Shown here: piece after piece, positions 1-64,000 of the stretch
Layout: the number at the start of each line of letters is the position of its first letter
Position numbering within the stretch: the first letter of the stretch is position 1
NCBI GenBank assembly: GCA_028044295.1
Contig: JAOFSE010000004.1
Span: 1 to 64,000, forward strand
Length of the DNA: 64,000 nt
Source: Sulfurimonas sp.
GTDB lineage: Bacteria > Campylobacterota > Campylobacteria > Campylobacterales > Sulfurimonadaceae
Direction: 5' to 3'
Made by a program: the position numbers and the translations under genes
The notes under the pieces: model-generated
The model's input: the letters and a program-made list of their open reading frames with translations, nothing else
Databases searched by the model: none
Told to the model about the DNA's origin: nothing

Positions 1-683
1 GTAAAATAGAACCACTAGCAGCAGTTATAGAAGGTACTGTAATTACTCTCTCCGCTCTCTTTATACTTTATGGTGCACTAATTAAAATTGTACATCCCAG
101 AGATATTGATTTTATGATGGAGAGTGTATGGGTTATGTTGATATCAATAACAATCACTGCTGTTCTTGTTATATTTTTAAACTATGTAGTTAAAAGAACT
201 AATAACATGGTTATAAAAGCAGATGCCTTACACTATAAAACTGACCTATTTTCAAATAGTGTAGTACTTCTTGCTCTTGGCCTAATATCTATAACAGGTG
301 AACAGTTAATAGACCCTATTCTAGGTATTGGTATAGCTATTTTTATGATTTACTCATCTATACCAATTATAAAAGAAGGAATTTTAATGCTTCTTGATGC
401 CTCATTACAAGAGGATGAAATAGAAAAAATAAAAGATGTACTTAATAGCGAAGAGGCTATAACTAACTATCATTTTCTCCAAACAAGAGAATCAGGTTCT
501 CATGTATTTGTATCTGCTCATATTGTTTTCAATGTGAGTATTTCACTTTACGATGCACATCTGGTTTCAGATAAATTAGAATTAGGTATAAAGTCTTTGT
601 TTGAAGATAAAAAAGTACATGTAATAATGCACATGGATCCTTATGATGACTCTGAAATAAATGAAGAAGAAGACATCTACTAA
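1..683 (+). CDS. Cation diffusion facilitator (FieF/ZitB-like), C-terminal part, cut by window edge
   Basis: The reading frame is open from the left edge (first whole codon at base 3) to the stop at 681-683, so the first ATG at 114 is internal. The visible part starts with an EPLAA segment and a membrane helix, then another helix, and then the TM5 signature ADALHYKTD (about base 219), whose His and Asp belong to the HxxxD metal site of the CDF family. The cytoplasmic domain carries the FVSAHI and SLYDAH stretches and ends with HVIMHMDP. These match proton-coupled Zn/Fe/Mn efflux pumps of the inner membrane. The substrate cannot be told from this fragment. The last residues are very acidic. 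A lipoprotein gene follows 19 nt downstream. Confidence 0.88.
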   Translation, partial: KIEPLAAVIEGTVITLSALFILYGALIKIVHPRDIDFMMESVWVMLISITITAVLVIFLNYVVKRTNNMVIKADALHYKTDLFSNSVVLLALGLISITGEQLIDPILGIGIAIFMIYSSIPIIKEGILMLLDASLQEDEIEKIKDVLNSEEAITNYHFLQTRESGSHVFVSAHIVFNVSISLYDAHLVSDKLELGIKSLFEDKKVHVIMHMDPYDDSEINEEEDIY

Positions 684-702
684 TAATTTAATAGGAACCT
701 AA

Positions 703-3111
703 ATGTTTAAATTTGTAACTTCTTCAATCATAGTAGTACTGTTCACAGCATGTGGAACAAAGTACACTATACCGAATCTCTACGAAACTAACAAAACCTC
801 AAAAATAGTAAAACCAAAGAACTACGAGAAAGTACAAACAGCCTTTAAAAATTCGAAGCTCAATCAAGCTAAAAGCTCTCAGTGGTTAGACTCAACTAAA
901 CCAATAGAATTAAATATAATAGGACCAGTATATAAAAACCCTATAGAAAAACAATCAATAGCATATAAAAAACTATCGGCACTTATAAAGAAGATATCTA
1001 AAGACCCTAAACTACTAGATAAACTAAGTGGTAAAAACCTCTCTCAATACTTTTCTAAAATAAACTATACTCCATATAAACTAGCTTCAGATGAAGATGC
1101 TAAGTTTAACGCTGTCTATGACAAACGTTATGATGATAAAGAACAATTAGTATCTATACTAAGACAAACTAATGCAGCTGGAATTGATAAGTCTGAGAGA
1201 ACTTTAGCTTTATGGATAAATCCTGAAGAGTTAAAAGAGAACAAGTACACACTTGAAGGCTTTAAAACTGTAAAGACAGATACTAAAGAGAGAAATGCTC
1301 ACTACTATCACTTAACTAAAACAAACTCCAAGGGAGAAGATAATCAAGAGATTGTAAATGCTCTTCTTATGTTACTTCAAGACTCTATCCCAGAGTATGT
1401 AAGTATAGATAGAGCAGATATGCTAAAAGATGGTGAGAGCTTTAGAATTATCTATGATAATCCAGATGCTACAGCAACTGGAGAAGTATATAAGTTCACA
1501 ATCAAAAATGAACTTGATAAACTAAAAGAGAAACTAGATAAATCAACAGATAAAAAAGAAGTAAAACAACTTCAAGAAGATATAAAAACTCTAGAATCTT
1601 CAAGACAATGGAGAACTTTCCAAACTAAACAACTTATGTATACAACACCAGTATCTCAAGAGACAATAAACCTTCTAAAAGAGTATGACTATATACAAAC
1701 AGCACATACATATAATAGATTAACAGTAGAGACTACTAAGGAGATAAGTCAGGCTCTTAACATATCATTAGCAGACCCATACATCATGACTGTGTTTGAA
1801 CAGTATAGAGTTCTTCTAAATCAACTGGGGATATATGTTGGGGATGTTAGTCCTAAGGGGAAAGCTTACTATCTCGTAGGAATGGACAGATTTAAAAACG
1901 ATGAAGATAGAATGAACAGTGAAAATAGATTTCTTATGGCATATGATTTACAAGATTCTACAGGTCTTAATGACTCTGAAAAAGTAATAGAAAAAAAACA
2001 ATATGGACAATATTTTGGACTAAGTAATTCAGGTATCAATATTTTTGATAAAATCTACCAAGACATATATTCACAGCTTGGTAAACCTATTAAAATTGTT
2101 AAAGATTTATATGGTTTACACATCGGTAATAAAAAGTTTAGTTATTTAGTAGAAGATAAAAACGAAATTAGTATATGTGACATAAATAAAAATAAAGAGT
2201 GTCAGGTTGTTCAATTACAGATAAATGATACATATAAAAACCTCGTAAATAAAACTGCTCTTTCCCCAGATGAAAAAACAATCTACTTTTTAGGATTTAA
2301 TAATCAAAATCAATATATTATTCAATCATATGACATATTAACTAACACAAAACTTTTAGAACGAAATCATAGTACTAACTTCACTAGTGTACCCATAATG
2401 AACTCGGCAACGCTCCCATATTATCAATCAATCTTTAAAATTTCACCAAATGGTGAAATGATATCAGTACAAGTTAGTGGGGACAAAACTAAGGTCTTTG
2501 ATACTGCAAATTTTAAAGAATTAGCTCAGTTACCAACAGGAATTTTTAAATTTAGCCATGATAGTAAATATATTGCAATTAGCTATCCATATAAATCGGA
2601 TGGTTTTATCATAAGTATACATCATAAATGTGAAATATATGAGAGTAGAAATTTCAAGCTTCTAAACACCTATATAGCAGACCCTAAATATAGGCAAAAA
2701 AGTGGAGATTTAGTTGGTGCAATGCCTGAGTATTTTGATACAAAAAACAATTTATTATTTATCAACCATAATAAGAGAATTGTCTCTTGGAACTATGAAG
2801 CAGGAAGTACGAAGGAAAGTTATACTGCCCGTAAAGATATAGTGGAATCTTTTGCTATGATAAATACTATATCCGAGAATAAAAGGTACATAATTTATTT
2901 AGTTCCTAAATCCTCGACATCACTAAAGATATCTTTGTTTGATACTAAGCATAATCAATTTGTATATGATATTGATTTAAGTTCTGTATTTGCTGTTGAT
3001 ATGGGAAGTAAAATGGTATTTATAAAAGATAACCATTTAATTTTAAAACTTGATGAGGCAATTAAAATATATGACTTATCAGTTCTAAAAGTATTAGGTG
3101 ATGAGTTTTAG
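703..3111 (+). CDS. Large lipoprotein with C-terminal beta-propeller-like repeats, function unknown
   Basis: An 802-residue protein with a short N-terminal hydrophobic segment ending in the lipobox LFTAC (lipidated Cys17), so it should be anchored to a membrane facing the periplasm. The middle (about residues 60-440) is charged and partly helical, with a Lys/Glu-rich coiled stretch near 270-300. The last 330 residues contain repeating units of the type SPDEKTIYFLGF, SPNGEMISVQVSG and SHDSKYIAISYPY, spaced like WD40/TolB-type propeller blades. AGGA lies 8 nt before the ATG. I do not recognise the family. It follows the cation-efflux gene closely and may be cotranscribed with it. A scaffold or sensor role at the envelope is only a guess from the propeller. 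Confidence 0.75.
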   Translation: MFKFVTSSIIVVLFTACGTKYTIPNLYETNKTSKIVKPKNYEKVQTAFKNSKLNQAKSSQWLDSTKPIELNIIGPVYKNPIEKQSIAYKKLSALIKKISKDPKLLDKLSGKNLSQYFSKINYTPYKLASDEDAKFNAVYDKRYDDKEQLVSILRQTNAAGIDKSERTLALWINPEELKENKYTLEGFKTVKTDTKERNAHYYHLTKTNSKGEDNQEIVNALLMLLQDSIPEYVSIDRADMLKDGESFRIIYDNPDATATGEVYKFTIKNELDKLKEKLDKSTDKKEVKQLQEDIKTLESSRQWRTFQTKQLMYTTPVSQETINLLKEYDYIQTAHTYNRLTVETTKEISQALNISLADPYIMTVFEQYRVLLNQLGIYVGDVSPKGKAYYLVGMDRFKNDEDRMNSENRFLMAYDLQDSTGLNDSEKVIEKKQYGQYFGLSNSGINIFDKIYQDIYSQLGKPIKIVKDLYGLHIGNKKFSYLVEDKNEISICDINKNKECQVVQLQINDTYKNLVNKTALSPDEKTIYFLGFNNQNQYIIQSYDILTNTKLLERNHSTNFTSVPIMNSATLPYYQSIFKISPNGEMISVQVSGDKTKVFDTANFKELAQLPTGIFKFSHDSKYIAISYPYKSDGFIISIHHKCEIYESRNFKLLNTYIADPKYRQKSGDLVGAMPEYFDTKNNLLFINHNKRIVSWNYEAGSTKESYTARKDIVESFAMINTISENKRYIIYLVPKSSTSLKISLFDTKHNQFVYDIDLSSVFAVDMGSKMVFIKDNHLILKLDEAIKIYDLSVLKVLGDEF

Positions 3112-3138
3112 TCAAGAACTAAAACATACATGTAGAGT

Positions 3139-4707
3139 TTACTTAGCAAACTCTACAGCCCTACTTTCACGGATAACATTTACTTTTATCTCGCCTGGAT
3201 ATTGAACCTTTTCTTCTATCTCTTTGGCAATTTCCTGTGCCATTAAAACAGACTCATCATCGTTTACAAGTGTAGCATTAACTATAACTCTTACTTCACG
3301 ACCAGCATTAATAGCGTAAGATTGTTTTACACCATCATGTGAAGATGCTATCTCCTCTATCTCTGTTACACGCTTTAAGAAACTCTCTAGTACTTCACGT
3401 CTAGCACCTGGTCTTGCAGCAGAGAGTGCATCAGCTGCACAAACAGCACCACACTCTATAGAGTTTATCTCTTCGTGTCCGTGATGAGCATATATAGCAT
3501 TTATAACAACACTATGTTCATCGTAACGGTTACAAACATCAACTCCCAGATCAACATGACTTCCGTCATGATCATGTGTAAGTGACTTACCTATGTCATG
3601 TAAAAGACCCGCACGTTTTGCAAGTCTAGCATCACCACCCATCTCAGAAGCCATAAGCCCAGCTAAGTGAGCAACTTCGAGTGTATGTGCTAGAGCATTT
3701 TGACCATAAGACGCACGGTAACGCAGCTTACCAATCAACTTCATAAGTTCAGGGTGCATAACACCTATATCCATATCAGCGATAAGCTCTTCACCTTCAC
3801 TAAGTATAGAGGCTTCAAACTCATCACAAACTTTTGAATGTATCTCTTCTATACGTGCTGGCTGAATTCTTCCATCATCTATGAGAAGCTCAAGAGTTTT
3901 TGTTGCTATTGCTCTACGGTATAGATTAAAACTACTTACTTGTATGGTATTTGGGGTATCATCAATAATAATATCAACACCTAAAAGTGTCTCAAGGGCT
4001 TTAATATTTCTACCCTCTTTACCAATAATCCTACCTTTTAGTTCATCATCATTGAGATGTACTGAGTTAGTAAGTCTCTCAGAGGCAAACTCACCTGCAA
4101 AACGGCTTGTAGCTTGAGCTAATATATAGTTAGCTTTTTTCTTGCCCTCTTTTTTAGCCTCATTTTCATACTTTCTGACAATGTGTGCTATTTCTCCACG
4201 AGATTTCTCTTCAACCTTTTCAAGTAAAAGAGTTCTAGCCTCATCAGTAGTCATCCCTGCACAGTTTTCCATAGCATGTATGGCTTTATCAACTTGTTGT
4301 TGGTAACGCTGTTTTAGTGTCTCTACAGACTTTTCATTTCTAGATAAATCAACTTTTCTTGCTTTAAAGGCTACTACTTCATCTTGAAGTCTTCTCTCTT
4401 CAGTCTGTTTATAGCGTTTAAAACGTTGCTCTTTATGTACGACATCATCTTCTCTTTGACTCAAGTCTGCTTTTGCTTTTTGCTTTACACTTTCTAGTTT
4501 TCTATCAGCTTCTAGTTCAATCTCTTTTGATTTAACGTTAGCCTTACTTAAAAGTATTTGTGCTTCACTCTCTATCGCACTCGCTTTTGCTTTTGCTTTT
4601 TGTACATAAATTTCAAAATTAGCATCAGTTATTTTTCTTGAAACAAAAAAACCTACAAGCCCACTAACGGTAGCAATTGAGCCACCAATTAGAATCTCGT
4701 TTAACAT
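3139..4707 (-). CDS. rny: Ribonuclease Y
   Basis: Membrane-anchored endoribonuclease that starts mRNA decay. The 522 residues have the full family order: an N-terminal membrane helix (about 5-25), a long Lys/Glu-rich coiled coil (about 35-170), a KH RNA-binding domain with GRIIGKEGRNIKALE (about 225-240), and an HD hydrolase domain with LAHTLEVAHL and LLHDIGKS (about 340-375). The His-Asp metal ligands are intact. The start has AGGAAATAAAA just upstream and lies inside the 3' end of the preceding cyclo-ligase gene, a 44-nt overlap that suggests translational coupling. The length is normal for the family. Confidence 0.96.
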   Translation of the reverse strand: MLNEILIGGSIATVSGLVGFFVSRKITDANFEIYVQKAKAKASAIESEAQILLSKANVKSKEIELEADRKLESVKQKAKADLSQREDDVVHKEQRFKRYKQTEERRLQDEVVAFKARKVDLSRNEKSVETLKQRYQQQVDKAIHAMENCAGMTTDEARTLLLEKVEEKSRGEIAHIVRKYENEAKKEGKKKANYILAQATSRFAGEFASERLTNSVHLNDDELKGRIIGKEGRNIKALETLLGVDIIIDDTPNTIQVSSFNLYRRAIATKTLELLIDDGRIQPARIEEIHSKVCDEFEASILSEGEELIADMDIGVMHPELMKLIGKLRYRASYGQNALAHTLEVAHLAGLMASEMGGDARLAKRAGLLHDIGKSLTHDHDGSHVDLGVDVCNRYDEHSVVINAIYAHHGHEEINSIECGAVCAADALSAARPGARREVLESFLKRVTEIEEIASSHDGVKQSYAINAGREVRVIVNATLVNDDESVLMAQEIAKEIEEKVQYPGEIKVNVIRESRAVEFAK

Positions 4708-5257
4708 TTTTATTTCCTATTTTTACATTTTTAGCGATTAATACATCACATGTGACATCATATTCATCACAAATAAATTCTTTTGTGTAACAAAGGTTAG
4801 ACTGAACAAAAATTATATATGGTCTCTTTTTTAACTTAGCAAAGAAACGATCATACATTCCTTTTCCAAAGCCAACTCTTTGTAAATTACCATCAACACC
4901 AACTACTGGTACAACGGCTATATCAATCTCATTTATATCTCTTAAACTATTTCCCGCTTCATAAATACCGAATTTTTTTCTCTTAAGCGGTAGCCTAAAT
5001 GGTACCATCTTAAAACTTTCTCCAACCATAAATGGAACATATACCTCATGCTTTCTTCTTAGCCCATGCAGAGTCTTATATATATTAACTTCTGTTTGCA
5101 TGGGAGTATATAGTAGTATTTTTGGATTTTTAAATTTGCTTAGTTCTCTTTGAAGTGTCTGATTTAAATGAGCATCATCATATATTTTATTATGAAAAGA
5201 ATTTTCCTTCATCTTTTTTATACAATTTTCTCTAAATATAGTTTTTGTAAGAGGCAT
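4664..5257 (-). CDS. 5-formyltetrahydrofolate cyclo-ligase family protein
   Basis: Probable 5-formyl-THF to 5,10-methenyl-THF cyclo-ligase (MTHFS/YgfA family), an ATP-dependent folate salvage enzyme in the cytoplasm. The key family motif GFGKGMYDRF is present around residue 130, followed by the QSNLCY strand that corresponds to the usual hydrophobic segment. Basic residues near the N-terminus (TKTIFRENCIKKMKE) fit the nucleotide-binding start of the family. At 197 residues the length is usual. The last 15 codons overlap the start of rny in another frame. The opposite-strand neighbour, a thioredoxin-like lipoprotein gene, starts 63 nt away, so the two share a divergent promoter region. Confidence 0.85.
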   Translation of the reverse strand: MPLTKTIFRENCIKKMKENSFHNKIYDDAHLNQTLQRELSKFKNPKILLYTPMQTEVNIYKTLHGLRRKHEVYVPFMVGESFKMVPFRLPLKRKKFGIYEAGNSLRDINEIDIAVVPVVGVDGNLQRVGFGKGMYDRFFAKLKKRPYIIFVQSNLCYTKEFICDEYDVTCDVLIAKNVKIGNKNVKRDSNWWLNCYR

Positions 5258-5320
5258 GTTAAATCTTTATGGCTATAATTTCTTTTATTTTACTCTAAAA
5301 ACACAAAACTAAGGTAACAA

Positions 5321-5872
5321 ATGTTAAAAAAATACACTTTACTACTATCAATACTCACAGCTCTAACTTTTCAAGCATGTTCAAACGATGAAGAAACTAC
5401 TAACGACATAATCTCAACTAGAGACTTTACACTAAATGGTCTTGATAAAAAAACATATACTATTAAAAAACAAGGCGCAGAGTTCATTCTAGATGAAGCT
5501 AAAGGCAAGGTTATAATCTTTGATATCTTTGCTACTTGGTGCCCACCTTGTCGTGGAGCGGCTACGCACTTAACGTCTTTACAAAAAAAGTACAAAGAGG
5601 ACCTAATTATCCTAGGTATAACTATAGAGGATGGTATTTCTGACACTAAACTTTTAGAGTTTAGAAAAGAGTATAACGCTGAGTATATCTTAGTTAACTC
5701 GAAAGAAAACCGTGCCTTAACATCTGCAATAGTTAGTGAGTTAAAACTTGGAGAGAGACATCCTATTCCACTTATGGCTATGTACAAAGATGGTAAACTA
5801 ATCAATCACTATGTTGGTGCGACAGAAGAAGAGTTTATTGAAAGCGATATAAAAAGAGCTTTAGGTAAATAA
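5321..5872 (+). CDS. TlpA/ResA-like thioredoxin-fold lipoprotein
   Basis: A 183-residue exported thiol-disulfide protein. The N-terminus has a lipoprotein signal with lipobox FQACS (Cys about 20). The thioredoxin-fold part carries [10 protein letters not shown], a CPPC active site typical of the reducing TlpA/ResA/CcmG branch used in periplasmic cysteine reduction and cytochrome c maturation. A cis-Pro segment ([10 protein letters not shown]) is visible downstream. The stop codon overlaps the ftsY start by one base (TAATG), so the two genes should be cotranscribed. The physiological target cannot be read from the sequence. Confidence 0.88.
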
Positions 5873-6750
5873 TGTTTGGCTTTATAAAAAAATCACTTTC
5901 AAAAACTGCTGATGCTATAAAGTCAGTTGCTCCAAAGAGAAAAGTAAGTTTTTCTAAAGATGAACTTGAAGATATATTACTAGAAGCTGATGTTGAATAC
6001 GACCTAGTTGAACTAATGTTAAACGAGATGTACCAGACTAAAATTACGCGTGATATCTTGCGATCAAAACTTCTCGCTACACTTGCTTACACATCATATA
6101 CAGAACCAGAATATACCGCTCCTTTTGTTGAGTTAATAGTTGGTGTAAACGGTGCTGGAAAAACTACAACCATTTCAAAACTAGCACAACGCTATAAAAA
6201 TGAGGGTAAGAAAGTAATGCTTGGAGCTGGAGATACATTTCGTGCAGCTGCTATAGAGCAACTAACGCAATGGTCTAAAAAACTAGATATTCCGATAGTT
6301 TCTTCTGCTCAAGGACACGACAGTTCTGCTGTTGCGTTCGATACTATAGACTCTGCGAAATCTAAAGGTTTTGACAATGTTATTATTGACACAGCAGGAC
6401 GTCTTCACACTCAAACTAATCTAGCAAATGAATTAAAAAAAATAAATCGTATTTGTGATAAAGCTCATGCAGGATCGCCTCATAGAACTGTACTTATTAT
6501 TGATGGTACACAAGGTAACTCTGCGATAGCTCAAGCAAAAGCATTTAACGAAATGATAGGTATAGATGGAATTATTATCACTAAGCTAGATGGAACTGCA
6601 AAAGGTGGAAGTATATTCAGTATAGCTTATGCTCTTGAACTACCAATTCTTTATGTAGGAACTGGTGAACAACCTGAAAATCTTACTCCATTTAACAAGT
6701 ATGAATTTGTTGATGGCCTGCTAGATATTATTTTTGAAGAAGAAGACTAA
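5872..6750 (+). CDS. ftsY: Signal recognition particle receptor FtsY
   Basis: SRP receptor GTPase that docks ribosome-nascent chains at the Sec translocon. The 292 residues hold an N domain (about 1-85) and the G domain with the P-loop [10 protein letters not shown] (91-100), the insertion-box region [11 protein letters not shown], the G3 motif DTAGR, the G4 motif TKLD followed by GTAKGG, and the closing GTGEQPENL. The long acidic A domain of E. coli FtsY is absent, leaving a short basic amphipathic N-terminus ([10 protein letters not shown]), as in many non-enteric bacteria. It overlaps the upstream thioredoxin-like gene by one base. A hairpin with a short T-run follows the stop. Confidence 0.97.
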
Positions 6751-6770
6751 AACTCACTTACCACTTTAAG

Positions 6771-6793
6771 AATATGGCAATTTGCCATATTTT
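6771..6793 (+). terminator. Candidate terminator hairpin after ftsY
   Basis: AATATGGC pairs with GCCATATT around a 5-nt loop, followed by a TTTT run. It lies 20 nt after the ftsY stop and before radA. The stem is AT-rich, so termination may be partial. Confidence 0.45.
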
Positions 6794-6851
6794 AAACTCC
6801 TACATGTAAAAACAATTATAATTACCTCATAAGAAACTAAAAGGCTAAAGC

Positions 6852-8198
6852 ATGGCTAAGAAAAAGATTTTATTTGAGTGTCAACACTGTGGACTAACAA
6901 CTCCAAAGTGGATGGGTAAATGTACTAATTGTGGATCTTGGGACTCATTTGTTGAGCTAAATGAACATCAACAAGAGGTTGTTAAACAGACAAAATCAAC
7001 TACTTCTACAGGTTCAAAAGCACTGAGTATAAATGATATTGTAGAAGAAGAAGTTTATAGGTTTTCATCTAAAGATGATGAACTAGACATGGTACTTGGC
7101 GGTGGTATAGTTCCAGGTTCACTAACACTTATAGGTGGTAGTCCTGGTGTTGGTAAATCTACGCTACTTCTAAAAGTTGGTGGAGACATAGCATCTAGTG
7201 GTAAAAATGTTCTTTATGTAACAGGAGAGGAATCAAGTGGACAGATAAAACTTCGTGCAAATAGACTAAATGCAAACCAAGACTCACTCTACCTACTAAG
7301 TGAGATAAGACTAGAACAAGTTTTAGTTGAACTTGAACATAGGGAATATGATTTTTTAATTATAGATTCTATTCAAACTCTATATTCTGAAAATATTTCT
7401 TCTGCACCTGGTTCTGTTACACAAGTTAGACAAATCACTTTTGAACTTATGCGTATCGCTAAAGAGAAAGATATAGCTATATTTATAATAGGACATATTA
7501 CCAAAGAAGGCTCTATTGCAGGGCCTCGTGTACTAGAACATATGGTTGACACTGTATTGTATTTTGAAGGTGACTCTTCTCAAGAGCTTAGAATTCTTAG
7601 AGGATTTAAAAACCGTTTTGGTCCTACTAGTGAAATAGGCGTTTTTGAGATGAGAAATGATGGTCTGGTATCTGCAACAGATGTCGCATCAAGATTTTTC
7701 AACAGAAACTCTGAACAAGCAGGTTCAGCACTAACTGTAATCATGGAAGGATCACGACCAATAATACTAGAAGTTCAAGCACTTGTTTCAGAGTCTCATA
7801 CTCCAAATTCTAAACGTCAAGCAACAGGTTTTGATAACAATAGATTAAATATGCTATTAGCATTACTTGAGAGAAAACTAGAGATTCCACTGTCAGGTTA
7901 CGATGTATTTATAAATATTACCGGTGGAATTAAAATCACTGAAACATCAGCTGACCTAGCAATTTTAGCTGCCATTATAAGTAGTTTTAGAGACAGAGTA
8001 ATATCTAAAGAAACTGTATTTATTGGTGAAGTATCTTTAGTTGGTGACGTTAGAGAAGTATATGCAATGGATGTAAGACTCAAAGAGGCTAAAATGCAAA
8101 ATATAACTAAGGCCCTACTATCTAAAAAGCCTCTTGAAAAGACTTCTATTAAGACCTTTGTAGTAGATGAAGTTACAAAACTCTTAGAATGGTACTAG
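6852..8198 (+). CDS. radA: DNA repair protein RadA
   Basis: RecA-like ATPase that drives branch migration during recombinational repair. The 448 residues show the family order: a four-cysteine zinc finger (C10, C13, C24, C27), a RecA-type core with Walker A GGSPGVGKST (about 94-103), the RadA-specific KNRFG motif in FKNRFGPTSE, and a C-terminal Lon-protease-like domain with an ITGGIKITETSADLA segment. AAAGG lies upstream of the ATG. It stands alone between the ftsY terminator and fliL. Length and motifs are complete. Confidence 0.97.
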   Translation: MAKKKILFECQHCGLTTPKWMGKCTNCGSWDSFVELNEHQQEVVKQTKSTTSTGSKALSINDIVEEEVYRFSSKDDELDMVLGGGIVPGSLTLIGGSPGVGKSTLLLKVGGDIASSGKNVLYVTGEESSGQIKLRANRLNANQDSLYLLSEIRLEQVLVELEHREYDFLIIDSIQTLYSENISSAPGSVTQVRQITFELMRIAKEKDIAIFIIGHITKEGSIAGPRVLEHMVDTVLYFEGDSSQELRILRGFKNRFGPTSEIGVFEMRNDGLVSATDVASRFFNRNSEQAGSALTVIMEGSRPIILEVQALVSESHTPNSKRQATGFDNNRLNMLLALLERKLEIPLSGYDVFINITGGIKITETSADLAILAAIISSFRDRVISKETVFIGEVSLVGDVREVYAMDVRLKEAKMQNITKALLSKKPLEKTSIKTFVVDEVTKLLEWY

Positions 8199-8296
8199 TT
8201 TATAAGCTAAATTAACCCTAAAAAATGTATAATCTTTAAAATTAGTGAAATTATTTCCGATATAGTAGTAACTAAAACCAGATTCAAGGAAGAAAA

Positions 8297-8854
8297 ATGG
8301 CTGAAGAAGAGAACACAGAAGAGAACCAAACAGAAGCAAAACCCAAAAACACACTAATGATTGTAATCATAGCAGTACTAGTACTAATCATAATAGCTGG
8401 TGCAGTTATAGCTGTTTTACTAATGGGTGGAGATGATGAAGCTCAAATGCAACAACAAAATGCTCCACAAATGCAAGAAAAGAGTTCATCAAGTAGTAGT
8501 TCAAGTAGAAAACGTTCTACTAATATGGTATCTTCGAGAAAACTAAATGATATAGGGATTCTATATCCACTAGATACATTTACAGTAAATCTTAAAAGTG
8601 ATGCTGGTCGTCGTTACTTAAAAGCTACTATCTCGCTTGAGTTAAATGGTGAAGAGTTAAGCATAGAACTTGACAACAAATCACCAGTTATCAGAGATAG
8701 AATCATAAGAATCCTATCTTCTAAAACACTAGAAGAGATTAGCTCTAAAAAAGGGAAACAAAAAGTTTCAGAACAAATCATAGATACAATGAACTCTATG
8801 ATTGTTGATGGAAGTGTTAAGGGTATTTACTTTACTGAGTTTGTAATCCAGTAA
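8297..8854 (+). CDS. fliL: Flagellar basal-body protein FliL
   Basis: Single-pass inner-membrane protein associated with flagellar stators. The 185 residues comprise an acidic cytoplasmic N-terminus, one membrane helix (about 21-43), a Gln/Ser-rich linker with a run of eight serines (about 64-71), and a periplasmic FliL domain beginning at YPLDTFTVNL and ending with GIYFTEFVIQ, the usual C-terminal signature. TCAAGGAAG before the ATG is a good ribosome site. acpS begins at the next base after the stop, so the two are translated from one message. No other flagellar gene lies in the window. Confidence 0.95.
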   Translation: MAEEENTEENQTEAKPKNTLMIVIIAVLVLIIIAGAVIAVLLMGGDDEAQMQQQNAPQMQEKSSSSSSSSRKRSTNMVSSRKLNDIGILYPLDTFTVNLKSDAGRRYLKATISLELNGEELSIELDNKSPVIRDRIIRILSSKTLEEISSKKGKQKVSEQIIDTMNSMIVDGSVKGIYFTEFVIQ

Positions 8855-9220
8855 ATGATAGGCATAGACCTAATAAAAACCTCTCGTATGAATCGCTTAA
8901 TAGAGCGATTTGGCGATAAAGCCCTCCAAAGATTTCTTAATTCAGACGAAATACATTTAGTAAAAAACTATAAAACTGCATCTGGATTTTGGGCTGCCAA
9001 AGAGGCTGTATCAAAAGCCTTAGGAGTTGGAATTGGGAGTGATTGTAACTTTCATGATATTGAGATACAAAAGACACCAAGAGGTGCACCAACTTTAAAA
9101 CTATCTAAAAAACTAATAGACAATTTTAATATCATAGATACTAGCTTATCTATTACACACGATGGAGATTATGCAGTAGCTGTAGTAGCTATAGAATCAA
9201 CCACCACCAACAAAGTCTAA
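8855..9220 (+). CDS. acpS: Holo-[acyl-carrier-protein] synthase
   Basis: Transfers 4'-phosphopantetheine from CoA to acyl carrier protein. The 121-residue protein carries both magnesium-binding signatures: GIDL at the N-terminus (Asp5) and FWAAKEAVSKALG (Glu50), followed by the SITHDGDYAVAVV C-terminal strand. It follows fliL with no gap. Its last 24 bases overlap the convergent thiS gene. Confidence 0.95.
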   Translation: MIGIDLIKTSRMNRLIERFGDKALQRFLNSDEIHLVKNYKTASGFWAAKEAVSKALGVGIGSDCNFHDIEIQKTPRGAPTLKLSKKLIDNFNIIDTSLSITHDGDYAVAVVAIESTTTNKV

Positions 9221-9397
9221 TAACTCTAACTTATCACCATCGCAAAGCTTATGAGTATTCCAACTGTCTTGTTTTACAATTTCCATATTTACAGCAGCGG
9301 CCATAACCTTACCAGTAAGTCCTAGTGTTTCTAGTGCTTTTTCTAAAGTTACACTCTCTTCTAGCTCTCTTTTTTCGCCATTTATTATTATATTCAT
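9197..9397 (-). CDS. thiS: Sulfur carrier protein ThiS
   Basis: A 66-residue ubiquitin-fold protein that carries sulfur as a C-terminal thiocarboxylate for thiazole synthesis. It begins with IIINGEKREL, has the family's hydrophobic core (LEKALETLGL), and ends in LDFVGGG, giving the required terminal Gly-Gly. It converges on acpS with a 24-nt tail overlap. A ThiF/MoeB-like activating enzyme lies about 4.4 kb upstream on the same strand (13817-14488) and could be its partner; that link is inferred. Confidence 0.9.
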   Translation of the reverse strand: MNIIINGEKRELEESVTLEKALETLGLTGKVMAAAVNMEIVKQDSWNTHKLCDGDKLELLDFVGGG

Positions 9398-9415
9398 TCT
9401 TTTTTCTTTTATATT

Positions 9416-9748
9416 TTAATCACTACATGTAGATGCACTAATCATCTGTCCGTAGTTGTCTGTATTTTCTTTTCCAATAAAAGTATAAGTACCTATACTT
9501 AAAGTATATGAGTTATTATCAACTTCTAGTCCATCACAATTAACTTTTTTACCTTGGTTAAACTTCGTTACCACATTTAACATATTTTCTCTTTTAGAGC
9601 TACTATATGTATTAAAGGCTATAGCTAATATAACTACAGAAAAAACACTTGCCGTAACTAGAATTTTTTGTTGTTTAGTAAGTTCTGTAAAATAGTGTAA
9701 ACTTAAAAAGAAAAGTCCAACTATTACTAAACCAGCTATATAAGCCAT
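9416..9748 (-). CDS. Small membrane protein after murC, unknown function
   Basis: A 110-residue protein with two N-terminal membrane helices (about 3-19 and 29-46) and a C-terminal soluble part with two cysteines (VNCDGLEV and ISASTCSD), which would be exposed on one face and could form a disulfide if periplasmic. The start codon overlaps the murC stop by one base (TAATG), so it is translated with murC. I do not recognise the family. Confidence 0.75.
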   Translation of the reverse strand: MAYIAGLVIVGLFFLSLHYFTELTKQQKILVTASVFSVVILAIAFNTYSSSKRENMLNVVTKFNQGKKVNCDGLEVDNNSYTLSIGTYTFIGKENTDNYGQMISASTCSD

Positions 9749-11061
9749 TATGCAGTACCTCTGATTTGGTAAGTAATATCTCCCGCACCAAACCCAATAA
9801 TAAGACCTTTATCAAGTGTTTTCAGTTCTTCTTTGTCTTTTATAACTCTAATTGTATTGTTAGATCTTTTGATAGTATCTGCCATAGTAAGGTTATATCT
9901 TTTAAATTTCTCTTTAAAGTCTATCTCTTGTGATGCTTCACCAGCAGACCATACAGGAAGTATTATAAGCTCTTGTGCGCCATCAAAACATTTTATAAAT
10001 TCATCTAAGTTATCAATAGTACGTGAGTACTTATGTGGTTGCCATATAGCTGTTATTTTGTCAAACCCTTTAAGTAGAGCATACTCTTTAACAGATTCAA
10101 ATGTTGCCTTAATCTCAGTAGGATGATGGCCGTAATCATCAATGATTACATTAGTTTTTTCGGAACCAACAATATCAAAACGTTTTTTAATACCTTTGAA
10201 TGAAAGTAGATTTTCTCTTATCTCTTCTATTTCCATAGATTTACTAGCCGCGAGTATTGCGAGTGATGCATCAAGAGCTATATGTTTACCAAATCCCCAA
10301 ACATCAAAACTACCTAATTCCTTAAGTGTAAATCTTGTATGTGGTTCGTCATTGATTAAAACAAAGTCTATATTTGTGATATCTTTACTTGGATATAACC
10401 AATTAGCATCGACAGTATCTTTTAACGTACTTAAAAATGGATCTTCCGCATTTAACACACGACACGGTGCTGAGTTTATAAAAGTCTTGTATGAGTCATA
10501 AAAACGCTCGTAATTATAATCATAATACTCCATATGTTCTGGTTCTGCATTTATCACAATCGCACAGTGTGGGTTTGAGTTTATGAAACTACCATCACTC
10601 TCATCAGCTTCAAAAAGCATTACGTCAGTCTCTGGGTTATATCTCACATTTGAGCCAAAAGCTTTAGACTCTGCACCGATAATGGCAGAACCACTCATAA
10701 TTGATGTCAATATCGCAGTTGTTGTACTCTTACCATGAGCACCAGCTACTGAATATACTTTTGATTTATTTAGAATTTTTAGAAGTGCTTCTCTACGAGC
10801 TAATACTTCTATATCTTTAGACTTAGCCTCAACAATCTCTGGATTTTCTGGGCTAATAATTGCAGAGTGAACAACTAAATCTTGATTTGTTATAGCTGAA
10901 GCATCATGTGGAACAGTTACACCAATTCCTAAATCACGAAGCTTTTTTGTAATAATAGTATCTGATATATCAGAACCAGTAACTTCATGCCCTTGGTAGT
11001 GCATATACTGTGCTAAACCAGATATCCCTATTCCACCAATTCCAATGAAATGAATTTTCAT
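9748..11061 (-). CDS. murC: UDP-N-acetylmuramate--L-alanine ligase
   Basis: First amino-acid ligase of the peptidoglycan stem peptide, cytoplasmic. The 437 residues contain the N-terminal Rossmann motif HFIGIGGIGISGLAQ, the ATP loop AGAHGKSTTT (about 107-116), the substrate segment EADESDGSF, and the Mur ligase C-domain with DDYGHHPTEI and IWQPHKYSRT. All are typical of MurC rather than MurD/E/F. The usual family length is slightly longer, but no domain is missing. It is followed by a one-base-overlapping small membrane gene. Confidence 0.97.
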   Translation of the reverse strand: MKIHFIGIGGIGISGLAQYMHYQGHEVTGSDISDTIITKKLRDLGIGVTVPHDASAITNQDLVVHSAIISPENPEIVEAKSKDIEVLARREALLKILNKSKVYSVAGAHGKSTTTAILTSIMSGSAIIGAESKAFGSNVRYNPETDVMLFEADESDGSFINSNPHCAIVINAEPEHMEYYDYNYERFYDSYKTFINSAPCRVLNAEDPFLSTLKDTVDANWLYPSKDITNIDFVLINDEPHTRFTLKELGSFDVWGFGKHIALDASLAILAASKSMEIEEIRENLLSFKGIKKRFDIVGSEKTNVIIDDYGHHPTEIKATFESVKEYALLKGFDKITAIWQPHKYSRTIDNLDEFIKCFDGAQELIILPVWSAGEASQEIDFKEKFKRYNLTMADTIKRSNNTIRVIKDKEELKTLDKGLIIGFGAGDITYQIRGTA

Positions 11062-11075
11062 ATGATTGCTCCCAA

Positions 11076-11582
11076 CTACTTAGAATCTCTTTGAGACTTA
11101 TCTAGCAATTCTTGTGCCTCTTTCGTAAAGCAACTTATATAAAATGTACCAGCATTTTGTGTAGCATCTATGTCTGCTATATTAGCTATAAAATCGTCTA
11201 AAGATAGATTCTCTTTAGATGCTATCCAATGCAACTGAAGTGCTGATGAAAACTTATCATCATTACTTAAACCACTCAGTACTTCAAAAAGAGCAGATGC
11301 ATCTGCAATCTGTCCTGCACTGTAGTGTTCTATAGCATACTCATAAAGTGCTCTAATTGTTGCAAAATCCTGTACTTCATTCATATCCATAACTCTATGA
11401 GACTCTAAAGTATCTGTTAGCTTTTCTAAAGCTAAATCTAAAATGTTAGCGTAAAAACCAGCAATAGTATCTTCATCAAAAACATCATGTGCCTCTTGTT
11501 CAAGTACATACAGCGAGGCTATATCAGCATTTTTTTGATGCTCTAATACTTTTGTCTTTAACTCTTCAACCTTATTGCTCAT
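11076..11582 (-). CDS. Conserved-looking cytoplasmic protein of unknown function
   Basis: A 168-residue, acidic, probably all-helical protein without a signal peptide or membrane helix. It overlaps the 3' end of the aminotransferase gene by 11 nt and ends 14 nt before murC, so it sits inside a minus-strand operon of aminotransferase, this gene, murC and a small membrane gene. I do not recognise the family. The helical pairs (VLEQEAHDVFDEDT, ALFEVLSGLSNDD) look faintly TPR-like, but the match is too weak to name. Confidence 0.7.
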   Translation of the reverse strand: MSNKVEELKTKVLEHQKNADIASLYVLEQEAHDVFDEDTIAGFYANILDLALEKLTDTLESHRVMDMNEVQDFATIRALYEYAIEHYSAGQIADASALFEVLSGLSNDDKFSSALQLHWIASKENLSLDDFIANIADIDATQNAGTFYISCFTKEAQELLDKSQRDSK

Positions 11583-12723
11583 CTAAGCACTCCTTGATTC
11601 TCTCACATGCACTTCTAGTTTTCTCTTGAGATTCAACAAAAGCGATTCTCACAAAGCCTTTTCCAGGGTTTGTTCCATTTTCATCATCTCTTCCTAAGTA
11701 CTCACCTGGAAGTACTTTTACATTGTAGTTTTGATATAGTTTTTTTGTAAACTCTATAGCGTTATCAACTTTTAGCCATATATAAAATGAAGCCTCAGGA
11801 ATCTCAACACCAAGTATCTCTTTAGCTATAGCAAAATTTTCTCTATATACTTCTCGAGAAGCTTCAACATGTGACTCTTCACTCCAAGCATCAGCAGCAG
11901 CACTTTGAAGTGGTAGCGGAGATGCACAACCTACATATGTCCTGTATTTCATATACTCTTTTAAAATGTCTTTATCTCCAGCTATAAAACCAGAACGAAG
12001 TCCCGGTGCTGATGAACGCTTAGAAATTGAATTGATTACTAATACATTTTTAAAACTATTATTTCCCGCATGTACTGAAGCTTCTAATAGTGATGGAACT
12101 TTTTTATCTGTATATATTTCACTATAGCACTCATCATTTAAAAGTACAAAGTTATATTTCAGAGCAAGTTCTACCCATTTAGATAATTCTTCAACACTCA
12201 AAACAGACGTAGTTGGATTGTTTGGAAAGTTTAAAATAACAAGGTTACATGTAGAAAGTTTTTCTTCATCTATAATAGGCTTAAAATTATTCTCTTGTGT
12301 CAAATTAAGATGAATTACCTTTGCCTTTGAAGCTAAAGCCGCACCTTCATAAATTTGGTAAAATGGATTTGTAAATGCCATAACAGGTTCATCAATATCA
12401 AAAAGTAAAAACTGTGGAAAGTTAAAAAGAACTTCACGAGTTCCAAAAGTTGGAATAATTTCTTCATTGCTCAACGTAACTCCAAATCTATTTTTAACAA
12501 AGTTGATTTGAGAGTTTCTTAAATTAGCTTCGCCAGATGTCTTTGGATATTTTTTAAGAAGACTAGAGTTATTACTCAGAGAATTTTGAATAAAATCAGG
12601 AGTTTCAAACTGTGGCTCTCCGATTGTAAGAATAGATGGGGTGTAATCTTTGGTAACTGATATGTTTTCTAGTAAATTATTTAGTTTTTCAAATGGATAT
12701 GGCTCAAAATTCATATTTTTCAT
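11572..12723 (-). CDS. PLP-dependent class I/II aminotransferase (DapC-like)
   Basis: A fold-type I aminotransferase. The segments are ILTIGEPQFETPDFI near the N-terminus, the NFPNNPT substrate/PLP motif, NDECYSEIY with the PLP aspartate, the Schiff-base lysine in NSISKRSSAPGLRSGF (about residue 235), and the C-terminal carboxylate-binding region GFVRIAF. In Campylobacterota enzymes of this type are usually assigned as N-succinyl-diaminopimelate transaminases; the murC neighbourhood fits a cell-wall/lysine role, but the substrate is inferred. A GTG lies one codon upstream, at 12726; I chose the ATG at 12723. Confidence 0.85.
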   Translation of the reverse strand: MKNMNFEPYPFEKLNNLLENISVTKDYTPSILTIGEPQFETPDFIQNSLSNNSSLLKKYPKTSGEANLRNSQINFVKNRFGVTLSNEEIIPTFGTREVLFNFPQFLLFDIDEPVMAFTNPFYQIYEGAALASKAKVIHLNLTQENNFKPIIDEEKLSTCNLVILNFPNNPTTSVLSVEELSKWVELALKYNFVLLNDECYSEIYTDKKVPSLLEASVHAGNNSFKNVLVINSISKRSSAPGLRSGFIAGDKDILKEYMKYRTYVGCASPLPLQSAAADAWSEESHVEASREVYRENFAIAKEILGVEIPEASFYIWLKVDNAIEFTKKLYQNYNVKVLPGEYLGRDDENGTNPGKGFVRIAFVESQEKTRSACERIKECLDEQ

Positions 12724-12895
12724 CACTTATTTTATTTATAGTAATTATATCTAAAATCTCTAAAAGTGAGATTAACAGCCAATTAGTCGCACTAAAGAAT
12801 GTTTACACTTAGAATAAAAAACTAATCTAAAATGGATATATAGTGTTAATGCTTCTAATGATAAAATACACCAATCAATCAAAAAGGCCAACCAA

Positions 12896-13300
12896 TTGAA
12901 AAAAATATATATACTTATCGTATCCATTTTATTTATAGGTTGTACTGACGACAACATAAACACTACAACAACTCAAACTCCCGCAATTGAAACAAGCACC
13001 ATAAAAACGAATATACCTGACCCAATAATAGTTGAAGAAAAAAAGATAGAAATAGCGACTAAGACTGGTTCAGATATATTCCAATCTTGTGTAGCATGTC
13101 ATGGGAAAAATGCAGAAAAAATGGCATTAGGAAAATCAAAAGTAATTCAAGGATGGCCAGCACAAAAAACTAATGATGTACTAAATGGTTATCTTAACGG
13201 TACATATGGTGGAGCGATGCAAGGTCTTATGAAAGGTCAACTTTCAACTCTTAGCCAAGATGACATAAAATTAGTTTCAGCATATATATCAAAACTATAG
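12896..13300 (+). CDS. Monoheme cytochrome c lipoprotein
   Basis: A 134-residue exported electron carrier. It begins with TTG at 12896, supported by AAAAAGG eight bases upstream; no in-frame ATG precedes the signal sequence. The lipobox is LFIGC (Cys16), followed by a Thr-rich linker and a class I cytochrome c domain with heme motif CVACH (65-69) and a Met-rich stretch GGAMQGLMKGQL that should supply the axial ligand. This is the common small c553-like domain of Campylobacterota. The redox partner is unknown. It converges on the next gene with only 2 nt between stops. Confidence 0.88.
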   Translation: MKKIYILIVSILFIGCTDDNINTTTTQTPAIETSTIKTNIPDPIIVEEKKIEIATKTGSDIFQSCVACHGKNAEKMALGKSKVIQGWPAQKTNDVLNGYLNGTYGGAMQGLMKGQLSTLSQDDIKLVSAYISKL

Positions 13301-13302
13301 AG

Positions 13303-13809
13303 CTATTCAAACTCATTTAGACAAGAAGCCTTGCCTTCTGAAACTGTACAAAATTTAGAATTTTTTTCAAAAGATATCATATATGGTCTTTGAGTCATAT
13401 CAAGTTTTTTTGCAACTTTAGATATTAAACCAATATCATTTTTTGTCTTTTTAGTCACCTCAAATTCATCAAGATCAACTATCTCTTCATCAATCATAAC
13501 CTCTAAAAGTGTAACTTTTTGCTCTTCTGATTGGTAAATATAATATATTAAATCAATAGATTCTAGTCTCTCTAATTCATATAAAAATATATAGTAAGTA
13601 TTATGGGATAAAATACTTTTGCTGTCCATGATTTTTTTTAAAATTTTTTTTGAGTGCTTACATTTTGGATCAATAAACATATAAACAGTTTTTGTGTCCC
13701 CTGAACCAATTTTGATTGCATACTTAGAAGTTTCTTCTAAAAACTCTTTTGGTTGTTCTGAGGCAAATATACTAAGTGATAATAATATAGTTAAAAGTAT
13801 AGCCTTCAT
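13303..13809 (-). CDS. Exported thioredoxin-fold protein with CxxS motif
   Basis: A 168-residue protein. I placed the start at the ATG at 13809, which has AGGA six bases upstream and begins a clear signal peptide (MKAILLTILLSLSIFASE); a longer frame would run into the upstream gene. The mature part has the strand YMFIDPKCKHS, a DsbC/DsbG-like position where the usual CxxC is CxxS (Cys50), and a later RPYMISF segment with the cis-Pro. Two more cysteines lie at the C-terminus. A monothiol or chaperone-like role in the periplasm is possible. The gene starts 7 nt after the ThiF-like gene. Confidence 0.75.
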   Translation of the reverse strand: MKAILLTILLSLSIFASEQPKEFLEETSKYAIKIGSGDTKTVYMFIDPKCKHSKKILKKIMDSKSILSHNTYYIFLYELERLESIDLIYYIYQSEEQKVTLLEVMIDEEIVDLDEFEVTKKTKNDIGLISKVAKKLDMTQRPYMISFEKNSKFCTVSEGKASCLNEFE

Positions 13810-13816
13810 AGTTATC

Positions 13817-14488
13817 CTACTTTTTTGGTAAACCAAACTTTTGAGTTACTAACTCTCCATCATTGTCAAAGAACAGATAATAAAGCTTGTCTTTTTTAAC
13901 ACTCAGACCTGCTAAATACCTCAAAGCTAAATTTGCTTGAAGTGATGCAATATGCATAACAATTGGGGCAGCTATGCCTTCTGGAGTTTGAGAGGTTACT
14001 TTAAATGCATCTTCAAATAAAGACTCATCAAAAAAGCATACTTGACCATGAAAGGCTTCAACACTTCCATAAACCCAAGGTAAGTTACGAGATTTTGCGT
14101 AAATATCTATCTCTGCACGGGTAGGAAGGTTATCAGTTGCATCTATAATAAGATCAAGCTCTATATTTTTTTGTGAGAATTCCTCAAAATTACATGTGTG
14201 AGCAGTGGCTTTAACAAATGGGCATCTTTGCTCTATCAGTTCTGCATTTATTACTGCTTTATTTTTACCTTCATCACCCATCTTAAAGGCAATTTGTCTA
14301 TGAATATTATGGAGTGACACTTCATCAAAGTCTATCATGTGGATTTCGCCTATACCACTAGCACCAAGAGCAAATGAGAGAGAGCTACCAAGTCCACCTG
14401 AGCCAACTATAGCTATTTTTTTTTCTGCTAATCTCTTTTGGGTATCTTCACCCCAAAGCTGTATCTGACGATGAAAGTAATCTACCAT
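13817..14488 (-). CDS. ThiF/MoeB/HesA-family E1-like adenylyltransferase
   Basis: A 223-residue enzyme that should adenylate the C-terminal Gly of a ubiquitin-like sulfur carrier. It begins with the HRQIQLWGEDTQ helix, has the nucleotide motif GSGGLGSS (29-36), the HNIHRQI arginine region and the DATDNLPTR aspartate of the family. The two CxxC zinc pairs and the catalytic Cys loop of E. coli ThiF/MoeB are not visible, and the protein is short. ThiS at 9197 and this gene lie on the same strand, so a thiamine role is plausible but not shown. Confidence 0.82.
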   Translation of the reverse strand: MVDYFHRQIQLWGEDTQKRLAEKKIAIVGSGGLGSSLSFALGASGIGEIHMIDFDEVSLHNIHRQIAFKMGDEGKNKAVINAELIEQRCPFVKATAHTCNFEEFSQKNIELDLIIDATDNLPTRAEIDIYAKSRNLPWVYGSVEAFHGQVCFFDESLFEDAFKVTSQTPEGIAAPIVMHIASLQANLALRYLAGLSVKKDKLYYLFFDNDGELVTQKFGLPKK

Positions 14489-14528
14489 ATATATCTCTTA
14501 ATATTAATTTATATATATTATAGCATAG

Positions 14529-15320
14529 CTACTGTCTTTTAGTTACAGCCTCTTTAAAGCCCCATAATCTTCTTGCTTTCACTACATCAGCATGATTCAT
14601 TTCAACTATCATAAGCTCTTCTTTATTCTTTAAATGTTCTAAAAGTTCACCATTAGGTGAAGCAAGAAATGAATCACCATAAAACTTCCATGAGTAATTT
14701 TTATCCGTATAATCACCTATACGATTTGCTCTTAGAATATAACAGTTATTAGTAAAAGCACGTGATAAGACTAAAGACTTCCATCTTTCATAAGATTCAA
14801 ATGTTGATACACTTGGAACTAAAACACAGTCAATGTTTTTAGATGATAGTTTCGCCCATAACTCATCAAAATGCAATTCAAATCCACTCATGACAGCAAA
14901 CTTAAATCCATCAACCTTAAAGACTAAAGGAGCCTCTAAAGTCTTAATTTCATTATCATAGTATTTTTCTTCATTCCAATGAGTGTAGTTTATAAGTAAC
15001 TGTTGTTGGTAATATGATGTAGAACTTGGAGAAAATTTTGCTATTGTTTTATATACTTTTTTCTTTTTCACAATTACAAGTGGAGCTACTATACTCATGT
15101 TATATTTTGTAGAAAGTTCTTTGAGTATTACTATTTGATGTTCAGCTTGCTCTTTAATCATTGATAAGGAGAGAGTACTTAACTCTTTAAAAAATGGGTT
15201 TAATATGTACTCACCTAAGAGTAAAACAGAAACACCTTGGTTATGTGCAGCCCTAATATAACTATACAATTTTGTAGAACTTATTCCTTGAGAACTAAGT
15301 TGTAGGACAGCTGCTATCAC
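14529..15320 (-). CDS. Nitrilase-superfamily protein lacking catalytic Cys and Lys
   Basis: A 263-residue carbon-nitrogen hydrolase fold protein. The catalytic Glu is in place (LLLGEYIL, Glu37) and the usual late segments are recognisable (SWKFYGDSFLASPNGE). The nucleophile segment reads MSGFELHFDELW, putting His150 where the family has Cys (ICYD in active members), and the Lys segment reads YYQQQLLI with Gln106 in the Lys position. The only later Cys (NCYILRANR) is at the structural position downstream. It is therefore probably not an amidase; a binding role is possible. The start is GTG at 15320, overlapping the xseB stop by one base (TAGTG). Confidence 0.8.
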   Translation of the reverse strand: MIAAVLQLSSQGISSTKLYSYIRAAHNQGVSVLLLGEYILNPFFKELSTLSLSMIKEQAEHQIVILKELSTKYNMSIVAPLVIVKKKKVYKTIAKFSPSSTSYYQQQLLINYTHWNEEKYYDNEIKTLEAPLVFKVDGFKFAVMSGFELHFDELWAKLSSKNIDCVLVPSVSTFESYERWKSLVLSRAFTNNCYILRANRIGDYTDKNYSWKFYGDSFLASPNGELLEHLKNKEELMIVEMNHADVVKARRLWGFKEAVTKRQ

Positions 15321-15511
15321 TAAGTAGCCTTAATCTCTGTAATTTTTATCTCAGCCTCTTCAAGAATCTTTTGTGCTTGAGTCAACTCTTTCATACCTTT
15401 TTCATACGCTTTTACACTGTCTTCTAATGTTATATCTGGTTTCATTAAAGTTTCTAATATTTCTTTTGCACTGTCAAGCTTATCTTCAAAGCCAATTTCT
15501 TCTTTACTCAT
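15320..15511 (-). CDS. xseB: Exodeoxyribonuclease VII small subunit
   Basis: A 63-residue helical-hairpin protein with the family pattern: FEDKLDSAKEILETL, then ITLEDSVKAYEKGMKEL, then AQKILEEAEIKI. It helps form the single-strand DNA exonuclease with XseA, which is not in the window. The gene follows a small secreted-protein gene by 17 nt and overlaps the nitrilase-like gene by one base. Confidence 0.92.
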   Translation of the reverse strand: MSKEEIGFEDKLDSAKEILETLMKPDITLEDSVKAYEKGMKELTQAQKILEEAEIKITEIKAT

Positions 15512-15528
15512 AAATCTATCTCCTATTT

Positions 15529-15969
15529 TTATTCTTCATTATCATCTTTATACGATTCTATAAACTCATGAAGTAGGTACTCAATAAGCTCAACTGTATC
15601 AGTATAAGGCTCTTCAGATTCTATAAGTTCACTACCTATATAAGTATGAGCGAATGTTTCTACAGAGCCTTCACGCTTAGTTATAACTTCTTCTGCAAGA
15701 CCTAACTCTACATTTATAAAGTATGTTTCATCTAACTCTTTTGCTTTTACTTTTACAAAAAATATAATGGCGTCTGTTTTTCCAAAGATAAACCCTGCAC
15801 TTGTCAGCTCTTTTGTAATAAGTTTGTTTATATCTTCTTTATTTTTATTGTCTAAAAAACCACTCTTATTATCAAAATATATATTCAAGTTTTTCACATT
15901 GTCTAAAGTGTAGATAGATGATGAAAACACAAGGCTACATGTAAAGATGAGTAAAAGTAGTTTTCTCAT
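15529..15969 (-). CDS. Small exported protein, unknown function
   Basis: A 146-residue protein with a signal peptide (MRKLLLLIFTCSLVFSSS) and a mature alpha/beta-looking domain (LNIYFDNKSGF, INVELGLAEEV) ending in a strongly acidic tail (ESYKDDNEE). The Cys at position 11 is inside the hydrophobic core and does not form a convincing lipobox. Its start overlaps the stop of the upstream thioredoxin-like gene by one base, so the two are probably made together. I do not recognise the family. Confidence 0.7.
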   Translation of the reverse strand: MRKLLLLIFTCSLVFSSSIYTLDNVKNLNIYFDNKSGFLDNKNKEDINKLITKELTSAGFIFGKTDAIIFFVKVKAKELDETYFINVELGLAEEVITKREGSVETFAHTYIGSELIESEEPYTDTVELIEYLLHEFIESYKDDNEE

Positions 15970-16403
15970 TATTTATTCTTATCTTTAAAAAGTTCCAAAG
16001 TATCATTTATATGTGATATATACTCTTTCTTCTTCATATAAGCTACCGTTTCATGTACACGTTCTTGAGTATGTGGATCTATAAAATATACAGTAGGAAT
16101 TAAAGGGGTATTATACTCTTTTGGGTAAGAACCCTTCTCTTTATTTTTATCTATAACAACTGGAATAAAATTCTCTTGAACTATCTTTGATACTTCTGGT
16201 TTTTGTAGTGTTTTTCTCTCAAACTTTTTACACCAAGGGCAGTAGTCTGCAACTACAAGTAGCATTATCATTTTATTTTCTTTTTTTGCTACTTGCAGGG
16301 CAGAATTGTAATCTCTTAGGTAGTTAGCTTCTAAAGCAAATTCATCTATATCAGCACCAAAAATAGAGCTAATAAATACACATGTAATAATAAAAAACTT
16401 CAT
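15969..16403 (-). CDS. Exported thioredoxin-like protein (CPWC)
   Basis: A 144-residue protein with a signal peptide (MKFFIITCVFISSIFGA) and a thioredoxin fold whose active site is ADYCPWCKKFE (Cys55, Cys58). The cis-Pro segment is TPLIPTVYFID. This arrangement resembles thioredoxin_7/SoxW-like periplasmic reductases and the N-domain of DsbD-related proteins. It begins a minus-strand run with the small exported protein, xseB and the nitrilase-like gene. The substrate is not evident. Confidence 0.85.
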   Translation of the reverse strand: MKFFIITCVFISSIFGADIDEFALEANYLRDYNSALQVAKKENKMIMLLVVADYCPWCKKFERKTLQKPEVSKIVQENFIPVVIDKNKEKGSYPKEYNTPLIPTVYFIDPHTQERVHETVAYMKKKEYISHINDTLELFKDKNK

Positions 16404-16417
16404 ACTTACTCCTATAT

Positions 16418-17521
16418 TTATTTTAACACTTCCGCAACATAATCTTTAAACTTATCTAATTCAACAAGAAAGGCGTCGTGCCCATAGTCACTCTCTATAT
16501 CTCGATAATGGTGATTTGTACTACCTACATCCTCAAGCATATCACTTAACTCTTTCATTTCAGAACTTTTAAAAAGTAGATCATTACTAAAGCTGATTAA
16601 ATGAAGTTCAGAGTTTATCTTTTTAAGAGCCTCTTTCATACTATCAAAACCACGAGAAAGATCATAAATATTAATAGCTTTTGTAATATATAGATAAGAT
16701 AATGGATCAAACCATTTAGTAAAATTGTACCCATTATACTCTAAGTAAGACTCAATTTGGAACTTACCAAAAAGCTCATAGAGACCATCATTTCTTTTGT
16801 ATTCACGTCCAAACTTTTCATTCATAGACTCATGCGACAAAAAGCTAATATGACCTGCCATACGACCCACTGCCATTCCAGCTAAACCATGTTCTTTTAT
16901 AACTTCACTGTCATAATAACCCTGTTTGAAATCTGGATCTTTAAGTATTGATTCTTGAGCAACTTTATTAAAAGCTATAGCCCATGGTTGTGTTGCGTGC
17001 GTTGTTGCCATAGAAATTATTTTCTTTGCAAACTTAGGGTAATGAATAGCAAATTGTAGTGCTTGCATACCACCCATTGAACCACCAACTATAGCGTGAA
17101 CACTATGGATATTTAGTCTGTCAAAAAGAATTCTTTGAGCCTTAATCATATCTTTTACAGTTACAACAGGAAACTTATATCTGTAGGGGTTATGATGAGG
17201 AAGTTGAGGACTCATAGGACCAGTAGAACCAAAACAGCTCCCAATAACATTTGTACATATTACAAAGTACTTATCAGTATCTATAGCTTTGCCAGGACCT
17301 ATTAGGCCATCCCACCATCCAGCTTTTGTATCATCTTCGTAAGTACCTGCACAATGATGCGAACCTGTGAGTGCATGGCAAACTACAACAACATTACTTT
17401 TATCATCATTCAACTCACCATAAGTTTCATAAGTGATATCATAAGGTTCTAGAATACGGCCACTCTCAAGATAAAGAGGATTAGTAAAATGTTCAGTATG
17501 TGTCTTTAGATTTAGTGGCAA
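16418..17521 (-). CDS. metX: Homoserine O-acetyltransferase
   Basis: Acylates homoserine with acetyl-CoA, feeding direct sulfhydrylation to homocysteine. The 367 residues have the alpha/beta-hydrolase nucleophile elbow GGSMGGMQAL (Ser148), the NVIGSCFGSTGP family motif, the Asp in SNDLLFKSS and the His in SDYGHDAFL. The start is TTG at 17521: no ATG lies between it and the conserved N-terminus, and GGAGAG lies about 8 nt upstream. metY is on the same strand 1.8 kb upstream, separated by a GGDEF gene. Acetyl rather than succinyl specificity follows from family length and pairing with MetY. Confidence 0.93.
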   Translation of the reverse strand: MPLNLKTHTEHFTNPLYLESGRILEPYDITYETYGELNDDKSNVVVVCHALTGSHHCAGTYEDDTKAGWWDGLIGPGKAIDTDKYFVICTNVIGSCFGSTGPMSPQLPHHNPYRYKFPVVTVKDMIKAQRILFDRLNIHSVHAIVGGSMGGMQALQFAIHYPKFAKKIISMATTHATQPWAIAFNKVAQESILKDPDFKQGYYDSEVIKEHGLAGMAVGRMAGHISFLSHESMNEKFGREYKRNDGLYELFGKFQIESYLEYNGYNFTKWFDPLSYLYITKAINIYDLSRGFDSMKEALKKINSELHLISFSNDLLFKSSEMKELSDMLEDVGSTNHHYRDIESDYGHDAFLVELDKFKDYVAEVLK

Positions 17522-17595
17522 CTCTTTAACTCTCCATAAAATATTGGTAGTATTTTAGCAAAACTGACTTAATACTAATTCAATTAATAGTTATA

Positions 17596-19287
17596 CTACA
17601 CATATACGCAGTTTCTACCATTTAACTTAGCTCTATATAGTGCCTGATCGCAACGCTTAATAAGACTTTCTAAAGTATTATCATATTTATGTTCAAGTTC
17701 TGCAACACCTATACTAATTGAAATTTTGATAATCTCATCTTCATCTATAACTAATTCATAATCTTGAAGTTTAATTCTTATTTCTTCAGCTAATTCAACT
17801 GCATCGCTAAGAGATATATCAGGGAGTAAAACAATGAACTCTTCTCCACCATATCTCCCTGCTATATCATTCTTCGTTAACACATCTTGTATAGTCTGTA
17901 CTGTTGCTTGTATGGCCTTGTCACCTGTTGAATGCCCATAAGTATCGTTAATTCTTTTAAATTTATCCAAATCCATTAGTAAAAGTGAAAAGTTTTTATT
18001 TTTACTTACTGATTCACTATAAATTTTTTCAGCTTCTTTTGAAAAATATCTACGGTTATAAAGACCAGTTAAAGAGTCTTCACTGGCTTCTCTAATAAGT
18101 TCTATCTTGGTATGCTCAAGTTTTCTTTTTTGTTCTATTAAAAGTTTATTTACAGTTGATGTTTTTAAGTACTTATTTGTAAGAAGAAGTGTAAAAAATA
18201 TAATCTCTATCAAGGATCCAGCTAAAAATGAATACCTTGTTATGTCATTGTTCTCTAAAAATGTATTGAAATTCAGTACCATTAGGCCCATAGCAGGTGT
18301 ATAAATCATTAAGGCAATTAAATAGTACTTAGCATCACTGTAACCTCTAAGCCAAGATTTTACCGATACGACTAGTAGTAGTGTTAAGAACAGGAATGAA
18401 AGTATATTAAATACGAAATTAGCATATTGTATATCTTGTGATACCAGTAAAATAAAAATACCAAATATTAAACTTGATAGCTTAAACATTTTATCTGCTA
18501 ATGGCATAGTATTTTTCAAATCTAAGAAGCGTCCAGAAAATAGTGTTAAGAACAGCACAAGAGAAGCACCTACTGTATGTAATCCAGTGTCCCATCCATG
18601 AAAACCAAATGACATATAAGTTCCACTTTTAACACTCAAAAAGATTATTAATGAAGTTATATACCCCAAATAGTATACATATATACGATCTCTTGTAACC
18701 AAAAGATTATATAAATTAGGAATTAAAATCACTAAAAATACAAAAGATAAAATAATATACATATCTGTAATACTAATACGACTAGGTCTATAATATTCAT
18801 CTGCAGTATATACTTGAAACTCACCAATATGTCCAGATATAGTTCTTGCTTTAACAAAGTATGTAATAGTTTCATCTTTAGTTATATGTAACTTAAAAGC
18901 TGGATTATTGTCATTTATGCTTCTATCATTTAGGTCAACATTTAAACCATTTTTATCTACTTTCCATTTTCCATCAAGATAAGTATATAAGTCTACGTTA
19001 GTCCAAAAAGGTTCAGTAAAATAAAGAATAAAATCTTCTTTATTACTTCTATTTAGTATTTCAATCTTAAACCATGCTGTCGCTGTTTTATAACCTTGTG
19101 TAAATTGACTTGATATCTGCTTTTCAAATTTGATTTTCGATACATCTTCAACACTATAAAGAGAACTTTCATCATAAAAATATTCAATACTGAAGTCATC
19201 ATACTTTTTCACACCATCTTTTATTACTACTCCTGCATTAAGTGTTGTAAATACAAATAGAAATAAAAATAGTGTTCTAATTATCAT
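17596..19287 (-). CDS. 7TM sensor (7TMR-DISM type) diguanylate cyclase
   Basis: A 563-residue membrane signalling protein: signal peptide, a periplasmic 7TMR-DISMED2-like domain (about 20-150, with WFKIEILNRS and FYFTEPFW-type strands), seven membrane helices (about 170-370), a short coiled coil, then a C-terminal GGDEF domain with DSLTGLYNRRYF and the active site GRYGGEEF. The residue expected to be the inhibitory-site Arg reads Thr (LTKND), so product inhibition is probably absent. It should make cyclic di-GMP. Its ATG follows the metY stop with no gap, and metX lies 74 nt downstream. The ligand is unknown. Confidence 0.88.
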   Translation of the reverse strand: MIIRTLFLFLFVFTTLNAGVVIKDGVKKYDDFSIEYFYDESSLYSVEDVSKIKFEKQISSQFTQGYKTATAWFKIEILNRSNKEDFILYFTEPFWTNVDLYTYLDGKWKVDKNGLNVDLNDRSINDNNPAFKLHITKDETITYFVKARTISGHIGEFQVYTADEYYRPSRISITDMYIILSFVFLVILIPNLYNLLVTRDRIYVYYLGYITSLIIFLSVKSGTYMSFGFHGWDTGLHTVGASLVLFLTLFSGRFLDLKNTMPLADKMFKLSSLIFGIFILLVSQDIQYANFVFNILSFLFLTLLLVVSVKSWLRGYSDAKYYLIALMIYTPAMGLMVLNFNTFLENNDITRYSFLAGSLIEIIFFTLLLTNKYLKTSTVNKLLIEQKRKLEHTKIELIREASEDSLTGLYNRRYFSKEAEKIYSESVSKNKNFSLLLMDLDKFKRINDTYGHSTGDKAIQATVQTIQDVLTKNDIAGRYGGEEFIVLLPDISLSDAVELAEEIRIKLQDYELVIDEDEIIKISISIGVAELEHKYDNTLESLIKRCDQALYRAKLNGRNCVYV

Positions 19288-20553
19288 CTAAGCTTCTAAC
19301 GCCTGTTTGATATCTGCAATAAGGTCAGCTGAGCTCTCTAAACCACATGATATTCTAATAAGTCCAGCTGGAACTCCACAAGCATTTAATTCATCTTGAC
19401 TAAGTTGTTGGTGGGTTGTTGATGCGGGGTGAGTAATAATAGATTTAGAATCACCGATATTTACGACTAAAGAGTAAAGCTCTGTTGCATCAACAATTTT
19501 CGTTGCCTCATCAAGTGAAGACACTTCAAAACTAAGAAGTCCAGAGCATTGTCCACCATCAAAGTATTTTTGAGCATTATCATAGTTAGAATTACTTTTT
19601 AGTCCTGGATAGTTTACTTTTTTAACCTTTGGATGTGATTCTAAAAACTGAGCTAACTCAAGTGCATTTTTAGAGTGTTCTCTCATACGAAGTGCTAAAT
19701 GTTCCATACCTTGAATGAATAACCATGAGTTAAATGGTGATGATACAGCACCTAAATCACGTAACAGTGAAAGACGTGCACGAAGAGAGTATGGAGGTAG
19801 TCCAACATCTACATAGACAAGTCCATGGTAAGATGCATCTGGTTCATTAAAGTGAGTATAGCGAGGGTTGTCTCTTAACTTTTCAACAAGACCTTTTCTC
19901 TCTACCATAATCCCACCAATAGCAAGACCCTGACCTGTTGTGTACTTAGAAGCACTATGAACTGTTATATCAGCTCCAAACTCAAAAGGACGACATAATA
20001 CCGGAGTAGCAACTGTGTTATCTACTACCGTTAATATACCATGGCTATTTGCAATTTTTGTTATAGCTTCTATATCTGCTACGTCAATACTAGGATTTGT
20101 TAATGACTCAAAAAATATAACTTTTGTTTTTTCATCCACTAAAGCCTCGATTTGAGAAGGTTCATGCACATCAAAGAACCTTGCTTCAATACCAAACCTT
20201 TTAAGAGTATGTGCCGTCTGAGTAAGACTTCCACCATAAAGCTGCTTAGCGCAAACTATGTTATCTCCAACCTCTGCTGCATTTACAATTGCAAAGAAGA
20301 TAGCACTCATCCCACTTGAAGTTGCGATAGCTGCTTCGCCACCTTCAAGCTCAGCAAACCTTTTCTCAAATACATCTGTAGTAGGATTATTTAAACGAGT
20401 ATAGATATTACCTAACTCTTTTAGTGCAAATAGATCAGCGGCATGCTGTGAATCACGAAATTCATAAGCAGTTGTTTGATAAATAGGAACAGCCATAGTT
20501 CCTTGAGTATCTTTTTCATAACCTGCGTGCAATGCCTTAGTCTGTAAATCCAT
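19288..20553 (-). CDS. metY: O-acetylhomoserine sulfhydrylase
   Basis: PLP enzyme making homocysteine from O-acetylhomoserine and sulfide. The 421 residues show the Cys/Met-metabolism family order: QTTAYEFRDSQHAADLF, YTRLNNPTTDVFE, the SSGMSAI region, VDNTVATPVLCRP, and the Schiff-base lysine in HSASKYTTGQG (about 206). The insertion around PRYTHFNEPDASYHG is typical of MetY rather than MetB/MetC. It is the first gene of a minus-strand group with the GGDEF gene and metX. It faces the copper oxidase gene across a 119-nt divergent region. Confidence 0.94.
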   Translation of the reverse strand: MDLQTKALHAGYEKDTQGTMAVPIYQTTAYEFRDSQHAADLFALKELGNIYTRLNNPTTDVFEKRFAELEGGEAAIATSSGMSAIFFAIVNAAEVGDNIVCAKQLYGGSLTQTAHTLKRFGIEARFFDVHEPSQIEALVDEKTKVIFFESLTNPSIDVADIEAITKIANSHGILTVVDNTVATPVLCRPFEFGADITVHSASKYTTGQGLAIGGIMVERKGLVEKLRDNPRYTHFNEPDASYHGLVYVDVGLPPYSLRARLSLLRDLGAVSSPFNSWLFIQGMEHLALRMREHSKNALELAQFLESHPKVKKVNYPGLKSNSNYDNAQKYFDGGQCSGLLSFEVSSLDEATKIVDATELYSLVVNIGDSKSIITHPASTTHQQLSQDELNACGVPAGLIRISCGLESSADLIADIKQALEA

Positions 20554-20620
20554 CTGTTTTCCTAAATTTTATTTAAATACATTCTATCCAAAAATAGATT
20601 AATATTATATACACAAACTC

Positions 20621-20637
20621 TACACGTACTAGGTGTA
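20621..20637. promoter_or_regulatory. Small inverted repeat between metY and the copper oxidase gene
   Basis: TACAC and GTGTA are separated by seven bases in the 119-nt divergent region, 36 nt before the copper oxidase ATG. It could be an operator for either gene. The arms are only 5 bp, so this is weak. Confidence 0.25.
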
Positions 20638-20672
20638 CAATAGAAATAAGTTCTTACATGTAGGAGTATAAT

Positions 20673-22403
20673 ATGAGTAATAATCATAAACTCACTCGTA
20701 GAATCTTTGTAAAAGGAGTTGCTACTTCATCATTGCTACTCTCAGGACTTGTTGATTTAAATGCTAAAAGCACAAACAAGTTTCTCGATAACTCTTCAGT
20801 GTTAAGTGGTAAAGAATTCTTCCTAAGTATTGAGTATACACCTGTAAATATAACAGGAACTCCGGCAATAGCCACAACAGTAAATGGACTACTTTCAGCT
20901 CCAACATTACTCTGGAAAGAAGGTGATGAAGTCACCATACATGTAACCAACAATCTTAAAGTTGACACGTCTATTCATTGGCATGGAATCATACTCCCAA
21001 CAGATATGGATGGTGTACCAGGACTAAGTTTTGCAGGTATAAAACCAGGTACAACATTCACTTATAAATTCACCCTAAATCAAAGTGGTACATACTGGTA
21101 CCATAGTCATTCAGGTTTTCAAGAGCAAACTGGTGTATATGGTGCTATAGTAATCAAGCCTAAAGTTCAGGACCCTTACAAATACAACGCAGATTATGTT
21201 CTGACTTTGTCAGACTGGTCTGATGAGAATCCACATTCTGTATATAGAAAATTAAAACTAGTTGGAGACTATTATAACTTTAAACAGCGTACTGTAGGGG
21301 AGTTCTTCAGTGAAGTAAAAGAGAAAGGTTTTTTACAAGCATTTAGTGATAGAAAAATGTGGAATAAAATGTCTATGACAGATAGAGACTTATCTGATGT
21401 TACAGGATATACATATACTTACTTGATGAACGGACATAACCCAAGCACACACTTTAAAGCACTCTTTAAGAAGGGTCATAAAGTTAGACTGCGCTTTATA
21501 AATTCTGCTGCCATGACATTTTTTGATGTACAAATTCCTGGTTTAAAAATGATGGTAGTAGCAGCTGATGGGAACAATATCGAGCCTATTCGTGTAGATG
21601 AATTTCGAATAGGTGTAGCTGAGACTTATGATGTAATAGTTGAACCATTAGAAAAAAAAGCTTATGCTATTTTTGCTCAGAGTTTAGACCGTTCTGGCTA
21701 TGCACTGGGTTCTCTTACATACAACAAGAATGTTTTAGCAATAGCTCCACAAATGGATGAACTGCCTATACTGACTCATACAGATATGGGTATGAATCAT
21801 GATATGCATAACAACTCAACGCACTCAGCGATGAAGTGCGGTGCAAATATGACAATGCCAATGAAGAAAAAGCCTCTATACTCAAATGTACCTATTACAC
21901 CATTAGAAGAAAAATGGGGTGCTCACACAACTATGAAGCTAGAAAACACTCGTTACCGACTAAATGACCCTGGTGTTGGTTTGAGAGGAAATGGAAGAGT
22001 TGTACTTACATACGCAGACCTAAAATCCCTTAATTCAATTGTTGATGACAGATATCCTGATAGACAAATAATACTCAATTTAACTGGGAATATGGAACGA
22101 TACTTATGGTCCATAAATGGAATAGCCTATAAGGACGCAAAACCATTAGAATTTTTCTATGGAGAAAGACTAAGAATAACTTACATAAACAATACTATGA
22201 TGAACCATCCTATGCACCTTCATGGACTATGGAGTGACTTAGAAACTGGTAATGGTAACTTTGTAAGAAAACACACCATTATAGTTCAACCAGGTTCTCG
22301 CATAAGTTTTCAAGTAACAGTCGATGCTAAAGGTTTATGGGCATATCATTGCCATCTTATCTATCATATGGCTGGTATGTTTAGAAAAGTTGTAGTGAGA
22401 TAG
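20673..22403 (+). CDS. Tat-exported multicopper oxidase (CopA/PcoA family)
   Basis: A 576-residue periplasmic copper oxidase for Cu(I) detoxification. The N-terminus has a twin-arginine signal (TRRIFVKG, Arg9-Arg10). Copper ligands are present in order: HWHGIILP, YWYHSHSGFQ, MNHPMHLHGLW, and WAYHCHLIYHMAGMF, which supply type 1, 2 and 3 sites with Met as axial ligand. A Met/His-rich stretch (about 370-400, MGMNHDMHNN) is typical of the copper-binding loop of this family. AGGAG precedes the ATG and is part of a TACATGTAGGAG string. copB follows 11 nt later. Confidence 0.93.
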   Translation: MSNNHKLTRRIFVKGVATSSLLLSGLVDLNAKSTNKFLDNSSVLSGKEFFLSIEYTPVNITGTPAIATTVNGLLSAPTLLWKEGDEVTIHVTNNLKVDTSIHWHGIILPTDMDGVPGLSFAGIKPGTTFTYKFTLNQSGTYWYHSHSGFQEQTGVYGAIVIKPKVQDPYKYNADYVLTLSDWSDENPHSVYRKLKLVGDYYNFKQRTVGEFFSEVKEKGFLQAFSDRKMWNKMSMTDRDLSDVTGYTYTYLMNGHNPSTHFKALFKKGHKVRLRFINSAAMTFFDVQIPGLKMMVVAADGNNIEPIRVDEFRIGVAETYDVIVEPLEKKAYAIFAQSLDRSGYALGSLTYNKNVLAIAPQMDELPILTHTDMGMNHDMHNNSTHSAMKCGANMTMPMKKKPLYSNVPITPLEEKWGAHTTMKLENTRYRLNDPGVGLRGNGRVVLTYADLKSLNSIVDDRYPDRQIILNLTGNMERYLWSINGIAYKDAKPLEFFYGERLRITYINNTMMNHPMHLHGLWSDLETGNGNFVRKHTIIVQPGSRISFQVTVDAKGLWAYHCHLIYHMAGMFRKVVVR

Positions 22404-22414
22404 AGGAGTGCAAA

Positions 22415-23071
22415 ATGAAAAATATATTTTTAATATTATTTACAATTTTATTCTTACATGTAGAAATTAGTACAGCTATGGATAATGACGATCCATTACT
22501 CTATAAAGTTACGTTTGAAAACTTTGAGTATCAAACAAAAAGTATAAAAACCTTTAGTTGGGATAGTGATATATCAATTGGATATTCTCTAAATAAAATC
22601 ATATTCTATAGTGAGGGAGAAGATACAAAGTACGCTAGTAGTGAAAGTGAAAACCAATTAGTCTACTCCCACGCGATATCACCTTACTTAGATATACAAG
22701 CAGGTATAGCTTATGATAATACAGATGAGTCTGATTATACTTGGGGAGTTATTGCACTAAGTGGTATGCTTCCATATTTTGTAGAAATAAGAGCTGCTCT
22801 ACTCATAGGAAATAATGAAAATATTGGTCTTAGACTAGAGGCTGATTATGAAGCACTAATTACACAGAAACTTATTTTAATGCCTACTATTTCAACATCT
22901 ATTTACTCAAAGGATGTGGCTAGTATGGAACTAATAAAAGGAGTACATGACATTACCATTGGGGTTAGATTAAAGTATGAATTAAAAAGAGAATTTGCAC
23001 CATACTTTGGCTTTGAATGGAGTAAAAATGAGGATAGTTACATTCTAATAGGTCTTAGTTTCTGGTTCTAA
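22415..23071 (+). CDS. CopB/PcoB-like outer-membrane copper resistance protein
   Basis: A 218-residue exported beta-barrel-like protein with a signal peptide ending near ISTA. It lacks the His/Met-rich N-terminal region of enteric PcoB, but the barrel strands (WDSDISIGYS, QLVYSHAISPYLDIQAGI, NIGLRLEADYEALIT, TIGVRLKYELKREFAPYFGFEW) and the terminal aromatic residue (LSFWF) match the family. GAGGAG upstream of the ATG and the 11-nt distance from the copper oxidase support one operon. The copper role comes from that pairing. Confidence 0.87.
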   Translation: MKNIFLILFTILFLHVEISTAMDNDDPLLYKVTFENFEYQTKSIKTFSWDSDISIGYSLNKIIFYSEGEDTKYASSESENQLVYSHAISPYLDIQAGIAYDNTDESDYTWGVIALSGMLPYFVEIRAALLIGNNENIGLRLEADYEALITQKLILMPTISTSIYSKDVASMELIKGVHDITIGVRLKYELKREFAPYFGFEWSKNEDSYILIGLSFWF

Positions 23072-23086
23072 TATAAGCTTTACAGT

Positions 23087-23583
23087 CTATATAGTCTCTT
23101 CTTCATCGTAAATTACTACTGTTCCAGCTAGTAAATCATGAAGTCCCCGTTTATCAGCTCTTAGTCCTACCATTATAAATCCTATAAAAAGTGGTATCAT
23201 TGATACTATGTAACCTAAAGAGCGAGTTATAGCTTGTTTATTGTCAATCTCGCCTAGCGTCTTAGCATCTACAATCTTTACATGTAGAAATCTTTTACCA
23301 GGTGTTGCACCCTTCCATCTTCTCCAAAAAAGTATAGTAATAATAATAACAGATAGTTCAAAAAGTAGTTCCCACTTTAGAGATGTTTTTGGTTGTGAGG
23401 CTAGTGCTTTTTCTGCATTTCCACTCATAGCGTATTGCATATTTTGTTGATATTGAGAGAAGTCAAACCAGTTGCCATCACTTAAAAAGTAGATGACTAC
23501 AGCTACTGGTAGAGCTAAAAAAAGAGTGTCAAAAAACGAGGCAAAGAAACGAATCCAAAAACCTGCGTATTTAACTTCTTTCA

Positions 23584-23584
<1 letters not shown>
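23087..23584 (-). CDS. RDD-family membrane protein
   Basis: A 165-residue integral membrane protein starting with YAGFWIRFFASFFDTL, the R-x-x-A-x-x-x-D pattern that defines the RDD family. It has three hydrophobic segments (about 15-32, 70-86, 130-150), with GATPGKRFLHVKIVDA between the second and third. Some RDD proteins have been linked to Na+/H+ exchange, but the family has no general function. It overlaps the guaB stop by one base (TAATG) and ends 15 nt from the convergent copB. Confidence 0.85.
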
Positions 23585-25059
<1,475 letters not shown>

Positions 25060-25113
25060 CTAAAATTCATAGAATTATATCTTTTTAGTTGTTAAAAAGA
25101 GGTAAAGATATTT

Positions 25114-25917
25114 TTATATTAATTTAATACAGTTACGACCATCCCCTTTTGCCTCATATAGAGCCTGGTCAACACGTTTAATAATACTGTATTTATCATC
25201 ACTGTCTTTAAGGTGTGTAAGACCAAAACTTGCTGTAACTGAAGATACATCAGTAAAGTCATGAGCTTCTATCTCTTCTCTAATTTTATTTGCCAAACTC
25301 ATTACAACATCTTCTGAGGTATTTAAAAATAAAATAACGAATTCCTCTCCACCCCATCTAGCTACAATATCTGACCCTCTAAGTGATTTCTCTAAAACAG
25401 AAGCAAATACCGTTAGAACCTTATCTCCAATATCATGACCATATTCATCATTAATATCTTTAAATTTATCTATATCACAAAACAAAATAGACATGCCAAG
25501 CCTATAACGCTTATTTTTTTTAATTTCATATTCTAATATTGAATCAAATTTTCTTCTATTATAAAGGTTTGTTAAATGGTCTTTATTTGCGATTTCTGTG
25601 AGTGATTTGTTTATATTTTCAAGCTCTTGAGTACGATTTGCCACAAGCTCTTCAAGATGATTTTGATATGTCTGTAAATCATAAGATATTTTTTGCTGTT
25701 TCAGGAGTATATTTCTAGCGAAATATGAGAAAGAACATAACATTACAACAACTAAACAACGCATCCATAACTCTGCAGGTTCAGGAAAAAACATTGACTC
25801 CAAATAACTATCTTCTTCACCAAGAACATATACATCTATAGCAGTGTCTACTGTCCAAAAGAGTATAGAAAACAGTATGGCAATTAAAGGTAATTTTTTT
25901 GGGTTTAATTGATTCAT
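25114..25917 (-). CDS. Membrane diguanylate cyclase (GGDEF)
   Basis: A 267-residue protein with two membrane helices (about 13-29 and 51-69) flanking a very short acidic periplasmic loop, a coiled coil (about 80-110), and a GGDEF domain with HLTNLYNRRKF and ARWGGEEF. The inhibitory site RGSD is in place five residues before the active site, so product feedback is likely. With so little outside the membrane it has no visible sensor domain. It stands alone downstream of a 60-nt gap after the next minus-strand gene. Confidence 0.9.
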   Translation of the reverse strand: MNQLNPKKLPLIAILFSILFWTVDTAIDVYVLGEEDSYLESMFFPEPAELWMRCLVVVMLCSFSYFARNILLKQQKISYDLQTYQNHLEELVANRTQELENINKSLTEIANKDHLTNLYNRRKFDSILEYEIKKNKRYRLGMSILFCDIDKFKDINDEYGHDIGDKVLTVFASVLEKSLRGSDIVARWGGEEFVILFLNTSEDVVMSLANKIREEIEAHDFTDVSSVTASFGLTHLKDSDDKYSIIKRVDQALYEAKGDGRNCIKLI

Positions 25918-25977
25918 AATATAACTATATCATAATAATTAAAAAAGAAATATTATTATAAAAAATTATATTTTATT

Positions 25978-26232
25978 TTAAATTTCGTCGTTTTTCCAAG
26001 CTTCAATAGCATCTGGAAGAGATTCAAAACCGCTAACTCTACCGATGATAAAAACTTCATCAAAAACATATGCGCAGATATTTCTGTTTGCTTCTAACAT
26101 AAAAACTACATACTCATCACCACGAGTATCTTTAGACATAACCAGCATTCCGTCTACTGTATCGTTTACCTCTACTATGTCGTCATATTCAACATTTAGA
26201 AGTTGTTTTCCATCGCTTGTATATATTGCCAT
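25978..26232 (-). CDS. Small cytoplasmic protein, unknown function
   Basis: An 84-residue, acidic, beta-rich protein without signal or membrane segment (YTSDGKQLLNVEYDDIVEV, DEYVVFMLEA). AGAGGTAAG precedes the ATG. It lies between the GGDEF gene and a protein of unknown function, on the same strand as both. A TACATGTA copy lies in the 63-nt gap upstream. I do not recognise the family. Confidence 0.65.
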   Translation of the reverse strand: MAIYTSDGKQLLNVEYDDIVEVNDTVDGMLVMSKDTRGDEYVVFMLEANRNICAYVFDEVFIIGRVSGFESLPDAIEAWKNDEI

Positions 26233-26295
26233 ACTTACCTCTTTACAAAATTATAAATATTTCTTACATGTAAAAAGCAAAATGTGTTCTCAAAC

Positions 26296-26925
26296 CTATT
26301 CAGGGGTATAAACAAAATACCTCATGTTTATATCTTTTAACTTATCACTCCAACCTATATAGTACTTATTATCTATACACTTGTAGTTCTCTCCAAAGTA
26401 ATGTTCAAAAACTTTACTAGAATCACTCTCAGTTATAGCCATCCAGATAAACCCAACCTCTTTAAGCGCATGAACTTCTTTTCTTTTACGGATAATCTCT
26501 CTTAAATCAAACTCTACTTTACTTGCATCTTCATCACTAGTAAACTCTGTGTAGTCAAATGTAGCTTCTATGTGATCTACATTTTGTATCTTTTTCCAAA
26601 AATCTTTTTCATTCTTTTCTTTAAAAACTATTTGTGGATTTGCATCACCTTTTAGAGCTATAAAGTCAGCATATTGAAATGCTTCTGCTGCATTTGTTCC
26701 GAGCTTAACAAGTGTTTCATCTTCATAAGTGTTAGGAGTTTTTCCATCTGCATCGACTAACTCTCTAAAGTGTATAGTTGTTAATTCTGTTTTTGAACGA
26801 TGAAGAGAGTGTATTACTGCCAGTGGATACTTTAATTTCCATACAGGACTTGACTGTAAAAGTCCAAATGTAAAATATCTAGTACTTGGTACGATCTTAG
26901 ATATTGTGTCTATCAGTTTTTGCAT
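26296..26925 (-). CDS. Unknown protein, paralogue of the one at 29352-30002
   Basis: A 209-residue soluble protein. I set the start at the ATG at 26925, which has AAGG upstream and overlaps the stop of the preceding ADP-ribosylglycohydrolase gene by one base; a longer frame is only an out-of-frame run through that gene. The C-terminal 60 residues (LKEVGFIWMAI, FEHYFGENY, YIGWSDKLKDINMR) align clearly with the gene at 29352-30002 (LKEIGFSWVVT, LEHYFLDNH, YIAWADKLADVNMR). I know no family name. Coupling with the hydrolase suggests a joint role. Confidence 0.7.
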   Translation of the reverse strand: MQKLIDTISKIVPSTRYFTFGLLQSSPVWKLKYPLAVIHSLHRSKTELTTIHFRELVDADGKTPNTYEDETLVKLGTNAAEAFQYADFIALKGDANPQIVFKEKNEKDFWKKIQNVDHIEATFDYTEFTSDEDASKVEFDLREIIRKRKEVHALKEVGFIWMAITESDSSKVFEHYFGENYKCIDNKYYIGWSDKLKDINMRYFVYTPE

Positions 26926-27782
26926 TATTTCAACCTTTGTATATATGTGTTTATTTTCTCTATTGTATTGATATTGTTTAACCACTCATAAACCATTTTA
27001 AATTCATCTCTAGTACCTAGTATCATTGCTACTACCATACCACGAGCTGAACTATCTCCACCAGCCTTAGAGTTTTTAATCATTACTTCTTTAAAATCAT
27101 CTCCTAAACATAATAGATGAATAACTCCACTAAAACCACCATCAATTCCACAGGCTGGACCGAACCCTCTTATAGACTCTGATGTATCTTTGTCTTTACT
27201 ACTCATACCTTCATCTATCCAAGTAGATAATGAAGGATACTTTGGTTTTAAACCCTCGATAGTTTTTTGTATGTCCTTACCTTCTAAAGATGCATAGAAA
27301 AGTTCAGCAAAAAATTGTGAAGCTGTCTGTGCAAGTGGTGAATTATGAGTGATAGAAGTAAAGTCTTTTACTCTTTTTAAAAACTCATCTTGACTCTTTA
27401 CATGTAGAAGTAGTGGAGCTATATGGCCACAGATACTCAAATCAGCAGACTCTGTACCCATATTCTCTAATGCATTACGAGTAGCTCCATCTATGTAACC
27501 ACCATAATTCTTCATCTTCTGGGACCAGAACTCATAAAAATCATCTTTATTAAACTCTTTTTTTTCTGACATGTATTCTAAAAGAAAAAGTGTCTGGTCA
27601 CCATAGTGAGTAAAATCTCCACTCTTTTTTCCATCGTGCCACATCGACTGAGCATCATTTAATGTTTCCCAGTTTATAGGTAGGTTACTTAATTGCTCTT
27701 CATCATATACCCAGTGAGCACCCAATGCATAAGCATCTGCTGTTAATGAAGCTAGTATAGAGTTAGTAATCTTATCATTCAT
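26925..27782 (-). CDS. ADP-ribosylglycohydrolase family protein
   Basis: A 285-residue all-helical DraG/ARH-fold hydrolase that may remove ADP-ribose from proteins or nucleic acids. The N-terminal segment NSILASLTADAYALGAHW and the metal-binding THYGDQTLFLLEYM correspond to the first conserved block, and KAGGDSSARGMVVAMILG corresponds to the C-terminal GGDTD-type block, here with Ser-Ser after the Asp instead of Thr-Asp. Two of the usual metal ligands may therefore differ. AAAGGG precedes the ATG. It is coupled to the unknown gene downstream. The target is unknown. Confidence 0.83.
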   Translation of the reverse strand: MNDKITNSILASLTADAYALGAHWVYDEEQLSNLPINWETLNDAQSMWHDGKKSGDFTHYGDQTLFLLEYMSEKKEFNKDDFYEFWSQKMKNYGGYIDGATRNALENMGTESADLSICGHIAPLLLHVKSQDEFLKRVKDFTSITHNSPLAQTASQFFAELFYASLEGKDIQKTIEGLKPKYPSLSTWIDEGMSSKDKDTSESIRGFGPACGIDGGFSGVIHLLCLGDDFKEVMIKNSKAGGDSSARGMVVAMILGTRDEFKMVYEWLNNINTIEKINTYIQRLK

Positions 27783-27915
27783 TTTATACCCTTTAAAAGA
27801 AGAAAATATTTTATTGGCTTGATGTTATCAACATAGTCTAAAATATACTACTTTGTTTAATTATGATGTTATAAAATAAGTTAAAATTAAAATAATTTGT
27901 TTATTGCGTAGAAGG

Positions 27916-27938
27916 AGAAAAAGGCATGAAAGCCTTTT
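27916..27938 (-). terminator. Intrinsic terminator after gatA
   Basis: On the minus strand AAAAGGC pairs with GCCTTTT around a 6-nt loop and runs into a T-rich tail, 14 nt past the gatA stop. The 169-nt gap between gatA and the ADP-ribosylglycohydrolase gene holds nothing else I can name. Confidence 0.65.
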
Positions 27939-27951
27939 AGATGTAGAACTA

Positions 27952-29295
27952 TTAGTTAGTGTAGTTGACTTGTTTCTCTAAAGAAAGAGCACCGTCAAAT
28001 AGTGTCTGCTCATTGTAAGCTTTAGCTATAAGTTGAAGCCCAACTGGCATCTCATTTGTACCTTTATTTATAGGAAGTGAAATAGCTGGAAGTCCTGCAA
28101 GATTTACACTTATAGAGTAAAGGTCACTTAGGTACATATCCATAGGGTTTTCTAACTCCCCAAACTTAGGGGCAATACCAGGTGCAATAGGTGAAAGTAT
28201 TAAGTCCACATCAGCAAAAATTTTGTCGTACTGATCTTTTATCATATGTCTGGTTTTTTGTGCTTTTACATAGTAAGCTTCATAGTATCCACTCGAAAGT
28301 ACGAAGTTTCCAAGCATGATACGACGTTTTACTTCGTCACCAAAACCGTTCGAACGAGTCTGTGTGAAAGTGTCTTCAAGGTTAGTTCCAGTTACGCGAT
28401 TACCATAACGAATACCATCATAACGAGCAAGGTTTGTAGCAGCTTCAGCAGTAGCTGTAATATAGTAAGCAGAGATATCAAACTTAGCATCCATTAACTC
28501 ACGCTCAACTATTTCATGGCCTTGTGCTTTTAAAGCCTCAATAGCTTCAGTGTAAGCTTTTTTAACATCGTCGCTAGCATTTTCTACATGTGAAGGTAAA
28601 ATAGCTACCTTTAGCTTTCTAGTAGCATCTAGTTTATCTGAAACTTTATCATTCTTCTGAGCAGATGTAGAGTCTTTTTTATCATGACCGCTGATGATGT
28701 CATAAAGGATCGCAGCATCTTCAACATTTTGAGTCATTGGTCCAATTTGGTCAAGTGAAGAAGCATAAGCACCTAGACCATAACGACTTACACGACCATA
28801 AGTTGGTTTCATTCCTACTATTCCACAATAAGCAGCAGGTTGACGGATAGAACCACCAGTATCACTTCCAAGTGCAGCGATAGCAAGACCAGCACCAACA
28901 GCAGCAGCAGAACCACCACTACTTCCACCAGGAACATAATCTGAGTTATGAGGATTTTGAGTCTTACCGTAGAAACTTGATTCTGTTGTAGAACCCATAG
29001 CAAACTCATCCATATTTACACGACCAAAAGGAGAAAGACCTGCGTCTGTCATTTTTTCAATTACAGTTGCATTATATGGAGCAATATATCCTTGAAGTAT
29101 GTTTGAACCAGATGTAACTGTCCAGTTTTTTACTTGAATGTTATCTTTAATAGCAATAGGTACACCCTCACCTACATTGTTTACATCTATGTAAGCATTT
29201 AGTTCAGGTCTTGCTTCGATTTTTGTTTTTAATTCATCTTTAAATTTGTTTAGTTCTTCTTTTGATAATTTTAATGCTTCTTTTAATGTAATCAC
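27952..29295 (-). CDS. gatA: Glutamyl-tRNA(Gln) amidotransferase subunit A
   Basis: Glutaminase/amidase subunit of GatCAB, which turns Glu-tRNA(Gln) into Gln-tRNA(Gln). The 447 residues have the amidase signature with the Ser-cis-Ser-Lys triad: the lysine in PIAIKDNIQ (about 52), the GGSSGGSAAAVGAG loop (about 125-138) and the nucleophile region SDTGGSIRQPAAYCG. Other family segments (KPTYGRVSRYG, FGDEVKRRIMLGNFVLSSGYYEAYY) are intact. GatB and GatC are elsewhere. An unknown gene with a paralogue across this locus lies just upstream. Confidence 0.96.
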   Translation of the reverse strand: MITLKEALKLSKEELNKFKDELKTKIEARPELNAYIDVNNVGEGVPIAIKDNIQVKNWTVTSGSNILQGYIAPYNATVIEKMTDAGLSPFGRVNMDEFAMGSTTESSFYGKTQNPHNSDYVPGGSSGGSAAAVGAGLAIAALGSDTGGSIRQPAAYCGIVGMKPTYGRVSRYGLGAYASSLDQIGPMTQNVEDAAILYDIISGHDKKDSTSAQKNDKVSDKLDATRKLKVAILPSHVENASDDVKKAYTEAIEALKAQGHEIVERELMDAKFDISAYYITATAEAATNLARYDGIRYGNRVTGTNLEDTFTQTRSNGFGDEVKRRIMLGNFVLSSGYYEAYYVKAQKTRHMIKDQYDKIFADVDLILSPIAPGIAPKFGELENPMDMYLSDLYSISVNLAGLPAISLPINKGTNEMPVGLQLIAKAYNEQTLFDGALSLEKQVNYTN

Positions 29296-29351
29296 AAAAT
29301 TTCCTATTTTTATTTAAAATTTTTAGCCTCGTATTATAGCTAAAGTTACTC

Positions 29352-30002
29352 TTACTTCGTATTAGCAAAATTCCTCATATTAACATCTGCTAGTTTGTCA
29401 GCCCATGCAATATAAGTAATCTTTCTTCCCTTTTCTATAAATATATGGTTATCTAAAAAGTAGTGCTCTAATATGTTTTCAATATTAGTACTTTTAGGAA
29501 CAGTTACAACCCAAGAAAACCCAATCTCTTTTAAAGAGGGTATCTCTTTTGCACCTTCCATAAGCTTTCTTAGATGTGTCTCTATAACTTTAGGACTATC
29601 TGCATCGCTAAACTTTGAAGACTCTAAAAAGGCATCAAAGTTACCTTCACCTGTAACTTTTTTCCAAGAGTCTTTTTCACTCTTTTTCTCAAAACTGTAG
29701 TCACCATCTTGTTTACTTTTGAGACACATACAGTAAGTAGTTTTGAGTGCAGAGGGAACATTCTCTCTTAGGTAGTTGATATCTTGAGCAGAGTAACTGT
29801 TTTTTGAAAAACCATCAGCATCAAAGAAGTTTATCTTCTCTAAGGCTTTGAGACTCTCTTCATTTTCTATCTCAGAAGTATCATTTACTACTGCTATAGG
29901 AAATTCATCTATCCAGAACCATTTGCTGTTTTTTTTCAGAAACTCAATAGTTTTTCTACTGTTTTGCTCAGCATTATGGATGTCAGATATTATTTTTTTC
30001 AT
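29352..30002 (-). CDS. Unknown protein, paralogue of the one at 26296-26925
   Basis: A 216-residue soluble protein beginning at the ATG at 30002 (MKKIISDIHNAEQ). A frame extending upstream to a TTG at 30065 would lie across a better small open frame, so I took the shorter version. The C-terminal third aligns with the protein at 26296 (SLKEIGFSWV, YIAWADKLADVNMRNF), and an N-terminal FPIAVVND matches YPLAVIHS there. No good Shine-Dalgarno precedes the ATG; translation may be coupled to the small gene that ends 7 nt upstream. Family unknown. Confidence 0.68.
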   Translation of the reverse strand: MKKIISDIHNAEQNSRKTIEFLKKNSKWFWIDEFPIAVVNDTSEIENEESLKALEKINFFDADGFSKNSYSAQDINYLRENVPSALKTTYCMCLKSKQDGDYSFEKKSEKDSWKKVTGEGNFDAFLESSKFSDADSPKVIETHLRKLMEGAKEIPSLKEIGFSWVVTVPKSTNIENILEHYFLDNHIFIEKGRKITYIAWADKLADVNMRNFANTK

Positions 30003-30009
30003 GAGAGGT

Positions 30010-30117
30010 CTATTTAAACTTTTTAACCAGGAGTATTCCGATACCAACAAGAACAAATATAGCAACTATAGTAGCTACTACAAATGAACTCTCAACTGGT
30101 TGGGAAAAGTTAGGCAT
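30010..30117 (-). CDS. 35-residue single-span membrane protein overlapping ileS
   Basis: A small open frame on the minus strand that starts 8 nt inside the 3' end of ileS and ends 7 nt before the next gene. It reads MPNFSQPVESS, then a 20-residue hydrophobic helix (VVATIVAIFVLVGIGILLV), then KKFK. That is a classic one-span layout with a positive C-terminus. No clear Shine-Dalgarno is visible; coupling to ileS termination is likely. It could be chance coding, but the spacing on both sides and the clean helix argue for a gene. Confidence 0.45.
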   Translation of the reverse strand: MPNFSQPVESSFVVATIVAIFVLVGIGILLVKKFK

Positions 30118-32872
30118 TTACAACGCTTTCACATCTTTTACATGTAGTGTCTTCCGCAGGAGCTTGATACTTCCAACATCTAGGACATTTTGCCTCAGTT
30201 GCTTTAGCTATAACAAAAGTATCACCATCAACTTCAAACTTACCTAGCTCTTCAGTTGCTTCACCACTAATCACACCTGACACAACGAACCAGTCTTCAA
30301 CTTCTGTTTTGTCCATAGCATGAGCTACACTTGACTCAGTATATAGTACTAACTCTAGTGCACTTTTTATAACTTTTTCTTTTTTTAGACCATCTATAGC
30401 AGTTCCAAAACCTTCTCTAGCTTTTAGCATATACTCAGCATTGAACGAAGTCTCTGTAGCTTCTATCTCAGTGTAAAGAAGGTCAAAAATATCTTCTGCA
30501 TCACCCTTGATGATAGCTGGAGCAATATCCATAATCTCATCAGCTGTATAAGTAAGTATCGGAGCTACAAGAACCAAAAGGGACTTAGTCATTATTGCCA
30601 TTGCACTCTGACTTGAGTTTCTCTTAGCGTCAGTAAGACCATCACAGTAAAGGCTATCTTTTGTGATGTCTATATAGATACCACTTAACTCATTTACAAT
30701 AAAGTTGTTTAGAAGACTCATACCTTGAACAAAGTTATACTCACTAAATGATTTATGAACTTCTCCAAATACATTCTTAGCAACGCCTAGAACCCATTTA
30801 TCTAGTTCACCCATCTCTGAGTATGGAGTAAGAGTTTCTAGGTCGTTAATGTTTGCTAACATGATTCTAAAAGTGTTTCTTAGTTTACGGTAGTTCTCAG
30901 AAGTTTGTTTTAAAATGCCTTGAGATATTTTTAAATCACCTTGATAATCAGATGATGCAACCCATAGACGAAGAATCTCAGAACCGTACTCTTTTAAAAC
31001 TTTTTCAGGAGCAACAACATTACCCTTAGACTTAGACATTTTCTCGCCCTTCTCATCAACAGTAAAACCGTGAGTAAGAACAGCTTTGTAAGGTGCTTTG
31101 TGTTCAACCGCACATGAAAGGAACATAGATGATTGGAACCAACCACGATGTTGATCAGAACCCTCTACATATAAGTCTGCTTGGTATTTACCAGCGTCAT
31201 AGTTACGAGATTTTAGAACTGAGTTCCAAGTAGAACCACTATCAAACCATACATCTAGGATATCAGTAACTTTTTCTACTTGGTCAGCAGTGTATCCAGA
31301 ACCTGGGTATAAAAGGTGTTCAGTTGGAAGTGAGTACCAAGCGTCAGAACCTTGCATCTCAAAAATCATAGCCGTGTAGTTTAGTACTTTTTCATCAAGG
31401 ATAACTTCACCAGTCTCCTTAACTCTAAAGAAAGCGATAGGTACACCCCAGTCACGTTGACGAGATATACACCAGTCAGGACGGTTTTCAACCATAGAGT
31501 TAAGTCTATTTTTACCAGTCTCAGGATAGAAAAGTGTCTTTTCAACTTCATCAAGAGCGATATTTCTAAGAGTTTTGTCTTCACCATCTGGTTTTTCATC
31601 TACAGAGATAAACCACTGTCTAGTAGCTCTAAAGATAAGTGGAGTATGAGATCTCCAACAGTGTGGGTATGAGTGAGTAAACTTAGACTCTTGAAGAAGT
31701 GCATCTCCTAAAAGTTCTAAAATTCTGTCATTACATTTGAAGATTAGTTTACCAAGAAACTCTTCTGGGTTAGGAAGTAGTTTTTCTTTTACGATAGTTT
31801 CATCATAACAACCAGTCTCATCAACAGGCATAACAACTTCTAAGTCATACTTTAGTCCAATACGGTAATCATCTTCACCATGACCAGGAGCTGTATGAAC
31901 TCCACCAGTACCACTATCCATAAGAACGTGGTCACCAAGAACTACTTTTGAAGTTCTTTGGTTAAGTGGGTTAATCGCAACTTGATTTTCTAAAAGCTTA
32001 GCATCAATCTCTTGCGCTATTTCGCCTTTAACTACACCTGATTCTAGTAGTGACTCAAAAAGAGCCTTAGCTACTATACAACCATCAGTTGTAAGAACAT
32101 ACTTCTCTTCTGGATGAAGTGAAATACCTGTATTTGCAGGAAGTGTCCATGGAGTTGTTGTCCAGATAACAAGAGCTGCTTTTTTACCAACTAAGTCAGC
32201 AGCAGCTTTTGCTTCATCGCTAAGCTCAAACGCTACATAGATAGAGTGAGACTCTTTATCTTCGTATTCTACTTCAGCTTCTGCTAGTGCAGTTCTTTCA
32301 GCCCATGACCAGTAAACTGGTTTAGAGCGCTCAATCAGAAGTCCTTTTTTAGCTACACCACAAAGTGTTCTATAGATGTTTGCTTCGAACTTGAAGTCCA
32401 TAGTTACATAAGGGTTTTCCCAGTCAGCGATGATTCCAAGTTGTTTGAACTCTTCTTTTTGAATGTCAACAAACTTAGCTGCGTGAGCACGACAAAGTTC
32501 TCTAACCTTAGATACTTCTAACTCTTCTTTTTTCTTCTTACCGCCAAGTTTTTTCTCAACTTGTTGCTCGATTGGTAGACCATGACAATCCCAACCTGGA
32601 GTAAAACGAACTGACTTACCATTAAAATAGTTATGTTTAATGATGATATCTTTTAAAACTTTATTAAGTGCATGCCCTATATGAGTATGACCATTTGCAT
32701 AAGGAGGTCCATCATGAAGTGTAAAGCTTTCAGCACCTTTGCGGTTCTTCTTCATCTTCTCATATATTTTTTTGTTGTCCCAATCAGCGTATCTTTTTGG
32801 TTCGTTGTTTGTAAGATTCCCTCTCATTGCGAAATCTGTAGTAGGTAAAAGTAGTGTGTCTTTATAGTCCAT
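30110..32872 (-). CDS. ileS: Isoleucyl-tRNA synthetase
   Basis: About 920 residues. I chose the ATG at 32872, because the family begins with MDYKDTLLLP followed by FAMRGNL; the open frame continues 41 codons further to a TTG, but that extension does not resemble IleS and reaches into the divergent gene's leader. Motifs: the HIGH-type PPYANGHTHIGHA, the CP1 editing domain (about 200-400, with WTTTPWTLPA), KMSKSKGNV, the anticodon-binding domain, and a C-terminal zinc finger CPRC with TTCKRC. Complete and normal. Confidence 0.95.
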   Translation of the reverse strand: MDYKDTLLLPTTDFAMRGNLTNNEPKRYADWDNKKIYEKMKKNRKGAESFTLHDGPPYANGHTHIGHALNKVLKDIIIKHNYFNGKSVRFTPGWDCHGLPIEQQVEKKLGGKKKKEELEVSKVRELCRAHAAKFVDIQKEEFKQLGIIADWENPYVTMDFKFEANIYRTLCGVAKKGLLIERSKPVYWSWAERTALAEAEVEYEDKESHSIYVAFELSDEAKAAADLVGKKAALVIWTTTPWTLPANTGISLHPEEKYVLTTDGCIVAKALFESLLESGVVKGEIAQEIDAKLLENQVAINPLNQRTSKVVLGDHVLMDSGTGGVHTAPGHGEDDYRIGLKYDLEVVMPVDETGCYDETIVKEKLLPNPEEFLGKLIFKCNDRILELLGDALLQESKFTHSYPHCWRSHTPLIFRATRQWFISVDEKPDGEDKTLRNIALDEVEKTLFYPETGKNRLNSMVENRPDWCISRQRDWGVPIAFFRVKETGEVILDEKVLNYTAMIFEMQGSDAWYSLPTEHLLYPGSGYTADQVEKVTDILDVWFDSGSTWNSVLKSRNYDAGKYQADLYVEGSDQHRGWFQSSMFLSCAVEHKAPYKAVLTHGFTVDEKGEKMSKSKGNVVAPEKVLKEYGSEILRLWVASSDYQGDLKISQGILKQTSENYRKLRNTFRIMLANINDLETLTPYSEMGELDKWVLGVAKNVFGEVHKSFSEYNFVQGMSLLNNFIVNELSGIYIDITKDSLYCDGLTDAKRNSSQSAMAIMTKSLLVLVAPILTYTADEIMDIAPAIIKGDAEDIFDLLYTEIEATETSFNAEYMLKAREGFGTAIDGLKKEKVIKSALELVLYTESSVAHAMDKTEVEDWFVVSGVISGEATEELGKFEVDGDTFVIAKATEAKCPRCWKYQAPAEDTTCKRCESVVNA

Positions 32873-32996
32873 GTTTATCCCAAGGGTGTTTAATATTTTT
32901 TGCATTATATCTATATAGGGTTTAAAAGCTACTTTAAAACTTAGAAATACTGCTATAATAAACAAAATAAATCTTCTACAAAAGGCTACATGCAAG

Positions 32997-34091
32997 ATGA
33001 AAACACACCTTATATTTATTGGAAATAAATTTATATATAACTCATCTTTGAAAGAGTATGTTACTAGAGAAATAGAGAAAAAAATAGATTTTATAGATTC
33101 TATTACTTACTTTAAAGAAAGTGATAATTCACTATTTTTGTATTTAGAGGAAGAATTAAACTCATCTAACAAACTTATCATAGTAACTACTAAACAACAT
33201 TTTTCAACTATTGGTAAACTAATCTGTACAGCTACAAGTGACAACCAAGTACTAAAAGACAATATGCTAATACCATCAAAAGCAAATGTGTTTGAAAAAG
33301 CTAGTTATCTTTTAGAGTACAAAAACTCTGTGGCAAATGTTTTACATGTAGATGAGATGGAAAAAATGCCAGAGATACTTTTACACTTTGAAGATTCTAA
33401 AGCGACTATACATCTTTTTGACGAAGATAAAGAGAGTGCACAAGCCCTTTTAACACCTATTTCACAAACTTACGATGTAACTGTAAATATGGTTAAAATT
33501 ATAGATGGATGGATACAAGTAGATATAAGAAGTAAAAAGTATGGAAATATTTCTAAATTCATTCATTCCGCAAAACAACTACTTCCAAATAAACTTATTG
33601 GTGCAGCATGTATTATCACTTATATTATAGACAGACTAACTAATCATCAAAAGAAAGTTAGCTTTGCAGAGAGTTGTACTGGTGGACTGCTTACTTACTA
33701 CTTTACACAAAAAAATGGAGCTTCAAATATACTAGATGGTTCTTTAGTAACATATTCAAACACTTTAAAAGAAAACTGGCTTGGTGTCAATGAAGATACT
33801 TTAGCAAATTATGGTGCTGTAAGTAATGAAGTAGTTGCACAGATGAGTGAAGGTGCTATGAATGTTAGTTCTGCTGATTACACACTTTCTATTAGTGGAA
33901 TAGCTGGTGATAGCGGTGGAACAGATGAAAAACCAGTAGGAACTGTACATGTAGGAGTAAGGACTGCTCTGCAACATGTGGAACTACATCTAAAGTTAAA
34001 TGGTGATAGAAACTATGTGCAACACCAAAGCGTGCTATACGCAATAAAAATGCTGCTATTGATAGATAAAGAGATATTTTTTAAAATTTAA
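32997..34091 (+). CDS. CinA-family protein (diverged N-terminus plus PncC-type amidase domain)
   Basis: 364 residues. The C-terminal part (about 205-364) is the CinA/PncC nicotinamide-nucleotide deamidase domain: FAESCTGGLLTYYFT, SLVTYSNTLKENWLG, YGAVSNEVVAQM, and SGIAGDSGGTDEKPVGTVHVG with the catalytic region. The N-terminal part occupies the MoCF-like position but has lost its recognisable motifs and looks diverged. It starts 124 nt from ileS in the opposite direction, and AAAAGG lies about 11 nt upstream of the ATG. A pyridine-nucleotide recycling role is inferred from the C-terminal domain only. Confidence 0.85.
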   Translation: MKTHLIFIGNKFIYNSSLKEYVTREIEKKIDFIDSITYFKESDNSLFLYLEEELNSSNKLIIVTTKQHFSTIGKLICTATSDNQVLKDNMLIPSKANVFEKASYLLEYKNSVANVLHVDEMEKMPEILLHFEDSKATIHLFDEDKESAQALLTPISQTYDVTVNMVKIIDGWIQVDIRSKKYGNISKFIHSAKQLLPNKLIGAACIITYIIDRLTNHQKKVSFAESCTGGLLTYYFTQKNGASNILDGSLVTYSNTLKENWLGVNEDTLANYGAVSNEVVAQMSEGAMNVSSADYTLSISGIAGDSGGTDEKPVGTVHVGVRTALQHVELHLKLNGDRNYVQHQSVLYAIKMLLLIDKEIFFKI

Positions 34092-34102
34092 GCTTCTTCT
34101 TA

Positions 34103-34131
34103 TTGACAAACATTACCTAATTGCCTATAAT
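34103..34131 (+). promoter_or_regulatory. Perfect sigma70 promoter of the tRNA operon
   Basis: TTGACA (34103-34108), 17 bases, then TATAAT (34126-34131). It lies 28 nt before the first tRNA gene. Both hexamers and the spacer match the ideal consensus. Members of this phylum often lack a defined -35 box, so this should be a very strong promoter. Confidence 0.85.
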
Positions 34132-34159
34132 TTCGACCTCTAAAGAAATAGAGGCAAAT

Positions 34160-34235
34160 GTCTTGTTAGCTCAGCTGGTAGAGCACGTCACTTTTAATGA
34201 TGTGGCCGATGGTTCGAATCCATCACAGGACACCA
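34160..34235 (+). tRNA. tRNA-Lys (anticodon TTT)
   Basis: A 76-nt cloverleaf with acceptor GTCTTGT pairing to ACAGGAC, anticodon stem CGTCA/TGATG around CTTTTAA, T-loop TTCGAAT and an encoded CCA. It is the first gene of the tRNA run and lies outside the duplicated block. Confidence 0.96.
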
Positions 34236-34263
34236 TTTTTTAAGAATAAAGTAAACATAAAAT

Positions 34264-34339
34264 GGGCGTTTAGCTCAGTTGGTAGAGCGCTACCCTTACA
34301 AGGTAGATGTCACTGGTTCGAGTCCAGTAATGCCCACCA
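34264..34339 (+). tRNA. tRNA-Val (anticodon TAC), copy 1
   Basis: A 76-nt cloverleaf: acceptor GGGCGTT/AATGCCC, anticodon stem CTACC/GGTAG around CTTACAA, T-loop TTCGAGT, discriminator A, CCA encoded. Confidence 0.96.
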
Positions 34340-34372
34340 TAATTTGTTAATAAACCTTTTGTTTATGAAATT

Positions 34373-34448
34373 GACCCTTTCGTCTAGCGGCCAAGGACAC
34401 TATCACTTCATGGTAGTAACAGAGGTTCAAATCCTTTAGGGGTCGCCA
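34373..34448 (+). tRNA. tRNA-Glu (anticodon TTC), copy 1, with C33
   Basis: A 76-nt cloverleaf: acceptor GACCCTT/AGGGGTC, D-arm GTCT/GGAC, anticodon stem CTATC/GGTAG around the 7-base loop ACTTCAT, variable TAAC, T-arm AGAGG/CCTTT, discriminator G, CCA encoded. The base 5' of the anticodon is C, not the near-universal T(U)33, and loop bases A32 and T38 can pair. Otherwise the gene is intact. Confidence 0.92.
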
Positions 34449-34476
34449 AAATTGGTGTGATACTTTATATATATGC

Positions 34477-34553
34477 GCGGTGGTAGTTCAGTTGGTTAGA
34501 ATACCTGCCTGTCACGCAGGGGGTCGCGAGTTCGAGTCTCGTCCACCGCGCCA
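34477..34553 (+). tRNA. tRNA-Asp (anticodon GTC), copy 1
   Basis: A 77-nt cloverleaf: acceptor GCGGTGG/CCACCGC, anticodon stem CCTGC/GCAGG around CTGTCAC, T-loop TTCGAGT, discriminator G, CCA encoded. Confidence 0.96.
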
Positions 34554-34572
34554 CTTACTTTATTTTAATTAT

Positions 34573-34648
34573 GGGCGTTTAGCTCAGTTGGTAGAGCGCT
34601 ACCCTTACAAGGTAGATGTCACTGGTTCGAGTCCAGTAATGCCCACCA
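34573..34648 (+). tRNA. tRNA-Val (anticodon TAC), copy 2
   Basis: Identical to 34264-34339, offset by 309 bases. Confidence 0.96.
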
Positions 34649-34681
34649 TAATTTGTTAATAAACCTTTTGTTTATGAAATT

Positions 34682-34757
34682 GACCCTTTCGTCTAGCGGC
34701 CAAGGACACTATCACTTCATGGTAGTAACAGAGGTTCAAATCCTTTAGGGGTCGCCA
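34682..34757 (+). tRNA. tRNA-Glu (anticodon TTC), copy 2, with C33
   Basis: Identical to 34373-34448, including the C at position 33 of the anticodon loop. Confidence 0.92.
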
Positions 34758-34785
34758 AAATTGGTGTGATACTTTATATATATGC

Positions 34786-34862
34786 GCGGTGGTAGTTCAG
34801 TTGGTTAGAATACCTGCCTGTCACGCAGGGGGTCGCGAGTTCGAGTCTCGTCCACCGCGCCA
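34786..34862 (+). tRNA. tRNA-Asp (anticodon GTC), copy 2
   Basis: Identical to 34477-34553. It is the last tRNA of the run; I see no strong terminator between it and the convergent small gene 42 nt later. Confidence 0.96.
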
Positions 34863-34904
34863 CTACATCACAAACAAACAATCTAAACTATTTGGAAACT
34901 AAAT

Positions 34905-35090
34905 TTATGCTCTATGTGGGGTACTTCTACGTGAAGTTACAGAGTTTGATACTCTTGAAGATTTAGTTCTTCTTTGAATCTTTGAATCATATTCTATTCT
35001 AGTAAGAAGTTCATCTCTCTCACTATTTGTAATCTGTTTCATTTCAACGGCTCGGTCTATGTCCTTTTTTGTCAAATAAACGTGTTCCAT
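34905..35090 (-). CDS. Small basic protein, unknown function
   Basis: A 61-residue protein. The first half is amphipathic helix (LTKKDIDRAVEMKQITNSERDELLTRIEY); the second half is very basic and Ser/Thr/Arg-rich (RRTKSSRVSNSVTSRRS), consistent with nucleic-acid contact. AAGGATTTAATC sits right before the ATG, a strong ribosome site almost identical to that of the small acidic gene at 55953-56099. It converges on the tRNA operon. No family recognised. Confidence 0.6.
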   Translation of the reverse strand: MEHVYLTKKDIDRAVEMKQITNSERDELLTRIEYDSKIQRRTKSSRVSNSVTSRRSTPHRA

Positions 35091-35279
35091 GATTAAATCC
35101 TTGATAAGAATTATGCCAAATTAAAAGTATGAAAAAGCAATGGTATTATTATTACTTTTTATTATTAAAGGATTAGAAGTATCTATTATTAAAACTTATA
35201 AATAACCTTTAAATATCTTTTATATGAAAATTATTTCACCACTATTTCAATGTAAATTCTCATATAAAATTAAAATAAA

Positions 35280-35330
35280 TTTAACATTTTTAATTAACTA
35301 CTATTGTTAATGTATCATAAAAATGTTAAA
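35280..35330 (-). terminator. Long inverted repeat downstream of nirA, probable terminator
   Basis: A 12-bp perfect inverted repeat (TTTAACATTTTT and AAAAATGTTAAA on the plus strand, 35280-35291 and 35319-35330) with a smaller TTAAC/GTTAA pair in its loop, followed on the minus strand by a T-rich tract. It begins 18 nt past the nirA stop. The rest of the 258-nt gap (35091-35348) is very AT-rich and shows no gene. Confidence 0.5.
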
Positions 35331-35348
35331 AAATCAATAAGTAGATTT

Positions 35349-37253
35349 TTATAATTCTATAAAATGCGAGATTTCTGAAAAAACAACAGCTCTTTTATTC
35401 TCATCAGAGTTTAAAATATTTTCAAGCATAGCTGCTATATTCTCATCGCAAGTTGGTACCAACTCTTTGATGTTTTGTAAACTTTCTGTCTTTAGGACAT
35501 TGGTAAACCTTTCATAAGCTGTGTATGGTTCATGCTTTGATAAACTATAGTAAATCTTTCTTCCTAACTCAAATACTTCAAACTCTTCATTTTTACCAGT
35601 ATTAGTTTTTTCAGAGAAACCTATATGTAATTCCATACCTTTAGACCGAAGGTATGCTCCAAGTTTCATTGTAAAGCCAACACAAGAAGATGTATATTGA
35701 GATAAAACTCTATCATTAAAGCCTTCAAAACTCTCACTGATACCCTTATGGTTTCTATACTCTAGCATTATCGATTCCACATATTGTGAAGCATATTTCA
35801 AAGGAGCTGACTTAAGAACTGTATGACCTTCTTTACCTTCACTTACTAGTTTTCCACCAAGAGATATATGAACACCACCTACTGTCTCACCATCAATCTT
35901 ACTTTTACATCCTTCAAAACCAATATCACCAAGCCCATGAATTCCACAACCTTTTACACAAGCTGACCAGTACATACGTACTTTTCCACTATCTAAGGGA
36001 ACTTTTTCTCCCAAATATTTTGACATATTAATAGCATCATTTTTGTTTTCAATTACTCCAAATGGACAATGCTCAGTACCAGCACATGCAATCAAACTAT
36101 TTAAGTACGGTGTATTTATATTTTTATACTCTTCAAATAAAGGTTCTTCAAGCATTTTTGCAACATCAGTTACTCCAAGTATATATAGGCTCTGTTCTAC
36201 ATTAAAACGTACTTCACCATTTCCATATTGATCAGCATGATTGGCAACATCAATAAGTGCACTTCCCGTAAATATACCTGACGGTATTACTACATGAACT
36301 CCAAATGTTCCATCACGTAATTGTACTTTACCCTGATCAGGGTCAATAAAGTCCATATTAGTTAATGTCTCTCCAGCACTTTTAAAATCTACTCCTGCAT
36401 TTTCTCTAATTGATTTAGCAATTTCTGCCATACCTACTGCTTCTATAAGAAAATGTAGTCTATTTTTATTTCTATTGTCTCTAAAACCAAATCGTCTAAA
36501 AATATCTACTATTGAGCCAAAAGCTTTGAGAACTTCATCTTCATTTTCTAAAAATATATTTGCATTTTTTGCAACAACTCCAACTTTTCCACCGAGATAC
36601 ATGTTATATCCATAGACTCCATTCTTTTGTGCAAGAACAAAACAAGCATCATGTGAAAACACATTACATCTGTTAGATATTGATCCTGTTATTGATGTAT
36701 TGAACTTTCTAGGAAGTGTAGATATCCAATCAGGAGAGAAAAGAAATGTTTCTTGGATTTTTAAGAGTGTTTTATGTGATGGCAAAATATTATCAAAACC
36801 TATATCATCAAGAGGGTCACCCATAATACCTCTAAAGTTGTCAACGCCTGTTTGATAAGTTGTTATGCCTACTTCATTGAGTCTTTTTAGTAGTGTTGGT
36901 AAATCTTCTATTTTTAAATAGCGCAATTCACATTGTGCTCTTGTAGTTATATCTATATAGTCTTGACCATACTCTTTTGCACACTCTCCAATAACTCTTG
37001 CCTGCTTAGAATTAAAATGTCCACCAGGAATACGGACCCTAATCATAAAGCGTTCAGGAGTAGCAGGTCTATCGAAAATTCCAAAACATTTTAAAAAGTA
37101 ATTTTTATCTTCATCAGGAATTGAATCATAACCATTTTTTGCATACTCTTCAAGTTTATCAAACGCCTCTTTAGGAGTTTTAGTATCTTTTACTTTTTCA
37201 ATTTTATTTACTTTAGTACTTCTAGCTTCATATGCTTTTTGTAGTGCTTCCAT
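35349..37253 (-). CDS. nirA: Siroheme nitrite/sulfite reductase, ferredoxin type (probable assimilatory nitrite reductase)
   Basis: A 634-residue enzyme reducing nitrite to ammonium with six electrons. It has the two repeated ferredoxin-like/siroheme-binding halves (GGHFNSKQARVIGECAKEYG and GTFGVHVVIPSGIFTG) and the siroheme-[4Fe-4S] cysteines in CAGTEHC and CVKGC. I placed the start at the ATG at 37253, which has GGAG seven bases upstream, rather than an in-frame TTG two codons earlier. Nitrite rather than sulfite specificity is inferred from its position after narB and cysG on the same strand. It is the last gene before the inverted repeat. Confidence 0.88.
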   Translation of the reverse strand: MEALQKAYEARSTKVNKIEKVKDTKTPKEAFDKLEEYAKNGYDSIPDEDKNYFLKCFGIFDRPATPERFMIRVRIPGGHFNSKQARVIGECAKEYGQDYIDITTRAQCELRYLKIEDLPTLLKRLNEVGITTYQTGVDNFRGIMGDPLDDIGFDNILPSHKTLLKIQETFLFSPDWISTLPRKFNTSITGSISNRCNVFSHDACFVLAQKNGVYGYNMYLGGKVGVVAKNANIFLENEDEVLKAFGSIVDIFRRFGFRDNRNKNRLHFLIEAVGMAEIAKSIRENAGVDFKSAGETLTNMDFIDPDQGKVQLRDGTFGVHVVIPSGIFTGSALIDVANHADQYGNGEVRFNVEQSLYILGVTDVAKMLEEPLFEEYKNINTPYLNSLIACAGTEHCPFGVIENKNDAINMSKYLGEKVPLDSGKVRMYWSACVKGCGIHGLGDIGFEGCKSKIDGETVGGVHISLGGKLVSEGKEGHTVLKSAPLKYASQYVESIMLEYRNHKGISESFEGFNDRVLSQYTSSCVGFTMKLGAYLRSKGMELHIGFSEKTNTGKNEEFEVFELGRKIYYSLSKHEPYTAYERFTNVLKTESLQNIKELVPTCDENIAAMLENILNSDENKRAVVFSEISHFIEL

Positions 37254-37330
37254 GGTCAAGCTCCAATATTTATTATCTATGTTATATTATCTATTTATTA
37301 GTCAAAGCAACTCATTAAGTTGATTAACTT

Positions 37331-38593
37331 TTATACATCTCTTAAGTTTCTAAGCTTTTTGTTTAACTTAACGACATCACCAAATACTAATATAGCAGGT
37401 CGTTCAACACCTAGTGCCATTGTTTCTAAATCTTGTATCGTACCTCTAATTACTTTTTGGTTTTGACGACTTGCATTTGAAATAATAGCACATGGTTTCT
37501 TTTTTGATATTCCTATCCTATTAGCTTCTTTTACTATCTCGCTTACACGACTTAATCCCATTAGTACAACTACAGTATGATTTTTCTTTTTAAGAATATC
37601 AATCCAATCAAGATATACACTGTTTCCTTTTAAATGAGCAGAAACCACACTAAAACCAACTGCATAATCCCTTGCCGTTATTGGGATATCTGCTAAAAGT
37701 GGAGCAGAAATAGATGAACTAATTCCAGCTATTACTTCTGTTTGAATTCCAACTTTTAAAAGCTCTACAAGTTCTTCAGCCCCACGACCAAAAACAAATG
37801 GGTCACCACTTTTCAACCTTGCTACTTTGAGACCTTTTTTTGCATACTTAATAATAAGCGAATTTATCTCTTCTTGACTCTTAGAGTGATAATCTTTTTG
37901 CTTACCTACATATATTTTTTTTGTTTTCTTAGGAACAAGTGCCATAATCTCATCACTTATTAAGTGATCATACAATACAACATCAGAGTCCAAGATTATT
38001 TTATAAGCCTTAATAGTTAGTAGTTCAACATCACCAAGTCCACATCCCACTAAATAAACTTTAGCAGTACTCTTTTTTAACTCTTTTTTTGTTGCTTCAA
38101 CATTAATAAGACCATTGTCTCTCTCTTTTTGTTTGAGTTCCATATAATTAGTGATGTCTTTTGGTATCATATCTTCACATTGATCTCTAAAGTACTTAGC
38201 TGCTGTTGGAGATGCTCCGTTACTTGATACCGCAATTTGAAGTGGTCTATTTTTTGTAAGTGCCATAAAATAAAAATCACATATATTAGGAACATCAACT
38301 ACATTTAAAAGTATGTCATTTGTTTTTTTGTACTTTAAAAGTTTATTTGTAACTTTCTTATTTCCTGTTGCATCTATAATTATCTTATAATCTTTTATAT
38401 CTTTTAATTTAAAATTCTTTTTTTCAATATTATCAGTCGTTTTTAAAATATTTTTGTTTAACTCTTTTGATATAATCCTAAAGTCTATATTATTATTTGA
38501 TAATACTTCAGCTTTTTGAAGAGCTACATTGCCACCACCAATAAGAAGAATTTTCTGGTTTTTCAAAAGTATAGGAAGAGTTTTATTTTTCAT
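37331..38593 (-). CDS. cysG: Siroheme synthase (CysG-type fusion)
   Basis: A 420-residue bifunctional protein. The N-terminal part (about 1-165) is the precorrin-2 dehydrogenase/ferrochelatase with ILLIGGGNVALQKAEVL and VVDVPNICDFYFMA; the C-terminal part (about 175-420) is uroporphyrinogen-III methyltransferase with VYLVGCGLGDVELLT, LKSGDPFVFGRGAEE and the later AIISNASRQNQKV. It makes siroheme, which the neighbouring nitrite reductase needs. It overlaps narB by 11 nt, so the three genes form one minus-strand operon. The first domain is short and Lys-rich but its NAD motif is intact. Confidence 0.94.
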   Translation of the reverse strand: MKNKTLPILLKNQKILLIGGGNVALQKAEVLSNNNIDFRIISKELNKNILKTTDNIEKKNFKLKDIKDYKIIIDATGNKKVTNKLLKYKKTNDILLNVVDVPNICDFYFMALTKNRPLQIAVSSNGASPTAAKYFRDQCEDMIPKDITNYMELKQKERDNGLINVEATKKELKKSTAKVYLVGCGLGDVELLTIKAYKIILDSDVVLYDHLISDEIMALVPKKTKKIYVGKQKDYHSKSQEEINSLIIKYAKKGLKVARLKSGDPFVFGRGAEELVELLKVGIQTEVIAGISSSISAPLLADIPITARDYAVGFSVVSAHLKGNSVYLDWIDILKKKNHTVVVLMGLSRVSEIVKEANRIGISKKKPCAIISNASRQNQKVIRGTIQDLETMALGVERPAILVFGDVVKLNKKLRNLRDV

Positions 38594-40883
38594 TTAATAC
38601 TATCTTCTCTTTTTCTTGTAGAGCTATACCTTCAAACTTACTCTTAACATGTGTTATCTCACCACTTATCTCTTCACTCTCAAACTCGATGCCATCTGGA
38701 ACCTCATCAGAGTGAAGTTGTATAGCAGTCTGTTTATAGTTTGGTTCACCAGACTTAGGACAAAAACTCTCAGAAGTCAGTTTGTTTATAAGTTGAGTGT
38801 TAAAGTGAAACGGTACAAAAACATTTGATGGTGCGACACTTTGACTTACACGAACAACAACATCCTCAACTCTACCTCTTGGAGAAGACAGAGAGATTCT
38901 ATCTCCACTTTTTACTTTTAACTTTTTAGCATCAACAGGGTTTATATCTACCCATGCTTCTGGTGCCAAATCATTAAGTATATCTATAGAACGTGTTTTT
39001 GTACGTGTATGCCACTGCTCAACCGTACGACCAGTGTTTAGAATGAGTGGGAACTCTTTTGTCACTGCTTCATTCATAGGAAACCAATCAGCTATTATGA
39101 GGTTTGCTTTTTCATCTTTCGTACGAAAAGGAATATCTGGTGAGTATAATCTTTTAGTCCCTAATGGTCTCTCCTCGTTACAAGGCCACTGTATACCACC
39201 CTCTTTCTCTAAAAGCTCATAAGTAATTCCCGTATAGTCACAAAGCTGTCCACGAGTCAGTTCTTTAAACTCATTAAACGCATCTATAGGTTTTTCCCAT
39301 GATGGAAAAAGAAGTTCATTAACTCCATCGAAGTGTTTTGAGAAGTCAACTATGATGTCAAAGTCACTCTTAGTATTACTTAATGGCTCAACTGCTTTAT
39401 TTGCACGATTACAACGTCTTTCACTATTTGTGTATGTTCCTTCTTTCTCACCCCATGTTGCAGCTGAGAAAACTACGTCAGCTATCTCTGCGGTATCTGA
39501 CATAAAAGCATCTTGAACAACTAGCATATCTAGTTTTGCAAAAGTTTTACGAAGTTTATCTTGGTTTACAAAACTCACAAGGGGATTTGTAGCTACTACC
39601 CACAGAGCTTTTATCTCACCTCTGTCTATTGCGTCAATAATCTCAGCATATTTATAACCACGTTCAGTTGGAACAATATCCTCAGGTACTTTAGCAATTT
39701 TTGCATAATCGCTTAATGCTTTTTCATCACCAAAGTTTCTATACCCTGGAAGAGATGATGTAAAACCACTCTCTCTTGTACCCATAGCATTACACTGACC
39801 AGTTATAGAAAAAGGCCCTGCACCTTCTCTCCCAATTTGTCCAGTTAATAAGTGCAAGTTAATAATAGCACTTACAGTATCAGTTCCCATAAATGATTGG
39901 TTCACACCCATAGTCCATGCTGAGAGTACTGACTCTTGAGCTACGAACTGTCTTGCTATCTCATAGAGTGTTTTAACATCTATACCTGTAATGTTAGAAA
40001 CCTCTTGTGGAGGATAATTTTGAAGATGCTTCTTAAGTTCTTTATAGCCATTAGTATTAGCTTTTATATAACCTTCATCTTCCCATCCCTGCTCCATCAC
40101 TATGTATGCAAGTCCATTAAAAAGTGCTAAGTCTGTTCTAGGTTTAATAGGAACAAATAAATCTGCCATTTGAGAAGTTTTTGAAGCTCTTGGATCTATA
40201 ACAATTATCTTAGGCTTTTTTTCATTCTTAGCAATGTGAAGTTTTAGTATAGGATGGTTGTCTGATATGTTAGCACCAATGAGTATGATTGTATTTGCAT
40301 ACTGAAAGTCTTCATAAGAACCAACTGGACCATCTGAACCTAAAGACTGTTTATAACCCATTACGGCAGAGGCCATGCATAGAGTTGTATTCCCATCGTA
40401 GTTATTTGTACCAAGGCCTAATTGAACAAACTTACCTAGTGTATAAAACTCTTCCGTTAAAAGCTGACCTGTTGATATAACACCAACAGCTTTTTCACCA
40501 TGCTCTGACGCAATACGTTTAAACTCTCGTGCAACTTTTGTATAAGCGTCGTCCCATGAAGCATAAACTAACTCATCATCTTTTTTTATTAGTGGAGTTG
40601 TTACTCTATCTCCAGAGTTTATCATCTGATGTTCACTCAGACCTTTTGGACATAGCGTTCCCATGTTTACACCATGAGCTGGATTACCTTTTGTGTATAC
40701 TGCTTTGCCATCTTTAACACCTATATGAAGACCACAACCAACACCACAGTAACCACATGTAGAAAATACCCATTTATCAGGTTTCTTCTCATCACTTATT
40801 ATTCCAAAAAGTGGATCTGATGATAGTTTGTACTTATCAGCTTTTATGTCAAAACCTAAAAAATCTTTAATTCTACCAATCAT
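38583..40883 (-). CDS. narB: Cytoplasmic molybdopterin nitrate reductase, catalytic subunit
   Basis: A 766-residue Mo-bisMGD oxidoreductase of the NarB/NasA/NapA group. The N-terminal [4Fe-4S] site is formed by Cys43, Cys46, Cys50 and Cys78 (CGYCGVGC, then TLCPKG). Cofactor-binding blocks include MGVNQSFMGTDTVSAI, GREGAGPFSITGQCNAMG and LNTGRTVEQWHTRTKTR. There is no Tat signal, so the enzyme is cytoplasmic and assimilatory, matching nirA and cysG downstream. No NasB/ferredoxin partner is adjacent; a DmsBC-like fusion at 43695 is the nearest electron donor candidate. It starts 73 nt from the motif at 40957-40973. Confidence 0.9.
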   Translation of the reverse strand: MIGRIKDFLGFDIKADKYKLSSDPLFGIISDEKKPDKWVFSTCGYCGVGCGLHIGVKDGKAVYTKGNPAHGVNMGTLCPKGLSEHQMINSGDRVTTPLIKKDDELVYASWDDAYTKVAREFKRIASEHGEKAVGVISTGQLLTEEFYTLGKFVQLGLGTNNYDGNTTLCMASAVMGYKQSLGSDGPVGSYEDFQYANTIILIGANISDNHPILKLHIAKNEKKPKIIVIDPRASKTSQMADLFVPIKPRTDLALFNGLAYIVMEQGWEDEGYIKANTNGYKELKKHLQNYPPQEVSNITGIDVKTLYEIARQFVAQESVLSAWTMGVNQSFMGTDTVSAIINLHLLTGQIGREGAGPFSITGQCNAMGTRESGFTSSLPGYRNFGDEKALSDYAKIAKVPEDIVPTERGYKYAEIIDAIDRGEIKALWVVATNPLVSFVNQDKLRKTFAKLDMLVVQDAFMSDTAEIADVVFSAATWGEKEGTYTNSERRCNRANKAVEPLSNTKSDFDIIVDFSKHFDGVNELLFPSWEKPIDAFNEFKELTRGQLCDYTGITYELLEKEGGIQWPCNEERPLGTKRLYSPDIPFRTKDEKANLIIADWFPMNEAVTKEFPLILNTGRTVEQWHTRTKTRSIDILNDLAPEAWVDINPVDAKKLKVKSGDRISLSSPRGRVEDVVVRVSQSVAPSNVFVPFHFNTQLINKLTSESFCPKSGEPNYKQTAIQLHSDEVPDGIEFESEEISGEITHVKSKFEGIALQEKEKIVLNEK

Positions 40884-40956
40884 TATTTATCCACTATTTT
40901 AACTTATGTTTTATGATTAATTATAGCACAAACACTAGCATTCATTTGATTTGTAT

Positions 40957-40973
40957 AGCTTAATTATTAATCA
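40957..40973. promoter_or_regulatory. Candidate regulator site upstream of narB
   Basis: Read on the minus strand: TGATTAA-TAA-TTAAGCT. It matches 12 of 14 half-site positions of the sites in front of narK and nrtA and lies 73 nt before the narB ATG. It also lies 51 nt before the P-type ATPase ATG. Confidence 0.5.
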
Positions 40974-41024
40974 CACCCTTTTTGATGATATAATATTTAC
41001 AATACACTTTTAAAGGTTCGAAAG

Positions 41025-43739
41025 ATGAAACATCTCATAGGTGAGAATTGGCATAGTCTAGAAACGAATAATATTGTAAGTTTATTTGAGAGTGACATAA
41101 ACAATGGTCTACTTCCTCTGAGCATAAAACATAGAGAAGATTTTTTTGGTAAAAATATGCTCAAGCATGTTAAAAAAGATTCTAACTTGAAAAAGTTTTT
41201 TATGCAATTTCACAACACTCTTATATATATACTCCTTGGTGCATCCATAGTCACTGCTTTCTTACATGAGTGGATAGACTCTGGTGTAATATTTAGTGTT
41301 GTTATCATCAATGTTATCATAGGCTACCTCCAAGAAGTAAAAGCTGAAGAGGCCATAGAGTCTCTTAAAAACATGATGGTAACTGAAGCCGTAGTCATAA
41401 GAGATGGAGTTAAAAGTGTTATATATTCTACAGACTTGGTACCTGGTGATATAGTCTTGGTTGAGTCTGGTTCAAAAGTACCCGCAGATATAAGACTACT
41501 AGAGTGCAACAACCTAAAAGTTGATGAGTCAATGTTAACAGGTGAGTCAGTTGCTGCCTTGAAAAATTTAGATTTACATGATGGGGATGTCACTATAAAT
41601 GATCGAGACAATATGGCATACTCTGGAACCTATGTCACATACGGACGTGCAAAAGGTATAGTTGTTGCAACTGCTGGGTATACAGAACTTGGCAAGATTG
41701 CACACCTAATTGAAAACACAACATCAATGGAAACTCCTCTTACAAAGAAAATATCTGCTTTTAGTAAGCTATTACTTTATGTAATTTTAGCACTGGCTAC
41801 TTTTACATTTGTAGTTGGAATACTAAGAGACAATAGTGCTGTAGATACATTTATGGCTTCTGTCGCACTAGCAGTTGGTGCAATACCTGAAGGCTTACCT
41901 GCTGCCCTTACTATTACACTAGCTATTGGTGTAAGTCGTATGGCAAAGAAAAATGCAATCATAAGGAAACTACCTGCAGTTGAGACGCTAGGAAGTGTAA
42001 CAACAATATGTTCAGACAAGACAGGAACCCTCACCCAAAATAAAATGAATGTTAGAGCTATCTACAGTTCTAACTCTACATATGAAGTCACTGGAAATGG
42101 GTATGAACCAAAAGGTAACTTCCTAATTGATAATAATAAAGTAGAAACTTTGGATGATGAATTAAAAGAGTTACTAAGAGCTGGCTATTTATGTAATGAA
42201 TCATACCTTTTGTATAAAGATAATCAATACAGTATAAATGGTGATCCTACCGAGGGATCACTTATAGTTACCGCACTCAAAGCAGGCTATGAAGAAGACA
42301 AACTCAACAAAAACTTTCCAAGAAGTGATATATTAGCTTTTGAATCAGATAGACAATTTATGGCTACTATAAACTTTGACACTACAAACAATCAAAATAT
42401 TTTATTTTTAAAAGGCTCAGTTGAGAAAACTTTAGACATCTGTACACATGAGTTAGTTGATGGATTACATGTAGATTTAGATAAAGATAAAATCTTGCAA
42501 AAAGTAGAAGAGTTTGCAAGTGATGGTCTAAGAGTTTTAGCTATAGGTAAAAAGTTAATCAAAGGAAGTAAAATAGATGAAAGACTTCTTGATAATGATT
42601 TTGTATTTTTAGGGCTTGTTGCTATGATGGACCCTCCTCGTCCCGAAGCTATTGAAGCTGTAAAAGAGTCAATTGGGGCAGGTATAAATGTCATAATGAT
42701 TACCGGTGACCATGCACTTACTGCGTTCTCTATTGCAAAGATGATGTCAATAGTCGATGAGAACACAAAGATAGAAGGTTCTGTAATTACTGGTAAGGAA
42801 CTATTTAGTATGAGTGACAAAGAGCTAGTTCAAAAAGTATCCCATGTAAAAGTATTTGCAAGAGTGGAGCCTGAACAGAAACTCCGTATTGTAGATGCCC
42901 TACAAGCTAACGGTAAGGTTGTTGCTATGACTGGAGATGGTGTAAATGATGCACCTGCACTTAAACAAGCCGATATTGGGATTGCTATGGGAATGGGTGG
43001 TACAGAGGTAGCAAAAGAAGCTGCAGATATGATTTTAAGTGATGATAACTTTAGCTCTATTAGTCATGCAGTGCGAGAAGGACGTACTGTCTTTAACAAC
43101 CTTATTAAGTTTATAACATGGACACTTCCTACTAATCTTGGTGAGGGTCTAGTGATATTGTTTGCCATCATGCTAGGAGTCACCTTACCAATTCTTCCCG
43201 TTCAGATTTTATGGATAAATATGGCAACTGCAATATGTCTAGGTCTCATGTTAGTTTATGAACCAGAAGAAAAAGACATTATGTTAAAACAACCAAGAAA
43301 TCCAAAAAGTCCAATACTAAGTAAGGACATGATAGTTCAGATGTTAGTTGTTGGTCTATATATGTTGATAACATCATATACAATGTTTAACTATGCCTTA
43401 TCACTTGGTTACTCCATAGAGTATGCTAGAAGTGTAGCTGTAAACATTTTTGTTTTTATTGAGCTTTTTTATCTGTTTTCTTGTAAAGAGTTACATACTT
43501 CTATATTTAAAACAAATATATTTAACAATAAGTTTTTACTTTTTGGTGTTGCTTTGATGACTCTACTTCAAGTTACTTTTACTCATAGCAAATTTATGCA
43601 ACTTATGTTTAAAAGTGAATCTCTACATGTAGAAACATGGATACAAATAATTGTCATATCTTTTTGTGTTGTTTTTGTTGTAGAGGGACAAAGATTAATC
43701 TCTTTGTTTACCTACAAAAAATCCTCCAGCCATTCCTAA
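41025..43739 (+). CDS. P-type II cation-transporting ATPase, substrate unclear
   Basis: A 904-residue pump with an N-terminal cation-ATPase domain (HREDFFGKN), M1-M2 (about 60-100), the actuator loop MLTGES, the M4 motif PEGLPAALTITL, the phosphorylation site CSDKTGTLTQ (about 330), nucleotide-domain motifs, TGDGVNDAPALKQADIG and a six-helix C-terminus. It is in the SERCA/PacL-like class, but M6 reads WINMATAICLGL where calcium pumps carry TDG, so the M6 Asp is missing and Ca2+ transport should not be assumed. Its 3' end overlaps the convergent dmsBC gene by 45 nt. It is not obviously part of nitrate metabolism. Confidence 0.88.
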   Translation: MKHLIGENWHSLETNNIVSLFESDINNGLLPLSIKHREDFFGKNMLKHVKKDSNLKKFFMQFHNTLIYILLGASIVTAFLHEWIDSGVIFSVVIINVIIGYLQEVKAEEAIESLKNMMVTEAVVIRDGVKSVIYSTDLVPGDIVLVESGSKVPADIRLLECNNLKVDESMLTGESVAALKNLDLHDGDVTINDRDNMAYSGTYVTYGRAKGIVVATAGYTELGKIAHLIENTTSMETPLTKKISAFSKLLLYVILALATFTFVVGILRDNSAVDTFMASVALAVGAIPEGLPAALTITLAIGVSRMAKKNAIIRKLPAVETLGSVTTICSDKTGTLTQNKMNVRAIYSSNSTYEVTGNGYEPKGNFLIDNNKVETLDDELKELLRAGYLCNESYLLYKDNQYSINGDPTEGSLIVTALKAGYEEDKLNKNFPRSDILAFESDRQFMATINFDTTNNQNILFLKGSVEKTLDICTHELVDGLHVDLDKDKILQKVEEFASDGLRVLAIGKKLIKGSKIDERLLDNDFVFLGLVAMMDPPRPEAIEAVKESIGAGINVIMITGDHALTAFSIAKMMSIVDENTKIEGSVITGKELFSMSDKELVQKVSHVKVFARVEPEQKLRIVDALQANGKVVAMTGDGVNDAPALKQADIGIAMGMGGTEVAKEAADMILSDDNFSSISHAVREGRTVFNNLIKFITWTLPTNLGEGLVILFAIMLGVTLPILPVQILWINMATAICLGLMLVYEPEEKDIMLKQPRNPKSPILSKDMIVQMLVVGLYMLITSYTMFNYALSLGYSIEYARSVAVNIFVFIELFYLFSCKELHTSIFKTNIFNNKFLLFGVALMTLLQVTFTHSKFMQLMFKSESLHVETWIQIIVISFCVVFVVEGQRLISLFTYKKSSSHS

Positions 43740-45266
43740 GGGAACAACAGTTGAATAAAATAAAAATCTATCACTAAATTCACTAGAGATAGAAAGAAGT
43801 AAAGCTATAAACATCACAAAAGATGCAGCTCCAAATGATGATGTACTAAATAGTACTATTGTAAAAAGTGGAAGTAATAAGCCACCTATAACTATAGATA
43901 TAAAACGAAACCTTTTTACATTAGAAAAATTTTCATCATAAAGTCTTGCAGTTCTTAAAAGTTGATACTCATTTAAAGTTGTTGACTTTAACGTCCGAAG
44001 ATCTTCATATGTAAAAAAGAGTTGAGAAATTGCTCCAAGCATTGATAGTGTAATAAGAGGAATCGCAACCTCTTTTAATCCAAATATCACTGCTATTAAC
44101 CCCAGTAAGAGAATTCCTACATGTAGAGTTCCAAAGAACTTGAAGTTTGTAGTGATTCTGTCCCACGATGGACGAGCTTTTATACGGTATATCATAGCCT
44201 GTGCATGGATACCATATATACCAACTACAAGAGTTAAAAGTTCAACAAGTAAAATACTTACATGTGGAGCTTCTACAAAATACATAACTACTACTATATT
44301 CATTAGTAAAACAAAAACACCAAGAGCTAAGGCTTCACGAGACAACCATGAACTTTTTATATTCTTCATAGCTGTAAGTGCTAAAAATGGACGTCCAAGA
44401 TGAAGAGCTGACAGGGGAAGACCAAGTGCAGCTGGAAGCATTACTAAAAGAGCCATTATCCAGTTCGTTTGAGAAAATCCAAACAGACTCATAACATCAC
44501 CTAAAAATAGTGCTAAAAAACCACCTAGAGATACTTGTGTGAGAACTGTCATAAAGACTAATGGCATCTCTGAATGAGATGGTTTAAGTATATGCTCATC
44601 AACCTCTTTTAAATCATCTGGCATATTCTCTGGTAGTGTGTATCTTGTAGTAGAATTTGTAATTCTTGCATCTGGTAAAAAAGGCATATTTGCTTGATCA
44701 TCTATGTCCCTTTCTAGCCACTCTTGAACATTTACAGTTTCTATCTCTATAGCTCCTGATGGACATGCTTGAACACAAGCTGGAGTTTGACCAACATCTA
44801 AACGCTCATAACACATATGGCACTTAGTAACAATGTTACGCTCTTCATGGAAGGTTGGGACACCATAAGGGCAGTTCCAAGTACAGTACTGACAACCTAT
44901 ACATGTATCATCATCATGTATAACTATTCCTGTTTCTGCTATCTTTATATAAGACTCTGTTGGACATCCTATCAGACACTCAGGGTCTATACAGTGGTTA
45001 CAACTCATAGAGTTAAAGATTTGGCTAAACTGAGGGAAAACACCACCCTCTACCTCACCTACTCTTCGCCATTTTATATCTGCTGGATTATTATTTTGTT
45101 CATTACATGCAACTTCACAACAGTGACATCCCACACAAGCAGTTGCATCAAAGTGAAAACGGTACTGTTCACCATCTTTTAAATCTGGAATATCTATAGA
45201 GTAATTACCACATTGCATACCTGTGTCAGCTTTATGATCTATAAAACTCTCTAAGGGTGTTTGCAT
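43695..45266 (-). CDS. DmsB-DmsC fusion: four-cluster ferredoxin plus membrane quinol-oxidising anchor
   Basis: A 523-residue fusion. I took the ATG at 45266, with GGAG nine bases upstream, over a GTG five codons earlier. The first 200 residues hold 16 cysteines in four groups (CVGCHCCEVAC, CNHCIDPECLIGC, CIGCQYCTWNC, CHMCYERL with CVQACP), enough for four [4Fe-4S] clusters. The rest has about eight membrane helices like DmsC (LSALHLGRPFLALTAMKNIKSSWLSREAL). No signal peptide, so the clusters face the cytoplasm. It lies between nitrate genes and shares their promoter motif, so it probably passes quinol electrons to NarB (inferred). Confidence 0.88.
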   Translation of the reverse strand: MQTPLESFIDHKADTGMQCGNYSIDIPDLKDGEQYRFHFDATACVGCHCCEVACNEQNNNPADIKWRRVGEVEGGVFPQFSQIFNSMSCNHCIDPECLIGCPTESYIKIAETGIVIHDDDTCIGCQYCTWNCPYGVPTFHEERNIVTKCHMCYERLDVGQTPACVQACPSGAIEIETVNVQEWLERDIDDQANMPFLPDARITNSTTRYTLPENMPDDLKEVDEHILKPSHSEMPLVFMTVLTQVSLGGFLALFLGDVMSLFGFSQTNWIMALLVMLPAALGLPLSALHLGRPFLALTAMKNIKSSWLSREALALGVFVLLMNIVVVMYFVEAPHVSILLVELLTLVVGIYGIHAQAMIYRIKARPSWDRITTNFKFFGTLHVGILLLGLIAVIFGLKEVAIPLITLSMLGAISQLFFTYEDLRTLKSTTLNEYQLLRTARLYDENFSNVKRFRFISIVIGGLLLPLFTIVLFSTSSFGAASFVMFIALLLSISSEFSDRFLFYSTVVPLGMAGGFFVGKQRD

Positions 45267-45333
45267 AAATATAATCTCCACATGCTTTATTTTAGTATTA
45301 AAATTATATCTAAGAAGGACTATAATAAGTGTG

Positions 45334-45364
45334 ATTACAATGATTATTATTTAACCATTGTAAT
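45334..45364. promoter_or_regulatory. 9-bp inverted repeat in the dmsBC-narK divergent region
   Basis: ATTACAATG (45334-45342) and CATTGTAAT (45356-45364), perfect arms with a 13-nt spacer. It encloses the first TGATTAT-TAT-TTAACCA site. Confidence 0.5.
45341..45357. promoter_or_regulatory. Candidate regulator site 1 between dmsBC and narK
   Basis: TGATTAT-TAT-TTAACCA; 13 of 14 half-site bases match the site at 45374. It lies 74 nt before the dmsBC ATG. The two sites are 33 bp apart, about three helix turns. Confidence 0.6.
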
Positions 45365-45373
45365 TTTAGCCTA

Positions 45374-45390
45374 TGATTAAAAATTAACCA
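45374..45390. promoter_or_regulatory. Candidate regulator site 2 between dmsBC and narK
   Basis: TGATTAA-AAA-TTAACCA, a quasi-palindrome, 68 nt before the narK ATG. Its half-sites are identical to those upstream of nrtA. Confidence 0.65.
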
Positions 45391-45458
45391 GTAAGTACTG
45401 TCACATCCATTTTACATCTATTATACTTCCACATCAATTTGTTTTAGGAGACAATAAT

Positions 45459-46739
45459 ATGGCAGGATTTAAAGATTTAAAAGGACAAGGGCATACACCA
45501 ACGTTGTTTATGGCCTTTTTATATTTCGATATGAGTTTTATGGTTTGGACTATGCTTGGTCCATTAAGTACAGAGATAGCAGAAGCACTAGCTCTTACTG
45601 GCCACATGATTACTGCTGGAGAGAAAGCTACACTTCTTTCACTTCCTATTCTTTCAGGTGCAATACTTAGAATACTACTTGGTTTTGGTGTTGATAAAAT
45701 TGGAGCTAAATTAACAGCAATGCTTTCACAAACAGTTGTTATTGCTGCACTTTTAACTGCATATATGCAAGGTAGTTCTATAACTTACGACACTTTACTT
45801 CTTGTTGCACTTGGACTTGGTTTTGCAGGAGCATCTTTTGCTGTTGCACTTCCACAAGCTGGTCAATGGTATCCACCAAAACTTCAAGGTGTTGTCCTTG
45901 GTATTGCTGGTGCTGGTAATATTGGTGTTGTTATTGACTTTCTATTTGCTCCAAAAATCGCAGAACTTTGGGGATGGGAATCAGTGTTTGGTGTAGGTGC
46001 AGCAATGGCTATAGTTGTTCTAATAGCTTATGCATTTTTAGCTAAAAATGCTCCTGCAGATGTTTATACGGCTCGTCCTAAGAAACTAAAAGATTATGCA
46101 AAACTACTTCGTGACAAAGACACATGGTGGTTTAACCTTTTCTATGCAGTATCTTTTGGTGGTTTCGTTGGTTTTGCTGGGTATATGAAAGTTTATCTTA
46201 TGAATACTTACCAAGCTGACATGAGTACTATCGGTATGGATTTATTTAGTGAAGAAAATGTAAAAGTTACTGCCGGTTATTTTGGTGCTTTATGTATATT
46301 TGCGGGTGCAGTACTTCGTCCAGTAGGTGGGAACACGGCTGATAAAATCGGTGGTGTAAAATCATTATACTTTTTTTATGGAATGGTTGCGCTTCTAGTT
46401 ATACTTAGTGCTACTGTTAAACTACCATTTTATGCAGCTATATTTGTACTGTTTCTTATCATGGCTAACCTTGGTATGGCAAATGGAGCAGTATTTCAAC
46501 TAGTTCCGCAAAGGTTCGGTAAAGACATTGGTATCATGACAGGAATTGTTGGTGCTGCTGGTGGTCTTGGTGGTACTGCACTTATCAAAACTCTTGGTTG
46601 GTCTAAGGGTGCATTTGATGGTTATACAGCAGGTTTCTTGATTTTTGCAGCTGTTGTTATAGTAGCACTAGCGGGTTTAAGTCTTGTAAAAACAAGATGG
46701 AGAACTACTTGGGGTGTTCAAGCAGGTGGTCGTATCTAG
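45459..46739 (+). CDS. Nitrate/nitrite MFS transporter (NarK/NasA family)
   Basis: A 426-residue, twelve-helix transporter of the nitrate-nitrite porter family. The family's glycine-rich nitrate signatures are visible as GIAGAGNIGVVIDF (helix 5) and GIVGAAGGLGG (helix 11), and the motif-A-like GFGVDKIGAKL follows helix 2. TTAGGAG precedes the ATG. It is divergent from dmsBC, with two copies of the candidate regulator site between them. Import for assimilation is inferred from the cytoplasmic NarB. A hairpin overlaps its stop codon. Confidence 0.92.
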   Translation: MAGFKDLKGQGHTPTLFMAFLYFDMSFMVWTMLGPLSTEIAEALALTGHMITAGEKATLLSLPILSGAILRILLGFGVDKIGAKLTAMLSQTVVIAALLTAYMQGSSITYDTLLLVALGLGFAGASFAVALPQAGQWYPPKLQGVVLGIAGAGNIGVVIDFLFAPKIAELWGWESVFGVGAAMAIVVLIAYAFLAKNAPADVYTARPKKLKDYAKLLRDKDTWWFNLFYAVSFGGFVGFAGYMKVYLMNTYQADMSTIGMDLFSEENVKVTAGYFGALCIFAGAVLRPVGGNTADKIGGVKSLYFFYGMVALLVILSATVKLPFYAAIFVLFLIMANLGMANGAVFQLVPQRFGKDIGIMTGIVGAAGGLGGTALIKTLGWSKGAFDGYTAGFLIFAAVVIVALAGLSLVKTRWRTTWGVQAGGRI

Positions 46740-46762
46740 ATGATGATATTACATCATCTAGA
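46735..46762 (+). terminator. Strong hairpin at the end of narK
   Basis: An 11-bp perfect stem (TCTAGATGATG and CATCATCTAGA) around a 6-nt loop, overlapping the narK stop codon. The following T-run is poor, so it may act as a stability element or a partial terminator. It ends 24 nt from the convergent small gene. Confidence 0.6.
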
Positions 46763-46785
46763 TTCCTACATGTAACTTTATGAAA

Positions 46786-47004
46786 TTAACTTCTTTCTAA
46801 AAAAAGTCTATATCCATGTGTCTCATGTGAAGGGACAACATGAACTAGTCTCCAACCATCTTTATATAAAGCTGCTAATGTAGTCTTTGAGTTTTGAACT
46901 TGAGATATAACATCTTTAGTAGCCTCTTTTTTCGCGTCAGACACTTGGATTATTTCACTGTTTTCATTGTATAAAACAGCACAAAAGTATATTTTCATTT
47001 CCAT
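46786..47004 (-). CDS. Small protein, unknown function
   Basis: A 72-residue soluble protein (MEMKIYFCAVLYNENSEIIQ, with GWRLVHVVPSHETHGYRLFLERS at the end) with a predicted beta-strand/helix/strand layout, resembling DUF4177-like small domains only loosely. AGGAG lies upstream of the ATG. It lies between narK and the flavin-nucleotide-binding protein and may be cotranscribed with the latter, whose stop is 53 nt upstream. No function can be assigned. Confidence 0.62.
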   Translation of the reverse strand: MEMKIYFCAVLYNENSEIIQVSDAKKEATKDVISQVQNSKTTLAALYKDGWRLVHVVPSHETHGYRLFLERS

Positions 47005-47057
47005 ATTATAAATCTCCTATTTGATTTAATTTGATGCAACTATTATAACTGAATCTT

Positions 47058-47666
47058 TTACTCACCCTCTTGAAGATTAAAAAAGTCAACCTTAGGTACT
47101 TTTACATTTTCATCTAAATTATCAGATTTTTTTAAAATAGGTATATTTTTTGAACAGTGAATGTAAGCTTCTTCTACTTCTACAAGAACCCAAAAAACAC
47201 TCTTTTGATTAACTTCTATATGCATAGTTTTATTTACACTTTCACATATATCTTTCATCTCAGTTTCATTCAGTAGCTTAGCTTTTCCATTTACATGTAA
47301 ACCAATTTTGTTCTCAAAAAAGTCTACAAACAACATACCAATATGGGGGTTTTCAGAAATGTTGCCAGCAGAGGCTAATACACCATTTCCTTTATAATCT
47401 GCATATGCAACTCTTTTTTCATCTATAACAGTCACAAAGCCTGCTTCTCCACTTCTAAAAGAGTTATCACACTCTCCCCTAGAGTCAGACGTTGCTATGA
47501 ACATCATCTCTTGTTTTTGTATAAACTGCTGCATATCATCAGCCAAGTAGTCCAACATCTGTCTGTTATAAAAATCTTTAGCTTTTTGTGTTGTTTGAAA
47601 TGCTTTTTGCATATTATGCTCACCATCAGATCCTGGCAAGTTATTGCCTTCGTATAAATAACTCAT
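47058..47666 (-). CDS. Pyridoxamine 5'-phosphate oxidase-like flavin-binding protein
   Basis: A 202-residue split-barrel protein. The core runs from FIQKQEMMFIATSDSRGECDNSFR to GFVTVIDEKRVAYADYKGNG and NPHIGMLFVDFFENKIGLHVNGKAKLL, the usual pattern of PNPOx-like proteins that bind FMN, F420 or heme. The SDSRGECDNS stretch is the ligand-contact loop. It is divergent from nrtA across 229 nt. Related proteins are often near nitrogen-oxide or stress genes, but the ligand and role here are unknown. Confidence 0.83.
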   Translation of the reverse strand: MSYLYEGNNLPGSDGEHNMQKAFQTTQKAKDFYNRQMLDYLADDMQQFIQKQEMMFIATSDSRGECDNSFRSGEAGFVTVIDEKRVAYADYKGNGVLASAGNISENPHIGMLFVDFFENKIGLHVNGKAKLLNETEMKDICESVNKTMHIEVNQKSVFWVLVEVEEAYIHCSKNIPILKKSDNLDENVKVPKVDFFNLQEGE

Positions 47667-47808
47667 TTAGTATCACTTTTATAAAATTATTAATTTGAAA
47701 TGTGATTGTATCTTTATCTTTATATAGTAAAACTTATTCATTTTCCTTACAATATCCTCTAACAATAGATTAATTTGTATATATATCATACAAATAATAT
47801 TACATTAA

Positions 47809-47825
47809 TGGTTAATATTTAATCA
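47809..47825. promoter_or_regulatory. Candidate regulator site upstream of nrtA
   Basis: Read on the minus strand: TGATTAA-ATA-TTAACCA. Half-sites are identical to those in front of narK. It lies 70 nt before the nrtA ATG and 10 nt before a TATAAT box, so a bound protein would cover the -35 region. Confidence 0.65.
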
Positions 47826-47835
47826 TATATCTGCT

Positions 47836-47841
47836 TATAAT
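47836..47841 (+). promoter_or_regulatory. Probable -10 box of the nrtA promoter
   Basis: TATAAT 54 nt before the nrtA ATG, with no good -35 hexamer. The regulator site takes the -35 place. The rest of the 229-nt gap is AT-rich with no gene. Confidence 0.5.
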
Positions 47842-47895
47842 ATACTATTTTTGAATTATACTTCTGCATAACAAAAATTACTTTAGGAGAATTAC

Positions 47896-49275
47896 ATGTT
47901 AAAAAAAGTTTTAAAAGTCGGATTAGGACTATCACTAGTTGCCACATCTTTATTGGCTGAAGTAGAAAAGAAAAAATTAACTATAGGTTTTATCGCCTTA
48001 ACTGACTGTGCACCAATAGTCATAGCAGAAGAAAAAGGTTTTTTTGACAAGTACGGTTTAGATGTGCATGTTGTTAAGGAAGGTGGTGGTTGGCCAGGTA
48101 TACAACAAAAAGTAATCTCTGGTGAGTATGACTTCTCTCACGCTCTTGCTGGTATGCCAATCGCAGCTACTTTAGGTATAAATGGTAATGCTAACCTACA
48201 AGCTGTACTAAGTCTTGACTTTAATGGTAATGGTATTACATTTGGTAATAAAATTATCAAAAAGATGGAAAAATATGGAATGGACAAAACTGCTCGTCCA
48301 TTAACATCTGAAGCACTAAAAAAATATATTGACGACAAACACAAAACAGAAGGTGAAAACTATCAACCACTATCATTTGGTATGGTTCACCCAGTATCTA
48401 CTCACAACTACGAACTAAGATACTGGATGGCATCATCAGGAATAGTGCCAGATCGTGATACTACTATTAAACCTTTCCCACCACCAACAATGCCTTCAAA
48501 TCTTATTGCAGGAAATATTGAAGGTTACTGTGTAGGTGAGCCTTGGAATGAGAGAATTGTACTTAAGAAAAAAGGTTCAACTCTTGTAACAAACTATGAC
48601 ATCTGGAATAATAATCCTGAAAAAGTTCTTCAAACTAGAGCTGATTTTATTGATAAAAATCCAGAGACAACAAAAGCTGTGATGAAAGCCATACTTGAAG
48701 CTCAAATCTGGTTAGATTCTTCTTGGGAAAACCGTAAAGAAGCAGCAAAAATCATGTCTAAACCAAACTATGTTAAAGCACCAGTATCTGTACTTGAAAA
48801 ATCAATGACAGGAACATTTCAGTACTTAAAAGGTCAAGACTCTGAGCCAAACCCAATGTTTAATGTTTTTGCTAACTACTATGCAGCGTATCCTTACTAC
48901 TCACATGGTATGTGGTTTATTACACAAATGTACAGATGGGGTCAAATCGATAAGCCTGTTGATATGAAAAAAGTTATCGAGTCTGTTTATAGACCTGACC
49001 TTTTTGCTGAAGTTGCAAAAGATATTGGTTACACACTGCCTCCAAGCGCATGGAAAAAAGATGGTGTAGATAAATACAACATGTTTATGGATGGAAAAGT
49101 TTGGGATCCAAACAAAGCAGTTGAGTATATATTCTCTACAGGTATTGATGAGTCTAAAGTATCAAAAGAAGCTTTACTAAAAGCTAATACATGGACAGTT
49201 ACTACTGAGCAACCTAGTTATGTATGTCCATACGGTCCAGCTGGATGTGCTGACCCAAAATATGTAACAAAGTAA
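47896..49275 (+). CDS. nrtA: Nitrate ABC transporter substrate-binding protein
   Basis: A 459-residue periplasmic binding protein with a signal peptide (MLKKVLKVGLGLSLVATSLLA) and the NrtA/SsuA-like domain: IGFIALTDCAPIVIAEEKGFF, GWPGIQQKVISGEYDFSHA, and the EGYCVGEPWNERIV segment that contacts the ligand in nitrate-binding proteins. TTAGGAGA precedes the ATG. The last 20 residues carry two cysteines (YVCPYGPAGCAD). It is followed by a strong terminator and then nrtB, 187 nt away, so the binding protein can be made in excess over the membrane parts. Nitrate specificity is supported by the island context. Confidence 0.92.
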   Translation: MLKKVLKVGLGLSLVATSLLAEVEKKKLTIGFIALTDCAPIVIAEEKGFFDKYGLDVHVVKEGGGWPGIQQKVISGEYDFSHALAGMPIAATLGINGNANLQAVLSLDFNGNGITFGNKIIKKMEKYGMDKTARPLTSEALKKYIDDKHKTEGENYQPLSFGMVHPVSTHNYELRYWMASSGIVPDRDTTIKPFPPPTMPSNLIAGNIEGYCVGEPWNERIVLKKKGSTLVTNYDIWNNNPEKVLQTRADFIDKNPETTKAVMKAILEAQIWLDSSWENRKEAAKIMSKPNYVKAPVSVLEKSMTGTFQYLKGQDSEPNPMFNVFANYYAAYPYYSHGMWFITQMYRWGQIDKPVDMKKVIESVYRPDLFAEVAKDIGYTLPPSAWKKDGVDKYNMFMDGKVWDPNKAVEYIFSTGIDESKVSKEALLKANTWTVTTEQPSYVCPYGPAGCADPKYVTK

Positions 49276-49283
49276 TTATATCT

Positions 49284-49315
49284 GTCATAAAGGAATATCT
49301 CCTTTATGACTTTTT
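49284..49315 (+). terminator. Intrinsic terminator between nrtA and nrtB
   Basis: An 11-bp perfect stem (GTCATAAAGGA and TCCTTTATGAC) around a 5-nt loop, followed by TTTTT. It is 8 nt past the nrtA stop. Any transcript reaching nrtB must read through it or start after it. Confidence 0.85.
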
Positions 49316-49338
49316 ATCAACACGATTGTAATAATTAA

Positions 49339-49459
49339 TATCTTTAAGTATCTAGAACATTAATAGGAATCTTCCTTCATTTAGTTCTCCTACGCTCTAG
49401 GTACTTTCCTCCTAGGTACTTAAAGATGTAAATTAAATTACATTACAAATGAAGGAAGA
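49339..49459 (+). promoter_or_regulatory. Two interleaved inverted repeats in the nrtB leader, one covering the Shine-Dalgarno
   Basis: Arm A (49339-49355) pairs with A' (49412-49428), 17 pairs with two G-U. Arm B (49370-49382) pairs perfectly, 13 bp, with B' (49447-49459), and B' contains the AAGGA of nrtB. The order is A-B-A'-B', so the two helices are either mutually exclusive or a pseudoknot. CTAGGTACTT also occurs twice (49397-49406, 49412-49421), giving A a second partner. A five-codon frame, ATG at 49449, ends in an ATGA overlap with nrtB. Confidence 0.6.
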
Positions 49460-49462
49460 ACG

Positions 49463-50278
49463 ATGAATAATGAACTAATCAAAAAAATAGCATTACCATT
49501 TTTGGTATTTCTATTTATATTACAGGTATGGGCTGGAATTTCTACAGTTGTAGAAGACTTCCCCACTCCTAGTGATACTTATGTAGCCGCATTTGGTGGT
49601 ATTAATGTAGACGGGGATGAAATAGAAGGTGTACTAGCAGACCCTTTTTATATCAATAACCAAGATGACAAAGGTATATTTTGGCAAATTATGGAATCTC
49701 TTAAAAGAGTATTTGCAGGTTTTGTACTTGCTATACTGGTTGGTGTTCCACTAGGTCTCCTTATCGGAATGAGTAAAAGTGCTCAGTATGCATTTGACCC
49801 ATTTATACAGATACTCAAACCTGTATCACCCTTAGCATGGTTACCGCTTTTACTGTTTATATTTCAAGATATAAACATGACAGCAATTTCAACTATATTT
49901 ATCACATCTATATGGCCAATTATTATCAATACAACACTAGGTGTTAAAAGTGTAAGTGAAGATTATATGAATGTAGCAAAAGTATTAAGATTTTCTCCAA
50001 TGGACAAAATAGTACAAATTATTTTACCAGTGTCTGTTCCATATATATTTACAGGGATGAGATTATCACTTGGTATAGCTTGGTTAGTTATTGTTGCTGC
50101 TGAAATGCTGACAGGTGGTATTGGTATTGGTTTTTGGATTTGGGATGAGTATAACAACCTTAACTATCACAATATTATTATAGGGATTATGGTTGTAGGA
50201 CTAATCGGTTATCTTTTAGACCTAATAATGGGAAGAATAGCAGACTATTTTGACTATACAAAGAAAGGTAGAGCGTAA
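49463..50278 (+). CDS. nrtB: Nitrate ABC transporter permease
   Basis: A 271-residue inner-membrane permease of the NrtB/SsuC/TauC group: an N-terminal helix (about 10-27), a periplasmic segment, then five helices. The EAA-like loop that contacts the ATPase reads MNVAKVLRFSPMDKIVQIILPVSVPYIFTGMR, and the closing IADYFDYTKKGRA is also usual. AAGGAAG just before the ATG is a strong ribosome site, but it is also the arm of a 13-bp inverted repeat. The stop overlaps nrtC by one base (TAATG). Confidence 0.93.
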   Translation: MNNELIKKIALPFLVFLFILQVWAGISTVVEDFPTPSDTYVAAFGGINVDGDEIEGVLADPFYINNQDDKGIFWQIMESLKRVFAGFVLAILVGVPLGLLIGMSKSAQYAFDPFIQILKPVSPLAWLPLLLFIFQDINMTAISTIFITSIWPIIINTTLGVKSVSEDYMNVAKVLRFSPMDKIVQIILPVSVPYIFTGMRLSLGIAWLVIVAAEMLTGGIGIGFWIWDEYNNLNYHNIIIGIMVVGLIGYLLDLIMGRIADYFDYTKKGRA

Positions 50279-51072
50279 TGAATGACAAGTTTTTAAGTTT
50301 AGAAAATATTGAAAAAAGATTTCCGATTCCTGGAAAAGATGACTATGTTGCTGTTACAGATGTAAACCTTGAGATTAAAAAAAATGAGATTATATCAATA
50401 ATCGGTCATAGTGGTTGTGGTAAGAGTACACTACTAAACATGATATCTGGTCTTGATGCACAGACAGAGGGAAATATACTATTACAAAACAAAGAAGTAA
50501 AAGGTCCAGGACCTGATCGTGCAGTAGTATTTCAAAACCATTCACTACTTCCTTGGCTTAGTGTGTATGAAAATATTGAGATGGCAGTAAAAAAAGTTAT
50601 GCCAGAACTTGATTCATCAGAACTAAGAGCTAGAGTAGACAAGTACATAAGCATGGTGAACCTAGACCATGCAAAAGACAAACTACCAGATGAGATAAGT
50701 GGTGGTATGAAACAACGTGTTGGTATTGCAAGAGCCTTGTCTATCACACCAAAAGTTTTACTAATGGATGAGCCTTTTGGAGCTTTGGACTCTTTAACAC
50801 GTGCCAACTTACAAGAGCACCTAATGAGAATACAGCAGAAGGTACAAAATACTGTAATCATTATTACACATGATATTGACGAAGCCGTTCTTTTAAGTGA
50901 CAGAGTTATTATGATGACGAATGGTCCTCATGCAACTATTGGAGAAATTTTAGAAGTAAATCTTGAACGTCCTAGAGATAGAGTATCTTTACAAAGTGAT
51001 CCTGAGTACATAAGATGTAGAGAGGCAATTTTAAGTTTTCTATACGAGAAATTTGCTAAAGATGATGAGTAA
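50278..51072 (+). CDS. nrtC: Nitrate ABC transporter ATPase
   Basis: A 264-residue ABC ATPase with Walker A GHSGCGKST (about 44-52), Q-loop VFQNHSLLPW, signature ISGGMKQR, Walker B LLMDEPFGALD and H-loop ITHDIDEA. The C-terminal NrtA-like regulatory domain of cyanobacterial NrtC is absent, so it is closer to NrtD or TauB in layout; the symbol is by position. It overlaps nrtB by one base and the next gene by 8-11 bases, linking uptake and the downstream signalling genes in one message. Confidence 0.92.
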   Translation: MNDKFLSLENIEKRFPIPGKDDYVAVTDVNLEIKKNEIISIIGHSGCGKSTLLNMISGLDAQTEGNILLQNKEVKGPGPDRAVVFQNHSLLPWLSVYENIEMAVKKVMPELDSSELRARVDKYISMVNLDHAKDKLPDEISGGMKQRVGIARALSITPKVLLMDEPFGALDSLTRANLQEHLMRIQQKVQNTVIIITHDIDEAVLLSDRVIMMTNGPHATIGEILEVNLERPRDRVSLQSDPEYIRCREAILSFLYEKFAKDDE

Positions 51073-51901
51073 AAGAGCTGACTTATATGCATATAAAACA
51101 ACTTTTAACTTAACATCAGGAGCCTCTTTAGACGATTTTTGGTCATATGTCATATTTAGATTAAATGTAGAAAAGTCTGAGTATACCTATGATAGATTTG
51201 CAAGGGTATATAATCTTTTATGTGATTATAAATCAGACATTTCTAAGCATCCAGTTTCAATTTCGTTAGAAGAGTCAAGTCATACATACTTTATATCTCT
51301 AAATACAAGCAGTACTAAGTTAATAAGTGAGTTTATGAAAAGACTCACTAAACTAAATTACGAATATAAATATGAGAATAATATACTAAATTACTCTATA
51401 GAAAAAAAGTTACATGTAAATAAGTTAAAAAAAGATATACGTAAAACCTACGATTATAGTTTTATAGATAGTGATGATATATCCGAGATGAGCGATACAT
51501 TAGAACGTATGCAAGAAAAAAACTATGAGCAACTAAATATTCCTTTGAGTATAAATGAAGTTAATGAATACAGAAGTACATTTTCATACTATAGCAGTTA
51601 CCTTAAGTACTACTCTCAACTCAATACAATTAATAATATTGTTGCTGAACTTTCTGTTTTACTATCTCTTTATCCAAATGAGTGCTTAGCCGCAGGAGAG
51701 AACTTTAGAGTAGTTGTAAAATCATTTTTAAACTCTCTTGAATATTGGCAAGAAAAGCTATTTATTGAAGGCAGTCAAAAGATTGACTTTATGGATAATT
51801 CTTTAAAAGCAGACTTATCTCAAATAAAAATCATTCTAAACCTTTATGATGAAATAGAAGATGATAGTACATGTTCTATAGATGATATCTTTGACTTTTA
51901 A
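51065..51901 (+). CDS. Unknown soluble protein coupled to nrtC
   Basis: A 278-residue soluble protein, Tyr/Ser-rich, with a probable alpha/beta N-terminal domain (about 1-120) and an all-helical C-terminal part (about 160-265: EYRSTFSYYSSYLKYYSQLNTINNIVAELSVLL) ending in an acidic tail. I took the second of two adjacent ATG codons (51062 and 51065), both inside the end of nrtC. I do not recognise the family. Position between the transporter and a Cache-like/kinase set suggests a regulatory or adaptor role. Confidence 0.7.
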   Translation: MSKRADLYAYKTTFNLTSGASLDDFWSYVIFRLNVEKSEYTYDRFARVYNLLCDYKSDISKHPVSISLEESSHTYFISLNTSSTKLISEFMKRLTKLNYEYKYENNILNYSIEKKLHVNKLKKDIRKTYDYSFIDSDDISEMSDTLERMQEKNYEQLNIPLSINEVNEYRSTFSYYSSYLKYYSQLNTINNIVAELSVLLSLYPNECLAAGENFRVVVKSFLNSLEYWQEKLFIEGSQKIDFMDNSLKADLSQIKIILNLYDEIEDDSTCSIDDIFDF

Positions 51902-51934
51902 TATTATAAAAATATATTTAACTAAAGGAAAAAT

Positions 51935-52801
51935 ATGAATGAATTTATGACAACATATCATGAAAACAGAAGTGATATAAAAAACTTTTTAATAGAAACA
52001 ATATTTAATCTAGGGAGTATAGAGAGTAGAGAAAATGATAATTACAAAAAACTCTTCAAAGTTTTTCCATCATTGGAACTTGTATATACATGTAATGAAG
52101 ACATGCTACAGATATCTGCAAATATATATAAAAATAAGACAAGTGATATAACTATTGGCAGGGATAGAAGTTATCTCCTTGAAAAGTTAGAGTTTAACAC
52201 AAGTAACATTGCTATATCTGAACCTTACATAAGTAGCGCTACTGGTGACACATGTGTCACTGTAGCAAAAAAAGAGAATGGCAAGATATACTTTTTAGAC
52301 TTTAACATCTCATCTCTATTACAAAGACTTGGATTAATTGAGAATCATAAAGGTTTTAATTTTATTAGTAAAAGTTTTTATTTTTTTACAGCGGCAGTAA
52401 TGATGGTTTTAGCACTTTTTACAATAGGTTATTCTGTGTTTGAATTTCTTAACTCAGTACTCTATAAAGATGGCCTTTCTATTGAATCAATCTTCAAACC
52501 AGTGATTGCTTTAACTCTTGGACTTGCTATATTTGATTTAGCTAAAACAGTCTTGGCTCAGGAGGTTGTTTTTAAAAGTTATTCCAAAAACTCAAATAAT
52601 GAATATAAAGTCTTAACAAAATTTTCAATTACAATTATAATAGCTTTACTTATAGAGTCTCTTATGGTAGTATTTAAAATAGCTATAGATGACTATTCTC
52701 ATATGATTCATGCTCTATATTTAATAGGTGGAGTTTCTATTTTAATAGTCTCATTAGGTATATTTATATACTTTACTAAAAAGAAAATAATTAATGAATA
52801 A
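51935..52801 (+). CDS. PDC/Cache-like sensor domain followed by membrane helices
   Basis: A 288-residue protein. The first 145 residues have a PDC/Cache-like pattern, especially AISEPYISSATGDTCVTVAKK then KIYFLDFNISSLLQRL, which is where small ligands bind in this fold. About four hydrophobic helices follow (150-172, 186-205, 232-252, 258-282). No signal peptide or membrane helix precedes the sensor, so it may be cytoplasmic, which is unusual for a Cache domain. AAAGGA precedes the ATG and the stop overlaps the kinase gene by 8 nt. No output domain is present; it probably acts with its neighbours. Confidence 0.72.
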   Translation: MNEFMTTYHENRSDIKNFLIETIFNLGSIESRENDNYKKLFKVFPSLELVYTCNEDMLQISANIYKNKTSDITIGRDRSYLLEKLEFNTSNIAISEPYISSATGDTCVTVAKKENGKIYFLDFNISSLLQRLGLIENHKGFNFISKSFYFFTAAVMMVLALFTIGYSVFEFLNSVLYKDGLSIESIFKPVIALTLGLAIFDLAKTVLAQEVVFKSYSKNSNNEYKVLTKFSITIIIALLIESLMVVFKIAIDDYSHMIHALYLIGGVSILIVSLGIFIYFTKKKIINE

Positions 52802-54437
52802 AAACAATATAAAAACATCAGGTTTTTCACTCGCAAAAGGTAAAGACCTAACAGGTGATGATTTTTATGATATAAAAACTATAGGTGATATGACAGTAGC
52901 AATAGTATGTGATGGAGTTGGTAGTGCTGATGAAGGAGCACAAGCAGCCAAACGTACTACAAGTTACTTAATGAACAATTTTGAAATTCGTCCAAAAACA
53001 TGGAGCATTGAAAAGTCTATAAAGACTTTTATAAAATCAATAAACTCAATTCTATTTCAAGAATCTATGATTAACTACGAAAGAACTGAGTTAGTAACAA
53101 CCATGACAATAGTTGTCATAGAGGGTAATAAACTCTATGGTGCAAATGTAGGAGATAGTAGAGTATATCTTTTAAGAGATAAGTTTTTAAATCAACTCTC
53201 TTTTGATCATTCTATGGATGAATCTGGTTTTGAGAGTGTATTACTTCAGGCTATTGGTATCGATAAAAGTGTAGAACCTTACTACTTTGAAAATATAATC
53301 CAAAAAAATGACAAAATACTACTTTGTAGTGATGGTTTGTATAGTGTTATGAGTGAGAACCGTATTGAAGTTGGCATGGAGTTAGGAGCTTCTGCTTTAG
53401 TAAAAAAAGCAAGTTCTCTTATGGAAGACAATCTTCCCGATGATACAACTGCCGTAGTTGTTGAGATATTAAAAGCTAACGAACTTGATATTTTAAAACA
53501 TCAAAGCCTCAACATACTAGATAGTTTAAAAAAAGGACAAGTGGTAGATGGATACACTCTAAAAAAGTCACTCATACAAAATAATAGAACATGGTTAGCT
53601 CATAAGAAAACTAAAGATTATGTTATCAAATTTGCACCTGTTGATGCTCAAGAGAATGAAATAATTTTAGACCTATTTGTGAAAGAAGCGTGGAATGCAA
53701 AAAGACTAAAAGCATCATTTTTTCCTAAAGCAGTTATTCCAAAGAATAGAACAAGTAGATACTATGTAATGCAATACTTTAAAGGTGAAGATTTAGACAA
53801 ATACCTTACCCATAAAAGTATCAGTATCGATGATGGCGTAAAACTGGTTAAAACTTTACTTGAGATGTCACAGTATCTTCTTAAATCGGATCTAGTTCAC
53901 GGAGATATAAAACCACACAATGTTATGATAGATAAAGATGATGATGAAAATATTATCTACAAGGTAATAGATTTTGGAAGTATTACAGAGATATTTTCCA
54001 CTAACTCTAAAGCTGGAACACCAAGCTTTCTATCCCCTGAAAGATTTCAAAATGAGTCTATTAGCGAATCAACAGAAATATTTGCAATAGGGGTCACTCT
54101 TTATCTTACTCTTACTGGAAAATACCCTTATGGAGAGATAGAACCTTTTCAAACCCCTACTTTTAAAGAGCCAAAAAAACCTAGTATTTATAACAAAAAT
54201 ATACCTGATTGGCTGGACAGTGTAATACTACGTTCAATTGCTATAGATAAAGACTTAAGATATTCACACTACTCTGAAATGCTCTTTGAAATAAAGTCTC
54301 CACACAAGGTAAAACCATTTTTCAAAAAAAGTGCTTCGATTATAGAGCGTTCACCACTAGCCTTTTATAAAAATGCTTTTGTTATAATGACAATTATTAA
54401 TTTTATACTACTTATATTTATGTACACTAAGGGATAA
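52794..54437 (+). CDS. PP2C phosphatase-Ser/Thr protein kinase fusion, membrane-anchored
   Basis: A 547-residue two-domain signalling enzyme. Residues about 1-230 are a PP2C phosphatase with metal ligands in TGDDFYD, VCDGVGSADEG, LLCSDGLYSV and DDTTAVVV. Residues about 245-505 are a Hanks-type kinase with the VAIK-like lysine in YVIKFAP, HGDIKPHN, DFG in VIDFGSI and an activation segment GTPSFLSPERF. The glycine-rich loop is missing (KSLIQNNRTWLAHK). One C-terminal membrane helix (about 523-543) tethers it. It can both add and remove phosphate, and from its position the NrtABC transporter or its neighbours are possible targets (inferred). Confidence 0.88.
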   Translation: MNKNNIKTSGFSLAKGKDLTGDDFYDIKTIGDMTVAIVCDGVGSADEGAQAAKRTTSYLMNNFEIRPKTWSIEKSIKTFIKSINSILFQESMINYERTELVTTMTIVVIEGNKLYGANVGDSRVYLLRDKFLNQLSFDHSMDESGFESVLLQAIGIDKSVEPYYFENIIQKNDKILLCSDGLYSVMSENRIEVGMELGASALVKKASSLMEDNLPDDTTAVVVEILKANELDILKHQSLNILDSLKKGQVVDGYTLKKSLIQNNRTWLAHKKTKDYVIKFAPVDAQENEIILDLFVKEAWNAKRLKASFFPKAVIPKNRTSRYYVMQYFKGEDLDKYLTHKSISIDDGVKLVKTLLEMSQYLLKSDLVHGDIKPHNVMIDKDDDENIIYKVIDFGSITEIFSTNSKAGTPSFLSPERFQNESISESTEIFAIGVTLYLTLTGKYPYGEIEPFQTPTFKEPKKPSIYNKNIPDWLDSVILRSIAIDKDLRYSHYSEMLFEIKSPHKVKPFFKKSASIIERSPLAFYKNAFVIMTIINFILLIFMYTKG

Positions 54438-54438
54438 T

Positions 54439-54606
54439 ATGTCTATGAAAAAATGTGTTAAATGTGGTGCAGATATGAAAGAGGAAGTTAGATGTCCAGA
54501 GTGCGACTATGTAGACACTTCAACTATAAATACATTTATATATGCTTTTAGTGCAGGTACTATTATAATTTTTATTCTTTTTGGTTTATGGATTATAAAT
54601 CAATAA
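54439..54606 (+). CDS. 55-residue zinc-ribbon single-span membrane protein
   Basis: A small gene starting 1 nt after the kinase stop with AAGGGA upstream. It encodes MSMKKCVKCGADMKEE, then RCPECDY, giving two CxxC pairs (Cys6, Cys9, Cys19, Cys22) in a rubredoxin/zinc-ribbon layout, followed by one membrane helix (about 31-52). Zinc ribbons of this kind at a membrane often serve as docking parts. Its tight link with the kinase/phosphatase suggests a role in that complex. It is real by ribosome site, spacing and motif. Confidence 0.75.
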   Translation: MSMKKCVKCGADMKEEVRCPECDYVDTSTINTFIYAFSAGTIIIFILFGLWIINQ

Positions 54607-54660
54607 ATAAGTATTTTAAATGTATACTTTTTAAATATTACACTCTGCAAAAAGGTTTTT

Positions 54661-55956
54661 ATGCCAGATAAGTCAACTTCTTTTTTTGATAACTTTTTTT
54701 TAAGTGGTCACACCTTTAATAAAAATGAGGTGCTTTTAAAATTTAAAGTTAAAGTTTTAAATACTATTTTACTAGTAATGGCATTTTTCACTTTTATGTT
54801 CGCAGTTTTAAGCTCACTTGGTCTTAATCCAATTGGTCAGATACAAACATTTGTAAATTACCTATTAGTTGTTGCTGCTGTTATCCTAATAATTAGACTT
54901 CGTTACTCTAAAAAGCTTTATACGCAAACTGCTTATCTACTCTATACATCCGCATATATTGACTTTTTATCTGCTCTGATATTTGTTGATAATGATGAAT
55001 TTAGAATTATCTGGTTTTACTTACTTGTATTTGCCTCATATATAACTGGAGGAATACGTGCTGGTAATATATTTAGTATTATTTCAATAGTTACTGTTCT
55101 ATCAGCTAGCTATTTTATTGAACTACATCTGTCGCAAACTGCCATTATTAGTTCTGTATTGGGACTAATTATAGCAAGCCTTTTTATCCGTTCATATACT
55201 AAAAAAATAATTGATTTTGAACAAGAGCTTACTGAGAATAAAGAGCTAATGATTACACAATCTCGCTTCGCTGCTATGGGTGAAATGATGAGTATGATTG
55301 CTCACCAGTGGCGTCAACCATTATCAACTATTACCCTGACAATCTCTCAAGAGAAGATAAAGTACATGCTAGAATCAAAAGAATCCGATGAGTATATCAA
55401 AGTACTCGATAAAATCTCTGATACTATGATTTATTTATCTGATACAGTAGAGGACTTTCAAACATACTTTAAACCAGAAAAGACAAGTAAAAAAGTTACT
55501 ACTACTCAAATTATAAATCGTGTTAAACAACTCCTAGAAACGAGATTTTTTCTAGAGAAAATCAATATAAATATAAATAGCTTTAAAAATCAAGAAATTT
55601 ACACTTATGAGAGTGAACTTATTCAAGTACTTATTAATATCATAAACAATGCTGTTGATGTCTTGGTTGAGAGAGATATTAGTAATAAGAATATTTGGAT
55701 TAAAATAGACTATGATGAAAAAAATGTCTCTATACAAATAGAAGATAATGGCGGGGGTATTGATGATAGTATAATCCATAAAATATTTGAACCATATTTT
55801 AGTCAAAAATCTAAAAGTGGTACAGGTCTTGGTTTGTACATGTCAAAAATGATTATTGAAAAACATATTGAAGGTAATATAAGTGTAGCTAACAGTTCAA
55901 GAGGTGCATGTTTTAGCATCTCGATACCAAAAAAACTCACACCTTTGTCTAGTTAA
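54661..55956 (+). CDS. Membrane sensor histidine kinase without adjacent regulator
   Basis: A 431-residue kinase. Five or six membrane helices (about 33-175) form an integral sensor with almost no outside loops. A short linker leads to the dimerisation/H-box FAAMGEMMSMIAHQWRQPLS (His about 215) and the HATPase domain with IINNAVDVLVE (N box), EDNGGGIDD (G1), FEPYFSQK and GTGLGLYMSKMI (G2). AAAAAGG is upstream of the ATG. No response regulator lies in the window. It is the last plus-strand gene of the nitrate signalling run and converges on a small acidic gene with a 4-nt overlap. Confidence 0.9.
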   Translation: MPDKSTSFFDNFFLSGHTFNKNEVLLKFKVKVLNTILLVMAFFTFMFAVLSSLGLNPIGQIQTFVNYLLVVAAVILIIRLRYSKKLYTQTAYLLYTSAYIDFLSALIFVDNDEFRIIWFYLLVFASYITGGIRAGNIFSIISIVTVLSASYFIELHLSQTAIISSVLGLIIASLFIRSYTKKIIDFEQELTENKELMITQSRFAAMGEMMSMIAHQWRQPLSTITLTISQEKIKYMLESKESDEYIKVLDKISDTMIYLSDTVEDFQTYFKPEKTSKKVTTTQIINRVKQLLETRFFLEKINININSFKNQEIYTYESELIQVLINIINNAVDVLVERDISNKNIWIKIDYDEKNVSIQIEDNGGGIDDSIIHKIFEPYFSQKSKSGTGLGLYMSKMIIEKHIEGNISVANSSRGACFSISIPKKLTPLSS

Positions 55957-56099
55957 CTGAAATAATTGTCGCTTTCAGTTTCAGTATATTCGTATGATGA
56001 CTCTTCACTTCCGTAGTCATATCCATAATCATATGAGTTTTCATCCTCACTACTGTTTTCATACTCTTCGTCTTCCCTGTCGTCTATATAAACTAACAT
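55953..56099 (-). CDS. 48-residue highly acidic, Tyr-rich protein
   Basis: A small minus-strand gene with AAAAGGA seven bases before the ATG, a strong ribosome site. The product begins MLVYIDDREDEEYENSSEDE; of 48 residues, 18 are Asp/Glu, 9 Tyr, 8 Ser, one is Arg and none is Lys. It is low-complexity and predicted to be disordered, with SYDYGYDYGS-type repeats. The stop overlaps the histidine kinase stop by 4 nt. It could be a nucleic-acid mimic, an adaptor or a metal binder; nothing in the sequence decides. No family recognised. Confidence 0.6.
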   Translation of the reverse strand: MLVYIDDREDEEYENSSEDENSYDYGYDYGSEESSYEYTETESDNYFS

Positions 56100-56169
56100 G
56101 ATAAATCCTTTTATCTAGAGTGTTATACTAGTAATATCGAACAGATTCATATAATGTTTAATTATATAT

Positions 56170-57456
56170 TTATTGACTATATATTACTGCTTTATTTCTA
56201 CCACTACTTTTTGCTTTATATAAAGCTTCATCTGATTTTTTCATAATATCTTGCATACTTATGTCCATATTACCTGGCTCAATTATATATATACCAATAG
56301 AGACTGACAGATGTTTATGTGGACTATCTTTGTGTTCTATATTTAGTTTTGCTAGTTCATTATTTAAATTATCACTCCAGCCTAAAACTTTTGTATCAGA
56401 GCTATGTTCACTACTTATAACCGCAAACTCCTCACCACCTAGTCTAAATATATGTTCATGTGAGCGGTTGAAACATTTTTTTAATGTTTTTGATACAGTT
56501 TTTAAAACACGATCACCTTTTAGGTGTCCATAACGATCATTATACTTTTTAAAATAATCTATATCGATAAATAAGAAAACTAGAAATTTATTATCACGGT
56601 TAGCACGGTTACGCTCTTTCCTGAATATTTCTTCAAATGAACGACGATTTAATAAACCAGTTAATGGGTCTAAACGACTCTCTTTAATCAGTTTATTATG
56701 AACTAGTTTATTTCTAGCAATCTTCCTTCGTTGTTTTCTTAGCTGGTATATTGCGAATTCACTCGAAACATATAAAAATACAAATATAAATAGAATGATT
56801 ACTGATGTGTAAATCACTTCATTTTGCATATTAAGTATATCTTTATCAAGTGGTGAGCGCATTGTTATTAAACCAGATGGATCACCAACCTTATAGTTAT
56901 ATCCACTAGTAGAACCATATTTTTTAATTTGATTTATTGGTGCTGCTTCAGGTGTACTATGACAGCTAATACATCTGCCTTTCATTTTAGTAAATGGCTT
57001 TGCATAAAAAAGATATAAGTTGTCATTTTCTTCAATAATTTCAGAATATTTTTCTTGTTTTGAGTCATTAAGATTGTGAAATATTTTTTCCTCGTAATCT
57101 GTTGACTTGTTTTTTATATTTAAAGGATTTGGGGATGCTAACTTGTATTTAGAAACTTCTTCACCATCTTCAAGGACTATAGGAGTAGTGTACTCATGAA
57201 GTGTTTGAGTTAGTAAAGTACCAGATGTAAAATAAGGGTTTATATAATCTTTATCTAAAAGTCCCTCTTCTTTTAGTCTCTTTATCTCAGGGATATAATG
57301 CTTGTTAATAATTTTACGAAGAGCTTTATGGTTAACTAAAGTTTGTTCTATCTGTTTTGTTTTAGAGTCGATTAACGCCTTATAGCTTTGATTATAATAT
57401 ATTGCAACCACAATAACAAAAACAAAAAACATAAATAAAAATCGTATTGATTTCAT
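56170..57456 (-). CDS. Tll0287-like (DUF3365) heme-c sensor diguanylate cyclase
   Basis: A 428-residue membrane signalling protein: an N-terminal membrane helix (about 5-22), a periplasmic Tll0287-like domain (about 30-205) carrying the heme c motif CISCH (in MKGRCISCHSTPEAAP) and the SGLITMRSPLD end, a second membrane helix (about 213-232), then a GGDEF domain with DPLTGLLNRRSFEEIF and FRLGGEEF. The bound heme could sense redox state, NO or O2, turned into cyclic di-GMP. The inhibitory site is RSHE, a near match. It has its own transcription unit beside the nitrate signalling genes. Confidence 0.9.
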   Translation of the reverse strand: MKSIRFLFMFFVFVIVVAIYYNQSYKALIDSKTKQIEQTLVNHKALRKIINKHYIPEIKRLKEEGLLDKDYINPYFTSGTLLTQTLHEYTTPIVLEDGEEVSKYKLASPNPLNIKNKSTDYEEKIFHNLNDSKQEKYSEIIEENDNLYLFYAKPFTKMKGRCISCHSTPEAAPINQIKKYGSTSGYNYKVGDPSGLITMRSPLDKDILNMQNEVIYTSVIILFIFVFLYVSSEFAIYQLRKQRRKIARNKLVHNKLIKESRLDPLTGLLNRRSFEEIFRKERNRANRDNKFLVFLFIDIDYFKKYNDRYGHLKGDRVLKTVSKTLKKCFNRSHEHIFRLGGEEFAVISSEHSSDTKVLGWSDNLNNELAKLNIEHKDSPHKHLSVSIGIYIIEPGNMDISMQDIMKKSDEALYKAKSSGRNKAVIYSQ

Positions 57457-57582
57457 TAAGACATATCCCTTATTGTTATATTATGATTATAACATAATTT
57501 AATATAGGATTTTCAATTCCTTATCTTGTTGTTAAATAGAGTGTAAAATACATCAATTAACTAAAGATTAAAGGAATTAAAA

Positions 57583-58014
57583 ATGTATACTGTATATCTT
57601 GCTGGAGAAATTCATTCTAACTGGAGAGAAGATATTATTCATGGATGCAAAGACATAAATATCACATTTCTTACACCTGAATCTGACCACGCTAGTAGCG
57701 ATGATATAGGTAAAAATGTAGTTGGAGAACAACCAAGTAACTTTTATAACGACCATGCAAGCGCAAAAATAAACTCCATGAGGAACAACACTTACCTCAA
57801 AAGAGCAGATATAGTTGTAGTAAAGTTTGGTGAAAAATACAAACAATTCAACGCTGCTTTTGATGCTGGATACGCTACTGCATTAAACAAAAAACTGATT
57901 GTCATTCACCCAGAAGAATTTATTCATGCACTAAAAGAGATTGATGGTGCTGCATCAGCAGTTGTTCAAACTCAATCTCAAGTGGTTGATATACTAAAAC
58001 ATTTAGTAAGGTAG
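57583..58014 (+). CDS. YtoQ-family protein
   Basis: A 143-residue protein resembling nucleoside 2-deoxyribosyltransferase-fold enzymes. It opens with YTVYLAGEIHSNWRE, the same glycine-bearing strand-loop as that fold, and has ADIVVVKFGEKYKQFNAAFDAGYATAL, where the usual catalytic Glu/Asp region lies. The SDHASSDDIG stretch is typical of the YtoQ group. AAAGGAA precedes the ATG. A 77-residue gene follows after 11 nt. The substrate is unknown. Confidence 0.85.
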   Translation: MYTVYLAGEIHSNWREDIIHGCKDINITFLTPESDHASSDDIGKNVVGEQPSNFYNDHASAKINSMRNNTYLKRADIVVVKFGEKYKQFNAAFDAGYATALNKKLIVIHPEEFIHALKEIDGAASAVVQTQSQVVDILKHLVR

Positions 58015-58025
58015 TTGGTAGCATC

Positions 58026-58259
58026 ATGAAAGAAATAAAATTAAATGTCAAAGATGAACACTTTGAAACACTACTAACCATTATAGAAAATTTAAACAGT
58101 GAACTAATAGATGAATTAACATATACTGGTCAACTTAAGCCTGATTCAAAGTACAAACCAAGACTAAATACAATCATCAAAGAAGAAGAATCTGGAACAT
58201 CAGATACCTTTGGTAAGTACCTAAATCCAGATATGTATAAAAAGAAGTTAAATAAATAA
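58026..58259 (+). CDS. Small helical protein, unknown function
   Basis: A 77-residue charged protein: an N-terminal amphipathic helix (KEIKLNVKDEHFETLLTIIENL), a middle helix and a Lys-rich C-terminus with FGKYLNPDMYKKK. It resembles small antitoxin or adaptor proteins in its layout, but no toxin is next to it and I do not recognise it. It follows ytoQ by 11 nt, so they are probably in one operon, and ends 11 nt from the convergent putA. Confidence 0.6.
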   Translation: MKEIKLNVKDEHFETLLTIIENLNSELIDELTYTGQLKPDSKYKPRLNTIIKEEESGTSDTFGKYLNPDMYKKKLNK

Positions 58260-58270
58260 CTCCCTGAGGT

Positions 58271-61200
58271 TTACTCCATACCTCTGATACCTAAGTTTCC
58301 ATAGCGATGGTAGCTGTTTGATATGCTCTGCTCTACAAAGTAGTGCATCATCTCAACTCTAGCATGTGCTATAAACGGCTCTTTATCTAAGTCTCTTACT
58401 CTTTGGACTTTCTTTATACTCTCTTCTAAAGAGTCATTGTCTTCTATAACAAAGTCATCATATTCATCTAAAAAAATATCTTTTTTATTCTCTAACCATG
58501 ACAGATTCTCTGATGACTCACTAGGTACAGATACATGAACTTTAACTCCAGCCATTTTTGCAGCTGCTATGGAGCTTATCATCTCAGCCTTGGAATTATT
58601 TTTCGTAAATCTAAACAATACACTCTCTACATGTAGATAACGAAAAACGTTACTTTCTCCTCTTATATTTGTGTAGTCATGTTCTGACAAAAACTCTTTT
58701 TCTAACCAATAAGCAAAGTTCTTAAGAGTAGGAAAGCTATTATCATCTAGGAGTATTCTTACTCTATCTATATATGGATGAGAAGATTTATGCTCCTCCA
58801 TATCTCCATCAAAACTCAAGTCCATAAACTGTGACACGTAGTTAAATCCACCTGCTTTTTTGCCACTCCCTATGGAAGATTTTCCCATACCACCAAATGG
58901 TTGTCTTAGTACTATTGCCCCAGTTGTAGACCTGTTCATGTAAAGATTTCCAGCAAGAAGTTTCTCTTTAAATATCTCTTGCTCTCTGCTATCAAGACTC
59001 TCTATTCCAGAAGTCAGACCATAGCCTGTAGAGTTTACTATGTCTATAGCGTCTTCTAGGTCATCCGCTCTTATAACACTAAGTACCGGACCAAAGAGTT
59101 CATTCATGTGACAGAAGTCACCTTTTTTAGTTCCATAACGTATAGATGGTTTTAACATATATGGATTGTCATCTGCGTATGATGGTTTAATAGCCCACTC
59201 TTCTCCATCATCTAAATAATCAAGTGACTTCAGGAGCTTCCCTCTTGGTTTGTTTACAAGCGTTCCTATGCGGTTTTGAAAATCCCAAACAGAACCAACT
59301 TCAAGTGATGACGCAGTATCTATAAGCATAGTTTTAAACTCTTCATCATCATACAACTCTTTTTCAAGAACAAGTAGAGATGTCGCAGAGCACTTTTGTC
59401 CTGAGTTGTTAAATGCTGAGGCTACAACATTTTTAACAGCCTGATCTCTATCCGCAAGTGCTGTTACTATAGTTGCATCTTTTCCACCAGTCTCTGCGAT
59501 TAGGTTAATGTCTGGACGTATTTTTATCATATCATACGCAGTATCTTCACCACCTGTAAAAATAACAAAATCTATATCTTCATTTGGTATAAGATGCTCA
59601 CCTGCTAAGGCTCCACTTGTTACCACAAACTGAAGTGTATTTTTACTAACACCAGCATCCCAAAAACATTGACAAAGCATCTGTCCACAGAGTATTGCAT
59701 CTGATGATGGTTTTAATATTACAGTATTACCTGCGGCTAATGCAGCAGCTATTCCTCCAACAGGTATGGCTATAGGAAAGTTCCATGGACTCACAACAAG
59801 TCCCACACCTTTTTCCTTAACATGTAGACCTTTTAAATCTTCAAACTTTCTCACACTGTAAGGATAAAAGTTTAAAAAATCTATGGCTTCAGAGACCTCA
59901 ACATCTGTCTCACTAAAAACTTTTCCAACCTCTGCAGCAGCTATACCTATGAGGTCTGCTCTTGCATCTTGAAAATTATTTGCAACATTCATCAGAATTT
60001 TTTGTCGCTCTTTTGAACTCAATGCACTCCAACCATCAGGGTCTTCTTTTGCAACCTTTACAGCTTTTTGTAGGTCTTCTTTTGAGGCACTATAATACCC
60101 TCCGACTACTACCTTCTCATGATATTGAGACTTGTCTATAATCTCAGTATACTTATCAGACTTTACCTCTAATGAGCCGATAACACTACAAGCAGTTACA
60201 CCACCCTCTTTTGAAATATTTTTGTATTTATCTGCAATACCTTGAGCCCATATATGGTTTTTAGGAAGTGAAAAGTCAGTATCGCTCTCATTTTCAAACT
60301 CATAAGTGTCTACATCGATTTTTGTATGAACTAGTTCTATATTTCTATCTTGTGTTCGGTATGGTTCAAGATGTAAATTTGGTATAGTTAAAAGAGCATC
60401 ATCATAACTTTTGAGAAGAGTTTTCCAAGCATCTGACTCAACATTTAGTCCAAAACTATGTCTCAAGAAATTTTGCTCAGCCGTGTTTTCATCAAATCTT
60501 CTAACCAAGTAAGCTATAGCATTTGTAAATGTCTTACCTGTGGCAGTTGGAGCATAAAGGATAACTTCTAATCCCTCTTTTTTGAGAAGCTTGTATGCTG
60601 TCTCACTCATTCCTTCTAACATCTCAGCACTATAATACTCAGTAACTCCATTCTTTTTGGCAAGTAAATACCCAAGAGCATGGTCAAAAAGATTATGAGA
60701 AGCTATTCCTACATGTACATATGGAGTTACCTCAGGTGAGATTATGTAATCCATCAGTACTTTATAGTTAGCATCAGTCTCCGCCTTGTCCATATACGTT
60801 ACACAGGGCCATCCTCTCAGACTAGCTTCTGTCATCTCCATCTCTTGGTTTGCACCTTTTACTAAACGTACCTTTATAGGAGCACCACCATCTTGCACTC
60901 TCTGTTTAGCCCAAGCAGATAACCTTTTTAGATGCTCTAGTGTGTCAGGAACATAAGCTTGAAGTACTATCCCCGCATGTAGTGATTTAAACTTAGGAAG
61001 TGAGAGAGTCTTCATAAACACATCAAGAGTCAGGTTTACATCTTTATACTCTTCCATGTCAAGATTTATAAACTTATCTGGCATTGCAGCTTCGTAGATT
61101 TTTTCTAATCTTTGAGCTATTTTATTTACACTCCATTCATGAGCGAGTGGATTTATCTGAGAAAATATAGTCGAAACCTTGATAGATACATAGTCAATAT

Positions 61201-61717
61201 TGGGATTTTTAAGTGATTCTATATACTTATGCACTCTCTCTTTAGCTTCTTCTTCTCCTAAAACAGCTTCACCAATGATGTTGATATTTACTCGTGTTTT
61301 TTGTGAAGACCTGCTTTTTAGATGTTTGTTTAACTTAGATTCTTCACCATGAATTACAATATCACTGATATCATTCCTAAGATATTTTATAAAAAGAGGT
61401 ACAGAGATGTTTGACATATAGATACCAAGGTTACGAAATAGGACCACTAACAGTTTTTCAAAATCTGTAAAAAAACTTGTATTTGAATACTTAGCAAAAA
61501 TATACTCTAGTTGGTCTGCTATACGCTTTGGATTGTTTGAGCGAAAACTTTGGTCTAATAGTTCGATTAGAAAGACTTTGTTTACAGGGTCTTTTAGCAT
61601 TCGTTGCATGATTTCATGAAACTCTGCTTCAGACTTTTCTCTGTTAGTATCTATATGTGCTTGCCACTCAGTTGCAAGGTCTTTAGCTTGGTTAAATATT
61701 TCGTCATTTAAATTCAT
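58271..61717 (-). CDS. putA: Bifunctional proline dehydrogenase/delta-1-pyrroline-5-carboxylate dehydrogenase
   Basis: 1148 residues. The proline dehydrogenase barrel (about 110-430) contains VKIRLVKGAN-type and YAPTATGKTF-adjacent blocks, and HVGIASHNLFD; the aldehyde dehydrogenase domain (about 515-990) has VSPWNFPIAIPVGG, FTGGEDTAYDM, ETGGKDATIV (catalytic Glu) and NNSGQKCSATS (catalytic Cys). The N-terminal ribbon-helix-helix DNA-binding domain of enteric PutA is missing, so this is the non-regulatory type. The last 150 residues are a divergent C-terminal extension. It degrades proline to glutamate, supplying carbon, nitrogen and quinone-linked electrons. Confidence 0.95.
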   Translation of the reverse strand: MNLNDEIFNQAKDLATEWQAHIDTNREKSEAEFHEIMQRMLKDPVNKVFLIELLDQSFRSNNPKRIADQLEYIFAKYSNTSFFTDFEKLLVVLFRNLGIYMSNISVPLFIKYLRNDISDIVIHGEESKLNKHLKSRSSQKTRVNINIIGEAVLGEEEAKERVHKYIESLKNPNIDYVSIKVSTIFSQINPLAHEWSVNKIAQRLEKIYEAAMPDKFINLDMEEYKDVNLTLDVFMKTLSLPKFKSLHAGIVLQAYVPDTLEHLKRLSAWAKQRVQDGGAPIKVRLVKGANQEMEMTEASLRGWPCVTYMDKAETDANYKVLMDYIISPEVTPYVHVGIASHNLFDHALGYLLAKKNGVTEYYSAEMLEGMSETAYKLLKKEGLEVILYAPTATGKTFTNAIAYLVRRFDENTAEQNFLRHSFGLNVESDAWKTLLKSYDDALLTIPNLHLEPYRTQDRNIELVHTKIDVDTYEFENESDTDFSLPKNHIWAQGIADKYKNISKEGGVTACSVIGSLEVKSDKYTEIIDKSQYHEKVVVGGYYSASKEDLQKAVKVAKEDPDGWSALSSKERQKILMNVANNFQDARADLIGIAAAEVGKVFSETDVEVSEAIDFLNFYPYSVRKFEDLKGLHVKEKGVGLVVSPWNFPIAIPVGGIAAALAAGNTVILKPSSDAILCGQMLCQCFWDAGVSKNTLQFVVTSGALAGEHLIPNEDIDFVIFTGGEDTAYDMIKIRPDINLIAETGGKDATIVTALADRDQAVKNVVASAFNNSGQKCSATSLLVLEKELYDDEEFKTMLIDTASSLEVGSVWDFQNRIGTLVNKPRGKLLKSLDYLDDGEEWAIKPSYADDNPYMLKPSIRYGTKKGDFCHMNELFGPVLSVIRADDLEDAIDIVNSTGYGLTSGIESLDSREQEIFKEKLLAGNLYMNRSTTGAIVLRQPFGGMGKSSIGSGKKAGGFNYVSQFMDLSFDGDMEEHKSSHPYIDRVRILLDDNSFPTLKNFAYWLEKEFLSEHDYTNIRGESNVFRYLHVESVLFRFTKNNSKAEMISSIAAAKMAGVKVHVSVPSESSENLSWLENKKDIFLDEYDDFVIEDNDSLEESIKKVQRVRDLDKEPFIAHARVEMMHYFVEQSISNSYHRYGNLGIRGME

Positions 61718-61722
61718 AATAC

Positions 61723-61926
61723 TTAATCCATTAAGAGTACAAATATACCAATTATTATGGCTATTCTTGAGAATTTATCGTGTGAAGGATGTGGGCGATA
61801 CTTCTCAAGTATATCTGTAAAATATTTTGTTATGTCTAAAAAGGCTATCCAACCTTGTGCACCTATCGATGATACAAATACCATTAAAGATAAAAGTTTA
61901 ATCATTTCTATTGTTGAATCTATCAT
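61723..61926 (-). CDS. Small two-span membrane protein, unknown function
   Basis: A 67-residue protein starting at the ATG at 61926, which has AAGGA about 6 nt upstream; an upstream ATG ten codons earlier lacks one. There are two hydrophobic stretches (about 8-27 and 51-66), separated by a basic loop (KYRPHPSHDKFSR). The stop is 5 nt before the putA ATG, so it is translated just ahead of putA. It could assist PutA at the membrane, but no family is recognised. Confidence 0.6.
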   Translation of the reverse strand: MIDSTIEMIKLLSLMVFVSSIGAQGWIAFLDITKYFTDILEKYRPHPSHDKFSRIAIIIGIFVLLMD

Positions 61927-61977
61927 TGTTTTCCTTATGTGAAAGAATTGTATCATAAAGAAAGTATAATACTTTAT

Positions 61978-64000
61978 ATGAAAAGCCTACCAATATATGA
62001 AGTTTTACAAGATTTAAAAAGTTCACTCAATACGAATAATACACTGATTTTAGAAGCACCTCCTGGAGCAGGAAAGAGTACTGTAGTACCTATCTCTTTA
62101 CTCAAGGAAGCTTGGCTTGATGAGAAAATAATAATCATGCTAGAACCTCGTCGAGTTGCTGCTCGTATGGTTGCAACTCAAATGGCAAAAACTTTGGGTG
62201 AAGATGTAGGACAAAGTGTAGGTTACCAAGTAAAGATGGATAGTTGTTTTTCTAAACAAACTAAAATACTAGTAGTAACAGAAGCCATTCTAGTACGTAA
62301 ACTCCAGAGTAACCAAACCTTAGATGATATTGCTATGGTTATCTTTGATGAGTTTCATGAGAGAAGTATTCATACAGACTTATCTTTAGCACTATCCTTA
62401 CAAGTGCAAGAGCTTCTTCGCGATGATTTAAAAATCTTGATTATGTCTGCTACACTTAATTCAGATGAGATTTCTTCTTTACTAGGTGACATTCCGGTTA
62501 TCACTTCAAAAGGTAAGGTGTACGATGTCCAAAACATTTACCTAGATATCAAAACAAAACAACCAGATCCAAGATCACTAAATGCCCTACTTCTTAACAC
62601 AACACTTAGAGCTATAAAAGAAAACGATGGAGATATATTAGTCTTTTTAGCAGGGGTTAAAGAGATAAGAAACTTACAAACCGCACTTTCAAACTCTTCT
62701 ACATGTAGAGATGTTTTAGTACTACCGCTCTACTCATCTTTGCCAAAAAAAGAGCAAGACAGAGCGATAAACAAGTCTTCAAAAAGAAAGATAATACTAA
62801 GTACAAATATCGCTCAAACATCGCTTACTATAGAGGGTGTCAAAGTAGTCATAGACTCAGGTCTAGAGAAACAATCACAATATAACTACTCAAATGCAAT
62901 GGATCATTTAGAGTTAACATTTATCTCAAAAGATTCAGCTGTTCAAAGAGCCGGTCGTGCAGGTAGGCTTTCAAGTGGAGTATGTTACAAACTTTGGCAT
63001 GAGGGTAAGATTCTACTACAATCAACTAAACCTGAAATACTACGAGCAGATTTAACTTCACTTATGTTGGATTTAGCTTTATGGGGAGTTGAAGAGTTTA
63101 ACGAGTTAAAGTTCCTAGATGTCCCAAATGAAAAAATTATCCAAAACACTAAAGAGGTTTTACAAGAACTCGCTATGCTTGATGACTCCTTTAAAATCAC
63201 TAGTTTTGGAAAAGAGGCTCTTAGCTTAGGACTTCACCCAAGATTTGCTTATATGATTTTAAAAGCTAACGACTTAGGCTTTGCATATGAAGCCTGTCTC
63301 TTAGCATCACTACTGGGTGAAAAAGATATCTTCAAAAATTCTAGCAGAGACAGCGATATACTCTCAAGGTTCATACACCTTTTTGAGAAAGATTTTGACA
63401 ACGAGCACATAAATAGGTTCAAAGCCAAAGAGGTCATAACTGGAGCCGAGTTTTTTTACAAAAAGTTAAAAAGCATCACTAGAGTTGTAAACAAAAATAT
63501 TTCACTCAATCAAGAGATGATAAGCGTACTCCTTCTTTTTGCTTATCCTGACAGACTAGCACGTCGCAGAGCGAACAATGACAACAAATACATACTCAGT
63601 AATGGCAAGGGTGCAGTTCTACATGTAGAGGATTCTCTGTTTAATGAAGAGTACTTAGTGGTAGCAAACTTACATGCACAAGAGAGAGACTCCTTTATAA
63701 ACCAGGCACTGAGCATTAGCAAAGCTGACATAGAGGAGTACTTCTCTGTATTTATAATAAATAAAGAGTCCATCACTTACAACAAAGAAGCGAAGAAATT
63801 TGACATAAGAGAGAGTAGTTACTTTTTAAAATTACAACTTGATTCTAAAGCAGTTTCCTCATCAAACCAAGACTTTAAAAAACTACTTTTAGAGTTAGTA
63901 AAGACAGAGGGTTTAGAGATTTTGACTTGGAGTAAAAAAGCTACAAGACTTAAACACAGAGTAAATTTTTTAAACCTACATGTAGAGTTTGTAGACTTTA
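61978..64000 (+). CDS. hrpB: HrpB-type DEAH-box ATP-dependent helicase, cut by window edge
   Basis: The frame is open from the ATG at 61978 (MKSLPIYEVLQDL) to the right edge, 674 codons. Motifs in order: Walker A APPGAGKST (27-35), EPRRVAAR (motif Ia), the DEAH-type box reading DEFHERS, MSATL (motif III), STNIAQTSLTIEGV and QRAGRAGRLSSGVCYKLW (motif VI). The C-terminal domain present in HrpB begins (ISVLLLFAYPDRLARRR). The E. coli protein is longer, so the rest lies outside the window. Its role is unknown in this phylum; ATP-driven RNA unwinding is the family activity. Confidence 0.9.
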   Translation, partial: MKSLPIYEVLQDLKSSLNTNNTLILEAPPGAGKSTVVPISLLKEAWLDEKIIIMLEPRRVAARMVATQMAKTLGEDVGQSVGYQVKMDSCFSKQTKILVVTEAILVRKLQSNQTLDDIAMVIFDEFHERSIHTDLSLALSLQVQELLRDDLKILIMSATLNSDEISSLLGDIPVITSKGKVYDVQNIYLDIKTKQPDPRSLNALLLNTTLRAIKENDGDILVFLAGVKEIRNLQTALSNSSTCRDVLVLPLYSSLPKKEQDRAINKSSKRKIILSTNIAQTSLTIEGVKVVIDSGLEKQSQYNYSNAMDHLELTFISKDSAVQRAGRAGRLSSGVCYKLWHEGKILLQSTKPEILRADLTSLMLDLALWGVEEFNELKFLDVPNEKIIQNTKEVLQELAMLDDSFKITSFGKEALSLGLHPRFAYMILKANDLGFAYEACLLASLLGEKDIFKNSSRDSDILSRFIHLFEKDFDNEHINRFKAKEVITGAEFFYKKLKSITRVVNKNISLNQEMISVLLLFAYPDRLARRRANNDNKYILSNGKGAVLHVEDSLFNEEYLVVANLHAQERDSFINQALSISKADIEEYFSVFIINKESITYNKEAKKFDIRESSYFLKLQLDSKAVSSSNQDFKKLLLELVKTEGLEILTWSKKATRLKHRVNFLNLHVEFVDF

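Follow-up and report, generated by a model that had tools for sequence, protein, structure and literature searches.

The palindromes that stand before the nitrate genes of this Sulfurimonas-like genome are very probably operators of a nitrogen-assimilation activator, a protein with a Fis-type helix-turn-helix (HTH) encoded on contig C32. Computed support for this reading comes from the sites and their conservation, from their fixed spacing to the -10 box, from their co-occurrence with the regulator gene, from the linkage of that gene to amtB, glnK and glnD, and from covariation between recognition helix and operator. Binding, activation and the signal are inferred, in the absence of binding or expression data. 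The protein that docks at the palindrome is most likely a master switch of nitrogen use that has not been described so far, a cut-down relative of NtrC. The open-access literature searched, which left subscription papers outside, yielded no earlier description of this regulator or its operator and no nitrogen regulator described for Campylobacterota.

Probable operators in the nitrate cluster

The original prediction placed a shared quasi-palindrome before four nitrate transcription units of the window (the whole stretch of 64,000 nucleotides that was analysed), with 73, 74, 68 and 70 nt between site and start codon for narB, dmsBC, narK and nrtA. All four positions and all four distances are confirmed on the sequence. 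The sites, their -10 boxes and the genes behind them are:

40957..40973, minus strand: operator of narB-cysG-nirA, the weaker site, TGATTAATAATTAAGCT on the minus strand, with a -10 box 42.5 bp downstream
40920..40925, minus strand: narB -10 box, TATAAT, centred 42.5 bp from the operator centre
35349..40883, minus strand: narB, cysG-like and NirA/Sir-like genes, contiguous ORFs (Pfam Molybdopterin, NIR_SIR)
45341..45357, minus strand: dmsBC operator, TGATTATTATTTAACCA on the plus strand; relatives have a homologous site before dmsBC
45303..45308, minus strand: dmsBC -10 box, TATAAT, 43.5 bp from the operator centre
43695..45266, minus strand: DmsB-DmsC fusion, electron transfer and anchor (Pfam Fer4_11, DmsC)
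45374..45390, plus strand: narK operator, TGATTAAAAATTAACCA, kept before narK in 43 of ~78 relatives
45422..45427, plus strand: narK -10 box, TATACT, 42.5 bp from the operator centre
45459..46739, plus strand: narK, MFS transporter (Pfam MFS_1)
47809..47825, plus strand: nrtABC operator, TGGTTAATATTTAATCA on the plus strand and TGATTAAATATTAACCA on the minus strand
47857..47862, plus strand: nrtA -10 box, TATACT, 42.5 bp from the operator centre; other candidates at 21.5 and 26.5 bp
47896..51072, plus strand: nrtA, nrtB and nrtC, nitrate-type ABC transporter (ORFs; NrtA by NMT1_2)
51935..52801, plus strand: membrane protein of unknown function, with a homologue adjoining the regulator gene in Arcobacteraceae-like genomes

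The narB, cysG-like and NirA/Sir-like genes presumably form one operon, which is inferred. NrtA is assigned by its Pfam domain NMT1_2, and nrtB and nrtC were named by reading. The membrane protein at 51935..52801 had no match in a Pfam search; it is 52-53% identical to ORFs flanking the regulator in loci L180 and L193. As had been stated, no transcription factor lies in the window. The 33 bp between the dmsBC and narK sites had been read as about three helical turns. This is unsupported, as the spacing varies from 24 to 172 bp in relatives, and joint action of the pair was dropped for that reason; the paired sites are one for each divergent promoter.

Genome-wide work on this genome was done by pattern searches. 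Exact matches to TGATTAWNNNTTAACCA number three in 1.91 Mb, against 0.17 expected per genome under a first-order Markov model. All three lie in the nitrate cluster (the dmsBC, narK and nrtA sites). Allowing one mismatch yields only six distinct places, all intergenic: these three and one each ahead of glnA (glutamine synthetase; 65 nt), of a Gcw_chp/TorF-like porin gene (also 65 nt) and of an OprD/alginate-type porin gene (75 nt) that is followed by a moaA-like gene. The genome-wide raw count at this level is not above the Markov expectation (6.4), and it is the positions of the sites rather than their number that carry the signal. In the window, matches with up to three mismatches (47 found, 38 expected) do not exceed chance significantly. 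The narB site, with two mismatches, is weaker than the other three and therefore rests on position and spacing, not on its sequence alone.

Conservation in Campylobacterota

Conservation was assessed in 80 Campylobacterota narK loci, about 78 of which have readable upstream sequence. A TGNTTA-N5-TAANCA palindrome is present in 43 of the ~78, mostly 62-74 nt before narK. These loci also have it before divergent nirA/sir, dmsBC, amtB and porin genes, and hardly anywhere else. Samples of two families have further sites before glnA (65-72 nt) and amtB (63-86 nt). The palindrome stands 60-86 nt before narK, nirA/sir, dmsBC, glnA and amtB in many Campylobacterota, and its consensus across relatives is a perfect 17-bp palindrome, TGATTAA-N3-TTAATCA. 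In the motif first proposed, TGATTAW-N3-TTAACCA, the TTAACCA half is a local variant of this symmetric consensus.

Two checks had been proposed with that motif. Conservation before orthologous genes holds for narK, nrtA and nirA, and the genome-wide scan places the best matches before nitrogen genes. Together, these results support an operator of a nitrogen or nitrate regulator. In Arcobacteraceae-like relatives the regulon also takes in gltB, nifA, urtA and eutB; the presence of these genes, and of glnA and amtB more widely, indicates that the regulator serves nitrogen use in general and is not specific to nitrate.

The targets glnA and amtB also speak against binding by a nitrate- or oxygen-responsive Crp/Fnr-type regulator (FNR, NssR or similar), which must be considered since nitrate genes are typical targets of such proteins. 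The FNR and NssR consensus sequences, TTGAT-N4-ATCAA or TTAAC-N4-GTTAA, are of even length, as Crp/Fnr sites are, whereas this 17-bp palindrome is odd in length (7-3-7), and the motif is indeed neither of the two, as first proposed. A Crp-like gene does adjoin narK in one locus, L103, but it lies beside cytochrome/NO-reductase-like genes, was seen there only, and was set aside as a neighbour of those genes. A Crp/Fnr-type regulator is thus highly improbable.

Promoter layout

Relative to the palindrome centre, 69 of 116 promoters have a TATAAT-like hexamer centred 42.5 bp downstream. Counting both 42.5 and 43.5 bp, a -10 box is found in 89 of the 116, against about 2 per position after shuffling. 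A -10 box at 42.5-43.5 bp is present at each of the seven sites of this genome, although at nrtA and both porin promoters other hexamers score equally well or better. The aligned promoter profile contains no conserved -35 element. With TATAAT-type -10 boxes at fixed spacing, the target promoters do not meet the test for sigma-54 promoters. The fixed spacing places the operator centre near -52, which is inferred to be an activator position.

This geometry bears on whether the same regulator might repress its targets under plentiful nitrogen, rather than activate them under shortage. The function of the regulator is unmeasured, and a GAFTGA-less NtrC of Caulobacter also represses some genes (PMC10274813), which leaves room for repression. 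However, an operator centre at about -52, upstream of the core polymerase site, in fixed helical phase and without a -35 element, is the position of an activator, and repression is considered unlikely.

The same spacing bears on chance, or a structural feature of A/T-rich intergenic DNA (a bend, hairpin or terminator), as the origin of the palindromes. The A+T content of the window (67%) and the frequency of near matches with two or three mismatches would fit such an origin. It is nevertheless refuted by the fixed position relative to the -10 boxes and by conservation across families before the same genes, and the reversed control pattern is almost absent; for practical purposes it can be dismissed.

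A Fis-type candidate regulator

In locus L071, two paired genes lie upstream of amtB, one for a 244-aa protein with a Fis-type HTH at its C-terminus and one for a PAS protein; a palindrome stands between the two genes and amtB. The genome under study (G000) has a single orthologue of the HTH protein, outside the window at C32:72455-73201(-), with 250 aa and 39% identity to the L071 protein. Its gene lies between slyD and fabD, with a GTG start that overlaps the end of slyD, and has no nitrogen genes as neighbours. For amtB, a contig end cuts off the upstream region in this genome.

The domain content of the C32 protein resembles a truncated enhancer-binding protein. Pfam HTH_8 matches at or above its curated cut-off, Sigma54_activat covers only positions 3-44 of 168, and no Response_reg match is found, the protein beginning at the AAA+ part. 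Sequence matches in the PDB are to Aquifex-type NtrC1, in two stretches separated by ~55 residues fewer than in NtrC1, and to Fis chains (E 0.1-0.5). A GAFTGA-like string is absent from 87 of 87 orthologues. The Walker A motif (G-x4-GK) is kept in 80 of the 87, and none varies at N, R, T or L of the recognition helix. An AlphaFold2 model from a two-row alignment has a mean pLDDT of 51.5, exceeding 70 only in the C-terminal helices and a short central stretch.

The lack of a receiver domain makes NtrC-style phosphotransfer unlikely. In several families the regulator gene is followed by that of a PAS-bearing, NtrB-like protein without recognisable kinase domains. A homologue of this partner is encoded directly downstream of rpoD in G000, which also keeps GlnD (C31). 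Our best guess, by inference, is that the signal reaches the regulator via PII (GlnK/GlnD) or via the linked PAS protein.

Orphan response regulators of the HP1021/Cj1608 type are kept in Helicobacter and Campylobacter. This genome encodes just one further HTH_8 protein, at C31:23270, an orphan response regulator that we take to resemble these; it was rejected as a candidate for this resemblance and for having no link to the palindrome. Its gene lies beside ispDF-, sulfate adenylyltransferase- and pgpA-like genes.

Linkage of the candidate regulator to the palindrome

The regulator is found across much of Campylobacterota. Across 249 genomes of the order, with counts copied by hand from tables, the 173 with the regulator contain 246 perfect palindromes versus 13 control-pattern matches, and the 76 without it contain 11 versus 4. 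This co-occurrence is weak evidence alone, because presence and absence follow families and are confounded by phylogeny. Gene neighbourhood provides a second link. The regulator gene has amtB and/or glnK next to it in families f5, f6, f8, f11 and f17, and glnD in f8; palindromes lie between it and these neighbours in several families, and directly before the regulator gene itself in members of f6, f7, f8 and f17. Few palindromes of either type occur in f14, f3 and part of f17 despite the regulator.

The second type is a sister palindrome, TGTATA-N5-TATACA, which precedes the same genes in Arcobacteraceae-like loci (26 sites, with none of the reversed pattern). TGTATA operators stand before the same kinds of genes as TGATTA ones, at the same spacing. 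In family f8, 18 genomes with the regulator carry 113 TGTATA palindromes (control 20), with TGATTA palindromes at background, and 10 genomes without it carry 3 (control 4). Within genus g13, the counts are 7, 3 and 7 in three genomes with the regulator, and one in all across nine without. The f8 sites precede glnA, amtB, gltB, nifA, urtA and eutB, a nitrogen-scavenging set.

Operator type covaries with the recognition helix. The sampled f8 regulators have NRITLRKK (or NRV, NRT), and the others NRNTLRKK. A second, separate clade (f5 G038, f11 G010, f8 g36, f17 g22), with NRI or NRA, also uses TGTATA, and the tree requires at least two helix changes on well-supported branches. An independent-pairs test is underpowered, as the helix switch rests on only two supported independent contrasts. 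Across 40 narK-locus genomes, all 21 picked as TGATTA-type carriers have the NRN helix. Among the NRI genomes with sites in this sample, five have TGTATA only and one (G296) has TGTATA and one degenerate TGGTTA site; G297 has both helix types and TGTATA sites. The exception is that TGTATA sites precede narK or nrtA in eight NRN genomes, two of which also have a TGATTA-type site. One-to-one specificity does not predict these sites, which remain unexplained.

Both operator forms can be compared with the site rules of Fis: a G at position 7, a Y-R step at 3-4, T favoured at 8, and an A/T-rich, compressible centre (PMC4784862). The aligned site profile meets all four, and so does the TGTATA form. 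The two forms differ at positions 5 and 6, next to the Arg contact, and the variable helix residue is inferred to touch these two bases.

Together, these data weigh on whether another, unidentified transcription factor binds the nitrogen operator, with the Fis-type protein merely correlated through phylogeny. Such a factor would account for a regulator whose presence follows families, for a gene placed between slyD and fabD in Sulfurimonas-type genomes, and for TGTATA sites in the eight NRN genomes. It would leave aside the linkage to amtB, glnK and glnD in several families, the co-absence within g13, the helix-operator covariation and the match to the Fis rules, and the genome offers just the orphan response regulator as a further HTH_8 protein. 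An unidentified factor is therefore judged improbable.

Proposed mechanism and implications

The C32 Fis-type protein looks like an NtrC that lacks the receiver domain and the GAFTGA loop for contact with sigma-54, and its AAA+ domain is shrunken. If it is the activator, a dimer of the Fis-type HTH would occupy the 17-bp palindrome, the Arg of NRNTLRKK reading the G at -7 and +7 and the A/T-rich operator centre being compressed. From ~52 bp upstream of the transcription start, with 42.5 bp to the -10 box, the dimer would aid sigma-70 RNA polymerase in starting at promoters that lack a -35 box. Under nitrogen shortage, this is predicted to turn on nitrate uptake and reduction, glutamine synthetase and ammonium transport.

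A broader proposal, to which we give roughly even chances, is that nitrogen control in Campylobacterota rests on a reduced form of NtrB-NtrC in which both phosphotransfer and sigma-54 work have been lost. Its NtrC-like half would be a pure Fis-type sigma-70 activator; the NtrB-like half, encoded beside rpoD in this genome, would be a PAS protein with no recognisable kinase domains, and a single helix position (Asn to Ile or Ala) would have rewired the operators of the regulon from TGATTA to TGTATA at least twice.

The result supplies a named candidate gene, an operator, a regulon and a promoter layout, all directly testable, and suggests a route by which NtrB-NtrC could be reduced to a sigma-70 activator that works without phosphotransfer. 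The Asn-to-Ile helix change, matched by a change of operator, is a natural experiment on the joint change of a regulator and its whole set of sites. Campylobacterota are common in sulfidic and vent habitats, where the regulon is relevant to nitrogen cycling: its genes serve the uptake of nitrate and ammonium, the synthesis of glutamine and, in some members, nitrogen fixation.

Comparison with known systems

The regulon resembles that of NtrC (NR-I) in the NtrB-NtrC system, with glnA, amtB/glnK and nitrate assimilation, and the test for an NtrC-type regulon is met by operators before glnA, amtB, nrtA, narK, nirA, gltB, nifA and urtA. The NtrC box is TGCACC-N5-GGTGCA; the two systems share a Fis-type HTH, a 17-bp palindrome with TG...CA ends and, in several families, pairing with a PAS-bearing NtrB-like protein. 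Unlike NtrC, the regulator has no receiver domain and no GAFTGA loop, its half-site is TGATTA and its promoters are of sigma-70 type, and the PAS partner differs from NtrB in lacking recognisable kinase domains. The regulator works like NtrC but fails the receiver and AAA+ membership tests.

TyrR, a relative of the enhancer-binding proteins, also acts at sigma-70 promoters through a Fis-type HTH, and the regulator shares all three traits. TyrR differs in sensing aromatic amino acids, in its ACT and PAS domains, in its box (TGTAAA-N6-TTTACA) and in its regulon. The recognition helix of E. coli Fis is NRGTLRKK, close to the NRNTLRKK of the regulator. The Fis site rules are shared as well (PMC4784862). 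Fis is a small nucleoid protein, whereas the regulator carries an AAA+-like domain and its sites are far stricter.

The GAFTGA-less NtrC of Rhodobacter capsulatus and Caulobacter acts at sigma-70 promoters of nitrogen genes (PMC10274813). These proteins, from another phylum, keep the receiver domain with its phosphorylated Asp and are missing only the short loop. In having no sigma-54 loop and working at sigma-70 promoters, they are nonetheless the known proteins that the regulator most resembles.

Possible links between nitrogen control and other genes

In the Arcobacteraceae-like family f8, nifA-like genes at two loci (L248 and L263) carry TGTATA palindromes, the sister form of the putative operator, 56-68 nt upstream. 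This placement suggests that nitrogen fixation at these loci is controlled by the same predicted NtrC-like regulator, with the L248 product scoring slightly below the cut-off of the NifA model. In this genome (G000), a site of the TGATTA form may link molybdenum cofactor synthesis to nitrogen control; the porin gene that it precedes is followed by a moaA-like gene.

G000 C23:104273 (L030 6274): perfect palindrome, 75 nt upstream of an OprD/alginate-type porin gene

The regulator is present twice in genome G297, which contains locus L053: the recognition helix is NRN in one copy and NRI in the other. Here, narK and amtB are each preceded by TGTATA sites.

Potential regulatory or accessory proteins

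Two genes of the window and one elsewhere in G000 fall under this heading:

52794-54437, + strand: PP2C phosphatase-Ser/Thr kinase fusion by Pfam, downstream of the nrt genes
51935-52801, + strand: membrane protein without a Pfam match
G000 C1:281753-282415 (L357 4742-5425): PAS protein

The fusion may regulate nitrate uptake post-translationally; homologues lie beside narK in many relatives (L044, L071, L090, L103). The membrane protein is possibly a sensor or accessory protein, and its homologue (52-53% identity) adjoins the regulator gene at Arcobacteraceae-like loci L180 and L193. In several families the gene for the NtrB-like PAS protein follows that of the regulator; in G000 it lies directly 3' of rpoD.
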